Shown here: positions 1-52,179 of the stretch, one piece after another
Numbering within the stretch: the first letter of the stretch is position 1
How the letters are laid out: each line of letters starts with the position of its first letter
NCBI GenBank assembly: GCA_903882805.1
Contig: CAIRYK010000039.1
Location: 1 to 52,179, forward strand
Direction of reading: 5' to 3'
Origin: an uncultured Bacteroidota bacterium
GTDB taxonomy: Bacteria; Bacteroidota; Bacteroidia; Chitinophagales; Chitinophagaceae
DNA: 52,179 bases
Translations under genes and position numbers: made by a program
Notes under the pieces: model-generated
The model's input: the letters and a program-made list of their open reading frames with translations, nothing else
Database searches by the model: none
Told to the model about the DNA's origin: nothing

Positions 1-2
1 AT

Positions 3-1010
3 AATTATATAAATTATTTTAATAAATACATATCCGATTCTACATTTGATTCAGCTCTAAGTTATAGTGAAGGATTGGCATTTGTTAAAAACGAAAAATT
101 CACCGGATTTATTAACAATAAAGGTCAACCAGCAATAGAGATAGATGGAGTATCAGCATTAGATTTCAAAAATGGCATTGCCAAAGTAAATATAAATGAT
201 TATACTGGAAATCCTGAAGATGAAGAATGGATAATTATTGACAAAAATGGTGAAGTTGTTATTAATGGAAGTTGTTATTTTGAAGGCATAAGTGATGGTT
301 ATATTTTATGCTATTCACCGCAAGGATTGCGATATTATTTTATAAATATTAATACTAAATTAGAGCTAATTGGGAATTTTAATTTTAACGGCGTAATATA
401 TGAAGATATATATATTGCTAAGCCGTTTAGCGAAGGCTATACTGCTGTGAAGCTAAAATCTAAAATCACTTATAAAGCAAATAGAATAGAATATCGTTCA
501 GATTGGACACTTGCGGAATATGCGCAAATAGATGTTGACAATCAAATTCAATCAATTTCAGGTTGGCTATTTATGAATTATTCAGGCAATCTTATATTGG
601 GAGAATTTGCAGATTGTGGTAGTTTCTCAAACGGACTTGCACCAGTAATGAAAGGCGATTCTTGTAAATGGGGGTATATTAATAAAATTGGGGAAATGAT
701 TATAACACCTAAATATACCTCTGCCTCAAACTTTTACAAAGACATGGCAGTTGTAGCAGTAAAAAATGAGGACAATCCATATAGAATAATAAATACAGAT
801 GGCGAAGTGGTACTTGTTCTTAAAGATATAAAAGTGTCAAAACGTACTTGGTTAGGCTCCTCGTTGCAAGTTGAGAAAGCATCTAAAAATAATGATTTTT
901 ACGGAGGCCATCTAAATTATAGATTTGAAAATTCACTTTTTCAATATCTTAGACAAGACGGGATGATTTGCACTATAGGTAAAGACGGCACCCAGTATTG
1001 GGAAGATTAA
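3..1010 (+). CDS. WG-repeat protein, 5' end cut by window edge
   Basis: The frame is open from base 3 with no stop, so the gene begins outside the window; a TTG at 75 is not a convincing start because the upstream codons (SALSYSEGLAFVK) already read as part of a repeat. The visible 335 residues carry degenerate WG (KWG-like) repeats: EGLAFVKNEKFTGFINNKG, NGIAKVNI...WIIIDKNG, NGLAPVMKGDSCKWGYINK and a last one with RIINTDGEV. WG-repeat proteins are believed to form beta-rich scaffolds; no enzymatic function is known for most. The region is strongly AT-rich compared with mutS and gyrA, which suggests accessory DNA. The N-terminus, and any signal peptide or partner domain, cannot be seen. The family call is fairly sure; the cellular role is unknown. 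Confidence 0.75.
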   Translation, partial: NYINYFNKYISDSTFDSALSYSEGLAFVKNEKFTGFINNKGQPAIEIDGVSALDFKNGIAKVNINDYTGNPEDEEWIIIDKNGEVVINGSCYFEGISDGYILCYSPQGLRYYFININTKLELIGNFNFNGVIYEDIYIAKPFSEGYTAVKLKSKITYKANRIEYRSDWTLAEYAQIDVDNQIQSISGWLFMNYSGNLILGEFADCGSFSNGLAPVMKGDSCKWGYINKIGEMIITPKYTSASNFYKDMAVVAVKNEDNPYRIINTDGEVVLVLKDIKVSKRTWLGSSLQVEKASKNNDFYGGHLNYRFENSLFQYLRQDGMICTIGKDGTQYWED

Positions 1011-1088
1011 CTAAAATATAGAACACAAATGTTGTTTAAATAAATGCAAATATAGCAACATCTAAAATAGCAGCTTGTGTCGATTTAG

Positions 1089-1382
1089 ATGTATTTTTGC
1101 ACAAAAAAAATATATGACACCAATAACTGTGAAGATCAGAATAATTACCGGCATGACGAAGACATAACAAAGCCACTTTTTCTTTTTGAACAATTTGTCG
1201 ATTTGAAGTTGCCATATTTAAATGAAAACATCAGTGATATAGAAGTGGGAGGAACCATTGAGGTTAATAAGCACGTCTATAAAATCAAAGATATTACTGT
1301 TAATCTCGTGTCAGATGCGCTATCAACTGGTAATCCTAATTACGACAACAACCTTCGAATAGCCATAATTGTCGAAGAATAA
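1089..1382 (+). CDS. Small hypothetical protein
   Basis: This is a 97-residue frame starting at an ATG 78 bases after the WG-repeat gene, on the same strand and with similar AT-rich composition. I do not recognise a family. The chain has no signal peptide or membrane segment; residues about 45-97 (EVGGTIEVNKHVYKIKDITV) look like a small beta-rich domain, possibly of the sort found in short bacterial proteins encoded beside WG-repeat genes. It may be cotranscribed with its neighbour. Coding status rests on its length, its plausible amino-acid composition and the absence of a competing frame. Confidence 0.5.
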   Translation: MYFCTKKIYDTNNCEDQNNYRHDEDITKPLFLFEQFVDLKLPYLNENISDIEVGGTIEVNKHVYKIKDITVNLVSDALSTGNPNYDNNLRIAIIVEE

Positions 1383-1610
1383 TTCTTTCCGTAATTTTTC
1401 TAACCAGCTAAGTGTAAAATTACAAAACCTTAAACTATGCTTAATAAGCAATTCATCACAGAAGAACTAATATAATATAGAAATCCCCCCTAAATATTTA
1501 CCGGTATAGCAATATGGGTAATCATATTTTATTACTACCATTTTCGGAGAGTGGCTTGCATCATTAAATGTGTGAACAAGCCCATCCGATTTATTACTCA
1601 AATAGGGTAT

Positions 1611-1934
1611 TCAACTAATTCTACTTACCGGATATTTGTTTTTTGAGTTTAGTGCAGTATGAAAAACTGATATAATTCTTACTGACCTTTTTCTTTTGTT
1701 AATACGGTATACTAATAAAAAAGGGAAGGAGGACAAACCTGCTTCCCGATATAATTTATATTTTACTGAGAATATTTCAGGGTTCTGCTCTATGGTTTGG
1801 ATTTTGTTTCCTACTTCGTTTATAAACCTATTGCCTAAATCCTTTTGCTGTTCTTCATACCAGCTATAGGCAACCTTTAATTCCTTATCCGCACGAGACG
1901 AAAAATGAATGGAGTAATTCGATTTATTGACCAT
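1611..1934 (-). CDS. RelE/ParE-family toxin of a type II TA pair
   Basis: The 107-residue product matches the RelE/ParE fold: the N-terminus YSIHFSSRADKELKVAYSWY, then an amphipathic helix with LGNRFINEVGNKIQTIEQNP, then the beta-hairpin core YREAGLSSFPFLLVYRIN and RIISVFHTAL. This pattern is typical of the ParE/YoeB-like plasmid stabilisation group in Bacteroidetes. Such toxins either poison gyrase or cleave mRNA at the ribosome; the sequence does not tell which. Its start overlaps the end of the antitoxin gene by 11 bases, so translation is probably coupled, antitoxin first. The surrounding AT-rich DNA fits a mobile or accessory module. Confidence 0.85.
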   Translation of the reverse strand: MVNKSNYSIHFSSRADKELKVAYSWYEEQQKDLGNRFINEVGNKIQTIEQNPEIFSVKYKLYREAGLSSFPFLLVYRINKRKRSVRIISVFHTALNSKNKYPVSRIS

Positions 1935-2139
1935 ACCTTTCTACCCTAAGCCTTTCAATAGAATTTTTCACCTCCTCCCAAGAAACGCCTTGGTCTTCAC
2001 CTGATTCCATTGCATCGTACCTCGTGTCCAACTCAGCAACAAATTCTTTGTTATTCCACCATTCGTTTGTTTGCGAAGTCGTATTTTGCTTTAAGGGCAA
2101 TCTAACTTCGGCAAGTGGTACTTTCTTATTTGTTATCAT
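1924..2139 (-). CDS. Antitoxin of the TA pair
   Basis: A 71-residue acidic protein lies immediately upstream of and overlaps the toxin gene. The C-terminal half (VSWEEVKNSIERLRVERYG) resembles the helical neutralising segment of 'addiction module component' antitoxins, which is the part that wraps the toxin. The N-terminal half has the look of a short beta strand region (KKVPLAEVRLPL), perhaps for DNA binding and dimerisation. Position, size and overlap make the antitoxin assignment likely even though the sequence itself is weakly conserved. Expression is probably autoregulated through the consensus promoter at 2159-2189. Confidence 0.75.
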   Translation of the reverse strand: MITNKKVPLAEVRLPLKQNTTSQTNEWWNNKEFVAELDTRYDAMESGEDQGVSWEEVKNSIERLRVERYGQ

Positions 2140-2158
2140 ACATTATTTACTGGTCACT

Positions 2159-2189
2159 CAAAGTTACAAATAAATCATTTTAAGGCAAA
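2159..2189 (-). promoter_or_regulatory. Consensus Bacteroidetes promoter of the TA operon
   Basis: On the minus strand TTTG (2189-2186) is followed after 19 bases by TAACTTTG (2166-2159). This is an exact match to the Bacteroidetes -33/-7 pattern TTTG-N19-TAnnTTTG. The predicted start of transcription near 2152 would leave a leader of about 13 bases before the antitoxin ATG. Confidence 0.7.
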
Positions 2190-2439
2190 GTTTCATTTCC
2201 ATGCTTTTTTCTTAATTCTTCAACGTAATATCCAGCCCTTCAAACAAACCTGCATTCATAACAAAACAAGCACAGTTTTTAAAACCATGTGAACCAACTT
2301 TCTATCTAATTGCATCATAGCGTTTAATTGCAGCTATTTTGCGGCTACCTTCATATTATTAAATGCACATTTCAGTAATGCATCTCAAGCGTTATACACC
2401 TGAACAATGCAGAAGTCAATAATTCTACACTTACCCCCT
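2190..2439. other. Intergenic stretch without recognisable gene
   Basis: Between the TA promoter and the end of mutS I see no open frame of useful length, no hairpin followed by a T tract and no repeat. It is the boundary between the AT-rich accessory DNA and the housekeeping genes to its right. Confidence 0.5.
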
Positions 2440-5058
2440 CTACTTCCTATACTGTTCTGCTATTCCCTTCATTTCGTTAAGCTTCAGCAGTGACTCTACC
2501 GGGGTTAGGGTGTTTATGTCTGTGGCATCCAGCAATTGTTGTATGCGGCGCATATCTTCGGTTACACCGTCAAATATGTTTAGTTGGTAATTGGGGGCGG
2601 CTTTTATGCTTTTTACTTTTTGCAGGGTGTCGCCGGTGGCAGCGTGTTTTTCTTCCAGTTGGGCGAGTATCTGGTTGGCACGATCCAGCAATTTCGGGGG
2701 CATGCCTGCCATGCGTGCCACCTGTATACCAAAGCTGTGCCTGCTGCCACCGGGTGCCAGCTTGCGCAAGAAAATGACTTTGTTGCCTGTTTCTTTATGG
2801 GTTATGTGGTAGTTGCGCACTCTTGGCAATTGCTTTTCCAGTTCGTTCAATTCGTGGTAGTGGGTGGCAAACAGCGTCTTGGGCTTGTCGGGACTATTGT
2901 GCAAATGCTCTACAATGCTCCATGCCAGCGATATACCATCGTAGGTACTGGTGCCACGTCCTATCTCGTCGAGCAATACCAAACTGCGACCGGTAATGTT
3001 GTTGATGATACTGGCGGTTTCGTTCATCTCCACCATAAAAGTGCTCTCGCCACCGCTCAAGTTATCAGATGCGCCAACCCTTGTAAATATTTTGTCGGTC
3101 AAGCCAATTACAGCAGACTCAGCAGGTACAAAACTACCCATGTGCGCCATAAGCGTAATGATGGCCGTTTGTCGCAACAATGCACTCTTACCACTCATGT
3201 TTGGGCCGGTAAGTATTATCACTTGCTGGTCTGTCTTGTTTAGCGTTATGTCGTTGGCTATATAGCTATCTCCGGGTGGCAGGCGTTGCTCTATTACAGG
3301 GTGTCGGCCAGCCACAATCTCCAGCACCGGGTCGTTTACCAATACCGGGCGGCGATAATTATATTTATGAGCATTCCCGGCAAAACAAAGCAAGCAATCG
3401 AGCTGGGCAACAATGTGGGCATTGTGCTGTATTGCCGATATATAGGGGTCTATACTTACCAGCAATTGCTGATACAGTTCCAATTCTATTATCAGCATTC
3501 TGTCTTCGGCACCTAGTATCTTTTCTTCATACTCCTTCAGTTCGGGCGTTATATAGCGTTCGGCGTTGGCCAATGTTTGTTTCCTTATCCATTCGGCAGG
3601 TACCTTGTCTTTATGGGTATGCGTTACCTCAAGGTAGTAGCCAAACACATTGTTATACGATATTTTCAGGGAAGAAATGCCCGTATTTTGCGCCTCAGTT
3701 TGCTGTATCTGCAATAAATAGTCTTTACCGCTACGCGATATTTTGCGCAGATGATCCAGTTCTTCGTGCACACCCTCGCGTATCATACCGCCCTTGGCGG
3801 TTTGTGCGGGGGCTTCTTCTACTATTGTTTTTAGTATTCTTTCGCGCAGGTCGTTCAGTGGCTGTATGGAGTCTACCATTCGCACCAGCGACTCCTCTCC
3901 CGAATGCATGCACAGGTCGCGCATACCGGTCATGAAATGCAGACTGCGCGCCAGTTGCAGCGTTTCACGCGGATTTATCTTTTTGAGCGGTATCTTGCCT
4001 ACCAGTCTTTCTACATCGCCTATTTGTTTTACCAGCGAGGTGAGGCTATGGTTAAGGTCTTGTTCCTTAATAAAATGGCTTACTAAATTCAGTCGCTGCT
4101 CAATCTTGCTTAGGTCGAACAAAGGAAAAATCATCCACCGCTTCATCAGTCGGGCGCCCATGGGGGTATAGGTATGGTCTATAGCCTGAAGTAGATTTGT
4201 ACCTTGCTCATATGCGCTATGCGCCAGTTCCAGATTGCGAATGGTGAACCTGTCCATCCACAGGTAGTCGTTCGCTACCATGCGTTGCAGCGTGTTTATG
4301 TGCTGTAGTTGCGAGTGTTCTGTATCTTTCAGGTAATGCAGGGCCACACCACAGGCCACAATAGCAGCACGCATATCTTCAACGCCATAGCCTTTGAGCG
4401 ATTGGGTTTGGAAATGACTCAGACACAAATCGTAGCAATATTGCTCTCTGAATATCCATTCATCGAGCAAAAAGGTATAAACTTTAGTGTCAAACTGCTC
4501 TTTAAACCGCTTCGACTGCGACTTAGACAATATAACCTCCGATGGCTGAAAGCTCTGCAATAGCTTGTCCATGTATTCTACATTGCCCTCGGCTGCATAA
4601 AACTCACCGGTGGTAATGTCCATGAAAGCAATGCCGCATAGCGGCTCTGCAAGGTGCAACGCTGCCAGAAAGTTATTGGTGCGGTTTTCCAGCAGTTTAT
4701 CGCTGGTGGCCACACCGGGTGTTACCAGTTCGGTTACCCCGCGCTTCACAATGCCCTTCGTCAGCTTAGGATCTTCCAGTTGGTCGCAGATAGCTACACG
4801 GTAGCCTGCTTTTACCAGCTTGTGTAGATAGGTTTCAAGCGAATGGTGTGGAAAACCTGCAAGGTCAACATATGCAGCCGAACCATTAGCGCGCTTGGTA
4901 AGCGTAATACCCAGCACCCGAGATGCTATATGCGCGTCTTCATTGAAAGTTTCGTAAAAATCGCCCACTCTAAACAATAACACCGCATCAGGATATTTGT
5001 TCTTAATCTCCTTATGCTGCTTCATTAACGGGGTTTCCGCTGTTTCTTTCTTAGACAT
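2440..5058 (-). CDS. mutS: DNA mismatch repair protein MutS
   Basis: This 872-residue protein is a full-length MutS. The mismatch-reading Phe-x-Glu motif is at residues 34-36 in VGDFYETF. The Walker A loop GPNMSGKS is at 618-625, Walker B LVLLDEIGRG at about 693-702, and the ATHYHEL switch follows. The connector, lever and clamp regions lie between and the C-terminal HTH dimerisation region is present. It binds base-base mismatches and small loops and, with MutL, starts repair. The chosen ATG gives the usual short lead before TPLMKQHKEI. It is last in the minus-strand series and is separated from the membrane-TPR gene by 98 bases. Its only recognisable promoter box sits almost on the start codon (5064-5071). 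Confidence 0.98.
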   Translation of the reverse strand: MSKKETAETPLMKQHKEIKNKYPDAVLLFRVGDFYETFNEDAHIASRVLGITLTKRANGSAAYVDLAGFPHHSLETYLHKLVKAGYRVAICDQLEDPKLTKGIVKRGVTELVTPGVATSDKLLENRTNNFLAALHLAEPLCGIAFMDITTGEFYAAEGNVEYMDKLLQSFQPSEVILSKSQSKRFKEQFDTKVYTFLLDEWIFREQYCYDLCLSHFQTQSLKGYGVEDMRAAIVACGVALHYLKDTEHSQLQHINTLQRMVANDYLWMDRFTIRNLELAHSAYEQGTNLLQAIDHTYTPMGARLMKRWMIFPLFDLSKIEQRLNLVSHFIKEQDLNHSLTSLVKQIGDVERLVGKIPLKKINPRETLQLARSLHFMTGMRDLCMHSGEESLVRMVDSIQPLNDLRERILKTIVEEAPAQTAKGGMIREGVHEELDHLRKISRSGKDYLLQIQQTEAQNTGISSLKISYNNVFGYYLEVTHTHKDKVPAEWIRKQTLANAERYITPELKEYEEKILGAEDRMLIIELELYQQLLVSIDPYISAIQHNAHIVAQLDCLLCFAGNAHKYNYRRPVLVNDPVLEIVAGRHPVIEQRLPPGDSYIANDITLNKTDQQVIILTGPNMSGKSALLRQTAIITLMAHMGSFVPAESAVIGLTDKIFTRVGASDNLSGGESTFMVEMNETASIINNITGRSLVLLDEIGRGTSTYDGISLAWSIVEHLHNSPDKPKTLFATHYHELNELEKQLPRVRNYHITHKETGNKVIFLRKLAPGGSRHSFGIQVARMAGMPPKLLDRANQILAQLEEKHAATGDTLQKVKSIKAAPNYQLNIFDGVTEDMRRIQQLLDATDINTLTPVESLLKLNEMKGIAEQYRK

Positions 5059-5063
5059 TACTG

Positions 5064-5071
5064 CAAATGTA
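5064..5071 (-). promoter_or_regulatory. Possible -7 box of mutS
   Basis: The minus strand reads TACATTTG, an exact TAnnTTTG match, ending six bases before the mutS ATG. If used, transcription would start at or within a base or two of the start codon, giving a leaderless message. No TTG-like -33 element is found at the right distance, so support is limited. Confidence 0.35.
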
Positions 5072-5156
5072 ATTCCTTTAAAACTCGCTATCTGTGCTTA
5101 TTACCGCGTTAGCCAGCGCACATTGTGGATATGTGGATAAACCAAGGCATTGGCGC

Positions 5157-7103
5157 CTATTGACAATACCGCTGCAAACTCTGCCGCGCATCAATATTTC
5201 CCTGCTGCGCCGCCTGTTGCCATAAACTGCATGCCTGCTGCTTATTATTAAGGTTGAAATAAGCCTGACCCATAAAATACATTGTGCGATTGTCGTCAGG
5301 GTGCAGTTTCAAGATGGTTGCGTAGTCTGCCAAAGCGGCGCTCCAATCTCCTGCATTAGATTTTAGCGCAGCACGATTATAATAAGGCTTATCGAATTCT
5401 GGTGCAATTAAAATTGCTTTGTCGTAGTCGCGCAGCGCAGCCGGTATAGATCCGGAATTCTGTAATGCCCAGCCCCGGTTGTTATAGGCTTCGGGATAGT
5501 TCGGTTTCAGTTTTATTGCAGTGGCAAAGTCGTCAATAGCGTTTTGTACACTGCCCGTCCTAAATAGCGCATACCCGCGTTTATTATAGGCCTCCGGCAT
5601 TGTATGATTTAAGTCTATTGCCCGCGAATAATCAGCTAACGCTGATTTAAGATTGCCGGTTTTATCCATCGCTACGCCTCTTGCAAAAAAAGCATTTGCT
5701 GCAAAAGCAAAACCGGGATTAATTTCAATAGCTTTTGTATAATCCGCAATAGCGCCAGTTATGTCATTGATACTACTTCTATAATTGCCGCGAAGAAGAT
5801 AAATAACATTGACATCCTTCGCGCCGGCATTTTTTTCAATAACATCTGTAAAAAGCGTTTCATCGTTTTCCCAAACACCAATTCTATCATAGCTTTGAAT
5901 TGAGAACACAACAACTATAGCAGCTATTATGTACAACCCTGTTTGCTGATTTCTTGCCGTCTTTAACTTACTAATGTATTGACCTAAAATATAGAACAAA
6001 CCCAAGTAAGGCACATAGGTATAGCGCTCGGCAGTTAAAGCTGAACCTACCGACAAAATCTGCAGCATGACCGAAATGCTGATAACAAAAAATGCAATAC
6101 CAAACCAATAGTCGCGATACATTGAACTGTGTCGATTGATGCGCAACGATAAATAAATTATACCCGCCAATACCGGCGCAGAAACATAATACAACCATGG
6201 CATGCCGCCATCAGTCACTTCAGGAAAATAGTGAAACGCGGAAAGCTGAACGGGTATAATGGCATGAAGCAGGTACCAACAGATACCTGAAACGATCATA
6301 AAAAAACCGTTGACGAACCCAAATCTACTAAACAGTAAGTCAACCGGTCCGCCTGCTTTCTGCGCGTAAATATTGACAATACCAAAAAATAAAGCAAGCG
6401 CAAAGAAGGGTATTTTATCAACTATAGCTGATTTATTTATCCGAGCGCCCATGTACCAATCTATCAGTAACAGCAATAAAGGAAGGGTGACGGCAGATGG
6501 TTTGGATAACAAAGCCAAAAGAAAGAAAACCGCTACCTGAGCATAAGTAATTAAACCTCCATTGCACCTATAATTGATATAGGTAATCAGCGACAACAAA
6601 TAAAAGCAGGTGTACAAGACATCTTTCAGTTCGGCTATCCAGGCTACAGATTCAACATGCATCGGGTGTAGTGCAAACAAAGCAGTAACAATAGCGGAAG
6701 TAACTGAACTTCCGCTAAGTTGCATAACCAATCGATAAACCAGAAGTACGTTGATGACATGCAATATTATATTTAACCCATGATAGGGTAGAGGATTAAT
6801 GCCCCATAAGTTATACAAAACAAAATATGCGAAAGTGGTAAGGGGATGGTAGTTGCTTTGATAGTAAGTACTGAAAATTACCTTAACTCCATGCCAGCTG
6901 AAATCGCGCAGGTAGGGATTGTTGATTATATAAAAATCATCGTCGTTAGTGGTAATGCTGTTGAAAATAGCCTTGTAATAAACAACAGCTGTAATGACTG
7001 CAATTAAAAAAGGCATCCATTTCCACACACCAAATTGTGTGCCTTGGTCGATGGTTTCATTTTGTAACGACGAAACATTTTTGACGGGTCTATTGCCTTT
7101 CAT
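5157..7103 (-). CDS. Membrane protein with C-terminal TPR repeats (GT-C/TMTC-like)
   Basis: The 648-residue protein has a cytoplasmic start, then about ten hydrophobic membrane segments (residues about 30-410), then five to six TPR repeats (about 430-640; for example AYNKRGYALFRTGSVQNAI and AYNNRGWALQNSGSIPAAL). The first extracytoplasmic loop contains NDDDFYIINNP, an acidic motif in the place of the metal/donor-binding acidic residues of GT-C glycosyltransferases. The arrangement matches eukaryotic TMTC O-mannosyltransferases and many bacterial proteins annotated as 'tetratricopeptide repeat protein'. I infer a lipid-linked-sugar-dependent glycosyltransferase acting on exported proteins, with the TPRs facing the periplasm; the substrate is unknown. 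A TAAGTTTG box at 7129-7136 may give it its own promoter. Confidence 0.8.
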   Translation of the reverse strand: MKGNRPVKNVSSLQNETIDQGTQFGVWKWMPFLIAVITAVVYYKAIFNSITTNDDDFYIINNPYLRDFSWHGVKVIFSTYYQSNYHPLTTFAYFVLYNLWGINPLPYHGLNIILHVINVLLVYRLVMQLSGSSVTSAIVTALFALHPMHVESVAWIAELKDVLYTCFYLLSLITYINYRCNGGLITYAQVAVFFLLALLSKPSAVTLPLLLLLIDWYMGARINKSAIVDKIPFFALALFFGIVNIYAQKAGGPVDLLFSRFGFVNGFFMIVSGICWYLLHAIIPVQLSAFHYFPEVTDGGMPWLYYVSAPVLAGIIYLSLRINRHSSMYRDYWFGIAFFVISISVMLQILSVGSALTAERYTYVPYLGLFYILGQYISKLKTARNQQTGLYIIAAIVVVFSIQSYDRIGVWENDETLFTDVIEKNAGAKDVNVIYLLRGNYRSSINDITGAIADYTKAIEINPGFAFAANAFFARGVAMDKTGNLKSALADYSRAIDLNHTMPEAYNKRGYALFRTGSVQNAIDDFATAIKLKPNYPEAYNNRGWALQNSGSIPAALRDYDKAILIAPEFDKPYYNRAALKSNAGDWSAALADYATILKLHPDDNRTMYFMGQAYFNLNNKQQACSLWQQAAQQGNIDARQSLQRYCQ

Positions 7104-7128
7104 AAAACGAAAATAACAATAGTTTTCA

Positions 7129-7136
7129 CAAACTTA
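7129..7136 (-). promoter_or_regulatory. Possible -7 box of the membrane-TPR gene
   Basis: The minus strand reads TAAGTTTG within the 44-base gap after the M1 peptidase gene. It fits TAnnTTTG and lies 26 bases before the start codon. A matching -33 element is not evident. Confidence 0.35.
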
Positions 7137-7147
7137 TTCAGGGTAGT

Positions 7148-8860
7148 TTATTGTGCGGTCGTCATCAAAAAATCGTTGGTAAACTGTACGTTATAACCGC
7201 CCTTCCATTTTATTTGCTGCCACTCTGCTGTAGGTTGCAACAGGGCTTTTGCTTTGCTGCCTGCTATAGATACCGGTAATGTAAAACCATCAACTACATT
7301 CGTAAACCTGTAGTGCAGTTCTTTATCCTTAATATAATAATTAAGCTGAGGGATTTGGGTGGTACGTAGGTATTGATTGAAAAACGATTTCAAGTCAAGA
7401 CCCGTATTTGTTGCAATATAATCCTCCACCTGCTTTGTGGTCACCTGCATATGGTGAAAATCGCGACCCAAACCACGCAGCATTTTCCGGAACCTATCAT
7501 CATCGTTGGTAAGTGTTCTTATCATGTGCATTACGGCTGAGCCCTTGTCGTATATATCGCCCGAGCCTTCTTTATTTACACCATATGGCCCTATAAGCGG
7601 TTTATCGTTGCGTATGTCGCGCCATTGCCCCCGGCAATACTGTTGCCCTTGCTGCTTATCCAGTATCCACTCCGCAAACAACGACTCCGAATAGGTGGTA
7701 ATGCCTTCGTGTATCCAATTATCGGCCATATCGGCGGCGGTAACATTATTGCCAAACCACTCATGTCCACTTTCGTGAACGACAATAAAATCAAATTTTT
7801 GTCCGACTCCCGTATTTGATCGGTCGCGACCTAAATAACCCATTTGGTATTTATTGCCATAAGCTACAGCGCTTTGGTGTTCCATGCCCAAATAGGGAGC
7901 CTCTACAAGTTTGTAACCGTCTTCGTAAAAAGGGTAGGGCCCCATCCAGTATTCAAAGCAATGCAACATACTTTTTACCACGGCAAACTGTTTTTTGGCA
8001 CGCTCTAAATTATAGCTCAGTACCCAGTAGCTTAGGTCCAGTTTCCCTTTTTCGCTCATTAATGTATCTTGCCAGCTTACGTAATCGCCAATGTAAAAAG
8101 TAGCGTCGTAAGTATTTATGGGGTTCTTCACTTCCCATTCCCAAACCATTTCCGGACTATTGATTGCCTCATTTTCTTTTGTTTTGGTCAATCCTACCAA
8201 CCGGCCATTACTTACTGCTTTCAAATTTTTCAGCGCCTCATCTTTAAGGTGGATGCTTACTTTCATACCACTGTCCGGTTCGTCCCATTGCGTATCTTTG
8301 CAGGGCCACCAAACGCTGGCGCCAAGTCCCTGACACGATACAGCTATCCATGGCATGCCTAAGCTGTCTTTTGCCCACGATATCCCACCATCCCATGGAG
8401 GATTAACCGCTTTGCGGGGATGCCCGTTATAAACAACTGTCAGTTCATAGATTTTGCTCTTATCTAATATACTAAATGGATATATCAACCACCAAACATT
8501 CCCTTCTTTAACAGATTTCAGTTGTAAAGGTTCAGTGCCTGACAAATGCTCTCCAACTGCAACCAAACTAATTTTTGTTATTTCTAATGAATCCTGCAAG
8601 TCAATTTGCATACTATCGTTTGGAGTACCGGTAATGCTAAACGATATAGTATTTGAGCCACTTATGCTTTTATCTGTTTGGTTTAGCGATACATCCAGCT
8701 TATAGTGCAATACATTCCACCAGTTGCGACCGCGCCCATTGCTTCCCCTAAGTGTATCCTGCCGATCGAAGGCTTGTACATTAAAGCCATTCATCGAAAG
8801 TAGAGCGGTAATTACCAACGGTAGGAAATAGCATTTACAATTCATTGTTTTACAGGTCAT
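7148..8860 (-). CDS. Exported M1-family metallopeptidase (copy 2)
   Basis: From the ATG at 8860, which overlaps the TGA of the upstream gene as ATGA, the product is 570 residues; an in-frame ATG at 8845 is also possible. Both give a signal peptide ending near NVQA. The zinc site HESGH is at 362-366, with the third ligand Glu385 in NWIHEGIT, exactly 18 residues on. The substrate-binding loop reads GMEHQ (about 325-329) where classical aminopeptidase N has GAMEN. The length of about 570 is normal for Bacteroidetes M1 proteins that lack the long helical C-terminal domain. It likely trims peptides in the periplasm. It is a tandem paralog of the next gene upstream, sharing DTLRGSNGRGR after the signal peptide and PPWDGGISW. 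Confidence 0.93.
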   Translation of the reverse strand: MTCKTMNCKCYFLPLVITALLSMNGFNVQAFDRQDTLRGSNGRGRNWWNVLHYKLDVSLNQTDKSISGSNTISFSITGTPNDSMQIDLQDSLEITKISLVAVGEHLSGTEPLQLKSVKEGNVWWLIYPFSILDKSKIYELTVVYNGHPRKAVNPPWDGGISWAKDSLGMPWIAVSCQGLGASVWWPCKDTQWDEPDSGMKVSIHLKDEALKNLKAVSNGRLVGLTKTKENEAINSPEMVWEWEVKNPINTYDATFYIGDYVSWQDTLMSEKGKLDLSYWVLSYNLERAKKQFAVVKSMLHCFEYWMGPYPFYEDGYKLVEAPYLGMEHQSAVAYGNKYQMGYLGRDRSNTGVGQKFDFIVVHESGHEWFGNNVTAADMADNWIHEGITTYSESLFAEWILDKQQGQQYCRGQWRDIRNDKPLIGPYGVNKEGSGDIYDKGSAVMHMIRTLTNDDDRFRKMLRGLGRDFHHMQVTTKQVEDYIATNTGLDLKSFFNQYLRTTQIPQLNYYIKDKELHYRFTNVVDGFTLPVSIAGSKAKALLQPTAEWQQIKWKGGYNVQFTNDFLMTTAQ

Positions 8861-10503
8861 TTTGTAGTAATCAGGTAATTTGTTTCCCAAGTCAACTCTT
8901 TGCCATTTACCCATTTCATTTTCTGCCATTCGCCGGTAGGCTTTACTAAAGTAGTAACTCCATTTGCACTAACCGACAAAGGCAAAGTAAACCCATCAAC
9001 AACATTTGTAAATCTGTACTTTAGTACGTTTCCCGACAAGGAATATTGCAACTTTGGTATTTTTTTTGTGCGTAGATACTGATTAAAAAACGCTTGCAGG
9101 TCCAGTCCGGTTTCTTTTGCAATATAATCTTCCACCTGTGCGGTTGTTACAGTGCCGTGGTAAAACGTGCTGTTCAGGCCGCGTAGCATGTTTCTAAAGC
9201 GTTCATCGTCATTGGTCATTTGCCTGATCATATACATTACAGCCGCGCCTTTGTTATACATGTCGCCCGTTGGTTCGTTGTTAACGCCATAATCAGGAAT
9301 GAGCGGAGCATTGTTGTATATCCTGCTCCATTCCCCCTTACAGTAGGTAGCCGCTTTTTCGTTGCCGCCTGTACAATCTATATATAGCGCCTCCATATAG
9401 TCGGTTATGCCTTCATGTATCCAGTTATCAGCCATGTCTTTAGCGGTAATATTGTTACCAAACCATTCATGGCCGCTTTCATGCACTATGATATAGTCAA
9501 ATGTCAGCCCCAGACCAGTATTCGTAGGGTCTGATCCGTTATAGCCCATACGGAAGTGATTGCCATAGGCTATAGCGCCCTGATGCTCCATACCCAGATA
9601 GGGCGACTCCACCAGCTTATAGCCATCTTCGTAGAAAGGGTATGGACCAGCCCAGTGTTCAAAGCAGTGAATCATTGGCTTTACCTGTTCAAAATGCTTT
9701 TTAGCCACCTCTAAATTAGTGCGCAACACCCAATAGTTTAAATCTAGAATTCCTTTTTCACCCTTGGTGGTATCGCTCCAGTGCACATAGTCGCCTATGT
9801 AAAATGTTGCATCATAGTTGTTTATTGGGTTGGTTACATTCCATGTATCGCCGTTTTGTCTGCCATTGCATACCACTTTTAGCTCAGGATGCTTGGGTAC
9901 TGCTATCTGCAAACTCATTCCCGCATCTGGTTCATCCCATTGAGCATCTTTACAAGGCCACCACACACTTGCGCCCAACCCCTGACACGAAACTGCCACC
10001 CAGGGCTTACCATTTTTATCTGTCTCCCAGCTTATACCTCCATCCCATGGCGGATTTACAGCGGCTCTAGGCACGCCTTCATAATTTACCGCCAATTGGT
10101 ATACCACATCCTTTTTTAAGTCGCTAAATCTGTACTTTACCCACCATACACTTCCTTCCCTCACAAAATCGGTAATTACCTCAGGTTTTGCGCCTATGGT
10201 TCCTTCGGGTCCCACTGGCATAACAGATATTGCAACTTTAGTTATGCGCAGGGGCTCTTGCAGGTCTATCTGCATTGAGTCGCATGGCTCGCCTACCACT
10301 TTAAATGAAATGGTATTTGTGCCAACGATAGTTTTTTGCTCTATATCTAAATCGGCTTTCAAATCATACCGCACCACATCCCACCATATTCTGCCTCGGC
10401 CATTGCTGCCTCTTAAGGTGTCGGCATGGCTATAAGCAAAAGTGGTATTTGCCATAAGCAAATACCACAAAGTATATATACTACAAAACAGTTTAGTCAT
10501 CAA
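8857..10503 (-). CDS. Exported M1-family metallopeptidase (copy 1)
   Basis: The 548-residue product starts with a signal peptide (cleavage near TFAYS, residue about 24) and continues with the M1 N-terminal beta domain and a thermolysin-like catalytic domain. HESGH is at 341-345 and Glu364 of NWIHEGIT is the third zinc ligand. The loop GMEHQGA at 304-310 replaces GAMEN. The C-terminal beta-sandwich is short and there is no ERAP-like helical domain. Its stop overlaps the start of copy 2, so the two are translationally coupled and follow the single-domain FKBP gene after 42 bases. Both zinc sites are intact, so both are expected to be active aminopeptidases; differences in loop sequence suggest different substrates. 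Confidence 0.93.
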   Translation of the reverse strand: MMTKLFCSIYTLWYLLMANTTFAYSHADTLRGSNGRGRIWWDVVRYDLKADLDIEQKTIVGTNTISFKVVGEPCDSMQIDLQEPLRITKVAISVMPVGPEGTIGAKPEVITDFVREGSVWWVKYRFSDLKKDVVYQLAVNYEGVPRAAVNPPWDGGISWETDKNGKPWVAVSCQGLGASVWWPCKDAQWDEPDAGMSLQIAVPKHPELKVVCNGRQNGDTWNVTNPINNYDATFYIGDYVHWSDTTKGEKGILDLNYWVLRTNLEVAKKHFEQVKPMIHCFEHWAGPYPFYEDGYKLVESPYLGMEHQGAIAYGNHFRMGYNGSDPTNTGLGLTFDYIIVHESGHEWFGNNITAKDMADNWIHEGITDYMEALYIDCTGGNEKAATYCKGEWSRIYNNAPLIPDYGVNNEPTGDMYNKGAAVMYMIRQMTNDDERFRNMLRGLNSTFYHGTVTTAQVEDYIAKETGLDLQAFFNQYLRTKKIPKLQYSLSGNVLKYRFTNVVDGFTLPLSVSANGVTTLVKPTGEWQKMKWVNGKELTWETNYLITTK

Positions 10504-10545
10504 ATATCGTCTTCAGCAATGGTATTGTAATTGTTTTAAACATCA

Positions 10546-11037
10546 TCATTCATCAACGTCGGTAACTTCCACATCAAATATAAGCACAGAAAACGGTTTT
10601 ATCGCCTTACCCGCTCCTTCCGCGCCATAAGCCAACCTTGATGGAATATAAAAAGTGGCTTTACTACCAACATTGAGCAACTGTACCCCAATATCCCAAC
10701 CCTGTATTACCTGACCCGCGCCTGCTATAAAAGTAAATGGCTCAACGTGACCAAATTTAGGATCGGTGTTCGAGTCGAAAACTTTATCATCAAGCGTTTT
10801 ACCAGTATAATTCATGGTTACCTGTTGTCCCTGCTTCACGAGTTCGCCGGTTCCTTTTTTGGTAACCAATATATACATACCAGACTCGGTCTTAACAGGC
10901 TCCACGTGGTTTTGGGCGAAGTATTCGGTAAGTTTCCCAACCTCATCCATACTTTTTACTTGTCGCCCCTGCGCAATAGCGATATTTGCCGGAAGCAAAT
11001 ACCACAAAAGACCTATAAAATAAATTATTTTACGCAT
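10546..11037 (-). CDS. Exported FKBP-type prolyl isomerase, single domain
   Basis: The 163-residue product has a signal peptide (cleavage near IAIAQG, residue about 22), a short helical lead and one FKBP domain (residues about 55-161). Key FKBP positions are kept: Tyr in MNYTGK, Phe-Asp in VFDSN, Val-Ile-Trp in QVIQGWD, the AYG Tyr, and IFDVEV at the end. It should catalyse cis-trans isomerisation of Xaa-Pro bonds in exported proteins. It is the last of three FKBP genes in a row and lies just before two exported peptidases. A strong hairpin at 11083-11133 separates it from the two-domain FKBP gene, which may mean independent transcription. Confidence 0.95.
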   Translation of the reverse strand: MRKIIYFIGLLWYLLPANIAIAQGRQVKSMDEVGKLTEYFAQNHVEPVKTESGMYILVTKKGTGELVKQGQQVTMNYTGKTLDDKVFDSNTDPKFGHVEPFTFIAGAGQVIQGWDIGVQLLNVGSKATFYIPSRLAYGAEGAGKAIKPFSVLIFDVEVTDVDE

Positions 11038-11082
11038 TTGGGATAGTTAATATTGCAATAGAATTCAATTCCATATCAAATT

Positions 11083-11133
11083 TTGCGCTGCTCAGATTAG
11101 AACTTTTAGAAAGTTCCAATCTGAGCAGCGCAA
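11083..11133. terminator. Long hairpin between two FKBP genes
   Basis: A perfect 16-base inverted repeat (11083-11098 with 11118-11133) continues inward, after one mismatch, with six more pairs (11100-11105 with 11111-11116) around a five-base loop. It lies 18 bases past the stop of the two-domain FKBP gene. The T tract downstream on the minus strand is weak (AAAATTTG), so it is a terminator, attenuator or 3' stabiliser rather than a textbook terminator. Confidence 0.6.
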
Positions 11134-11150
11134 GTATATTATTTTTAATC

Positions 11151-12497
11151 TTAATTATCTATCCCCGTAACTTCTACGTCAAATATCAACACAGCGTTTG
11201 GCGGGATCTTTCCGCCGCCGCCGCGCTCGCCATAGGCCATACCAGATGGAATATAGAAGGTGCCTTTTGAGCCTAACTGCAGCAATTGCACGCCTTCGTC
11301 CCAACCTCTGATAACGCGACCCTGACCAAGAGGGAAGGTAAACGGCTGAACATGACCCATTGCAGGGTCGGTGTTAGAGTCGAATACTTTACCGTCAAGC
11401 AACTTTCCGGTATAGTTCATTGTTACCTTCTTGCCAGGTGTGGCAGTTGGGCCAACGCCCTTCTGGCTGATTGTGTAGTACAATCCGGATGCTGTTTTTG
11501 TTGCTTTGATATTATTTTTTGCAAAATACTCCTGCAACACTTTATCATCTACTTCAGCCTGATTAACCGGAGTTTCGGCGCTAAGCACTTCAACATCAAA
11601 TACCAGGATTGAGTTAGCAGGTATCGGTGGTCTTTCTACGCTACCATATGCCAATGAAGAAGGTATGTAGAAAGTCGCTTTTGCCCCTGGTCGCAATAAT
11701 TGAAGACCTTCATCCCAACCTTTGATAACGTTTCCTTTGTTTACAACCAGTTGGAATGGTTCGGTATGATGAAAAGCAGTATCGGTATTTGAATCGAATG
11801 GCTTACCATCCATAAACTTACCGGTATAGTTTACGCTAACCTTCTGTCCTGATTTAACCATATCTCCTTTACCTTCAGTTGAAAGGACATAGTAAAGGCC
11901 TGAAGCAGTTTTGGTTGCTTTGATGTTGTTTTTGGCAAAATAGTCCTGAAGAATTTTGTCGTCAATACCATTTTGCTTTTGGGCCATTTCTTCATTATGC
12001 TTCTTTTCTTCAGCATCGGTCCTTACGCTCACCAGTTTCACATTGTATTCCACCATATCCCCTTCTTTCGTCCATGGCGGCATTGGCTGACCCAATTGCT
12101 TTAACGTATCTACCGAGAAACGGAACATAGCGCTGTCGCCGGCTACCATATTCATAAAGCCCACCATCAGGTCGCCCTTTGTTTTTGGCGAAGCAATGGT
12201 CAGCGGCACAGGCTTGTTGTTATACATTTTGCGCGAGTCGAACATGATGCTGTCTTTAATGTGCACCAATATATTCAACTCAATATGGTCGGTTACTACC
12301 GGCTTACGGGTACCGTCGCCATGTTTAATTAATTTAAATTCCAATCCGTTTTCCAGTTTGGTAAATCCGCCAACGGCATTTTTACCTTTTGCGGCAGGCG
12401 CCGCTTTCTTTGCCTGGGCAAAAGCTGCGCCGGTCAGTCCGGCAACGCCGAAAGCAAACATACCGGAGATCAAAGCCAGTTTAGGTACGCTGTTCAT
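11151..12497 (-). CDS. Exported FKBP-type prolyl isomerase, two active domains plus one degenerate
   Basis: The 448-residue product has a signal peptide (cleavage near AAFAQ, residue about 28). Residues about 45-158 form a degenerate FKBP-like domain that keeps IMFDSRKM but has lost the Tyr-Thr-Gly and VIxGW signatures. Two complete FKBP domains follow: about 200-306 (SVNYTGK, VIKGWDEG) and 335-447 (TMNYTGK, VIRGWDEG). Each is preceded by the same lead DDKxLQxYFAKNNIKATKTASGLYY, split here by x positions, which shows an internal duplication. It probably acts as a periplasmic foldase with an inactive substrate- or partner-binding domain. It sits 192 bases after the lipoprotein FKBP gene. Confidence 0.93.
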   Translation of the reverse strand: MNSVPKLALISGMFAFGVAGLTGAAFAQAKKAAPAAKGKNAVGGFTKLENGLEFKLIKHGDGTRKPVVTDHIELNILVHIKDSIMFDSRKMYNNKPVPLTIASPKTKGDLMVGFMNMVAGDSAMFRFSVDTLKQLGQPMPPWTKEGDMVEYNVKLVSVRTDAEEKKHNEEMAQKQNGIDDKILQDYFAKNNIKATKTASGLYYVLSTEGKGDMVKSGQKVSVNYTGKFMDGKPFDSNTDTAFHHTEPFQLVVNKGNVIKGWDEGLQLLRPGAKATFYIPSSLAYGSVERPPIPANSILVFDVEVLSAETPVNQAEVDDKVLQEYFAKNNIKATKTASGLYYTISQKGVGPTATPGKKVTMNYTGKLLDGKVFDSNTDPAMGHVQPFTFPLGQGRVIRGWDEGVQLLQLGSKGTFYIPSGMAYGERGGGGKIPPNAVLIFDVEVTGIDN

Positions 12498-12590
12498 TTA
12501 AAAAAGTGATTTTATGAATATTTGGTTATCAAGAGTACAATAATCGCGTAAATATCTATATAAAAGTGTAAAACGTTTCATAAAAAGCAA

Positions 12591-12671
12591 AAAGTCAAAT
12601 CCTGAAAGCAACTTTTTGTACATGATGCATATTGATATGTATTTCGTACTTGCTTATTAGGATTTGACTTT
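12591..12671. repeat. Long imperfect inverted repeat between FKBP genes
   Basis: AAAGTCAAATCCT (12591-12603) is exactly complementary to 12659-12671, and AAGCAA (12606-12611) pairs with TTGCTT (12650-12655), giving a two-part stem around an AT-rich loop of 38 bases. It lies between the stop of the FKBP lipoprotein gene and the start of the two-domain FKBP gene. It could terminate one transcript, act in the leader of the next, or be a small structured RNA. Confidence 0.5.
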
Positions 12672-12689
12672 GCGTCTATTAACATGTTA

Positions 12690-13637
12690 TTACTGTGCAG
12701 CCTGCATCTGCGGATTTCCGCCGCCGGCTTTAATGTCTAATACTTCAACATCAAAAATCAGGTTTGCGTTCGGGCCTATGCTTGGACGGCCTTGTTCGCC
12801 ATATGCCATTGATGATGGTATGTAGAAGATGGCTTTGGCGCCCTTATTCAACAACTGAACGCCTTCGTCCCAGCCTTTGATTACCTGACCAGCGCCTAAT
12901 GGGAATGTAAATACAGACTTGTGACCGAATTTCTCATCCATATTAGAATCGAAAATAGTGCCGTCAAGACCTTTACCAGTATAGTTCATGCTCACCATTT
13001 GGCCGGCTTTAGCATTTTCGCCTGTTCCTTTCTTCACAATAGTGTAGTACAGACCAGATGCTGTTTTTTCTGGCTTCAGATTGTTTTTAGCAAAATACTC
13101 CTGAAGATTTTTATCGTCTATCGGCAATTGAGCTGCAGCTTTTTCCTGCATTTTCTTCATTTCTTCAGCTTGTTTGCCTTCCATTTCTTTTTTATACTCT
13201 TCCATCGACTTGATTGCTGTAATAGCGATGGTTACGTGTATTTTTTTACCTTTCTTCATCCAGGCTGGAGCTCCCTGCATTTGAGCCGGAGGTATGCCTG
13301 CGAGGATGGTATCGCAAGATATTTCCACCACAGCGCTATCGCCTACAGACAGCATTGGGAAAATGGCCTGGAAATCGCCTTTATTACGAGAAGAGTCAAC
13401 GCGCACAACGCCTGGTCTGCCTTGTTTGCGCGTATCGTTCAATACAGTGGTGTCTACATTAGCAACCATTTCAAACTCAACGATATCGCCCATTTTAGCT
13501 GTAGCGCCCGGAGCATCTTTTACAATTTTGTATTCAATGCCATTGATCTTCTTGAAATCACCACCGTTGCTCTTACAACCGGTATTGCTAATGAAAGCTG
13601 CGCCAAGCATGGCGATCGGTAAAACCCTTTTTATCAT
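12690..13637 (-). CDS. FKBP-type prolyl isomerase lipoprotein (GldI-like position)
   Basis: I place the start at the ATG at 13637 because it gives a clean lipoprotein signal with lipobox SNTGC; the longer frame from 13685 adds 16 charged residues ahead of it. The mature protein (315 residues in all) has a degenerate FKBP-like domain (about 28-140) without the catalytic pattern, a charged helix rich in Lys and Glu (about 145-175) and one complete FKBP domain (about 195-300; MNYTGKGL, VIKGWDEG, MAYGEQG). A lipid-anchored periplasmic foldase is expected. In Flavobacterium the gliding protein GldI is an FKBP lipoprotein near an nrnA-like gene, from memory of gene order; equivalence here is an inference. 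Confidence 0.92.
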   Translation of the reverse strand: MIKRVLPIAMLGAAFISNTGCKSNGGDFKKINGIEYKIVKDAPGATAKMGDIVEFEMVANVDTTVLNDTRKQGRPGVVRVDSSRNKGDFQAIFPMLSVGDSAVVEISCDTILAGIPPAQMQGAPAWMKKGKKIHVTIAITAIKSMEEYKKEMEGKQAEEMKKMQEKAAAQLPIDDKNLQEYFAKNNLKPEKTASGLYYTIVKKGTGENAKAGQMVSMNYTGKGLDGTIFDSNMDEKFGHKSVFTFPLGAGQVIKGWDEGVQLLNKGAKAIFYIPSSMAYGEQGRPSIGPNANLIFDVEVLDIKAGGGNPQMQAAQ

Positions 13638-13712
13638 TTTGGTTCGTTTTTCGTGTGCTTTTTTGTTTTTAAAAATTTTTATCAAAAATATATAATAAGC
13701 ATTAACTGCTTA

Positions 13713-14711
13713 CTACAACGGATGATTTTCAAACATTACTTTCTTAAAATAAGCTATAGTATCGGCAAAACTCTGCTTAGATCGTCCTCCAGATGCATTG
13801 TAATGGCCCCCGCCATCGAAATAATGACGCGCAAATGTACTAACATCAAACGAACCTTTGCTTCTGAACGACATTTTTACTTCGTCCTGTCTTTCAGTGA
13901 TCAACGTAGCAAACTTAATACCCGATATACTCAACGGATAATTGACTAAGCCTTCCGTATCGCCATTCTGAGACTTAAACAACGACAAGTCTTTGCGCGA
14001 CAAAGCTATCAAAGCCGAATTGTATTTATGGAATACTTCCATTTTTTCTATCAGCACATAACCCAGAAACCGCATTCTGCCTTCGCTCCACGAGTCATAC
14101 ACTTCCTCATGTATTCTTGTATGGTCCAGTCCTAATCGTTTAAGATTGGCCGCCATTGTGTGCGCTCCGGCGGTGGTGATCGGAAACTTAAAAGAACCTG
14201 TATCGGTCATTAAACCAGTGTAAAGGCAGGCTGCAATATCAAGGTCAATAATATCATTGTCGCCGGCAAGGTTTATATAGTCATACACCATCTCGCAAGT
14301 GCTGCTTTTCTCCGGCAGGCTAACGCCATAGTCCCAAACAGGCTTCGGAAACAGGTGGTGATCTATCAGTATTTTAGGCTGCGTAGCCTCAGCCAAAGGC
14401 GTCTCCAAATGCTTTGTTCTACTGAAATCATTGAAATCGAGGCAGAAAATAAGATCTGCATCATTGAGCGCCTGCTGAGCTATTACCGGGTATTCTTCGT
14501 AATTAATAAGTGTAGATACTCCGGGCATCCAGGCCAGAAAATCGGGTAATTCACTTGGAGCCACCGGAGTAACATGATGTCCCTTTAAAGTTAGGTATCT
14601 CGCCATCCCCAACATACTGCCTATTGCATCCCCATCAGGCTTGTGATGAGTGGTAATAAAAATCTTTTTGGGAGACTGCAGTAAAGGAAAGATATCTTGA
14701 ATTGGCTTCAT
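13713..14711 (-). CDS. nrnA: DHH-family phosphoesterase, NrnA-like
   Basis: From the ATG at 14711 (MKPIQDIF) the product is 332 residues. It shows the DHH motifs: THHKPDGDAIG (about 21-31), LDFND around Asp92, IDHH at 116-119 and TDTGSF, followed by the DHHA1 domain ending with DGGGHYNASGG. The family hydrolyses nanoRNAs and, in many members, 3'-phosphoadenosine 5'-phosphate, so it links RNA turnover with sulfur metabolism. It is cytoplasmic, with no signal peptide. It is divergent from ndk and 75 bases ahead of the FKBP lipoprotein gene. A TACTTTTG box at 14762-14769 is a likely promoter element. An alternative ATG lies at 14732. Confidence 0.93.
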   Translation of the reverse strand: MKPIQDIFPLLQSPKKIFITTHHKPDGDAIGSMLGMARYLTLKGHHVTPVAPSELPDFLAWMPGVSTLINYEEYPVIAQQALNDADLIFCLDFNDFSRTKHLETPLAEATQPKILIDHHLFPKPVWDYGVSLPEKSSTCEMVYDYINLAGDNDIIDLDIAACLYTGLMTDTGSFKFPITTAGAHTMAANLKRLGLDHTRIHEEVYDSWSEGRMRFLGYVLIEKMEVFHKYNSALIALSRKDLSLFKSQNGDTEGLVNYPLSISGIKFATLITERQDEVKMSFRSKGSFDVSTFARHYFDGGGHYNASGGRSKQSFADTIAYFKKVMFENHPL

Positions 14712-14726
14712 TATATATAATACCCG

Positions 14727-14742
14727 TTCCACATGAGTGGAA
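14727..14742. promoter_or_regulatory. Small dyad in the nrnA leader
   Basis: TTCCAC-ATGA-GTGGAA is a perfect six-base inverted repeat just ahead of the nrnA start. It could be a protein-binding site or a small leader hairpin; nothing else supports either. Confidence 0.3.
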
Positions 14743-14761
14743 TATTTTCAATTTGGGATTG

Positions 14762-14769
14762 CAAAAGTA
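14762..14769 (-). promoter_or_regulatory. Probable -7 box of nrnA
   Basis: The minus strand reads TACTTTTG, an exact TAnnTTTG match, placing the transcript start near 14755 and giving a leader of about 44 bases. No convincing TTG element is seen upstream. Confidence 0.45.
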
Positions 14770-14921
14770 AGATTTATTGCGAATTACTTATGTGGTTTTT
14801 TCTGAAAATGCGTTAAATGTTCTGAAAATTAGCAAGTAGTGTGTTTAATGGACAGGCAAATCGGGATGTGTATCTTTAACGCCGTGCTTATCAATGCACT
14901 AATACTAACTACCTTTTAACT

Positions 14922-14950
14922 TTTGTGTATTTAAATTTTAATTAGTTTTG
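14922..14950 (+). promoter_or_regulatory. Promoter of ndk
   Basis: TTTG at 14922-14925 is followed after 17 bases by TAGTTTTG at 14943-14950, matching the Bacteroidetes -33/-7 layout. Transcription should begin near 14957, about 20 bases before the ndk ATG. Confidence 0.65.
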
Positions 14951-14976
14951 CAGTCTTAAAAAAAAATATTTAAAAT

Positions 14977-15393
14977 ATGTCGAATCGTACATTCACGATG
15001 ATTAAGCCCGATGCGGTAAAAGCAGGAAATATTGGCAACATTCTGCAAATGATCAATGCAGCGGGGTTCCGTATTGTAGCAATGAAATATTTACACATCA
15101 GCAAGCAAGCTGCTGAAAAATTTTATGAAGTACATGCAGAGCGCCCATTCTATGGCGAACTGACCAGCTTTATGAGCAGCGGTCCTATTGTTGCTGCTAT
15201 ATTGGAAAAAGACAACGCCGTTGCCGATTTCCGCAAACTGATAGGCGCTACTAATCCAGCACAGGCTGAAGAAGGCACTATTCGTAAAAAATATGCAGCA
15301 TCAATTGGCGAAAACGCCGTCCACGGATCGGATAGCGATGAAAATGCGCAAATTGAAGGCAATTTCTTTTTCAACGGTCTGGAAAGATTCTAA
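14977..15393 (+). CDS. ndk: Nucleoside diphosphate kinase
   Basis: The 138-residue product is a complete NDK. It begins with the conserved [10 protein letters not shown] and has the catalytic His116 in NAVHGSDS, the residue that carries the phosphate in the ping-pong transfer between nucleoside tri- and diphosphates. [16 protein letters not shown] and RKLIGATNP are also family signatures. It balances NTP and dNTP pools in the cytoplasm. It has its own promoter and ends in a very strong hairpin, so it is probably a monocistronic unit ahead of valS. Confidence 0.98.
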
Positions 15394-15418
15394 TAACCAC
15401 CTTAGTAATAGTTCATTA

Positions 15419-15463
15419 CTTATATAGATAATGCCTCCCCACAGGAGGCATTATCTATATAAG
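15419..15463 (+). terminator. Terminator after ndk, 20-bp perfect stem
   Basis: Bases 15419-15438 are exactly complementary to 15444-15463, leaving a five-base loop CCACA. The core is ATGCCTCC/GGAGGCAT with AT-rich flanks. A T6 run follows ten bases later. It lies 25 bases after the ndk stop and 80 before valS. Confidence 0.8.
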
Positions 15464-15522
15464 GAAATTAAGGTTTTTTGTAAAAACAGGCGCCTCAGCT
15501 TAATTAACTGACTGTCGCTCCT

Positions 15523-15530
15523 TATATTTG
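15523..15530 (+). promoter_or_regulatory. Probable -7 box of valS
   Basis: TATATTTG is an exact TAnnTTTG match 12 bases before the valS ATG, so the leader would be only about five or six bases. The -33 position lacks a TTG. Confidence 0.45.
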
Positions 15531-15542
15531 CCCTTTAATATT

Positions 15543-18179
15543 ATGGAATTAAGTAAGAATTTTCAGCACAACGAAGCGGAAGAAAAGTGGTATGCACATT
15601 GGAACAATTCGGGTTATTTTAAAAGTGAACCGGACGACCGTCCACCCTATACTATAGTCATACCGCCTCCTAATGTTACAGGAGTATTGCATATGGGTCA
15701 TGCCTTGAACGATACCGTTCAGGATATTTTGTTGCGCCGCGCAAAAATGCTGGGCTACAATACCTGTTGGGTGCCCGGAACAGACCATGCATCTATAGCT
15801 ACCGAAGCAAAGGTGGTAAACATGCTACGCGATATGGGCATAGACAAAAAAACAATGCCCCGCGATGAGTTTCTGAAATATGCTTACCAATGGAAAGACA
15901 AATATGGCGGCATAATATTGAAACAACTGGAAAAATTGGGCTGCGCTCTCGATTGGGACCGCACCACTTTTACCATGGATGAAGACTACTATGCTGCAGT
16001 TATCCGTGTGTTTGTAGAGTTGTACGAGAAAGGCCTTATTTACCGCGGTGTAAAAATGATTAACTGGGACCCTAAGGCTAAAACAGCGCTTAGCGACGAA
16101 GAAGTTATTCACCGCCAAACCAATTCGAAATTATACTATGTCCGCTACCGCATTGATAGCGAACAGGAAGAATTTATAACCGTAGCTACGGTACGTCCGG
16201 AAACCATTCTGGGCGATACTGCAGTTTGCGTTCACCCCGAAGATGCTCGCTATGCACACCTTGTAGGCAAGTTTTGTTTTGTTCCGCTTATAAACAGGCG
16301 TATACCTATAATCTTCGATGATTATATCGACATGACTTTTGGTACCGGCGCCCTTAAGGTCACGCCGGCGCACGACATCAATGACTACAATCTGGGTATA
16401 AAACACGGATTGCCTGTAGTGGATACGCTGAACGATGACGGCACTATGAGTCAGGCTGCACAATTATATATTGGTCAGGATAGATTTGCAGTACGTAAAC
16501 AAATAGTGATCGACCTCAAGGAAGCAGGTAATCTTGTAAAAGAAGAAGATTACAGTAATCAGGTAGGATTTAGCGAGCGTACAGATGTGGTTATTGAACC
16601 AAGGCTGAGTATGCAGTGGTGGTGCAATATGCAGGAACTGTCTAAACCAGCCCTTACGGCGGTTATGGATGGCGAAATCGAGTTTCACCCCGCTAAATTC
16701 AAAAATACCTATCGCCACTGGATGGGTAATATCAAGGATTGGTGTATCAGTCGCCAGCTTTGGTGGGGGCAGCGCATACCCGCATGGTATGATGCTGAAG
16801 GCGGACTGTATGTAGCCAAAACCAGCGAAGAAGCGCACCAGCAATATGCGGCGAAAAAGCCGGAATTGGCAGCAAAGCATCCGGAACTAAATCAGGATGT
16901 GGATGTGTTGGACACTTGGTTCAGTAGTTGGCTGTGGCCCATGGAAGTTTTTGGCTGGAATAAAAATCCTGATAATAAAGCGCTCAACTATTATTACCCT
17001 ACCAATACATTGGTAACCGCTCCTGAAATAATATTTTTCTGGGTAGCGCGTATGATCATGGCCGGATATGAGTTTATGGGTAAAAAGCCGTTCGATAAGG
17101 TTTATTTTACAGGTATAGTTAGAGATAAGCAGGGTCGAAAAATGAGTAAATCTTTGGGCAACTCACCTGATTTGCTTCAAATGATCGACGATTTTGGGGC
17201 CGATGTGGTACGCTTTAGCGTAATGATATCCTCTCCGGCAGGCAACGACTTATTGTTTGATGAAAGCCAACTGGATCAGGGTCGTAACTTCTGCAACAAG
17301 TTGTGGAATGCTATGAAACTGGTGAAAGGATGGGAAAGCAGATGTCAGGACGGTCTGGAAGATGGCAATGTACAATTTGCTATCAATTGGATGGAAGCGC
17401 GTCTGGATGCAGTGTCTATCGAGATTACAGAAATGATCAAGGAATTCAGGCTGAGCGAAGGATTGAAAACTATCTATTCGCTTATCTGGAATGATTTCTG
17501 CTCTTGGTATCTTGAGTGGGTAAAACCCGGTATGGAGCAACCCGTATCTGCAAATGTGTACAATAAAACAATTGCCATCTTTGAACGTTTATTACAATTG
17601 CTCCACCCATATTTGCCCTTCATCACAGAAGATATTTACCATATTCTTAAAACGCGCGAGGCAGGCGACGACCTGATTTTGAAACAATTACCGGAAGCGG
17701 TAGCGCCTGATGCGGAAATACTGAAGGGTGGGGTATTGCTGCAAGAGTTGATAACTGCTGTGAGAGATACGCGCGTTAAAAACCAGTTGAAACCAAAAGA
17801 TTCCATTAAGTTGTATGTAGATGCTCATAACACTGCCTACTACGAGACCGTAATGGATATATTGCGCAAACAGGTAAATGCGGTTACTATCGAATTTACT
17901 ACGGAAGCCAAGCAAGGTTGTATAGCCTTGGTGGTGCAAACCGACAAACTCTATATAGAAGCAGAAGCTGCCGCAATAGATAACAGTGTGCAGAAGGCGC
18001 AGATGGAAAAGGATATTGCTTATCTGCAGGGTTTTATAGCGAGTGTAGACAAAAAACTGAACAACGAGAAATTTGTGCAAAATGCCAAACCGGAAATAAT
18101 AGAAATTGAGCGAAAAAAGCGTGCAGACGCAATGGCTAAAATCCAAACATTGGAAGAAAGCCTTAGCTTAATGTGCTAA
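15543..18179 (+). CDS. valS: Valyl-tRNA synthetase
   Basis: The ATG at 15543 gives 878 residues beginning MELSKNFQ; a TTG 15 bases earlier lies inside the promoter box and is not used. The class I signature HMGH is at 50-53 within PPPNVTGVLHMGH, and KMSKS is at 533-537. The editing (CP1) domain is present with VTPAHDINDYNLG, and the C-terminal arm (last 65 residues) is the charged coiled coil typical of ValRS that contacts tRNA. The enzyme attaches valine to tRNA-Val and hydrolyses mischarged threonine. It converges on the membrane gene at 18235, with a shared terminator between them. Confidence 0.98.
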   Translation: MELSKNFQHNEAEEKWYAHWNNSGYFKSEPDDRPPYTIVIPPPNVTGVLHMGHALNDTVQDILLRRAKMLGYNTCWVPGTDHASIATEAKVVNMLRDMGIDKKTMPRDEFLKYAYQWKDKYGGIILKQLEKLGCALDWDRTTFTMDEDYYAAVIRVFVELYEKGLIYRGVKMINWDPKAKTALSDEEVIHRQTNSKLYYVRYRIDSEQEEFITVATVRPETILGDTAVCVHPEDARYAHLVGKFCFVPLINRRIPIIFDDYIDMTFGTGALKVTPAHDINDYNLGIKHGLPVVDTLNDDGTMSQAAQLYIGQDRFAVRKQIVIDLKEAGNLVKEEDYSNQVGFSERTDVVIEPRLSMQWWCNMQELSKPALTAVMDGEIEFHPAKFKNTYRHWMGNIKDWCISRQLWWGQRIPAWYDAEGGLYVAKTSEEAHQQYAAKKPELAAKHPELNQDVDVLDTWFSSWLWPMEVFGWNKNPDNKALNYYYPTNTLVTAPEIIFFWVARMIMAGYEFMGKKPFDKVYFTGIVRDKQGRKMSKSLGNSPDLLQMIDDFGADVVRFSVMISSPAGNDLLFDESQLDQGRNFCNKLWNAMKLVKGWESRCQDGLEDGNVQFAINWMEARLDAVSIEITEMIKEFRLSEGLKTIYSLIWNDFCSWYLEWVKPGMEQPVSANVYNKTIAIFERLLQLLHPYLPFITEDIYHILKTREAGDDLILKQLPEAVAPDAEILKGGVLLQELITAVRDTRVKNQLKPKDSIKLYVDAHNTAYYETVMDILRKQVNAVTIEFTTEAKQGCIALVVQTDKLYIEAEAAAIDNSVQKAQMEKDIAYLQGFIASVDKKLNNEKFVQNAKPEIIEIERKKRADAMAKIQTLEESLSLMC

Positions 18180-18203
18180 TATGATGATTAACTGATAAAC
18201 AAC

Positions 18204-18236
18204 GGGCGGTTTCTGTACGGAAGCCGCCCATTTTTT
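18204..18236. terminator. Terminator after valS
   Basis: GGGCGGTTTC (18204-18213) pairs with GGAAGCCGCCC (18219-18229), allowing one G-T pair, around a five-base loop, and is followed by T6. It lies between convergent genes and overlaps the last two bases of the minus-strand neighbour. Confidence 0.8.
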
Positions 18237-19458
18237 ATGGTATATCAGCCGCTTTAAGTTTTTTATAAAGCTGATAGTATAAGTAGCTGCCATATGCTAC
18301 CGTAGCTGTGTACCATATAGCTATGACCATAGAAGCATAAATGATTTTGTAGTGCACAATTGGTAGATAATCCGGGAAGCACTTGTCAAGGCTAAGGAAG
18401 TAGGGTATAGAAGCCAATATATATAGTTTGTAGTTTTTAGAAACCACACCATAAAAGAAGAAGAATAAAATTATCGGGTGTGCATAGCGCTCATGCATTT
18501 GACTATTGAAATAGAAAAAATACAAACATAACAGGCCTGTGGATAGAAATACCGCTTCGAAAGTAAGGGCGTCCATTTCGAGTCTCTTTTTCCTCAGTAG
18601 CCACATTCGTTTGAATAAAGGAAACACCGCCGCAAACGCAGATATACTGAACATTATAAGGCCAACAGTACGGTAGGATAATAAAAAGAAAATATCCTGA
18701 TCGTTGACAAAATAGGGGTTGGCGCGAGATAGCAAGTACCAGACATTGAAAGCGCATATAGATAGATTGTGGTACAACCCAACGAAATGAGTAGAAATAT
18801 GCAAGAGTTTACCAACGCCGCCTGTGCTAATAAATGGTAATAATATCATTATTTGAAGTGAAATAACGCCAATCAAGCACATCAATAAAGTTCGCCATGA
18901 TCGGATGCCGTAAAGCAGCGTTATGGCTATAATCGGTAAAAACTCTATTGCCTGAGGCTTGGTGTTGAGCGCGAGCGCATATAGCAGTGTGCCAGCAACA
19001 GGGTAAAGCAGTGATGCAACGATTGCAAGGAAAGCAAGGTTGGTATATATGCTATCTATTTGCCCCCAGACCATTGAATTAAAAATGTATGCGATATTGA
19101 GCGCCAAATAAAGATAGGGGATATTAAATTTAAGTATCTTTTGTTTGAATCCGCAAAGAACAATCAAAGGGAGAAAGTCGAACGCAACAAACAAAACCTT
19201 AATGTCGTTAATGTGTTTAATAATATTGACTTCGGTTCCCTGCAATAAATCATACACATATAGCGCATATACATAAACTGGGAAGTAGTTGATAGGGCCG
19301 TTGTAGGCATTTTTCAAGCCGTTTTTGTGGAGGTACAATGCCCATTCGCGCCAGAAGCCCATATCATAATCCATGTACACTCTTGGTAATATGACTATGT
19401 AAAGCGCAAAGAGCAGCATCAATTCTAAACGGGATTTGCTAATATTTTGTTCCTGCAT
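18235..19458 (-). CDS. Multi-pass membrane protein, GT-C glycosyltransferase-like
   Basis: The 407-residue protein has about ten to eleven hydrophobic segments and no cleavable signal peptide. The first extracytoplasmic loop carries YMDYDMGFWREWALYL, the acidic motif after the first membrane span seen in Gpi18-like and other GT-C mannosyltransferases, and MVWGQIDSIY and NTKPQAIEFLP match the conserved loops of that group. It probably transfers a sugar from a polyprenyl-phosphate donor on the outer face of the inner membrane. The acceptor is unknown. It stands alone on the minus strand, facing away from the giant repeat gene. Confidence 0.75.
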   Translation of the reverse strand: MQEQNISKSRLELMLLFALYIVILPRVYMDYDMGFWREWALYLHKNGLKNAYNGPINYFPVYVYALYVYDLLQGTEVNIIKHINDIKVLFVAFDFLPLIVLCGFKQKILKFNIPYLYLALNIAYIFNSMVWGQIDSIYTNLAFLAIVASLLYPVAGTLLYALALNTKPQAIEFLPIIAITLLYGIRSWRTLLMCLIGVISLQIMILLPFISTGGVGKLLHISTHFVGLYHNLSICAFNVWYLLSRANPYFVNDQDIFFLLSYRTVGLIMFSISAFAAVFPLFKRMWLLRKKRLEMDALTFEAVFLSTGLLCLYFFYFNSQMHERYAHPIILFFFFYGVVSKNYKLYILASIPYFLSLDKCFPDYLPIVHYKIIYASMVIAIWYTATVAYGSYLYYQLYKKLKAADIP

Positions 19459-19591
19459 CTTTTAGCTTCAAATATTTCAGCAAAGTAATCAATATTCTGT
19501 TTTGGCGGCAATGTTGCCCTTTTTTAGGCCATTCTTAGGCTATTTCGATAAATTTATATAGTTTTAAGCCTAAGTTATAAAATGACTTTTT

Positions 19592-22500
19592 ATGCATAAA
19601 ATTTTACGTTGGTTAACGGCCGTAGTGGTCTCTTTTGCTATTTTCAGCAGTTCAGATACGAACGCCCAGTCTACTACGTTTTCTTATACAGGAGCGATGG
19701 AATCGTATACTGTGCCGGCAGGAGTAACCAAAATTGCTGTTGACGCACAAGGCGCGAAAGGCGGCGACAACCTATCATTTACCAGTGTTGGAGGAAATGG
19801 AGCAAGGGTTGTATGCGTACTTACAGTAACTCCAGGTCAGGTATTAGACATATATGTTGGCGGCAGAGGAAATGCCGGCGGATTTGGTCCGGTAATGGGT
19901 GGTTATAATGGCGGCGGTAACTCAATATTTGGTTACGGCGGCAGCGGTGGCGGCGCAAGCGATGTGCGTACTACAGGCGGAACACTGGCAAATAGATTGA
20001 TAGTTGCCGGTGGCGGCGCAGGCGCAGGCCTTAATTGCGACTTAGGTGGTGAAAATGGCGGACAAGGCGGTGGACTAACCGGTGGTAATGGTCAGGATTG
20101 CGGCAGTTATTCAGCTAATGCTTGCGGTAGCGGTGGAACAGCATCGTCAGGGGGCGCAGGCGCTACAGATGGCGGTACAGACGGGGTCTTGGGCATTGGC
20201 GGCGACGGGTTTGGTATTGGCGCAGGCGGCGGCGGCGCAGGCGGCGGCGGTTACTACGGCGGCGGCGGCGGTTACCTGGGTAGCGGCGGCGGCGGATCGT
20301 CTTTTACCGATCCTACTGATGCATCTGGCGTAACACATACTAGCGGCTACAACAGCGGAGATGGAGTTGTTATAATATGTGCTTATCCAGATGCTGGAAC
20401 AATAACAGGCACAACTACAATATGTGAAGCAGCAACTTCTACGCTTACAAATACGGCTATCGGCGGTGACTGGACAAGCAGTAATACGGCAGTTGCTACA
20501 ATAGATATTAGTACCGGCATTGTAACTGGCGTTGCGGCAGGTACAAGCATTATTACCTATTCAATTACAAATACTTGCGGAACTTCTATTACCACAGAAA
20601 CAGTTACCATCAATCCATTACCTGTTTCTGGTACTTTATCAGGTACAACTACAGTATGTACTGGTAATACAGTAGCGCTGAGTAGCACTGTAAGTGGGGG
20701 CGCATGGAGCAGCAGCGACATCGCTCTGGCGACAGTTGGCTCACTAACAGGCGTTGTTACAGGCGTAGCGGCAGGAACAACAGAAATCACCTACACTGTA
20801 ACCAATAGCTGCGGTAGCGCTATTACCACTACCGTAGTAACAGTAAATGAAAGCCCTGCTGCTATATCAGGTGTTTCTGAATCATGCGAGGCAACCTATA
20901 TCACTTATAGCGATGCGACCACTGGCGGAACATGGAGTAGCAGTAATGCATTGATGGCCAATATTGATGGTAGTGGTAATATTATTGTTGGATCCATAGG
21001 CGCAGGAACTGTGACAATAACCTACACAAGTTCAGGCTGTATTGCAACAAAAGTTTTGACTGTTAATCCGCTACCTTCAGGTTTTGGAGGAGCTTTATTT
21101 GCTTGCGTGGGTACTACAGTTACTGTTACAAATGCCTCGCCAGCTGGATATTGGAGCGGAAGCGATGATTTAATTGCTACGGTAGGTTCTACAACAGGCA
21201 ATGTAACTGGAGTTGCTGCAGGTACATTTATTCTTACCTACACGCTTCCGACAGGATGTATGCGATTCGGTCCATTTAATGTAAACGATCTCGGAACAAT
21301 ATCAGGTACCACTGAAATCTGTGAGACTACCACAACAACTCTATCTGTAACGTCAACCGGCGGCGCATGGAGCAGTAGCAACACAATAGTGGCGACCGTG
21401 GGTACAGGCTCAGGATTGTTGACTGGGGTAACTGCAGGGACTGTTATTATTTCTTATACAACTGGATGCGGATCTGCTGTAACAACTGTTACCGTGAACC
21501 CTGCGCCCAACGCTGGAACTATTTTAGGCGCGAATTCTTTATGCGCAGGAAACACTATTACTTTAACAGACGCTGCTCCCGGCGGCGACTGGACCAGTTC
21601 TAACTCAGCAATTGCAACAGTTGGCTCTGCATCTGGCATTGTTTCCGGTGTTGCTGCAGGCACCTCGATTATAAGCTATACTGTTACCAATTCTTGTGGT
21701 ACAGTATCTGCCGTACACACTGTAACAGTTAATCTTGTACCAACTGTAATAACAGGTTCAGGCGCTATATGTTCCGGACTAAATACTACATTATCATCTT
21801 TCCCAGGCGGCGGTAACTGGACCAGCAGCAACACAGGCGTGGCTACAATTGTTGCAGGCACAGGCTTCCTTACTGCAGTAGCTGCAGGTACTACAACCAT
21901 AACTTACTCACTTGGATCTGGATGTCGTCAAACAACTGTTGAAACCGTCAATCAGTCTGCGGCAGCAATAGGCGGCGCAACATCTGTTTGCGTTGGTTTT
22001 ACTGCTAATGTTACAAACGTAACACCCGGAGGTACTTGGGTTAGCGGCAATACAGGCGTAGGTACAGTAGGCTCTCTAACCGGCACAGTCACCGGCGTGG
22101 CTGCTGGCACAACAATTATTACTTACGTAATGCCTGGCGGTTGTAATGCAACAAGGACTTTCTCGGTAAATATTAATCCAACAGCCATTGCAGGTCCTAC
22201 TTCGGTATGTCAGGGCTTTACTGTTACACTTACATCCACACCAATCGGGGGCAACTGGACCAGCAGCAATACGGCTGTTGCTACAATTGGCGCGCTTATT
22301 GGAAATATGTCCGGTGTGTCGGCAGGTACAACAACTATTACATACACAACAACTGCAGGCTGTACAACTACCTCTGTTCGTACAGTTAATGTTACGCCTG
22401 CGGCAATTGTGAGCCCCAACTCAGTTTGTACCGGGTTCACAATATCAGCTACCGATGTTACACCAGGCGGTACATGGACAAGTACAAATACGGCAGTGGC

Positions 22501-25500
22501 TACTATTGGTTCGCTTTCTGGAACAATATCAGGAGTTAGCGCCGGCACTACAGTTATTAGCTACATTATGCCGACTGGTTGTAACGCAATTAAAACAGTA
22601 TCCGTAAACACTACACCAACAATTGGCGGATCAAATGCTGTGTGCGTAGGCTTTTCTACTACGCTAACATCTGCGCCAGGCGGCGGCAACTGGACTAGCA
22701 CAACTCCAGGCGTAGCAACAATAGGCGGTTTTTCTGGCATAATGAATGGCGTAGCTGTAGGTACTACAACAATTACATACACATTAATCACAGGCTGCTT
22801 TGCAACTTCGGTTAAAACGGTTAACCTGACTCCTGCAGCAATAGGCGGCGCTGGCAGCGTATGTATTGGTGCTGGCACAACACTTACCGATGCAACTGGC
22901 GGCGGTAACTGGACAAGCTCAAACACTGCTGTTGCTACAATTGGCTTTGTTAGTGGCACAGTAGCTTCTGTGTCTGTAGGAACAACAACAATTACTTATA
23001 CTGTTGGTTCTGGCTGTTTTGCTACAAGAGTATTTACTGTTAATCCTTTGCCGGCAGCAATAACAGGCACAACCGGAGTGTGCGTAGGCGCAAGCGCTAC
23101 ATTGAACGATGCCAGCGGCGGCGGTGTCTGGACCAGCAGCAACCCTGCAGTAGCTACTATAGGCGCTGGTACAGGTATTGTAAACGGTTTGGTTCCGGGT
23201 ACAACAACCATAACATATACTTTACCTACAAGCTGTATTGCTTTAACTACGGTTACTGTTAATGCTAACCCTGCTGCAATTACACCGGTAGGCGCTGTTA
23301 ATATCTGCGAAGGCTCATCTGCTACACTTTCTGATGTTAGCGCAGGCGTTTGGAGCAGCGCTAACACGGCCATTGCAACCGTATCTGGCGGTGGTGTGGT
23401 TACCGGCGTACTTGCCGGAGTTGTAAATATTTCTTACACAAATGTGGCAGGCTGCTTTGCTATCAAATCTGTAAATATCAATACACAACCTGGCGCAGTA
23501 TCTCCGGCTACAACTACTGTATGTACCGGTCTTACAGTTCCGTTTACCAACCCCACTGCCGGCGGAGCATGGACGAGCAGTAATGCACTGGTAGCTACTA
23601 TTGGCGGCTTATCTGGTATCGCTACTGGGGTAACTGTTGGTACAACAACAATGACCTACTCTATAGGTAGTTGCTATTCTACCGGCAATCTTACAGTATT
23701 ACTTTCACCTAACGCAGGCGTAATTACCGGCCCAACCGTTGGTTGCGTAGGTAGTTCGGTAACGCTTACTGACGCTGCTCCTGGCGGAGTTTGGAGCAGT
23801 AGCGATATCGCGGTGGCTGTTGTTGGTTCTACCGGTGTAGTTTTCTGCGCTGCTACTGGCACAGCGACCATTTCTTATTCTGTAACTAACAGCTGCGGAA
23901 CAGCTACAGCTACTTCGCCTATTTCATTGTTTATACCGCCTACTACTGGCGTTATTTCAGGTACATCATTGCTTTGCGCAGGTACGTTTGCCACGCTTAC
24001 TTCAACTGTTGGCGGCGGCGTTTGGAGTGTAACTAATAGCAATGCCACAATTAGTGGGGGCGGTATACTTACCGGCGTTACTCCTGGATTAGATACGGTG
24101 TTATATACCGTAACAAATGGCTGCGGCAGCTTATCTACATCTCATCCTGTTACAATAGGCGCATATCTTTCTGTTGGCGCAATTTCAGGGCCAACTAGCC
24201 TTTGTCAAGGCACAAGCATTACACTAACCGATACTTCAACAACAGGAGCGTGGAGCGCATCAGATACTATAGTGTCTGTAGTTGGCGGTGTTGTTACTGG
24301 CTTGCATCCTGGTCCGGTAACGATTTATTATATAGTTACTGCATATTGCGGATCAGCTATCGCCTCTTATCCTATCGTTGTAGATGGTCTTCCTGATACA
24401 GGTGTAATAGTAGGTCGCTCAGCAATATGCGCAGGCTTTACAGATACTTACACCAATTCTGCTCCCGGCGGTGTTTGGAGCGCAATCAATGCAAATGCTA
24501 CTATTACAAGCGGCGGCGTATTGACAGCTGTTACTCCTGGCGTAGATACAATCTTTTATACGGTGTCAAATAGTTGCGGAACATTTGCATCATCAAAGGT
24601 TGTCACTGTGGGTCCATCTTTATCTGCTGGAACAATTTCAGGTCCCGCATATGTGTGTATCGGCGCTCCTGTATATGTTACCAACCCTGTATTAGGCGGT
24701 ACCTGGAGCGCAAGCAATGGTAATGCTACTGTTATAGGTGGTAGGGTAACCGGCATTACAACTGGTGTTGATACCATTTACTATACTGTTACCAGCAGTT
24801 GCGGTTCGGCTGTGACTTCAAAAACCATCACAGTTAACGAAATACCAACTGCAGGAATTATTGTTGGTCCGGGTAGCATTTGTACTGGTTCATCTACTTT
24901 GTATACAAATGTGGTAACAGGAGGCGTATGGACTATGAGTAATCCACGCGCTTATGTAACCGGAGGTTTAGTTACACCGGTATCTGTAGGATTAGATACT
25001 ATAATTTACAGAGTTACCAATATTTGCGGTTCTTCTGCAACTTCATTACCGGTCACCATCAATGCGGCGCCTATTGCCGGTTCTATAACTGGACCAACTG
25101 CAGTATGCGTTGGCTCAACTATTACCGTTACAGATCCGGCTCCAGGCGGAGTATGGAGTGCAAGCAATACCAACGCTACAGTAACTGGCGGCGTAGTTAC
25201 CGGCGTAACCGCGGGTCCGGTAGTAATATCTTATACAGTAACCAACACTTGCGGTTCAGTATCTGCACTACTTGCTATTACAGTTAACCCTCTTCCAGAT
25301 GCCGGCGCTATCACAGGCGCTACATCTGTATGCGTTGCTGCGACAACAACATTATCAAATACTGCTGTGGGCGGTGTATGGAGCTTGAGTAATACCAATG
25401 CTACAATCACTCCAACCGGCGATGTAACAGGCGTTACCGGCGGCACAGATGTGGTAAGCTATACTGTTACCAACTCTTGCGGTGTTGCTACAACTACAAT

Positions 25501-26965
25501 GCTAATGACAATTAATAGTCTGCCATTTGCAGGTACTATCGCAGGGCCCACAAGCGTTTGCGAAGCGGCAACAATCACGCTGACCGATGCTGCTCCGGGT
25601 GGCGTATGGACTATCAGCAATCCAGCTGCAACCATTACGAGCGGCGGTATAGTAACAGGCGTATATGCAGGTTTAGATACAGTGTCCTACATAGTTACCA
25701 ATGTATGCGGAACCGCTGCTGCTACTTCAGTAATTACAATAAATCCATTGCCTAACGCAGGTTCAATATCAGGCCTGTCTAATGTATGCGAAGGCGCTAC
25801 AATTACCCTTACCGATCTTGTTCCGGGTGGATTGTGGAGTTCTGGCAGCACAAATGCTACAATCTCGTCATTAGGGCTCGTTACCGGCATTACTGCAGGT
25901 ACAGCTACTATTTCCTATTCAGTGACCAATGTGTGCGGTACTGCTTGGGTATCTACTGTAATAACAGTTGATCCATTGCCTAATGCAGGCGTTATCACTG
26001 GCGCAACCAGCGTTTGCGTGGGCGTTACTACTACGCTTGCTGACGCATCTGTAGGTGGAGTATGGAGTAGCAGAACAGGCAACACAAGCATATCTACTTC
26101 GGGCGTTGTTACCGGCCTTCTTGCAGGCGCTGATACTATAGTTTATACAGTAACTAATATTTGCGGAACTGCATTTACCACACAACCGCTTACTATAAAC
26201 CAACTGCCTAACCCCGGCGTAATTACTGGTCCTTCTGGAGTTTGTGCAGGTTCTACTATTACTCTGGTAGACACTACCGCGGGCGGCGTATGGAGCATGA
26301 GCAATCCAAGAGCACGCATCACCACCGCAGGCGTAGTTACAGGTCTTAGCGCAGGCGTAGACACAGCGTTGTACACACTTACTAATATGTGCGGTTCTAT
26401 ATCTGCAAGTAAAGTAATAGTCATCAGCCCAATACCTAATCCGGGTACTATTACAGGCGGCAATACTGTTTGCGAAGGCGGAACGCTTTTGTTATCAGAT
26501 GGCGCCGCGGGCGGTACATGGAGCAGCAGCAACACATCTGTGGCTACAGTAAACAGCTTAGGCGTAGTAACTGCGGTTGCTCCCGGTTTGGTTAACATTG
26601 CCTATACCGTTACCAACGGTTGCGGTAGCAGAGCGGCTAATCAATCGGTTTCAGTATTGTCTACCGTTGATTGCAATACTGTAAGCGTAAATACTGTTGG
26701 CGGAACAACAGATGTTAGGGTATTCCCTAACCCTAACCGTGGCGACTTCACCATAAAAGGCGAAATAGCTACTACTAACGATGATGCTACCATAGAGGTA
26801 ACTAACATGGTTGGTCAAGTAATCTATACTTTAAAAGCAAATATTGTGAATGGCGCTATCGATCAACATATTCAACTGAATGGATCGTTTGCAAACGGAA
26901 TGTACTTGCTCACAATCCGCACTGCAACAGAAAAAGCAACCTACCATTTTGTTATGGAAAAATAA
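19592..26965 (+). CDS. Giant secreted Ig-like repeat protein with T9SS sorting domain
   Basis: The 2457-residue product has a signal peptide (cleavage near DTNAQS, residue about 26), a glycine-rich head (about 28-265), 28 Ig-like repeats of about 75 residues (266-2357) and a T9SS type A sorting domain (about 2374-2457; VRVFPNPNRGDFTI to a terminal Lys). The head starts FSYTGAMESYTVPAGV and runs into low-complexity Gly-rich sequence, as in the glycine-rich domain of ALK-type receptors and many Bacteroidetes surface proteins. Each repeat resembles BIG_2-type domains: one Cys near the start, a Trp in GGxWxSSN, VATI/VTGV, then GTxxITYT and a second Cys, so each may hold one disulfide. It is probably a cell-surface stalk or adhesin. 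No ligand is predictable. Confidence 0.93.
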   Translation: MHKILRWLTAVVVSFAIFSSSDTNAQSTTFSYTGAMESYTVPAGVTKIAVDAQGAKGGDNLSFTSVGGNGARVVCVLTVTPGQVLDIYVGGRGNAGGFGPVMGGYNGGGNSIFGYGGSGGGASDVRTTGGTLANRLIVAGGGAGAGLNCDLGGENGGQGGGLTGGNGQDCGSYSANACGSGGTASSGGAGATDGGTDGVLGIGGDGFGIGAGGGGAGGGGYYGGGGGYLGSGGGGSSFTDPTDASGVTHTSGYNSGDGVVIICAYPDAGTITGTTTICEAATSTLTNTAIGGDWTSSNTAVATIDISTGIVTGVAAGTSIITYSITNTCGTSITTETVTINPLPVSGTLSGTTTVCTGNTVALSSTVSGGAWSSSDIALATVGSLTGVVTGVAAGTTEITYTVTNSCGSAITTTVVTVNESPAAISGVSESCEATYITYSDATTGGTWSSSNALMANIDGSGNIIVGSIGAGTVTITYTSSGCIATKVLTVNPLPSGFGGALFACVGTTVTVTNASPAGYWSGSDDLIATVGSTTGNVTGVAAGTFILTYTLPTGCMRFGPFNVNDLGTISGTTEICETTTTTLSVTSTGGAWSSSNTIVATVGTGSGLLTGVTAGTVIISYTTGCGSAVTTVTVNPAPNAGTILGANSLCAGNTITLTDAAPGGDWTSSNSAIATVGSASGIVSGVAAGTSIISYTVTNSCGTVSAVHTVTVNLVPTVITGSGAICSGLNTTLSSFPGGGNWTSSNTGVATIVAGTGFLTAVAAGTTTITYSLGSGCRQTTVETVNQSAAAIGGATSVCVGFTANVTNVTPGGTWVSGNTGVGTVGSLTGTVTGVAAGTTIITYVMPGGCNATRTFSVNINPTAIAGPTSVCQGFTVTLTSTPIGGNWTSSNTAVATIGALIGNMSGVSAGTTTITYTTTAGCTTTSVRTVNVTPAAIVSPNSVCTGFTISATDVTPGGTWTSTNTAVATIGSLSGTISGVSAGTTVISYIMPTGCNAIKTVSVNTTPTIGGSNAVCVGFSTTLTSAPGGGNWTSTTPGVATIGGFSGIMNGVAVGTTTITYTLITGCFATSVKTVNLTPAAIGGAGSVCIGAGTTLTDATGGGNWTSSNTAVATIGFVSGTVASVSVGTTTITYTVGSGCFATRVFTVNPLPAAITGTTGVCVGASATLNDASGGGVWTSSNPAVATIGAGTGIVNGLVPGTTTITYTLPTSCIALTTVTVNANPAAITPVGAVNICEGSSATLSDVSAGVWSSANTAIATVSGGGVVTGVLAGVVNISYTNVAGCFAIKSVNINTQPGAVSPATTTVCTGLTVPFTNPTAGGAWTSSNALVATIGGLSGIATGVTVGTTTMTYSIGSCYSTGNLTVLLSPNAGVITGPTVGCVGSSVTLTDAAPGGVWSSSDIAVAVVGSTGVVFCAATGTATISYSVTNSCGTATATSPISLFIPPTTGVISGTSLLCAGTFATLTSTVGGGVWSVTNSNATISGGGILTGVTPGLDTVLYTVTNGCGSLSTSHPVTIGAYLSVGAISGPTSLCQGTSITLTDTSTTGAWSASDTIVSVVGGVVTGLHPGPVTIYYIVTAYCGSAIASYPIVVDGLPDTGVIVGRSAICAGFTDTYTNSAPGGVWSAINANATITSGGVLTAVTPGVDTIFYTVSNSCGTFASSKVVTVGPSLSAGTISGPAYVCIGAPVYVTNPVLGGTWSASNGNATVIGGRVTGITTGVDTIYYTVTSSCGSAVTSKTITVNEIPTAGIIVGPGSICTGSSTLYTNVVTGGVWTMSNPRAYVTGGLVTPVSVGLDTIIYRVTNICGSSATSLPVTINAAPIAGSITGPTAVCVGSTITVTDPAPGGVWSASNTNATVTGGVVTGVTAGPVVISYTVTNTCGSVSALLAITVNPLPDAGAITGATSVCVAATTTLSNTAVGGVWSLSNTNATITPTGDVTGVTGGTDVVSYTVTNSCGVATTTMLMTINSLPFAGTIAGPTSVCEAATITLTDAAPGGVWTISNPAATITSGGIVTGVYAGLDTVSYIVTNVCGTAAATSVITINPLPNAGSISGLSNVCEGATITLTDLVPGGLWSSGSTNATISSLGLVTGITAGTATISYSVTNVCGTAWVSTVITVDPLPNAGVITGATSVCVGVTTTLADASVGGVWSSRTGNTSISTSGVVTGLLAGADTIVYTVTNICGTAFTTQPLTINQLPNPGVITGPSGVCAGSTITLVDTTAGGVWSMSNPRARITTAGVVTGLSAGVDTALYTLTNMCGSISASKVIVISPIPNPGTITGGNTVCEGGTLLLSDGAAGGTWSSSNTSVATVNSLGVVTAVAPGLVNIAYTVTNGCGSRAANQSVSVLSTVDCNTVSVNTVGGTTDVRVFPNPNRGDFTIKGEIATTNDDATIEVTNMVGQVIYTLKANIVNGAIDQHIQLNGSFANGMYLLTIRTATEKATYHFVMEK
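20387..26662 (+). repeat. 28 tandem Ig-like (BIG_2-type) coding repeats in two classes
   Basis: By reading the protein I count 28 consecutive units. Two classes can be told apart by the last strand: a TNSCG form of about 75-78 residues (units 1-2, 6 and 16-28) and a shorter form ending in a lone GC or SC of about 72 residues (units 3-4 and 7-15, the latter at 21740-23707). Unit 5 is intermediate. Within units 17-28 the GxxTxxN strand differs (NATI, NATV) from the VATI of units 1-16. The pattern suggests growth by duplication of blocks. Confidence 0.85.
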
Positions 26966-26983
26966 TAGGTCTGGAATTTAATG

Positions 26984-27022
26984 CAATAGAAAGGGTCGGC
27001 GATGTGTCGACCCTTTCTATTG
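26984..27022. terminator. Terminator after the giant repeat gene
   Basis: A perfect 15-base inverted repeat, 26984-26998 with 27008-27022, encloses a nine-base loop. The A-rich left foot and T-rich right foot (TTTCTATTG) suit an intrinsic terminator in either direction. Confidence 0.7.
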
Positions 27023-27243
27023 TTAGCAAAAGGGTGGGATATACAGCATGGAGATGTAATAAGGAAGCTATAAGTTTAAACATGATTTCTATTTTGCTTA
27101 GAAATTTGACAAACTAATAGTAGATGTTTGTATTTTATTTGTTGAAGATGCTTTGCGCACTAGATTCGTAAAATCACTACTTTCCTATGAAAGTAAAAAC
27201 TGTGTCTTATCCGCTGAAATATACCGAACGAGATGTAATAAAC
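27023..27243. other. Intergenic stretch between two terminators
   Basis: Together with its flanking hairpins this makes a 338-base gap. I see only a 23-codon frame at 27187-27258 that runs into the next hairpin, and no RNA gene or repeat. Confidence 0.4.
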
Positions 27244-27286
27244 GATAGCGGGCGGTAAGGGATTTTGCTCCCTACCGCCCGCTATC
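27244..27286 (-). terminator. Terminator of the dipeptidase gene
   Basis: GATAGCGGGCGGTA-AGGGA (27244-27262) pairs with 27269-27286 over 18 bases with one bulged A; the loop is TTTTGC. It lies 17 bases past the stop of the minus-strand dipeptidase gene and is very GC-rich for this window. Confidence 0.75.
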
Positions 27287-27303
27287 ATTTATTGGCGTTC
27301 TAA

Positions 27304-28677
27304 TTATTTACCGAAGCTTTCAGCAAAGTATTTATGAAAGTAGGGTAGGGTTTCTATACCCTTGTAAAAGTTGAATACGTCATACTTTTCATCGGGAGAG
27401 TGAATGTTGTCGTTATCAAGACCGAAGCCAAGCAATACTGTCTTTAAGCCGAGCGTTTTCTCAAACAAAGCTACAATTGGTATACTGCCGCCGCCTCTTG
27501 TAGGTATAGGTTCTTTACCAAATGTGGTAACGATAGCCTTAGCTGCCGCTTTATATGCCGGCGAATCGGTAGGTGTTACCACTGCCTCGCCGCCGTGATG
27601 CGCTGTAACTTTTACCTTTACATAGCTTGGCGCTATTTTCTCAAAATGCGCTTTAAACAGATCAGATATTTCGTCTGAACTTTGGTTAGGAACAAGACGC
27701 ATAGAGATTTTAGCATTTGCCTTTGAAGGCAATACTGTCTTAGCGCCTTCGCCTATATAGCCGCCCCAAATACCGTTTACCTCAAGCGTTGGGCGAATAC
27801 CCGTGCGCTCCAGCGAAGTATAGCCTTTCTCACCCCACACTTCGTTTACGCCCAGTTCTTTTTTGTATTCTTCCAAATCAAACGGCGCAGAATTAATTGC
27901 GGCGCGCTCTGCAGCGCTTAGTTCATCAACTTTATCGTAAAAACCGGGTATGGTAATGTGGTTGTTTTCATCGTGCAGCGAAGCGATCATCTGGCAAAGT
28001 ATTGTTGCCGGGTTGGCTACTGCGCCGCCATACACACCGCTGTGCAGATCTCTGTTTGGTCCGGTAACTTCCACTTCCATGTATGCCAAACCACGCAAAC
28101 CGCTTTCGATAGACGGATGCTCCATACTTATCATCGAGGTATCTGATACCAATACTACATCGGCTTTGAGGCGTTCCTTGTTGTCTTGCAAAAACTTACC
28201 CAGATTGGTAGAGCCCACTTCTTCCTCACCCTCTATCATTACTTTTACATTGCAGGGCATTGAGTTTGTTTTGGCCATTACCTCAAGGGCTTTAATGTGC
28301 ATAAACATCTGGCCTTTGTCGTCGCAGGCGCCGCGAGCGTATATTTTACCATCGCGTATCTGTGGGTCGAACGGACCGCTTGTCCACAGGTTGAGCGGAT
28401 CGGCGGGCTGAACATCATAGTGACCATACACCAACACCGTAGGCAATGATGCGTCCACAATTTTTTCGCCATACACAATCGGGTGCCCCTGAGTAGGGCA
28501 AACCTCTGCAGTATCGCAACCTGCAGCCAGCAGATGCGCCAAAACGGCATCTGCGCAACGGCTCACATCGCCTTTATACTTGCTATCGGCGCTTACAGAT
28601 GGTATGCGCAACAAATCGAGTAACTCACTAAGAAATCTGTCTTTATTTTCTGCTTGATATTCTTTCCAGGCTTGCAT
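27304..28677 (-). CDS. M20-family dipeptidase (CNDP-like)
   Basis: The 457-residue protein is a complete M20 metallopeptidase of the carnosinase/CNDP-type dipeptidase group. Zinc-site motifs: VYGHYDVQP with His86 and Asp88, the bridging aspartate in ARGACDDKG, and the catalytic and metal-binding glutamates in IEGEEEVGS (about 149-157). The lid/dimerisation domain (about 200-360) and the late RGGGSIP and HSPDEKYDV signatures are present. It hydrolyses dipeptides in the cytoplasm; no signal peptide is seen. It is monocistronic, with its own terminator, and is not obviously linked to the T9SS genes on either side. Confidence 0.95.
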   Translation of the reverse strand: MQAWKEYQAENKDRFLSELLDLLRIPSVSADSKYKGDVSRCADAVLAHLLAAGCDTAEVCPTQGHPIVYGEKIVDASLPTVLVYGHYDVQPADPLNLWTSGPFDPQIRDGKIYARGACDDKGQMFMHIKALEVMAKTNSMPCNVKVMIEGEEEVGSTNLGKFLQDNKERLKADVVLVSDTSMISMEHPSIESGLRGLAYMEVEVTGPNRDLHSGVYGGAVANPATILCQMIASLHDENNHITIPGFYDKVDELSAAERAAINSAPFDLEEYKKELGVNEVWGEKGYTSLERTGIRPTLEVNGIWGGYIGEGAKTVLPSKANAKISMRLVPNQSSDEISDLFKAHFEKIAPSYVKVKVTAHHGGEAVVTPTDSPAYKAAAKAIVTTFGKEPIPTRGGGSIPIVALFEKTLGLKTVLLGFGLDNDNIHSPDEKYDVFNFYKGIETLPYFHKYFAESFGK

Positions 28678-28770
28678 GATTTAAGCTGTTTTTTAGACCG
28701 TAAAAGTAATTGAAATGTAGCAACAAGGGTTTGGGAATTTTAGACTGTAGACAACAAAGTAAGTATAGTT

Positions 28771-31700
28771 TTACTCTACAACGACCTTTCTTACAAACTT
28801 ATTCCTCGGGCTTTCGGCATACAATATATACACACCCTTGGCTAGGTTTAGGGTAAATTGTTCTTTTTTGTTGGTGGTGGTTTGGTAAGAAGCAATCCTT
28901 TCTCCAACGACATTGTATATGGCTATTACTACTTGTTCATCCTTATCCGAGGTAAACAGTAGTTCGAAAACGCCTTTGTTGGGGTTGGGGTTTAGGTACA
29001 GTCCCGGTGGTAACCGCAATACAGGGGTGGGGTGGCAAATTGTTTCTGATACAACAACCACTGTTTTGTTGGCAATTTCCAGTCCACAATAATTGGGAAT
29101 AGTGTAGGCAATATTGCCCGCACCGGGTTGCAGCGCTACTATTTTACCAAAGCTATCTACCCATAAATTACTACCAGCGCTTTGCCAATAACCACCGGGC
29201 AAGCTGCCTGTAAATAACGTAGTGTCGCCCACGCATAGGGTGTCTACACCCGTTATGGTTACTAACTCGGGCGATGGCATTGCGGTAGCTTTTTTATTTA
29301 CTGATCGGGTCAAATACTTATTCGAGCAGGTATAGTCTACGGTATCATTACCATTTCTCAGTCCCGTAGTTATTCCTCCTGTTACCGCGACCTTGTCTTG
29401 CCGTTTGCTCCAGGTACCGTTAAAGGGTCCTTCTGTTTGCACCAAAGTAACATTTGCGCCCTTGCATACAGTATCTGGACCGGCAAGAGGTCCAATACCC
29501 ACCTTTTTATAACTGTATTCGGTCATCACCACCGGATTGTCATCGAAGTAAATACCGGCGCGATTGTTGATTACCGTACCGTCGATTACGGTTGGTTTCG
29601 ATTGAATTTTGAAGGTAAACATACCATCGGCAAAGCCATGGTGTGAGCTATCCGGCAACATAATATTCGGAAAGTCGAATTTAGCAATTTGATAATCGCC
29701 TGCTTTCTGTATGCCCACCATCATAACCGCTGATGCCGACACTACCCTGAATGTTTCTATATCGAGTTGCGGGGGCAGCGTATCTAAAACATAAATATTG
29801 TGTGCTGTATCGTTACCGGTATTTTCAAAGTGTATGGTATAGGTTAGCTCATCGCCGGGTAGAATGTTGCCAAATGGACTAACTTCTTTGTAATTAGGGT
29901 CGTACGATGACCTTATAGTGTCTATGCGTACTATTCTATTGTTCAATGTATCTAAATCGCCTAAAAAGGGCATTACACTACAACTGGACAATACTGTATC
30001 CCCAATGGTAAGCAAAGGACCAGGAACACGTAATAATATTTTAATTAAAGTGGTAGGCGTACTATCAGTAAGATTAGGCAATAACCAAGTTACGGTATTT
30101 CCAGAAATGGAGGTACGCCATGGAGAAGAAGAACTAAATGTATACTTAGGGTTAAATTTGTAGGTAACAGTTGCGTCTTGACGATTGCAACTGTTGTTAT
30201 TAATAGCTAAAGTTACATATGCAAATGATATTGTATTACAAGCTGTACTTCTAATTGATAAATCAAAATCAGGTGAAGAACTACATGATAATCCGAAGTA
30301 TTTCACTGGATTTGGATAAGCACCGGACAAAATAGTGTCGGAAATATAACCGGTAGTTGGGCAACTAACATTTAGCCCACCGGAGTAGGAAATAGGTACG
30401 AAAGTATATACTGAACCAATAGTAGCCCCTCTGACACTGTAAAAGAAACCGGAGGTGCACGAAACTGTATCCATACGAATACCATTTGAATCTACAGCAA
30501 CCGTAAATGCTGATTCATTATAATAATCGCCTGAATCGAAAACACAGTTGCTGTTATTATCGAAATAGAATTTTACGGGCAGCGACTTACAAGAAACATG
30601 ATTATAAGTGAAAACAACAGAATCATGAATTCCTATACTATCGTATAGGATATGTTTAATAGTATATGTACCGGAAGAAGCATAATTGTGGCAATTAGTT
30701 CCTCGTCCAGGAATTGAACTAATTATTAGCGTAGTGTCGCTAAACGTACCATCTCCAAAATAGGTACGCAACCGCAATGGTTGTTCGCCACAACTTGTTA
30801 TTTTAAAAAACACCCTATTGCAGTCACTGTCGCTAATGCTTTCTGTGTGCGATGTAATGTTGTATTTAAATACATTTACCATATTAGTATAACTAACCGC
30901 GCCACTGTAGGTACAATATACCTTACATCTAAAAAAAGTTCTACTATAGACCGAATTATTAAACCTAACATCAGTGTCGTTTTTATACAAAAGATCTTCC
31001 CAAACTATAGTATCTAATGATTTTTGCCATTGGTATTTAATGCCACAACCACTTGATGCCCCTCTTGTAGATAAAAAATGCGTTGATGAATTACAGTGTT
31101 TCAAAGCGGTAGCAATACCTGCATTGGGTGTACCTATACCTCCGCAACTTACGCCTGTAACCTTGACGGTGGTAGTCGTCATTGCAGTTCCGCAACTATT
31201 AGTTACTGAGTAGGTGATTGTTGTAACGCCACCTCCTAAGCCGGTAGCTAAACCTGTTGTGGCATTTATTGATATGGCAGTTGGATTACTCGAACTCCAT
31301 ACTCCACCAGTTATCCCACCAGTATCGGTAAAAGTTGAAGATACTCCAATACATAAAAGCGTATCTCCAAAAATATTGCCGGCAAAAGGTGGCAAACAGG
31401 TATATTCTGTAATAGTTAAACTACCATCGGAATTGCAATTTTCCCCGGAAATGTAAATAGGGGAAAGACCTATTGTTGACGAAATATAGGAGGATCCACC
31501 ACCTCCCCCGCCTAAACCACTACCACCACCGCCACCATAATAACCGCCGCCACCTCCCCCGCTGCTAAATATACCTTCGCCACCAGAAAACAGTGAGCCA
31601 GATTCAGCAATACCCCAAAGAGTCGCACCTGCTCCTCCACTACTTTGAGTTCCACCTAAACCTGAACCTGTATTAACAAGATTATCCTCCACAGCGGCTA

Positions 31701-32202
31701 ACCCAACCAATCCCCCACCGGCCCCTCCCGTATACTTTATGTTTCCATATATTCCGCCGCCACCACCACCTGCAGCTATTATCACCCTATTAACAGCAGT
31801 AGTTCCACCAATTCTAATATCAGTTCCACCACCACCGCTACCTGCCTGGCCAAATGGACTTACAACACCACTTAAGCCTCCTCCGTTATAACCGCCATTA
31901 TGTAAGCGAGTACTTGAATTCAGTCCCTTTCCCCCAATGTATATATTTAGTATTTCTCCGGGAGTAACAACAAGAACGGACTTAGTTCTGCCTCCACAGC
32001 CGCCAACACTGGCAAATGCAGGAAACAAATCATCAATCCCACCCGAAGCGCCCTTAGCATCAACAGCTAAATAATGTATTCCTGCAGGTACGGTATAGGT
32101 TTGCGACGCCCCGGTATAGCTAAATGTGCGGGTTTGAGCAACGGCGTCAATAATTCCAAAACCCAACAGCACGATAATAAAAAGAAGTGATTTTGTTTTC
32201 AC
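28771..32202 (-). CDS. Secreted mosaic protein with glycine-rich head and T9SS sorting domain
   Basis: The 1143-residue product starts with a signal peptide (cleavage near DAVAQ, residue about 23) and a glycine-rich head (FSYTGASQTYTVPAGI onward, to about 268) closely resembling that of the giant repeat protein. Next come one BIG_2-like domain (about 272-350), a Cys-rich Ig-like part (about 352-445) and a PKD-like stretch (FGDGTFSDTT and SSGTYTIKHI). Further on lies a conserved domain with DPNYKEVSPFGNILPGDEL and IHFENTGNDTAHNIYVLDTL (about 770-900), of the DUF11-like or DUF7619-like type. Two more Ig-like units with the Cys/Trp pattern and the T9SS tail LYLNPNPNKGVFELLF complete it. It is probably an outer surface or released protein. 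Function unknown. Confidence 0.88.
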   Translation of the reverse strand: MKTKSLLFIIVLLGFGIIDAVAQTRTFSYTGASQTYTVPAGIHYLAVDAKGASGGIDDLFPAFASVGGCGGRTKSVLVVTPGEILNIYIGGKGLNSSTRLHNGGYNGGGLSGVVSPFGQAGSGGGGTDIRIGGTTAVNRVIIAAGGGGGGIYGNIKYTGGAGGGLVGLAAVEDNLVNTGSGLGGTQSSGGAGATLWGIAESGSLFSGGEGIFSSGGGGGGYYGGGGGSGLGGGGGGSSYISSTIGLSPIYISGENCNSDGSLTITEYTCLPPFAGNIFGDTLLCIGVSSTFTDTGGITGGVWSSSNPTAISINATTGLATGLGGGVTTITYSVTNSCGTAMTTTTVKVTGVSCGGIGTPNAGIATALKHCNSSTHFLSTRGASSGCGIKYQWQKSLDTIVWEDLLYKNDTDVRFNNSVYSRTFFRCKVYCTYSGAVSYTNMVNVFKYNITSHTESISDSDCNRVFFKITSCGEQPLRLRTYFGDGTFSDTTLIISSIPGRGTNCHNYASSGTYTIKHILYDSIGIHDSVVFTYNHVSCKSLPVKFYFDNNSNCVFDSGDYYNESAFTVAVDSNGIRMDTVSCTSGFFYSVRGATIGSVYTFVPISYSGGLNVSCPTTGYISDTILSGAYPNPVKYFGLSCSSSPDFDLSIRSTACNTISFAYVTLAINNNSCNRQDATVTYKFNPKYTFSSSSPWRTSISGNTVTWLLPNLTDSTPTTLIKILLRVPGPLLTIGDTVLSSCSVMPFLGDLDTLNNRIVRIDTIRSSYDPNYKEVSPFGNILPGDELTYTIHFENTGNDTAHNIYVLDTLPPQLDIETFRVVSASAVMMVGIQKAGDYQIAKFDFPNIMLPDSSHHGFADGMFTFKIQSKPTVIDGTVINNRAGIYFDDNPVVMTEYSYKKVGIGPLAGPDTVCKGANVTLVQTEGPFNGTWSKRQDKVAVTGGITTGLRNGNDTVDYTCSNKYLTRSVNKKATAMPSPELVTITGVDTLCVGDTTLFTGSLPGGYWQSAGSNLWVDSFGKIVALQPGAGNIAYTIPNYCGLEIANKTVVVVSETICHPTPVLRLPPGLYLNPNPNKGVFELLFTSDKDEQVVIAIYNVVGERIASYQTTTNKKEQFTLNLAKGVYILYAESPRNKFVRKVVVE

Positions 32203-32444
32203 AAGTATAGGTAGTTAGTAAACAATAAATACAATTATAAAAGTAGATAATTGTAGTAGAATGCAATAGACCCAACTCGTAAAAGTTCACTTTTTTTAAT
32301 CAACTATTAATTTTTACCGTGCCCCAAAGCAAACCGACGATTTAGTCGTCTATTACTATGTAATTCACATGTTTATTAACATGGGCATTAGTTTTAGGTT
32401 TAGTATAACACCCCTCTAAACCTATAAATACGGCTTTAAAACGT

Positions 32445-32452
32445 TATATTTG
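32445..32452 (+). promoter_or_regulatory. Probable -7 box of gyrA
   Basis: TATATTTG matches TAnnTTTG and lies 25 bases before the gyrA ATG. A clear TTG at -33 is missing. The 275-base gap upstream shows no other structure. Confidence 0.5.
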
Positions 32453-32477
32453 TGTGTCTTTATTTTAATACCCCATT

Positions 32478-35198
32478 ATGGATCAAAACAACGAAGAGCA
32501 ACTACCGCAGGATTCGGCTGAGTCGAATAAGATTATTTTTGTAAATATCGAAGAGCAAATGAAAACTGCCTACATAGATTATTCTATGTCGGTAATTGTT
32601 GGTCGGGCGCTACCAGATGTTCGCGATGGTTTGAAGCCTGTGCATCGTAGGGTTTTGTTTGCCATGCACGAATTGGGTAACACGTTTAACAAACCCTATA
32701 AAAAATGTGCGCGTATTGTGGGCGAGGTACTGGGTAAGTATCACCCCCATGGCGATAAATCGGTTTACGATGGTATGGTGCGTATGGCTCAGCCATGGAA
32801 CATGCGCTACATGATGGTAGACGGCCAGGGTAACTACGGCAGTCAGGATGGCGACGGACCGGCGGCTATGCGTTATACAGAAGCGCGTATGCAAAAGCTG
32901 GGCGAGGCCATGCTGGAAGATATAGAAAAAGAAACAGTAGACTTTGCGCTTAACTTCGATGATTCGTTGGAAGAGCCTACGGTATTGCCTACACGCATTC
33001 CGCAGTTGCTGGTAAATGGTTCGTCGGGCATAGCTGTTGGTATGGCTACTAATATGATGCCGCACAACCTTACTGAGGTGGTAGATGGCTGCCTTGCATA
33101 TATAGACAATAACGACATAACGATAGACGAACTGATGAAGTTCGTAAAAGCTCCCGATTTTCCGACCGGGGGCATAGTATATGGTATGGAGGGCGTGCGC
33201 GAAGGTATGCACACAGGCAGGGGCAGGGTAGTGCTGCGCGGCAAGGTGACGGTAGAAACCATGAAGACCGGCAAGGAAATGATTGTGATAACAGAAGTGC
33301 CCTATCAGGTAAGCCGCGATGCGCTGGCTGAAAAAATAGGGTATCTGGTAAACAGTAAAACCATAGATGGCATCACCCACGTTGCCAATGAAAGTAACAA
33401 AGAAGGAACCCGAGTAGTGGTAGAGTTGCGAAAAGATGCTGTTGCACAAGTGGTTATCAATCAGTTGTATAAGTACAGCGAACTACAGACTTCATACGGT
33501 ATTAACAACGTAGCACTCGTAAATGGCCGTCCAAGAACGCTGAACCTGAAGGAGCTGATAAGCGAATTTATTGGGTTCAGACACGAAATAGTTATCCGCC
33601 GTACGCGCTACGAACTAAAAGAAGCTAAAAAACGCGCCCACATTCTGGAAGGCTATCTGATAGCGCTGGATCATCTGGATGAAGTTATTTCACTTATCAG
33701 AAATTCGGCTAACCCGGATATAGCTAAAGAAGGTTTAATCACCTCGTTTGGCATGTCGGAAATACAAGCAAAAGCAGTGCTTGAACTGCGCCTGCAAAGG
33801 TTGACAGGCATGGAACGCGAGAAAATACGCGAAGAACATGCAGAACTGATGAAATTGATAGCGCATCTTGAAGAAATATTGGGCAGCGAAAGCCTTCGCT
33901 TCCAAATAATAAAAGACGAATTGCTGGATGTGCAAAAACGCTTTGGCGATACCCGCAAGAGCGAAATACACTACATGGCCGATGAAATGCGGATAGAAGA
34001 CCTGATAGAGAAAGAAGATGTGGTCATCACCGTTTCTCATATGGGCTATATCAAGCGCACATCAACCGACGAGTATCGCTCTCAGCGTCGCGGTGGTCGT
34101 GGAGCTATGGCCGGTCGTACCCGCGAAGCAGACTATATAGAGCATTTGTTTGTAGCATCTACCCATCACACACTGCTGTTCTTTACAGAAAAAGGTAGAT
34201 GCTTCTGGCTGAAAGTATATGAAATACCGGAAGCAGATAAGAACGGCCGCGGCAGAGCGATACAAAATATGATACAAATACCGCCGGACGATAAAATACG
34301 TACGGTGATAGATGTACCTCAACTGGATGACAAAGATTTCGTTGAGAGACACTCGGTGGTATTGTGCACCAAGCGCGGCATCATCAAAAAAACGGCGCTT
34401 GCAGATTTCAGCAGGCCGCGCGCGAATGGTATTATCGCCATCACTATCGAGGAAGGCGACCAATTGCTGAATGTATCGCTTACGCAGAAAGACTATTACA
34501 TAATGATGGCTGTGCGCAGCGGTAGAGCAATTTGTTTCCCCGAAGAAAAAGTAAGAGCTACTGGCCGCGGCGCTATTGGTGTATTTGGTATAGAACTCGA
34601 TGAGCACAACGATGAAGTTATTGGTATGCTGTGCGTTTCTAAAGAAGATATTAACAAGCAAGTGCTGGTGGTGTCTGAAAAAGGACTGGGTAAACGTACG
34701 CCGTTCCTGCTGCCTAAAGACGACGACAAAACCGAAAACGCGGACGGAACGCCAATAGAAGAAGGCGCTGGAGAAGAGGACCCAAGTAATATGGTGATAC
34801 TAAAAGATGCAGATGGCAACGACCGTAAATATCTGCTATCTTATAGGGTTACCAACCGTGGAGGTAAAGGTGTGAAAACTATGAATGTAACCGAGAAAAC
34901 CGGCGCGCTCGTAGGATTGCTTGGAGTAGATGGTAAAGACGACCTAATAATCACTTGTGAATCAGGCGTTACCATTAGAATGAAGGTGTCTTCAATACGT
35001 GAGGCAGGAAGAGCTACGCAAGGTGTGAAACTGATAAATATTGATGAAGGCGACAAAATAGCAGCAATTGCCCGTATAGCCGAGCAGGAGGAAGAGGAAA
35101 CAGTGGATTTGGAAAATGGGGAAGTAGCTAAAGGTGAAACAACTGAAACACCTGACGCTACTGCTGATACCGCACAGGAAGAAACACCAGTAGAATAA
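32478..35198 (+). CDS. gyrA: DNA gyrase subunit A
   Basis: The 906-residue product is full-length GyrA. The DNA-cleaving Tyr133 is in AAMRYTEARM. The winged-helix segment KPVHRRVLFAMHELG and the coiled-coil arm are present, and the C-terminal beta-pinwheel carries the GyrA box QRRGGRG at 536-542, which marks gyrase rather than topoisomerase IV. The last 40 residues form an acidic tail. With GyrB it introduces negative supercoils using ATP. The position equivalent to E. coli Ser83 is Lys94 (GKYHPHGDKSVYD), while the Asp87 equivalent (Asp98) is kept. The TPR gene follows after 47 bases and may be cotranscribed. Confidence 0.98.
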   Translation: MDQNNEEQLPQDSAESNKIIFVNIEEQMKTAYIDYSMSVIVGRALPDVRDGLKPVHRRVLFAMHELGNTFNKPYKKCARIVGEVLGKYHPHGDKSVYDGMVRMAQPWNMRYMMVDGQGNYGSQDGDGPAAMRYTEARMQKLGEAMLEDIEKETVDFALNFDDSLEEPTVLPTRIPQLLVNGSSGIAVGMATNMMPHNLTEVVDGCLAYIDNNDITIDELMKFVKAPDFPTGGIVYGMEGVREGMHTGRGRVVLRGKVTVETMKTGKEMIVITEVPYQVSRDALAEKIGYLVNSKTIDGITHVANESNKEGTRVVVELRKDAVAQVVINQLYKYSELQTSYGINNVALVNGRPRTLNLKELISEFIGFRHEIVIRRTRYELKEAKKRAHILEGYLIALDHLDEVISLIRNSANPDIAKEGLITSFGMSEIQAKAVLELRLQRLTGMEREKIREEHAELMKLIAHLEEILGSESLRFQIIKDELLDVQKRFGDTRKSEIHYMADEMRIEDLIEKEDVVITVSHMGYIKRTSTDEYRSQRRGGRGAMAGRTREADYIEHLFVASTHHTLLFFTEKGRCFWLKVYEIPEADKNGRGRAIQNMIQIPPDDKIRTVIDVPQLDDKDFVERHSVVLCTKRGIIKKTALADFSRPRANGIIAITIEEGDQLLNVSLTQKDYYIMMAVRSGRAICFPEEKVRATGRGAIGVFGIELDEHNDEVIGMLCVSKEDINKQVLVVSEKGLGKRTPFLLPKDDDKTENADGTPIEEGAGEEDPSNMVILKDADGNDRKYLLSYRVTNRGGKGVKTMNVTEKTGALVGLLGVDGKDDLIITCESGVTIRMKVSSIREAGRATQGVKLINIDEGDKIAAIARIAEQEEEETVDLENGEVAKGETTETPDATADTAQEETPVE

Positions 35199-35245
35199 CA
35201 AACATAAAGGACAATAAATTTAACCATAACAGTAAAAAAACAACA

Positions 35246-36499
35246 ATGAAAAAAGCAATCTTTATTGCAGCAGCAGTAGGTATTACCTTCACCGGTATAG
35301 CGCAGGATAAATATGTGACTACTGCGAATGTGGCTTTCAAAAGCCAGAACTACGACGAAGCAAAAGAAAATATAGATAAAGCGCTTTCGAATCCCGAAAC
35401 AAAGGAAAAACCAAAGGCATTGTTTGCCAAGGCGCAGATATACCTGAAAATGCAGGAAATAGAAAAGTATAAATCTACTGCGCCTTACCGCGAAGCTGCA
35501 CAGGCATTATACAAACTTGCAGAAGTAAAGGGCGACTTTGAAAAAGGCACTGTTGATCAGTTGCTGCTTGTATGCGCTGCCAACTTTTATAACGATGGCG
35601 TAAGAATGTATAACGACAAGAAGTTTACTGAGTCGACTGAAATGATGAAAAATGTGATAAAAATTCACGATATCGATCAGGGTAAGCGTTTTGAAAAAAT
35701 ACACTTTCTGGATACGCCTGCAGCTAATGCCTACCAAACTATGGCCAATAGCGTATATTTTTCAGGAAAATATGAGGAGTCAATACCGTTGTTGCTGAAG
35801 GTGAAAAACAACGATATCACCCGGACAGCTTCTGTTTATGCTTGCCTCATAGATGCTTACAACAAAACATCAAAGACCACAGAAGCCAATGCACTGATTG
35901 CGGAAGCAAGAAAAGCATTCCCTAACGATGTTACTATCCGCAACTACGAGCTCAACTACTTTATCACAAGCGGTAAGCAAGATGAGTTGCTCAAAAAACT
36001 GGAAGAGGCCGCTGCAAAAGAACCTGAAAATTCAGATATTATTTTCAACTTAGGTACTACCTACTTGGGTATGGCTAATCCTAAAGATGGTAAGAAGCCT
36101 GCAAACGCAGCCGATCTGGTAGCGAAAGCAGAAGACGCATTTACAAAAGCAGTGAAAATAGCGCCAGACAATGCTGGTTATAACTACAATTTCGGAGCTC
36201 TTTATTTTAACCAGGCAACCGATTTTAATGATCAGATGAATGCCATTACTGGTACTTCTGATGCCGACCAAAAGAAATATGACGGATTTAAAGCAAGCCG
36301 CGATGCTATGTTTGGTAAATCAATGCCTTATTTCGAGAAAGCATATAGTGTGTTATTAGCCAATGAGAATAACCTGAAAGGCGAAGACATGAAAACTTTC
36401 AAGCAAAGCATACTCGCGCTGAAAGAGGTTTATGCAAGACAAAGCAAACTCGACAAATCGAAAGAAATGAAAACAAAATATGAGTCATTGGCTAAATAA
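35246..36499 (+). CDS. Exported TPR-repeat protein
   Basis: The 417-residue product has a signal peptide (cleavage near TGIAQD, residue about 19) and at least five TPR-like helix pairs, for example ANVAFKSQNYDEAKENIDKAL, split by x in databases, then YFSGKYEESIPLLLKV, IIFNLGTTYLGMA with AEDAFTKAVKIAPDN, and YNYNFGALYF. TPR proteins are protein-binding scaffolds. A gene of this type commonly follows gyrA in Bacteroidetes, as I recall, but its role is not established. It likely acts in the periplasm. It ends before a good terminator. Confidence 0.88.
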   Translation: MKKAIFIAAAVGITFTGIAQDKYVTTANVAFKSQNYDEAKENIDKALSNPETKEKPKALFAKAQIYLKMQEIEKYKSTAPYREAAQALYKLAEVKGDFEKGTVDQLLLVCAANFYNDGVRMYNDKKFTESTEMMKNVIKIHDIDQGKRFEKIHFLDTPAANAYQTMANSVYFSGKYEESIPLLLKVKNNDITRTASVYACLIDAYNKTSKTTEANALIAEARKAFPNDVTIRNYELNYFITSGKQDELLKKLEEAAAKEPENSDIIFNLGTTYLGMANPKDGKKPANAADLVAKAEDAFTKAVKIAPDNAGYNYNFGALYFNQATDFNDQMNAITGTSDADQKKYDGFKASRDAMFGKSMPYFEKAYSVLLANENNLKGEDMKTFKQSILALKEVYARQSKLDKSKEMKTKYESLAK

Positions 36500-36562
36500 T
36501 ATGCCTATGAATTGCCTTAGCTGGCCATATTAGTTCTTTATTTTTCATATTCACCATTTTTT

Positions 36563-36595
36563 TAGCTTTCCGGTTACGTTTTAACCGGAAAGCTA
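36563..36595 (+). terminator. Terminator after the gyrA-TPR unit
   Basis: TAGCTTTCCGGTT (36563-36575) is exactly complementary to 36583-36595 across a seven-base loop, followed by ATTTATCTTT. It lies 63 bases past the TPR stop. Confidence 0.75.
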
Positions 36596-36641
36596 TTTAT
36601 CTTTGATTTCGGTGAGTGTTTTAACAAAATATAACATTTTA

Positions 36642-36669
36642 AAAACACCCTACTTACCAAGGGTGTTTT
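36642..36669. promoter_or_regulatory. Hairpin ahead of the desaturase gene
   Basis: AAAACACCCT (36642-36651) pairs perfectly with AGGGTGTTTT (36660-36669), loop ACTTACCA. It ends 38 bases before the GTG start of the desaturase and is followed by a near-match to the -7 box (TATTTTAG, 36673-36680). It may be a second terminator or a regulatory dyad. Confidence 0.4.
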
Positions 36670-36707
36670 GCTTATTTTAGCAGGAACAATTTTAATACAG
36701 TACAAGA

Positions 36708-37799
36708 GTGAGTAAAATAAACATCGTGCGTTTCGCACACAAGAATGGAGAAGGTTTCTATGACACATTAAAGAAGAATATCGACACTTTTTTTAAAGAA
36801 AACAATATTGCTCCCACAGGCAACAGCGCTTTAAGATGGAAAACTGTTGCAATGATTATTCTCTTTTTCACACCTAATATTCTCATAATTACCGGTGTAG
36901 GAGCATCGAGTGTATTCTTGTTTTTTACACTTTGGTTTTTAATGGGTTTAGGTATGATAGGAATTGGCTGCGCAGTGCATCACGATTCTAATCATGGTTC
37001 TTATTCCAGCAACAAAACAGTAAATAAGGTTATTGGTGACATAGTAAATGTTGTAGGCGGCTACGACGTTACGTGGCGCATACAGCACAATGTACTTCAC
37101 CATACCTATACCAATATCGAAGGATTGGATGAAGACATTGATGCGGGTGGTTTGCTGCGTTTTTCGCCTCATAGCAAAAAACTAAAGATGCACCGCTACC
37201 AGCATATTTACGGTTGGTTTTTGTATTGCTTGCTCACTTTGCAATGGGTAACCTACAAAGATTATCGCTTGCTGATTATTTACAACAAACGCGGTTTACT
37301 CAAAAAGGAGAAAATAACGCTCACAAAGGCGTTAATTGAGTTGACGATTTACAAAATCATTTACTTTGGCTATGTTCTGGTGTTGCCAATAATATTTTCG
37401 GGCATGTCTTGGCAAATGGTAGTTGGCGGCTTTTTAGTGCTTCACTTTACGGCAGGTTTAGGTTTGTCCTGTATTTTTCAGTTGGCGCATGTACTCGAAT
37501 CATCAGAGTTTCCATTACCAAGCGAAGACAGAAAAATGGAAAACACCTGGGCAATACATCAATTGCTCAACACAGCCAATTTCTCGCCAAGAAGCCATTG
37601 GATGTTTTGGTTTGTAGGTGGATTAAATTATCAGGTAGAACACCATTTGTTTCCACACATCTCGCATGTGCACTATCCTCAAATTTCTAAGATAGTGAAA
37701 AGAACAGCCGAACAATACGGTCTACCATACAAGGTAATGCCCACATTTGCTTTCGCGTTGAAAGAGCATTGGAAGATGCTTAAAAAAATGGGTCAATAG
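36708..37799 (+). CDS. Membrane fatty-acid (acyl-CoA) desaturase
   Basis: The 363-residue product starts at GTG; no ATG lies in a better place, and MSKINIVRFAHKNG is a typical start for this group. The three histidine boxes that hold the di-iron centre are intact: HHDSNH at 91-96, HNVLHH at 127-132 and QVEHH at 309-313. The Gln in the last box and the overall length place it with the front-end/linoleoyl-CoA desaturase-like group, but it lacks a fused cytochrome b5 domain. It would introduce a double bond into membrane acyl chains, perhaps in response to cold. It is monocistronic with its own terminator. Confidence 0.93.
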   Translation: MSKINIVRFAHKNGEGFYDTLKKNIDTFFKENNIAPTGNSALRWKTVAMIILFFTPNILIITGVGASSVFLFFTLWFLMGLGMIGIGCAVHHDSNHGSYSSNKTVNKVIGDIVNVVGGYDVTWRIQHNVLHHTYTNIEGLDEDIDAGGLLRFSPHSKKLKMHRYQHIYGWFLYCLLTLQWVTYKDYRLLIIYNKRGLLKKEKITLTKALIELTIYKIIYFGYVLVLPIIFSGMSWQMVVGGFLVLHFTAGLGLSCIFQLAHVLESSEFPLPSEDRKMENTWAIHQLLNTANFSPRSHWMFWFVGGLNYQVEHHLFPHISHVHYPQISKIVKRTAEQYGLPYKVMPTFAFALKEHWKMLKKMGQ

Positions 37800-37810
37800 T
37801 ACAATTCATT

Positions 37811-37852
37811 TAATAGAAAAAGGATCGGCGAAAACCGATCCTTTTTCTATTA
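37811..37852. terminator. Bidirectional terminator after the desaturase
   Basis: A perfect 18-base stem (37811-37828 with 37835-37852) and a six-base loop. A5 on the left foot and T5 on the right foot allow function on both strands; the neighbouring gene on the right converges. Confidence 0.85.
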
Positions 37853-37909
37853 GGGAAATGTGTTGAAACATCAAAGGTTGCAGACGTCCCAGAAATTTTT
37901 AATAGCATT

Positions 37910-38605
37910 TTATTTGATTTTTTCTTCTGCAAACCCTGTAATCAACTTAATGTCGAAGTAACCGTTGAACGACTTTAATATACTATTCAACCTTCCGGCA
38001 TAAGGGAAATATTCGATGTCGTACCGTTTGGAGATGTATGACTTGTCCTTATATTTTTTCCTCATTTTGAACGTGAAATTCTGATAGGAAAATTTGTAGA
38101 TATAGGAGATCTGTTCAAAATCGGCATTGTTGATAATCAAGCCGCGGCTAACAGGCTGATTGTCATTAAACCGTCCATCGTTCTTGTTGGCGTTAAACTC
38201 CTTCTTTTGCACATTAGGATGGCCGTAGTATACAATCAGGTAATTGCTACCCGTATCGGGTATCTTTAAGGTGTTTACGGGTACGCTGTCTGCCGTAAAT
38301 AAAATGTTGGCAAACTTCCTTTGCTTTACAAGATTAAGGTTAGTGTCCATGTAATAGTAGACAGGACAATAATCAAAGTTTTCTTTAAAATCTTTGATCA
38401 TCACCTTTCTTACCATTGCGCCATCTTTCAACACCGTTTCCAGCCCTTGGTTATCGTTGTTCTTTCTCATAGCCGCAATACGGTTATTTTCTGAGCGCAA
38501 CTGCACCAAAACGAAATCATATTTTTTCACCAGCGAATCTGCGGCATAGGTACAACTCGCGCCAACCGTTAATGCAGATACCAAAACCACCTTCAAAAAT
38601 TGCAT
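37910..38605 (-). CDS. Secreted protein of unknown function
   Basis: The 231-residue product has a signal peptide ending near SCTYAADS (residue about 22). I recognise no family. It is basic and rich in aromatic residues, with a central part (PVYYYMDTNLNLVKQRKFAN, TGSNYLIVYYGHPN) that suggests a mixed alpha/beta secreted fold, and a C-terminal stretch ending in FDIKLITGFAEEKIK. It is divergent from the methyltransferase gene and unlike most genes here has a strong Shine-Dalgarno sequence plus a -7 box. Confidence 0.75.
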   Translation of the reverse strand: MQFLKVVLVSALTVGASCTYAADSLVKKYDFVLVQLRSENNRIAAMRKNNDNQGLETVLKDGAMVRKVMIKDFKENFDYCPVYYYMDTNLNLVKQRKFANILFTADSVPVNTLKIPDTGSNYLIVYYGHPNVQKKEFNANKNDGRFNDNQPVSRGLIINNADFEQISYIYKFSYQNFTFKMRKKYKDKSYISKRYDIEYFPYAGRLNSILKSFNGYFDIKLITGFAEEKIK

Positions 38606-38609
38606 ATTT

Positions 38610-38616
38610 CCTCCTT
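38610..38616 (-). promoter_or_regulatory. Unusually strong ribosome binding site
   Basis: The minus strand reads TAAGGAGGAAAT before the ATG of the secreted unknown. AAGGAGG is a perfect anti-SD match with 4-5 bases of spacing, which is uncommon in Bacteroidetes, and it supports the start at 38605. Confidence 0.6.
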
Positions 38617-38629
38617 AACTATTAGATGT

Positions 38630-38637
38630 CAAAGGTA
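38630..38637 (-). promoter_or_regulatory. Probable -7 box of the secreted unknown
   Basis: The minus strand reads TACCTTTG, an exact TAnnTTTG match 25 bases before the start codon. Confidence 0.45.
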
Positions 38638-38702
38638 TACAACATTGTGTTCACTGCCATACGGACATACCCAATGGCGCAGCAAATACCAACCATATCG
38701 AG

Positions 38703-38710
38703 TATCTTTG
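38703..38710 (+). promoter_or_regulatory. Probable -7 box of the methyltransferase
   Basis: TATCTTTG matches TAnnTTTG and ends 18 bases before the ATG at 38729. It supports that start over the longer frame from 38600, which would run upstream through the divergent promoter region. Confidence 0.5.
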
Positions 38711-38728
38711 ACCGTACAAACAGGGAAT

Positions 38729-39703
38729 ATGAAGGAAATAAGGTTTATAGACCTTTTTTGTGGCGTTGGCGGCTTCAGGGTAGCTATGGAGCAGAGTTGT
38801 CGCGACCAAGGCTTGATACCTATGGGTGTTTTTGCCTCCGATATAGATCCCAACTGCAGGAAGAGTTACGAAAATAATTTTGGCGAAGCGCCAGCCGGAG
38901 ATATCACTTTAGTTGATCCAACCACTATTCCAGATCACGATGTGCTTATGGGAGGTTTCCCATGCCAGCCCTTTAGTATTATAGGGCAAATGAAGGGCTT
39001 TGAAGATACCAGAGGTACGTTATTTTTTTACATTGCCAACATATTGAAAACAAAACAGCCTCAGGCGTTTATTTTAGAGAACGTAAAACAACTGGTAGGC
39101 CACAATGGAGGACAAACGCTGAAAGTAATTATCAAAACACTGGAGGAATTGGGTTATCACGTGCGACACACCGTACTCAATGCGCTCAACTACGGACTGC
39201 CTCAGAAGAGAGAACGCATTATTATCGTTGGACACAAATCGAGTTCCAATTTTACATTTCCCGACCCGGTGAAACCCTTTCGTCCTCTGGCTGAGGTTCT
39301 TGATAAAATCGTAGATGAAAAATATTACGCTTCAGACTATATAGTACAGAAACGAAAGGAAGCGCATCAATCGCCGCACGCGATAGGTATATGGCACGAA
39401 AACAAGTCGGGCAATATTGCCTCTTACCCCTATTCATGTGCTCTAAGATCGGGAGCGAGTTACAATTACCTGCTGGTAAATGGAGAACGGAGGCTTACGC
39501 CGCGTGAAATGTTTAGGTTGCAGGGCTTTCCCGATAGCTACAAAATAACCACGCACGACGGCCATGCCCGCAAGCAAGCAGGTAATGCAGTGCCTGTAAA
39601 CCTCATAAAAGCCGTTATTGACCAACTATTACCACTTTTATCCAAGGAAAATGCCAAGTTAACTGCCGCTAGCGCAGAGTTAAGTAATCCTATTGTCCAA
39701 TAA
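38729..39703 (+). CDS. DNA (cytosine-5) methyltransferase
   Basis: From the ATG at 38729 the product is 324 residues. The C5-methylase motifs are in order: I (DLFCGVGGFR, SAM binding), IV (GGFPCQPFS with catalytic Cys79), VI (ENVKQL), VIII (QKRERI), a short target-recognition region, then IX (RRLTPREMFRLQGFP) and X (GNAVP). It transfers a methyl group from SAM to cytosine C5 in a specific sequence; the recognition site cannot be read from the protein. A vsr gene follows after a few bases and no restriction endonuclease is seen nearby, so it looks like a Dcm-type solitary methylase or a remnant of a restriction-modification unit. Confidence 0.95.
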   Translation: MKEIRFIDLFCGVGGFRVAMEQSCRDQGLIPMGVFASDIDPNCRKSYENNFGEAPAGDITLVDPTTIPDHDVLMGGFPCQPFSIIGQMKGFEDTRGTLFFYIANILKTKQPQAFILENVKQLVGHNGGQTLKVIIKTLEELGYHVRHTVLNALNYGLPQKRERIIIVGHKSSSNFTFPDPVKPFRPLAEVLDKIVDEKYYASDYIVQKRKEAHQSPHAIGIWHENKSGNIASYPYSCALRSGASYNYLLVNGERRLTPREMFRLQGFPDSYKITTHDGHARKQAGNAVPVNLIKAVIDQLLPLLSKENAKLTAASAELSNPIVQ

Positions 39704-39714
39704 ATATGCTCATT

Positions 39715-40164
39715 ATGGCCGACACATTTTCGAAACAGGAACGTAGCCAAATAATGAGTAAGGTGAAAAGCAATAAGAACAAATCTACCGAGCTCAAACT
39801 CATTGCATTTTTTAAAAGCCACCACATAATAGGGTGGCGTAGAAACAGGAAGATTTTCGGCAAACCCGACTTTGTTTTCCCATCTTCAAGAATAGCGGTA
39901 TTCGTTGACGGATGCTTCTGGCACGGACATACTTGTAGAAACGTGACGCCAGCCAGCAATAAAGATTACTGGACTGCTAAAATAGAAAGAAATAAAAAAC
40001 GCGATGCCTTGGTAAGCGATAACCTTACCGCCAAAAACTGGAAAGTAATAAGGCTGTGGGAATGCAGTTTGAAAAAGCAAGATATTCTGGAAAATGAACT
40101 TAGTATGCTGCTTGTCAACGCATCGCAAATAAAAAGCAATATCCAAGAACGCGAAAAAAGTTAG
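39715..40164 (+). CDS. vsr: Very short patch repair endonuclease Vsr
   Basis: The 149-residue product (an ATG nine bases earlier at 39706 is also possible) has all Vsr hallmarks. These are SQIMSKVKSNKNKSTEL at the start, the catalytic Asp52 in FGKPDFVF, the zinc-site run GCFWHGHTC (67-74) and the later WECSL that supplies another Cys ligand. Vsr nicks DNA 5' of the T in T:G mismatches that arise when 5-methylcytosine deaminates. It is paired with the methyltransferase, as Vsr usually is. Its last four bases overlap the end of the sigma-like gene on the other strand. Confidence 0.95.
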   Translation: MADTFSKQERSQIMSKVKSNKNKSTELKLIAFFKSHHIIGWRRNRKIFGKPDFVFPSSRIAVFVDGCFWHGHTCRNVTPASNKDYWTAKIERNKKRDALVSDNLTAKNWKVIRLWECSLKKQDILENELSMLLVNASQIKSNIQEREKS

Positions 40165-40532
40165 CTATGCGACAAACCCTCTAAAATACTTTGCCTAATC
40201 CACCAGTTGGCATATGCCATAACTAATCTGTCTTCTAACAATCTTTTTACACATTGTATCAGCCCGGCTTTACCCAAATCTATACATTGCGCCAGGCTGG
40301 CATCTTGGCTTACCAGCCTGGCAATAGACACTATTTGATTCATCCATATCTCCTGCAGCCGATAAATTGCTGCTTCATTGCCAGCTCGAACGCCACTAAA
40401 AATACTTGACAACTCCTCCTGCTCTGGAAATACCACATTATTCAAAAATGATAGGGCCGCTTCCAATTTTTGGTCAATCGCTTGCTGCACAGAAAACGTT
40501 GTTTTGTTTGGGTAGATGTTAAGTTGTCTCAT
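40161..40532 (-). CDS. Divergent sigma-70-like protein limited to regions 1.2-2.4
   Basis: I start at the ATG at 40532 because MRQLNIYPNK mirrors the MRQLKI opening of Bacteroidetes primary sigma factors; the longer frame begins at 40568. The 123 residues align with sigma region 1.2 (about 40-60, SSIFSGVRAGNEAAIYRLQE), then 2.1-2.2 (QIVSIARL, GKAGLIQCVKRL; the latter is the core-binding helix) and 2.4 (YANWWIRQSILEGL; the -10-binding helix). It stops right there, without regions 3 and 4. Region 2.3 looks about two residues shorter than usual. It might bind core polymerase or -10 DNA alone, act as a competitor of the primary sigma, or be decaying. The homology is clear; the function is unknown. 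Confidence 0.75.
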   Translation of the reverse strand: MRQLNIYPNKTTFSVQQAIDQKLEAALSFLNNVVFPEQEELSSIFSGVRAGNEAAIYRLQEIWMNQIVSIARLVSQDASLAQCIDLGKAGLIQCVKRLLEDRLVMAYANWWIRQSILEGLSHS

Positions 40533-40723
40533 AAGAAGCAATATCGAGTATTTATTGCAATTACGCATTTGGATTAATCTGTCAAACTACTTATTTACTT
40601 AAAAATTGCATTACGCTACAAATATCGGTACCACCTACGCCAAATGTGGCTGTTATAACATATTACAATGACTTGGATCACATACGTTTGTTTGTAAATC
40701 GTTTGCGTATGGATACCGATACT

Positions 40724-42037
40724 TTATTTTATTGCTATTTGCAAACCTGCTTGTTTTCTTATGCAAACATCCGATGTTTGTTTTTTTGTTGTTCGCAAAA
40801 ATTTGGTAAGCCAGTCAATAATTTCAATTGAATCATCATTGCTGCAAGACATGCGGCTATATACAATTGCCGATGAAAGCATTGTAACAATGCCTATAAA
40901 TATTATAGCAACATTATAGTTTATCAAATCAGCTAATATTCCAGTTAGTATAGCGCCTACAGCATAACCCAGATCACGCCACAACCTGAATATTCCTATG
41001 CTTTTTGCCCGGTCGAGTGGATGAGTGTTTTCAGCAATGGTTGCCAGAAAAGTAGGGTATACCATGGCAGTTCCCCAGCCTAATAGAATCGATAGAGCCA
41101 CGAAATGAAACATGGATACTGCAAAAGGCAAAAGCAAAAGTGCAAAACCCTGAAGCAACATACCTAAATACAACATGTCTTTTTTGCAAAATTTATCGGC
41201 CATTTTACCCGTCAACAATTGCCCTATTCCCCATACTGCCGGATATACTGCCGTAATAGCGCCTATTTGCAAAACCGAATAGCCCTTGGAAACGAGAATT
41301 ATTGGCAGTATTCCCCATACCATGCCATCATTTAAATTATTTACTAATCCAGCTTGCGTTACTGATCCCAAATTGCGATCCTTCCAGGATGTATCGCGAA
41401 AAATGCTTTTTAACCTTGGTGTGTTGCTACTAATCGCCTCTGATGCTTCGAACTTTTTTGTGTCTTTCACAAAAAATATGCTTCCTGTAAGTCCTAAAAA
41501 CACTAATGCTATACCAATGTAAAAAGGGTAGGGACGTAATCCATATTCGGAGGCTACCCATCCGGAAAGAAATGCTATGGCTGCTACAGATATATATCCG
41601 GCAAACTCATTCAAGCCCATAGCAAACCCTCGTTGCTTTTCACCCACAAGATCTATTTTCATAACTACCGTACTCGACCATGCAAGCCCTTGATTAATGC
41701 CCAACAGCACGTTAGCTACAATAATCCAATTCCAGGTAGGAGCATACATAAGCAATAATGGTACTGGAAGTCCGAATATCCAACCTGCAATCAGCAAATT
41801 GCTCCGGCCAAGCTTGTTTGCTAATGCGCCGGTAAAGTAGTTGGTCGCCGCTTTCACAATACCAAACACTACTATAAATGAAAGTATAGCAGTATTCACA
41901 GCTATCCCAAATTCATCTGCCGCTATCTGCGGTAAAAGCGACCGTTCTAAACCTACCATTCCGCCTACAAATCCATTGATCACAACCAGAAGACCAAACT
42001 GTTGCCAATTCTCTTTTAATCCTAATTTTACATGCAT
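40724..42037 (-). CDS. MFS transporter
   Basis: The 437-residue protein has about twelve membrane spans in two halves with a charged central loop (about 195-225, KDTKKFEASEA). The loop between spans 2 and 3 has NYFTGALANKLGRSN, a version of the MFS motif A, and GKMADKFCKKDMLY is the matching loop in the second half. It starts 16 bases after an ArsR-family regulator gene and is almost surely cotranscribed with it. The substrate is unknown. The pairing with ArsR suggests export of a toxic metal, metalloid or other compound. The tail of about 30 residues after the last span is charged and cytoplasmic. Confidence 0.9.
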   Translation of the reverse strand: MHVKLGLKENWQQFGLLVVINGFVGGMVGLERSLLPQIAADEFGIAVNTAILSFIVVFGIVKAATNYFTGALANKLGRSNLLIAGWIFGLPVPLLLMYAPTWNWIIVANVLLGINQGLAWSSTVVMKIDLVGEKQRGFAMGLNEFAGYISVAAIAFLSGWVASEYGLRPYPFYIGIALVFLGLTGSIFFVKDTKKFEASEAISSNTPRLKSIFRDTSWKDRNLGSVTQAGLVNNLNDGMVWGILPIILVSKGYSVLQIGAITAVYPAVWGIGQLLTGKMADKFCKKDMLYLGMLLQGFALLLLPFAVSMFHFVALSILLGWGTAMVYPTFLATIAENTHPLDRAKSIGIFRLWRDLGYAVGAILTGILADLINYNVAIIFIGIVTMLSSAIVYSRMSCSNDDSIEIIDWLTKFLRTTKKQTSDVCIRKQAGLQIAIK

Positions 42038-42053
42038 ATAAAAAGTGTAAGGA

Positions 42054-42386
42054 TTACTGAAGTATAAGGTTGTGCATTTCGCGCTGCTTCAACATTGCAT
42101 CCATCATAACAGATTTCATCAGCCCGCATGCTTCTGCCACTTTGCCCGATGATAGACTGTAATAGTTACATCTGCTATCTTTCCTTGTATTCAATATGCC
42201 TCCGGCAACCATCACAGACAAATGCTGGCTCAAATTTGATTTCAACCCACCTGTTATTGAAAGTATATCGCTAAAACACAACTCTTCTGCATGAAGCAAT
42301 TCTATCACCTCAAGGCGGAGTGGGTGTGCTATTGCCTTGCATACCTCTGCATGCAATTTATATATTTCCTTATCTTTACTCATCAC
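42054..42386 (-). CDS. ArsR-family transcriptional regulator
   Basis: The 110-residue product is a small winged-helix repressor. KAIAHPLRLEVIELLHAEELCFSDI is the usual start (given here in parts: AHPLRLEVIELL), GGLKSNLSQHLSVMVAGGIL is the recognition helix region, and RKDSRCNYYSL is the wing. A single Cys in ELCFSDI sits at the place of the ELCVCDL metal-binding motif of ArsR, which normally has two Cys, so classic arsenite sensing is doubtful. An in-frame ATG one codon on is equally possible as start. It probably represses its own operon, including the MFS gene, through the dyad at 42391-42424. Confidence 0.93.
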   Translation of the reverse strand: MMSKDKEIYKLHAEVCKAIAHPLRLEVIELLHAEELCFSDILSITGGLKSNLSQHLSVMVAGGILNTRKDSRCNYYSLSSGKVAEACGLMKSVMMDAMLKQREMHNLILQ

Positions 42387-42390
42387 AACA

Positions 42391-42424
42391 GTTCATTTGT
42401 TCATAAATTTATGAACTATTGAAC
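42391..42424. promoter_or_regulatory. Operator of the ArsR-MFS operon
   Basis: A perfect 18-base palindrome GTTCATAAATTTATGAAC (42399-42416) lies 12 bases before the ArsR start. A second pair of half sites, GTTCA (42391-42395) and TGAAC (42420-42424), is symmetric about the same centre. This fits binding by an ArsR-type dimer or by two stacked dimers. Confidence 0.7.
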
Positions 42425-42537
42425 AGCTTGCAAAAAATTTTATTGAGTTATATAACCGTACACAATCCTGAGAAAATAAAAATGCAATTTACGTGCCTTA
42501 CAAAGCATGCAAATCGCATTCAGAAAAGCAATGGAAT

Positions 42538-43263
42538 TTATTTCATTTCACTTTTCAACCATTTCACCAAGTCTTCCAGTTCGTTGGCACAGATTGTATT
42601 ACCTTCTGAGTATTCCTTATACGTTGCTTTCACGCCCAGCTTATCAAGATAGTTTATAGCATCTGTGGCATAATGGATTCCCAATACATTGTCGCTGTTG
42701 CCATGTGCAATAAACACCTTTAGCGTATTTAGTTTCCCTGAAGTTGGTATTATTGGCTTTACCTCGTCGAGCAACCTGCCGCTCAACACAGCGATACCTT
42801 TAATTTTATCGGGTCGGGTAAGCCCCACGCTGTAAGACATAATTGCCCCTTGACTGAAACCACATAAAAAGACCTGATTTTCATCGAAGTCGTGTAATTC
42901 TTTCAACTGGCTCAAAAACTGAAGTATTACGGTTCTGCTTTTTTCAGCTTGCCCTGCGTCTATTTTTGGCTTCCCTCCAGAAAAATCAACAGAGTACCAT
43001 GCATAGCTACCTACAGCTTGCGTATAGGGGGCTCTGGCAGCTATGACCAGAAAATTGTCCGGCAACTGATTAACGAACGAAAAAAGATCGTTTTCATTAC
43101 TTCCTACACCATGCAATAAAATCACTACAGGCGGATGCACAGTTTTCACTTTTGGCGCTCTGCACAGATAATGCAAAATTGGCTCGGTAACCTTAAGGTA
43201 ACTGCTTTTGGCCGGTACTGTCATAATTAAAAAACTAATCAGGGTTAATAATAAGCGCTTCAT
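42538..43263 (-). CDS. Exported carboxylesterase-like alpha/beta hydrolase
   Basis: The 241-residue product has a signal peptide (cleavage near VPAKSS, residue about 19) and a phospholipase/carboxylesterase (YpfH-like) fold. The oxyanion motif is LLHGVGSNEND, the nucleophile Ser137 is in GFSQGA, and Asp191 is in HGNSDNVL. The catalytic His that the family keeps in a GHTI-type motif is replaced by Asn222 (EYSEGNTICANEL; codon AAT). It may therefore be inactive on esters or use another base. Its ATG directly abuts the stop of the dioxygenase gene, so the two are coupled. Confidence 0.88.
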   Translation of the reverse strand: MKRLLLTLISFLIMTVPAKSSYLKVTEPILHYLCRAPKVKTVHPPVVILLHGVGSNENDLFSFVNQLPDNFLVIAARAPYTQAVGSYAWYSVDFSGGKPKIDAGQAEKSRTVILQFLSQLKELHDFDENQVFLCGFSQGAIMSYSVGLTRPDKIKGIAVLSGRLLDEVKPIIPTSGKLNTLKVFIAHGNSDNVLGIHYATDAINYLDKLGVKATYKEYSEGNTICANELEDLVKWLKSEMK

Positions 43264-44136
43264 TTATCCTATTTTAAAACATCTCATACTAATATTTGCA
43301 TACTGAAACCCTTCGTACAGGTACGTAATTGGCTCACTGGGCGCAGCAAAACCCAATGTATACAACATAGGCAGGTAGTGATCTTCAGTAGGTACAGATA
43401 TTAATGCGGCAGCGCCCAGCGTTTTATAATTCACCAACGAGGTAAAATCTCTGTTATCCAGTCGCTTTTTTACTAGGTCGTCAAACTCCAGCGCCCAGGA
43501 TTCTGTCTTGCCATTAATATTTTCCCAATCAAGCCTACCCAGATTGTGTACTATATTACCGCTCCCTATTATTAATACGCCCTTCTCTCTCATTTTTCTG
43601 AGCGCTTGCGCCATCTCGTAGTGTTTTGCAGGCGATTGGGTATAATCTATGCTCAGTTGAAAAACCGGTATATCTGCATTTGGGTACAAAAATTTTAGTA
43701 CTGTCCAAGCGCCATGGTCCAAACCCATTTTTACATCTTCAGTTACCCCTGGCAATAACTCTGCAACCTCTTTAGCCAAAGCTGGATGGCCCTTAGGTTC
43801 GTATTTGATATCAAACAATCTCCGGTCAAATCCACCAAAGTCATAAATTGCTTTAGGTGCAGGGTTAACCGATACGTAGGTACCTCTCGTTTCCCAGTGT
43901 GCAGAAATCATTATTATCGCATTTTGTTTTTGTATATATTTGCCAATACGCTGTAGCGATTGCGTAAAGGAATTATTGAATAACGCATTCATTGGGTGGC
44001 CATGACCAATGAACAATACAGGCATTTTCTCTGTTTTTGTAAAATGACTTGTGATAGCTTCTAGCGCCTGCACTTTAACGGTTGAGAACATAAGCGGAAC
44101 AGCCATTGCTTTTTTTAGAAAATCGGATCTATGCAT
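43264..44136 (-). CDS. Extradiol dioxygenase of the DODA (YgiD) family
   Basis: The 290-residue product belongs to the 4,5-DOPA-dioxygenase-like, class III extradiol group. The four metal-site histidines of YgiD are all kept: His45 (GHGHPMNAL), His80 (SAHWETRG), His197 (GNIVHNL) and His253 (TEDHYLPML), together with DHGAW at 140-144. The usual GHGSPMN has His in place of Ser (GHGHPMN). Before the domain it carries about 30 residues (MHRSDFLKKAMAVPLMFS) that look like a degenerate Tat-like or Sec leader, so the enzyme may be exported. It would open an aromatic catechol ring; the natural substrate is unknown. It is the first gene of a two-gene unit with the esterase-like gene. Confidence 0.9.
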   Translation of the reverse strand: MHRSDFLKKAMAVPLMFSTVKVQALEAITSHFTKTEKMPVLFIGHGHPMNALFNNSFTQSLQRIGKYIQKQNAIIMISAHWETRGTYVSVNPAPKAIYDFGGFDRRLFDIKYEPKGHPALAKEVAELLPGVTEDVKMGLDHGAWTVLKFLYPNADIPVFQLSIDYTQSPAKHYEMAQALRKMREKGVLIIGSGNIVHNLGRLDWENINGKTESWALEFDDLVKKRLDNRDFTSLVNYKTLGAAALISVPTEDHYLPMLYTLGFAAPSEPITYLYEGFQYANISMRCFKIG

Positions 44137-44152
44137 AACATTGTTTTATAAA

Positions 44153-44183
44153 GGTAGCCGTACCCAATGGGCAACCGGCTACC
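44153..44183 (-). terminator. Probable terminator after the SDR gene
   Basis: GGTAGCCG (44153-44160) and CGGCTACC (44176-44183) are exact complements. CCC and GGG inside can pair as well. On the minus strand the stem ends in TTTATAAAAC, ten bases past the SDR stop. Confidence 0.55.
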
Positions 44184-44193
44184 CATTAATTGA

Positions 44194-44946
44194 TTACTGA
44201 GCTAAATAACCGCCATCAACATTGTAATAAGAACCTGTTACAAACGAAGCCTTATCTGAATTAAGCCATAAAGCCAACTGAGCTACTTCGTCGGCAATGC
44301 CAAGTCGACCCATTGGGTGCATACCTTCCAATGCCTTTAGTGTGGCATTATCCAGGGCATTTGTGAGCAAGGGGGTAAGAATATAACCGGGTCCTACTGA
44401 ATTAATACGGATATTTTGTTTTGCATATTCCAGCGCTGAAGCTTCAGTTAGCCCTACAACGCCATGCTTGGCCGCTACATATGCAGCCGACCCAGGAGTA
44501 CCCACTTTACCTAAAATAGAAGCCATATTGACAATGCTACCGCCGCCAGATGCCAGTATTGCGGGTATCTGATACCGCATGCCATAAAATACACCCGACA
44601 AATTGATGGCAATTACTTTATCCCAACCGGCAATAGGGTAGTCGCCTACCGGACTTATCGGTCCGCCTATACCAGCGTTGTTAACGGCAATGTGTAATGC
44701 GCCGAATTGTTGCAATGCCTGATCTACAACTGCCTTGTTATCATCGGGTATAGAAGTGTCTACGTGCACAAAAACTGCATTGCCACTAGTTGCTGTTATC
44801 TCGGCGACGGTTTCTAGTCCGCCTTTTTCATCTACATCTGTAACTACTATTTTTGCGCCCTCTCTAGCATATAGTACAGCGATTGCCCTACCTATACCGG
44901 AACCGCCGCCGGTCACGATTGCTACTTTATTCTCTAACTGCTTCAT
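44194..44946 (-). CDS. Short-chain dehydrogenase/reductase
   Basis: The 250-residue product is a classical SDR. The nucleotide-binding motif GGGSGIGRA is at 13-21, the NNAG motif at 89-92, and the catalytic Ser143, Tyr156 and Lys160 are in place (NMASIL; AAYVAAKHG). Asp37 after the second strand (VVTDVDE) favours NAD(H) over NADP(H). Family members are often annotated glucose 1-dehydrogenase or FabG-like; the substrate is not deducible. It is cytoplasmic. It lies between the dioxygenase gene, from which a terminator separates it, and the Crp/Fnr gene, 220 bases upstream. Confidence 0.92.
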   Translation of the reverse strand: MKQLENKVAIVTGGGSGIGRAIAVLYAREGAKIVVTDVDEKGGLETVAEITATSGNAVFVHVDTSIPDDNKAVVDQALQQFGALHIAVNNAGIGGPISPVGDYPIAGWDKVIAINLSGVFYGMRYQIPAILASGGGSIVNMASILGKVGTPGSAAYVAAKHGVVGLTEASALEYAKQNIRINSVGPGYILTPLLTNALDNATLKALEGMHPMGRLGIADEVAQLALWLNSDKASFVTGSYYNVDGGYLAQ

Positions 44947-45166
44947 ACTTTTCCTATTTATTTGGGTTAAAACAAACTCATCTTCAAAACAAACTGGTGC
45001 AATGCCTAAAGGTTACCTAGTGTTACTGCCGTAGGTCGTCGGTCAAAACTGTAGCATAGTATACAACCAGAATCACTTTTCACTGGTGAACAAAGTTCTG
45101 GCATTGCCTACCGATATCCATTCACATAGGTTAATAAAAAAAGAGGGGAAATGTTAAAGTAAACGC

Positions 45167-45754
45167 CTATTTCCTGAGTAACCGTTCCTTTCTGATTCTG
45201 CTCAGTGATTGCGGCTTAATACCAAGGTAAGAGGCTATAAGGTATTGAGGAATACGCTGCAAAAAATCAGCATGTAGCGTTGAAAACTCCGCATACCTGT
45301 GTTCTGCATCTTCGCTATTTGTTTTCGCCAGCCGATACTGAAGTGAGACATACGCATTTTGAATTAACAATCTGAAAAATCGGTCAAATACCGGTATACT
45401 GTCACAGGCTGTCTGGAAGCGTTCTTTATCCAGCATAAGCACAGTGGTAGGCTCAAGGGCCTCGATACCATATAGCGCCTTACTGCCAGAAAAAAAACTA
45501 AATAAGTCAGAAATCCAGTGGCCCTCGAGCGCAAACTGAACAGCGTGCTTTTCTCCGGCTTCGTCTGTAATATAGGAATAGCAGGAACCTTCAGTCACAA
45601 AATAAATATACTTACACAACTTACCCTCTTCACCAAGGAGCTCCTTTTTATCGAAAGTTCTTTCAATTAAAAGACTCAAAAATGAAGCAATGTCTTCTTG
45701 CGCAATCGGTTTACCTATTGTCTTTTCGATATTTGCCTGTAATGACGCTACCAT
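45167..45754 (-). CDS. Crp/Fnr-family transcriptional regulator
   Basis: The 195-residue product has a cyclic-nucleotide-binding-like beta roll (about 25-115; ELLGEEGKLCKYIYFVTEGSC split by family gaps) and a short C-terminal HTH (LQRIPQYLIASYLGIKPQSLSRIRKERL). The ligand-binding Arg-Thr pocket of true Crp is not evident, as in most Bacteroidetes members, so a cAMP response should not be assumed. It may control the SDR gene, the next one on the same strand. Its promoter looks like TTG-N16-TACTTTTA. Confidence 0.9.
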   Translation of the reverse strand: MVASLQANIEKTIGKPIAQEDIASFLSLLIERTFDKKELLGEEGKLCKYIYFVTEGSCYSYITDEAGEKHAVQFALEGHWISDLFSFFSGSKALYGIEALEPTTVLMLDKERFQTACDSIPVFDRFFRLLIQNAYVSLQYRLAKTNSEDAEHRYAEFSTLHADFLQRIPQYLIASYLGIKPQSLSRIRKERLLRK

Positions 45755-45771
45755 ACATGAGTATCACTTTA

Positions 45772-45798
45772 TAAAAGTAGACAAAACTATCTTTACAA
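45772..45798 (-). promoter_or_regulatory. Probable promoter of the Crp/Fnr gene
   Basis: On the minus strand TTG (45798-45796) is followed after 16 bases by TACTTTTA (45779-45772), one base off the TAnnTTTG box. It lies 18 bases before the start codon. Confidence 0.4.
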
Positions 45799-46033
45799 TG
45801 TTCTCGGTATTATAAACACGGATCTGATCTCATTGATTTTGTAAGTCAATATGCTTTTATAAAGCTAAAATATATTTATACACTCAAAGACATAGCTAAT
45901 AACTTTTACATTCAAAAGCCCTTTTTGTTTTCCGGATATACGCTAAAAGATGCATATCTAAATCAAGAAATCAGGGTACGAACATCAGAAAAGTCAATAA
46001 CATTTCTGGGGAAACATGCTTTGAGATCTCAAA
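45799..46033. other. Intergenic stretch without recognisable gene
   Basis: This is most of a 343-base gap between the Crp/Fnr promoter and the VOC terminator. It is AT-rich, with no frame above about 20 codons that looks coding, and I see no RNA fold or repeat. Confidence 0.4.
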
Positions 46034-46075
46034 TAAAAAAAGCGAAAAACAAGTGTATTACCACTGTTTTTCGCT
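46034..46075 (-). terminator. Terminator of the VOC gene
   Basis: AGCGAAAAACA (46041-46051) pairs perfectly with TGTTTTTCGCT (46065-46075). On the minus strand the stem is followed by a T7 run (46040-46034 complement), a standard intrinsic terminator. Confidence 0.8.
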
Positions 46076-46097
46076 GCATCTTAGTGTTGACTATTGA

Positions 46098-46532
46098 CTA
46101 ACGAGGATTTGGAACATTAAACATCCAACGAATTCCAAAACGATCGAGGCAACAACCCCAATAACCCCAGAACTCCTGACGCATAGCGGCCATATCGCTA
46201 CCTCCAGCAGAAAGTGCGTTAAACAAGCGATCGGCTTCTTCCCTGCTGTCTGGCTCCAGATTGATGGTAGTGTTGTTACCAACCACTACTTTATGCCCCA
46301 TACTTTCCAGCATATCAGTTCCCATTATTTCAACGCCGGCCAAAATTGGTAGTGCGACATGCATAACGGCATTCATTTCGTTTTCTGGCAACGAGGGCGA
46401 ACCCGGCTGGGCAGGAAGATCTCTTATGTACATAATAGGGGCAGAAAATTCTGTGTTAAAAACAGAACGGTAATAGTTAAATGCCTCTTCGGTCTTGCAC
46501 TGAAAATTTAGGTAGATAGATACTTTTGCCAT
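46098..46532 (-). CDS. VOC/PhnB-like protein
   Basis: The 144-residue product is a vicinal oxygen chelate (glyoxalase-fold) protein of the PhnB/3-demethylubiquinone-methyltransferase-like group. Marks are the opening IYLNFQCKTEEAFNYYRSVF, MHVALPI, and the ending FWGYWGCCLDRFGIRWMFN. Members form domain-swapped dimers; most have no proven reaction. The metal-binding residues of glyoxalase are only partly present. It is a lone gene with a strong terminator and shows no link to its neighbours. Confidence 0.92.
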   Translation of the reverse strand: MAKVSIYLNFQCKTEEAFNYYRSVFNTEFSAPIMYIRDLPAQPGSPSLPENEMNAVMHVALPILAGVEIMGTDMLESMGHKVVVGNNTTINLEPDSREEADRLFNALSAGGSDMAAMRQEFWGYWGCCLDRFGIRWMFNVPNPR

Positions 46533-46717
46533 AACAATTGTGTTTTTTGTTGCATCAAAATTGAAGTTTTATTTTGTAACAAAAAGGGTGAATTCCGACC
46601 AATTTGAGGGTAAAATGCGGCAAACAGCTATAGGAATCAAAGCGTTGAATAACGTAGCTTTTTAAATGTGCAATAGCGCTACACTACTATTTTACATGAA
46701 TGAAGTGCCAAATATTG

Positions 46718-46725
46718 TATATTTG
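46718..46725 (+). promoter_or_regulatory. Probable -7 box of the propeller-gene pair
   Basis: TATATTTG matches TAnnTTTG and would start transcription near 46732, leaving a leader of about 60 bases before the first gene of the pair. No TTG is seen at -33. Confidence 0.45.
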
Positions 46726-46794
46726 ATTACTGATGGCGCTAAGTAGAATAACCCAAAACAATAGTATACCGCCTATACCTTAATATACTGCCAT

Positions 46795-48570
46795 ATGAAT
46801 AAAGTAAAATCTATAGCTACCTCCATCCTTATTTTTTTAGTAACACTTACAGGAATTACGAGTTATGGGCAATCCTGGGTATGGGCTAAATCGTCGGGCT
46901 GCAACAATAGTTGGGGAAATGAACTGGGAATGATTGCCTATGATGGTTACAGCGACATGCCGGGATTGTATGCCATAGGCGATAATATGGGCGATAGTGT
47001 TTGTGTGCCTCCATTTGTGATCCATAACACTGCCGACTCAATACAGTTGTTCATCATAAAATATGATACATCAGGACGAATATTATGGACTATTGAAAGC
47101 CAAAACGGACAATGTGGCCCCATGAACTACACTACCGATACCTTAGGTAATTTATTTGTATTAGGCGTATTGTATACAGATAGCGTATGGTTCGGTAGCC
47201 ATTTACTGACTAATCCAAACTATATACCAGGTGGATGGCTATACAAGAATCACTGTTATTTCTTTATGAAAATAGATCCTTATGGAAATATACAATGGAG
47301 TAAATGCGGCGGCAATATAGCAGAACGTGGAGAGATGCTCATTAGAGGGGGAATAGCGCTTGATGCACAACAAAATATTTACATAAGCGGTACGTTTGAC
47401 GACTCAATATTAAATATCGACGGACACATTTTTACTAATGTACATGCTGATTCGGGCGATATTTTTCTGATAAAGTATGATACGGGAAGAAATTATGTAT
47501 GGGGAAAAACCTTCGGCGGCGTAGGCGACGAGCACGGGCAACGAATGCTCATTGGAAAAAATAACAGAATATACCAGACTGGGTGGTTTAATTCTCCAAC
47601 AGTGTCATTCGGTTCGATAACACTTACCTTAACAGGTACAAATTTCGGATTAATAAGAAACATATTTTTGACGGAATATGATACTGACGGTAATGTTATT
47701 TGGTCGAGAAATCCACGGGGCAGCGCTTACAATTTAGCATTTACAATAGATACACATGATAACCTATACCTTGGGGGCGGCGTGTACGACACCTCAATTT
47801 CCTTTGGAACTCATAGTTATTCGCACCCCGACCTTTGGTGGGGCGCATTTTTAGTAAAATACGATACATCCGGGGCCGATTTATGGGTAAATTATTTGTA
47901 TCCACTTACACATACTACAAGCGGGGGTATTAGAAATAGGTTTTATGAAATTGCCGTTGATCCCTGCGACAATGTTTGGGCTACTGGAGAATTAATGAGA
48001 GATTCTATAGGAATGAATGGTACAACGCTATTTTCTACTAGATCTTCAGGTTCTGACCCATTTATTTTTGTCGGTTTTAATTCATCGGGCGCATTGTTGC
48101 AAGCTAGTTATTACAACTCTGGAGGCGATGATAATGCAGGTATTGTATCAGATTGTCTGGGAAATATCTATGTTGCAGGCGATGTACGTGAATCAACCCG
48201 AATGGGAGCATTTACCCTGCGTAATTATACCGGGGCCGAAAATATGTTTGTAGCAAAATACAACACCGGCTTAGGATGCTCCGGGATTTGCCCTATATCA
48301 GGTTCACTTGGTGTTAAAGAGCAAGGAACACAAAATACAATTAGCATCTTCCCAAATCCTGCCTCAACCACCCTAACCGTTCAGATTTCCGATAATAACC
48401 TAGCAACAACAATGGAAATTTTAGATATTACTGGAAGAGTTTGTGGAAAACATACTATTACAGCCGCTACAGCAACTATATCTGTAGCCAATTTAACTCC
48501 GGGCTTGTACGTTTACAAGTTTCGAACCACAGGCAATATCGTTACCGGTAAATTAATAATTGAGCGATAA
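46795..48570 (+). CDS. Secreted beta-propeller-like protein with T9SS sorting domain (copy 1)
   Basis: The 591-residue product has a signal peptide (cleavage near SYGQS, residue about 26), then a series of about 50-residue repeats of the SBBP type: IIKYDTSGRILW, KIDPYGNIQWSK, LIKYDTGRNYVWGKTFG, LTEYDTDGNVIWSR, LVKYDTSGADLWVN. These probably fold as a beta-propeller. The last 80 residues are a T9SS type A sorting domain (ISIFPNPASTTLTVQ to LIIER). Function is unknown. The next gene is a close paralog over its whole length, 29 bases downstream. Confidence 0.88.
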   Translation: MNKVKSIATSILIFLVTLTGITSYGQSWVWAKSSGCNNSWGNELGMIAYDGYSDMPGLYAIGDNMGDSVCVPPFVIHNTADSIQLFIIKYDTSGRILWTIESQNGQCGPMNYTTDTLGNLFVLGVLYTDSVWFGSHLLTNPNYIPGGWLYKNHCYFFMKIDPYGNIQWSKCGGNIAERGEMLIRGGIALDAQQNIYISGTFDDSILNIDGHIFTNVHADSGDIFLIKYDTGRNYVWGKTFGGVGDEHGQRMLIGKNNRIYQTGWFNSPTVSFGSITLTLTGTNFGLIRNIFLTEYDTDGNVIWSRNPRGSAYNLAFTIDTHDNLYLGGGVYDTSISFGTHSYSHPDLWWGAFLVKYDTSGADLWVNYLYPLTHTTSGGIRNRFYEIAVDPCDNVWATGELMRDSIGMNGTTLFSTRSSGSDPFIFVGFNSSGALLQASYYNSGGDDNAGIVSDCLGNIYVAGDVRESTRMGAFTLRNYTGAENMFVAKYNTGLGCSGICPISGSLGVKEQGTQNTISIFPNPASTTLTVQISDNNLATTMEILDITGRVCGKHTITAATATISVANLTPGLYVYKFRTTGNIVTGKLIIER

Positions 48571-48599
48571 TTTTAGTATTACATCAATAAACCCTACGT

Positions 48600-50363
48600 A
48601 TGGCGAAGTTTATATTTACCCTAATCGCGCTATTGAATTTTTTTACTATCAATGCTCAATCTTGGCAATGGGCAAGTTCTACAACGTGCAGCATACTACC
48701 CCGAAATGAACTTGGTATGCTGTCGATAGATAGAGTTAGCGCCAATCCCGGCATTTATGTAGTTGGGAGTAATTTAAACGATAGTATTTGTTTCCCTACC
48801 GTTACTTTTCACTATTATCCAGATTCGAGTCAGTTAATTATCGCTAAGTACGACACATCGGGTAATCTGCTTTGGGTTAAAGCAAGTGAATCGGGCTATT
48901 GCGCTGGCACTAATGCTACAATAGATAAAGAAGGGAATCTACTTATATATGGTAGGTTTTTCACACCGAACGTATCTATAGGCTCCCACACACTTATAAA
49001 CCCTAATTATATAGTTGGAGGCGGGTTAATTAAAAATCATTGCTATTTTATCATGAAAGTTGACCCTTGGGGCAATATTATTTGGAGTAGGATAGGGGGT
49101 AATGTGGCAAATAGATATGAGACTTTGATCATGGGGGGTATAGGGGTAGATGATGCACGCTATATTTATGTAAGTGGAACTTTTGATGACTCAACCTTAA
49201 AAATTGAAGGAAATGTATATCCTGTAACCCATGTTGATTCTGGCGATATATTTCTGGCAAAATACGACTCGGCGGGAGTATTTATGTGGGCAAAAACATT
49301 TGGCGACACCGGATGCGATTATGGACAACGCCTTTTAATAGGTACAAACAACCGAATATACCTTTCCGGTTGGTACACATCTTCTATGCTTCGCCTTGGC
49401 GCAGTAATGCTTACGCATACGGGAATGCTCAGTAGTTCGTACAGACCCGATGCGTTTTTGTCCTGTTTAGATACTTCTGGTGCTGTATTGTGGGCTCAAA
49501 CCTCTACCGGTAATGCAAAGGTGAACGGACTTGCCTTAGACAGCAGAAACAATATATTCATGACGGGTAGTATTTGCGACACTGCTTACAGCTTTGGGAG
49601 CTATCATTTTGCACATCCTAATCTATGGGTAGGTGGCTTTGTAACGAAATTCGACAGCGCTGGCGCTGTACTTTGGGGTAAATCATTCTATCCGCTTACA
49701 CCCACCTTATCTGGATCATCAGCAAATCCAATTTATGAGGTAACGGTAGACCCTTGCGATAATATCTGGGTAACAGGAGCCACTTGGCGCGATTCCGTTG
49801 GGCTCGACGGTTCAACATTGTTCCCGACAACGATAGCCGGTCCAGACCCGATGATTTTTGCCGGTTTTAATCCTTCCGGTGTATTACTGGATGCTTTCAG
49901 ATTGGTATCCGGCGGCGACGATAATGCAGGTATAGCTGCCGACTGTGATGGGAGTATTTACTTAGCAGGCGATATAAGAACAACTGTAGCATTAGGACCA
50001 GATACACTGCGCGCATCTGGTGGTGGAGAGAATATGTTTTTGGCTAAGTATAAGCCTGGAATCACTTGTTCTGGTATTTGTCCCGGCGACGCGCTAAGTT
50101 TTAGTCAGAGCGTGAGTGCTCAAGATGTAGAAATATATCCTAACCCTGTTGCTGAAATTTGTACAGTGAAAATACCCTTTAACACTAAAACCCATTGCAC
50201 CGCAACGCTATGCGACGTAACAGGGAGGCTTGTTAAAACACAAGAACTCTTCTCGACCACCACCACAGTAAATATCTCTGACCTTGCACCCGGTCTTTAC
50301 TTGTGCAGGGTAATAATTGGCGAAACCATTGCTATTACAAAAAAGGTAACAATTATTAGGTAA
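48600..50363 (+). CDS. Secreted beta-propeller-like protein with T9SS sorting domain (copy 2)
   Basis: The 587-residue product parallels copy 1 from end to end: signal peptide (cleavage near INAQS, residue about 20), the same SWxWAxSxxC opening, SBBP-like repeats (IAKYDTSGNLLW, KVDPWGNIIWSR, LAKYDSAGVFMWAKTFG) and a T9SS tail (VEIYPNPVAEICTVKI to TIIR). Conserved Cys pairs are shared with copy 1. They are probably cotranscribed. Divergence is spread evenly, so this is an old duplication, not a recent one. No domain suggests an enzyme; carbohydrate or protein binding is possible. Confidence 0.88.
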   Translation: MAKFIFTLIALLNFFTINAQSWQWASSTTCSILPRNELGMLSIDRVSANPGIYVVGSNLNDSICFPTVTFHYYPDSSQLIIAKYDTSGNLLWVKASESGYCAGTNATIDKEGNLLIYGRFFTPNVSIGSHTLINPNYIVGGGLIKNHCYFIMKVDPWGNIIWSRIGGNVANRYETLIMGGIGVDDARYIYVSGTFDDSTLKIEGNVYPVTHVDSGDIFLAKYDSAGVFMWAKTFGDTGCDYGQRLLIGTNNRIYLSGWYTSSMLRLGAVMLTHTGMLSSSYRPDAFLSCLDTSGAVLWAQTSTGNAKVNGLALDSRNNIFMTGSICDTAYSFGSYHFAHPNLWVGGFVTKFDSAGAVLWGKSFYPLTPTLSGSSANPIYEVTVDPCDNIWVTGATWRDSVGLDGSTLFPTTIAGPDPMIFAGFNPSGVLLDAFRLVSGGDDNAGIAADCDGSIYLAGDIRTTVALGPDTLRASGGGENMFLAKYKPGITCSGICPGDALSFSQSVSAQDVEIYPNPVAEICTVKIPFNTKTHCTATLCDVTGRLVKTQELFSTTTTVNISDLAPGLYLCRVIIGETIAITKKVTIIR

Positions 50364-50419
50364 ATCCACTCCACTGCAAATTTTGGTGTATAGCCCCAAA
50401 AGCAATCCAATTCAACCGT

Positions 50420-51463
50420 ATGATGCAACGCAACATTATTTCCATAGTCATCCCTTTGTTTATTTTACTATTTCCTACGGTAAGTGCACAGGACAGGAAA
50501 GGGAAGGTGGAAGTAAAGAAAGATCCGCTTGCCTTTAGCGAAGATTGGGGAGCCGAACATTTTTACAATCCCAACATAAGCAGGGAAAAAATAGGTAAAC
50601 AGGGGTTGTCGCTACCATTGAAGAGCAGAAGGGCCGACGTACTCAAAATGTTATTTCCGGGAGCTAAATACTACAAGATACCCGACATAGAAGGCGGCGG
50701 TGCGCTGTGGCGGTCGACAAACTATAAATCGATACGAGTTGTACATCCTGTTACTACCGACGATCACTATTTCCCGATAAGGAAAGGCAATTACACTATC
50801 GTTAATAGTATACTTCGTTACACTGATGATAGCAATCGGAAATGGATGCTTGTAGTACTCGAGTCGAAAGAAGTAATGCCACTCGACGAACTGGAATGTT
50901 GTATCCCAGATGGAGCAGACATGAGCCTTGCGCTCTTCAAAAAAACCGACACTGCGTGGTTGCTAACCAATTTCACGATGACGACTGGTTGTTTTGGCCG
51001 CTGGCATAAATTAAGCGGTGTTGGTCTACAGAAATTCGGGAAAAACAATTTTGGCGTAGTGGTCGATCAGCATTGGCGAAATCCCGGCGGCCCATCGGGG
51101 GGGAGTGAGCATTACTTCGGATTGGTAAACGGTCAATATCGTAACGTATTAGATTTGTACCGTTGCTATTATGCAGAATCGATGTGTTGCGACTGGGAAG
51201 CAAACGTAGTATTTGCTAAAAGCGGACGCAACTTTGAAGATATAAGTGTGATCATAAAAAGCGAATATCATAAACCATTTACGCTTCCCGACCTGCCGCA
51301 ATTTCTCGACACTTCGTTAGTTTTACCCAACGGTTTAGAGCGGTATGTTACGCCAGTAACCGATAGTTTTAAATACAAAAAAACTTGCAGCTTTACTTTT
51401 GTCAATAACAAATATGTACTAAGATCGACCAAAATAAAAGTGAAAGGTAAAAACAAACATTAA
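50420..51463 (+). CDS. Secreted protein of unknown function
   Basis: The 347-residue product has a signal peptide (cleavage near VSAQD, residue about 24). I recognise no family. It has a basic lead, then a compact region (about 60-290) with a Cys pair in LECCIPDG and YAESMCCDWEANV, and ends in a very basic tail (RSTKIKVKGKNKH). DQHWRNPGGPSGGSEHYFGL is the most distinctive stretch. It lacks a T9SS tail, so it is probably periplasmic or outer-membrane associated. It follows the propeller pair after 56 bases and may belong to the same transcript. Confidence 0.75.
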   Translation: MMQRNIISIVIPLFILLFPTVSAQDRKGKVEVKKDPLAFSEDWGAEHFYNPNISREKIGKQGLSLPLKSRRADVLKMLFPGAKYYKIPDIEGGGALWRSTNYKSIRVVHPVTTDDHYFPIRKGNYTIVNSILRYTDDSNRKWMLVVLESKEVMPLDELECCIPDGADMSLALFKKTDTAWLLTNFTMTTGCFGRWHKLSGVGLQKFGKNNFGVVVDQHWRNPGGPSGGSEHYFGLVNGQYRNVLDLYRCYYAESMCCDWEANVVFAKSGRNFEDISVIIKSEYHKPFTLPDLPQFLDTSLVLPNGLERYVTPVTDSFKYKKTCSFTFVNNKYVLRSTKIKVKGKNKH

Positions 51464-51483
51464 AACGCTAAAAAAGGCGGCAG

Positions 51484-52011
51484 CTAGTTCTTTGGATCTG
51501 GATATTCAAATTTCATAGAATCCAACACAAGTGCACCGCGCATAGGTCCATTTTTAAAATGCAAAGTGCAAATGTGCTGTGGCTTGAACTCAGGGAAGCT
51601 AACAATAATGAATTCTGAAGTGTGTTTTTCTATCCAGCCAACAACATTTAGGTATACTAATGACGTTCTATATTTGAGTTTTTTTTGACCATCCTCGCTT
51701 GATATTAGATAGGTAATAATTCCACCTATTTCCCGCGGTAATTCAATGTCCGGCATGTCAACGTTCTTACCTATAAACAAGGTGTCTGGCCTTGAAACGC
51801 CCGTTTTATATTTAGCCGTAATGTATTCGCTTATTGCACGAGTATAGCAATAAGAATCTCGTACTTTCTTTTTGGAGCCGGATTGTTTTTCAATACCGTC
51901 TATATCGCGGCCATCTATTACTGGCTTTTTATTATTGCCCTGACCAAAAATTTGACCGGCCATTAACACGAGAAAAATAGTCGTAAGTTCTAGAGTTGGA
52001 ATAATTTTCAT
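51484..52011 (-). CDS. Small secreted protein of unknown function
   Basis: The 175-residue product has a signal peptide (cleavage near QIFGQG, residue about 24), then a lysine-rich linker and a globular part of about 120 residues without a recognised family. It converges on the 347-residue gene with only 20 bases between stops and no obvious terminator. The 168 bases to its right, up to the window edge, hold no gene I can support. Confidence 0.7.
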   Translation of the reverse strand: MKIIPTLELTTIFLVLMAGQIFGQGNNKKPVIDGRDIDGIEKQSGSKKKVRDSYCYTRAISEYITAKYKTGVSRPDTLFIGKNVDMPDIELPREIGGIITYLISSEDGQKKLKYRTSLVYLNVVGWIEKHTSEFIIVSFPEFKPQHICTLHFKNGPMRGALVLDSMKFEYPDPKN

Positions 52012-52179
52012 TGCTTTTGCTAGTCTAAATTGCGCTGGTTAATTGAAAAGTGGCTTATTGCACCAACAACATATGAGCAAAATCTGAGGCTTTTCAGTTT
52101 GTGAAAATAATGTATTTTACGGCACAACTTATATAATTGACTGGCCTGAAGTTATTGCGAATAAGGTTAAAAAATAGAT

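Follow-up and report, generated by a model that had tools for sequence, protein, structure and literature searches.

Organization of the locus

The window, that is, the whole stretch of 52,179 nucleotides that was analysed, contains a short open reading frame (ORF) encoding a sigma-2-like protein, placed between a convergent dcm-vsr pair (+, 38732-40164) and an ArsR-MFS pair (42386-40724) that lies upstream on the same (-) strand. The vsr gene (39706-40164, +) shares four bases with the 3' end of the ORF. The following features are referred to below:

40161..40532, - strand: sigma-2-like ORF, 123 residues from the MRQL start, TAA stop at 40161
40161..40568, - strand: longer form of 135 aa from an upstream in-frame ATG, the form predicted for the relative P0001
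40515..40532, - strand: MRQLNI opening; the Bacteroidota RpoD equivalent is MRQLKI
40500..40514, - strand: five-residue insertion after MRQLNI (residues 7-11), relative to aligned full-length sigmas
40248..40295, - strand: region 2.2 segment (residues 80-95), core-docking columns altered, DLINEGN to QCIDLGK
40215..40247, - strand: region 2.3 segment (residues 96-106), two residues short, 2/12 conserved columns kept
40182..40214, - strand: region 2.4 core YANWWIRQSIL (residues 107-117), 10/11 identical to both sigmas of the same genome

The second in-frame ATG, at 40568, lies 36 bases 5' of the MRQL start. The elements on which the sequence-only reading had drawn (the MRQL opening, VRAGNEAAIYRL, GKAGLIQCVKRL and YANWWIRQSIL before a stop) are all present in the translation, which ends in EGLSHS and the stop. 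Codon use was weakly gene-like, with a score of 0.071 that exceeded those of 5 of 29 window genes, and among 45 spurious ORFs with 100 codons or more, 2 equalled or exceeded it. Promoter-like sites occurred at the level of chance (3 found, 3.1 expected). The 15-base direct repeat (14/15) on the two flanks of the ORF, at 40129-40143 and 40531-40545, is of a type expected by chance. Close relatives of the MFS gene belong to Bacteroidota, several being labelled Ferruginibacter, Flavihumibacter or Chitinophagaceae.

Other features were noted in passing. The dcm and vsr genes (38732-40164, +) adjoin without a restriction gene between them; in congener G001 (L083 6493-8600) a 250-aa ORF, which its position alone marks as a candidate restriction enzyme, stands between dcm and vsr, and such a gene may have been lost from the window's pair. 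By eye, three successive FKBP-type peptidyl-prolyl isomerase-like ORFs with similar repeated blocks occupy 10546-13685 (-), and two overlapping, adjacent and paralogous metallopeptidase-like ORFs with HESGHEWFGNN occupy 7148-10503 (-). Two large, repetitive, secreted-looking proteins (19592-26965, +, and 28771-32202, -) have a glycine-rich N-terminal part in common (FSYTGA...YTVPAG). A perfect 18-base inverted repeat with a 6-base loop (37811-37852), between a convergent desaturase gene and a 231-aa ORF, is probably a two-way terminator.

Homology to sigma-70 factors

When compared with its own genome, the 123-residue protein matched two RpoD-like genes, both at 34% identity, with E values of 4.2e-11 and 2.7e-10. 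The second match spans query residues 1-121, and colinearity is nearly end to end; the homologous span corresponds to regions 1.2-2.4 of these two RpoD-type sigmas. The best match among solved structures was RpoS (E 8.7e-6), and the NCBIfam models for RpoS (E 3.2e-7) and RpoD (E 1.1e-6) were also matched, all far below the families' curated cut-offs. These results bear out the earlier view of a genuine sigma-70 homologue, and by such alignments the resemblance is far above chance. The profile comparison which that reading had proposed was divided, NCBIfam matching below its cut-offs and Pfam Sigma70_r2 being silent: a Pfam search with the protein gave no match, even at E 10, and a Sigma70_r2 search of the genome at E 1 returned 18 places, with the ORF not among them. 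The Pfam miss gives a first hint of damage to the region 2 signature that sigmas normally carry.

The frames of the two RpoD-like genes are themselves open over their full length (332 and 301 codons), and the sigma-2-like ORF is therefore an extra copy rather than a replacement. Its dN against them was 0.84 and 0.76, dS being saturated and not computable. In the tree, the ORF and P0001 stood together on one branch so long that their placement was uninformative. A structure model with a deep alignment, leaning on 37 full-length sigma segments, returned a sigma-2 domain (pLDDT 82), while the model from the ORF and P0001 alone was poor (pLDDT 49.8); a sigma-2 fold is predicted for the protein on the former.

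Conserved and rewritten regions

The ORF was placed in an alignment of 98 sigma sequences, comprising 23 cellular rows (19 distinct) and 75 viral-contig rows (67 distinct), after 6 of 105 loci with ORFs below 230 aa (five viral-contig matches and G073) had been left out; 91 columns were conserved in at least 95% of cellular rows. Retention among the comparison sigmas is biased upward, these having been chosen by conserved peptide patterns, one of which lies within 2.3-2.4, and biased upward again by a larger scan from which the best 80 rows were kept. With that in mind, the ORF keeps 12/30 columns in region 1.1/1.2 (viral-contig minimum and median 0.23 and 0.47), 3/14 in region 2.1 (0.64 and 0.79), 8/19 in region 2.2 (0.53 and 0.79), 2/12 in region 2.3 (0.50 and 0.75) and 11/16 in region 2.4 (0.56 and 0.69). 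In regions 1.2 and 2.4 the ORF resembles an ordinary, if divergent, sigma, but in each of 2.1, 2.2 and 2.3 it falls below all 75 viral-contig rows; for the three combined, the ORF keeps 13/45 columns and every viral-contig row keeps at least 0.64. Retention in 2.4 differed from that in all other regions (Fisher p = 0.0099), and from 2.2 alone the difference was not significant (p = 0.18). P0001 differs from the ORF at one kept conserved column, I92L. The alignment also placed a one-residue gap ahead of region 2.2, and confirmed the two-residue shortening of region 2.3 that had been read from the translation.

Some sigma genes on viral contigs (L119, L128, L132, L140, L147) match most of the RpoD query and are interrupted in table 11; recoded phage stops are one possible cause.

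Individual positions were followed in the alignment with what we take to be their E. coli numbers. The ORF presumably keeps Y430, W433, W434 and Q437, has lost Y425 in its two-residue deletion, carries V for F427 and A for T429, and is changed at D403, Q406, E407 and N409. The retention of W433, W434 and Q437 would go beyond what folding explains, because these side chains face DNA. PMC4598750 describes region 2.2 as the principal point of contact with the beta-prime coiled coil, and 2.3-2.4 as touching the -10 element; a part of PMC4496690 reports that Y425, Y430, W433 and W434 matter for strand separation and Q437 for the -12 pair, T429 being a fulcrum. A literature search for docking residues by residue number found nothing usable.

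Truncation after region 2.4

The protein stops a few residues past helix 2.4, without regions 3 and 4, and the DNA that follows belongs to the convergent vsr gene. P0001 starts at the same position and ends in the same residues, which makes the short form older than the divergence of the two sequences. The earlier claim of an end just after region 2.4, without regions 3 and 4 and without a frameshift nearby, held good on both counts (vsr convergent downstream, P0001 ending identically), and judged by these two sequences the truncation is real and not a frameshift artefact.

Sigma70_r3 matched only the two RpoD-like genes in the genome. Sigma70_r4 matched 25 places, two of them in frames below 190 aa, and both were rejected as a sigma-4 partner: one encodes a DNA-binding domain of the LuxR type and has a receiver domain next to it, while the other is below the cut-off and overlaps a 113-aa ORF that by eye looks like a helix-turn-helix repressor. 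With the Pfam regions 3 and 4, by which a partner without recognisable region 4 would escape, no separate sigma-4 partner was recognised in this genome. At L087 523-1191 (G000:C42), receiver and LuxR-type DNA-binding domains occur in successive ORFs 12 bases apart, representing a split or frameshifted NarL-type response regulator.

Distribution

Among 5.8 billion clustered proteins (10 candidates) there was one match, P0001, which BLAST aligned to the 123-residue query at 95% identity and which shows 6 differences in 135; its cluster has three member sequences, possibly including the ORF protein itself. Congeners and relatives gave a match in 96 of 99 genomes at E 1e-3, and the matches listed, the ORF itself aside, lay in open frames of at least 251 aa, except one of 179 aa (G073), which was rejected as a second short form since it has the look of an ordinary RpoD cut short by an early stop. 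Across the family, 1 of 394 genomes matched at E 1e-12, this being the ORF itself; across the order, 3 of 396 genomes matched, the two besides the ORF having open frames of 292 and 290 aa. These 394 family and 396 order genomes showed no second short form, and neither did the matches listed from 35 genus genomes. Assembled genome contigs and viral contigs held no relative at close identity, phage records gave no match, and four plasmid records matched (29-33% identity), of which three carry a sigma-factor annotation and one carries none. PHROGs gave nothing significant for the ORF protein, and PADLOC nothing. The conserved short homologues that the sequence-only reading had sought thus came down to one near-identical relative, with no wider family, and the ORF is almost an orphan. 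A few fixed phrases, searched in the literature, found no paper on a sigma-2-only protein in Bacteroidota.

The neighbouring genes were followed also. A sister lineage has relatives of vsr (84%) and MFS (77%), each on a contig of 26166 bases, presumably one contig. No sigma-like protein of this lineage appeared in the protein search, and it probably lacks the sigma-2-like gene or has a very different one. Searches with vsr did not find the sister locus: in 394 family genomes there were six matches at E 1e-45, including the window's own gene, and in 394 relatives at E 1e-52 only that gene. Neither vsr nor a sigma-like gene was present in the stretches covered of 36 MFS loci from assembled genome contigs, and in congener G001 no sigma-like gene stood with dcm and vsr, which have the 250-aa ORF between them. 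A different gene context for P0001 had been considered, no vsr or MFS match having turned up on a contig of its length; this was dropped because the protein database is clustered at 90% identity and such neighbours could be hidden.

Simulated decay

Neutral mutation of the genome's own sigma genes to 34% identity left 0 of 4000 runs stop-free throughout, and 7 of 4000 without a stop at the end. A second simulation took six viral-contig sigmas as starting points, the most divergent among them, and ended when the loss in 2.1-2.3 matched that of the ORF (13/45 kept); here 3 of 6000 runs stayed open throughout, and 20 of 6000 were without a stop at the end. Neutral decay to the state of the ORF therefore almost always brings stops, and the frame was probably held open by selection after sigma function and the sigma signature had been lost, although the ancestor of the ORF may have been more divergent than any simulated starting row. 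Past selection on the frame is not proof of present selection, since recent drift, to 85% identity, was stop-free in 684 of 4000 runs. The suggestion of a decaying paralogue thus keeps its force for recent drift, and loses most of it for decay all the way to the present state.

Comparison with known systems

The protein is like the primary (group 1/2) RpoD-type sigmas of Bacteroidota in its MRQL opening, colinear regions 1.2-2.4, predicted sigma-2 fold and near-identical -10 helix. It differs from them in having no regions 3-4, a 2.1-2.3 signature that is largely gone, a five-residue insertion, two short deletions and approximately 34% identity.

Two further systems are comparable. RsoA, of the SigO-RsoA system of Bacillus, has a sigma-2-like domain as a small protein of its own according to a section of PMC8103513; the table in PMC10141391 gives the domains of SigO and RsoA the opposite way round. 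On domain make-up, the ORF may be likened to RsoA as a stand-alone sigma-2 domain; unlike RsoA, it has no recognised sigma-4 partner in its genome and its docking columns are lost. The sigma-like domain of PhyR combines a sigma-like fold with degenerate core-binding parts, as described in portions of PMC8103513 and PMC4598750, and the ORF resembles this sigma mimic, which titrates NepR, in its predicted fold and its degenerate core-binding parts. PhyR, however, is ECF-like, with sigma-2 and sigma-4 parts, a receiver domain and promoter contacts that are degenerate too, whereas the ORF has no receiver domain and has kept its 2.4 helix.

Interpretation

The comparisons above support homology to sigma-70, the prediction of a sigma-2 fold, the absence of regions 3-4, a kept 2.4 helix and rewritten regions 2.1-2.3. 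Judged from the alignment, the protein falls outside the definition of a functional sigma factor in its docking and melting columns, its want of regions 3-4 and its want of a Pfam Sigma70_r2 match. It is probably a real protein with a job other than that of an ordinary sigma factor, and the reading tentatively preferred, at somewhat short of an even chance, is a C-terminally truncated, strongly diverged relative of RpoD that persists in one lineage as a stand-alone sigma-2 domain. Counting against this reading are the near-orphan distribution, the non-significant contrast between 2.4 and 2.2, a codon score that some spurious ORFs reach, promoter-like sites at chance level, the upward bias in the comparison rows and the I92L change in P0001.

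The main rival, close behind, is a recently relaxed relic: a diverged sigma paralogue, perhaps derived from a mobile element, that lost its 3' half and is drifting, no stop having been met by luck. This is a serious possibility, consistent with the near-orphan distribution, the lost docking and melting residues, the lack of a Pfam match or a convincing promoter, and the probable absence (or excessive divergence) of the ORF in the sister lineage that carries relatives of vsr and MFS; recently begun drift fits the simulations as well. It is opposed by the rarity of stop-free survival over the longer course (0/4000 and 3/6000), by the exposed 2.4 residues that were kept and by the identical start and end of P0001. 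A spurious ORF or chance resemblance might be argued from the Pfam silence and the modest codon score, but is contradicted by E 4.2e-11 with near end-to-end colinearity, by the existence of P0001 and by the fold model, and can be given almost no credence.

The predicted sigma-2 fold and the -10 helix could also belong to a protein that binds core polymerase and competes with RpoD, or that initiates at promoters needing no -35 contact, as the sequence-only reading had proposed. Both functions are weakened because the docking (2.1-2.2) and melting (2.3) columns are the most rewritten, each region lying under all comparison sigma rows and region 2.2 being the main beta-prime coiled coil contact in the cited part of PMC4598750; this explanation is considered improbable. 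About as improbable, or slightly more so, is one half of a two-subunit sigma like SigO-RsoA, with the ORF as sigma-2 and another gene as sigma-4. A stand-alone sigma-2 domain with a kept -10 helix would suit it and the precedent exists (PMC8103513, in the section cited), but Sigma70_r3 is confined to the two RpoD-like genes, the short-frame Sigma70_r4 places are a LuxR-type domain and a putative repressor, and the docking columns are lost.

Returning to the truncated, diverged RpoD relative, the protein would have been translated and under selection after the loss of the sigma signature. Alone, it would not serve as a promoter-specificity factor, because docking on the beta-prime coiled coil and melting should both be poor. 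If active, it would most likely act through the exposed Y-A-x-W-W-I-R-Q face of 2.4, the weakest step of the scheme, by binding -10-like DNA in forked or single-stranded form, or a factor recognising that face, without a normal holoenzyme, and would thereby modulate initiation by the real RpoD. A sigma-2 mimic of this kind is, with modest confidence, its most likely working mode as read from the kept and rewritten columns. The full statement is that an RpoD-derived protein gave up docking but kept the helix that reads the -10 element in its upstream half, and that, outside the holoenzyme, it recognises promoter DNA or a partner of this helix and so tunes RpoD initiation; taken as a whole this is unlikely, and is put forward as such.

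No part of a sigma factor is more conserved than sigma-2, in which docking, melting and the reading of the -10 element are tied together. Were the ORF only a relic, it would matter little. If selection released docking and melting but held the -10 helix, it would be a natural experiment separating those jobs and, if true, would add to the few regulators, such as RsoA and PhyR, that derive from sigmas without being sigma factors.
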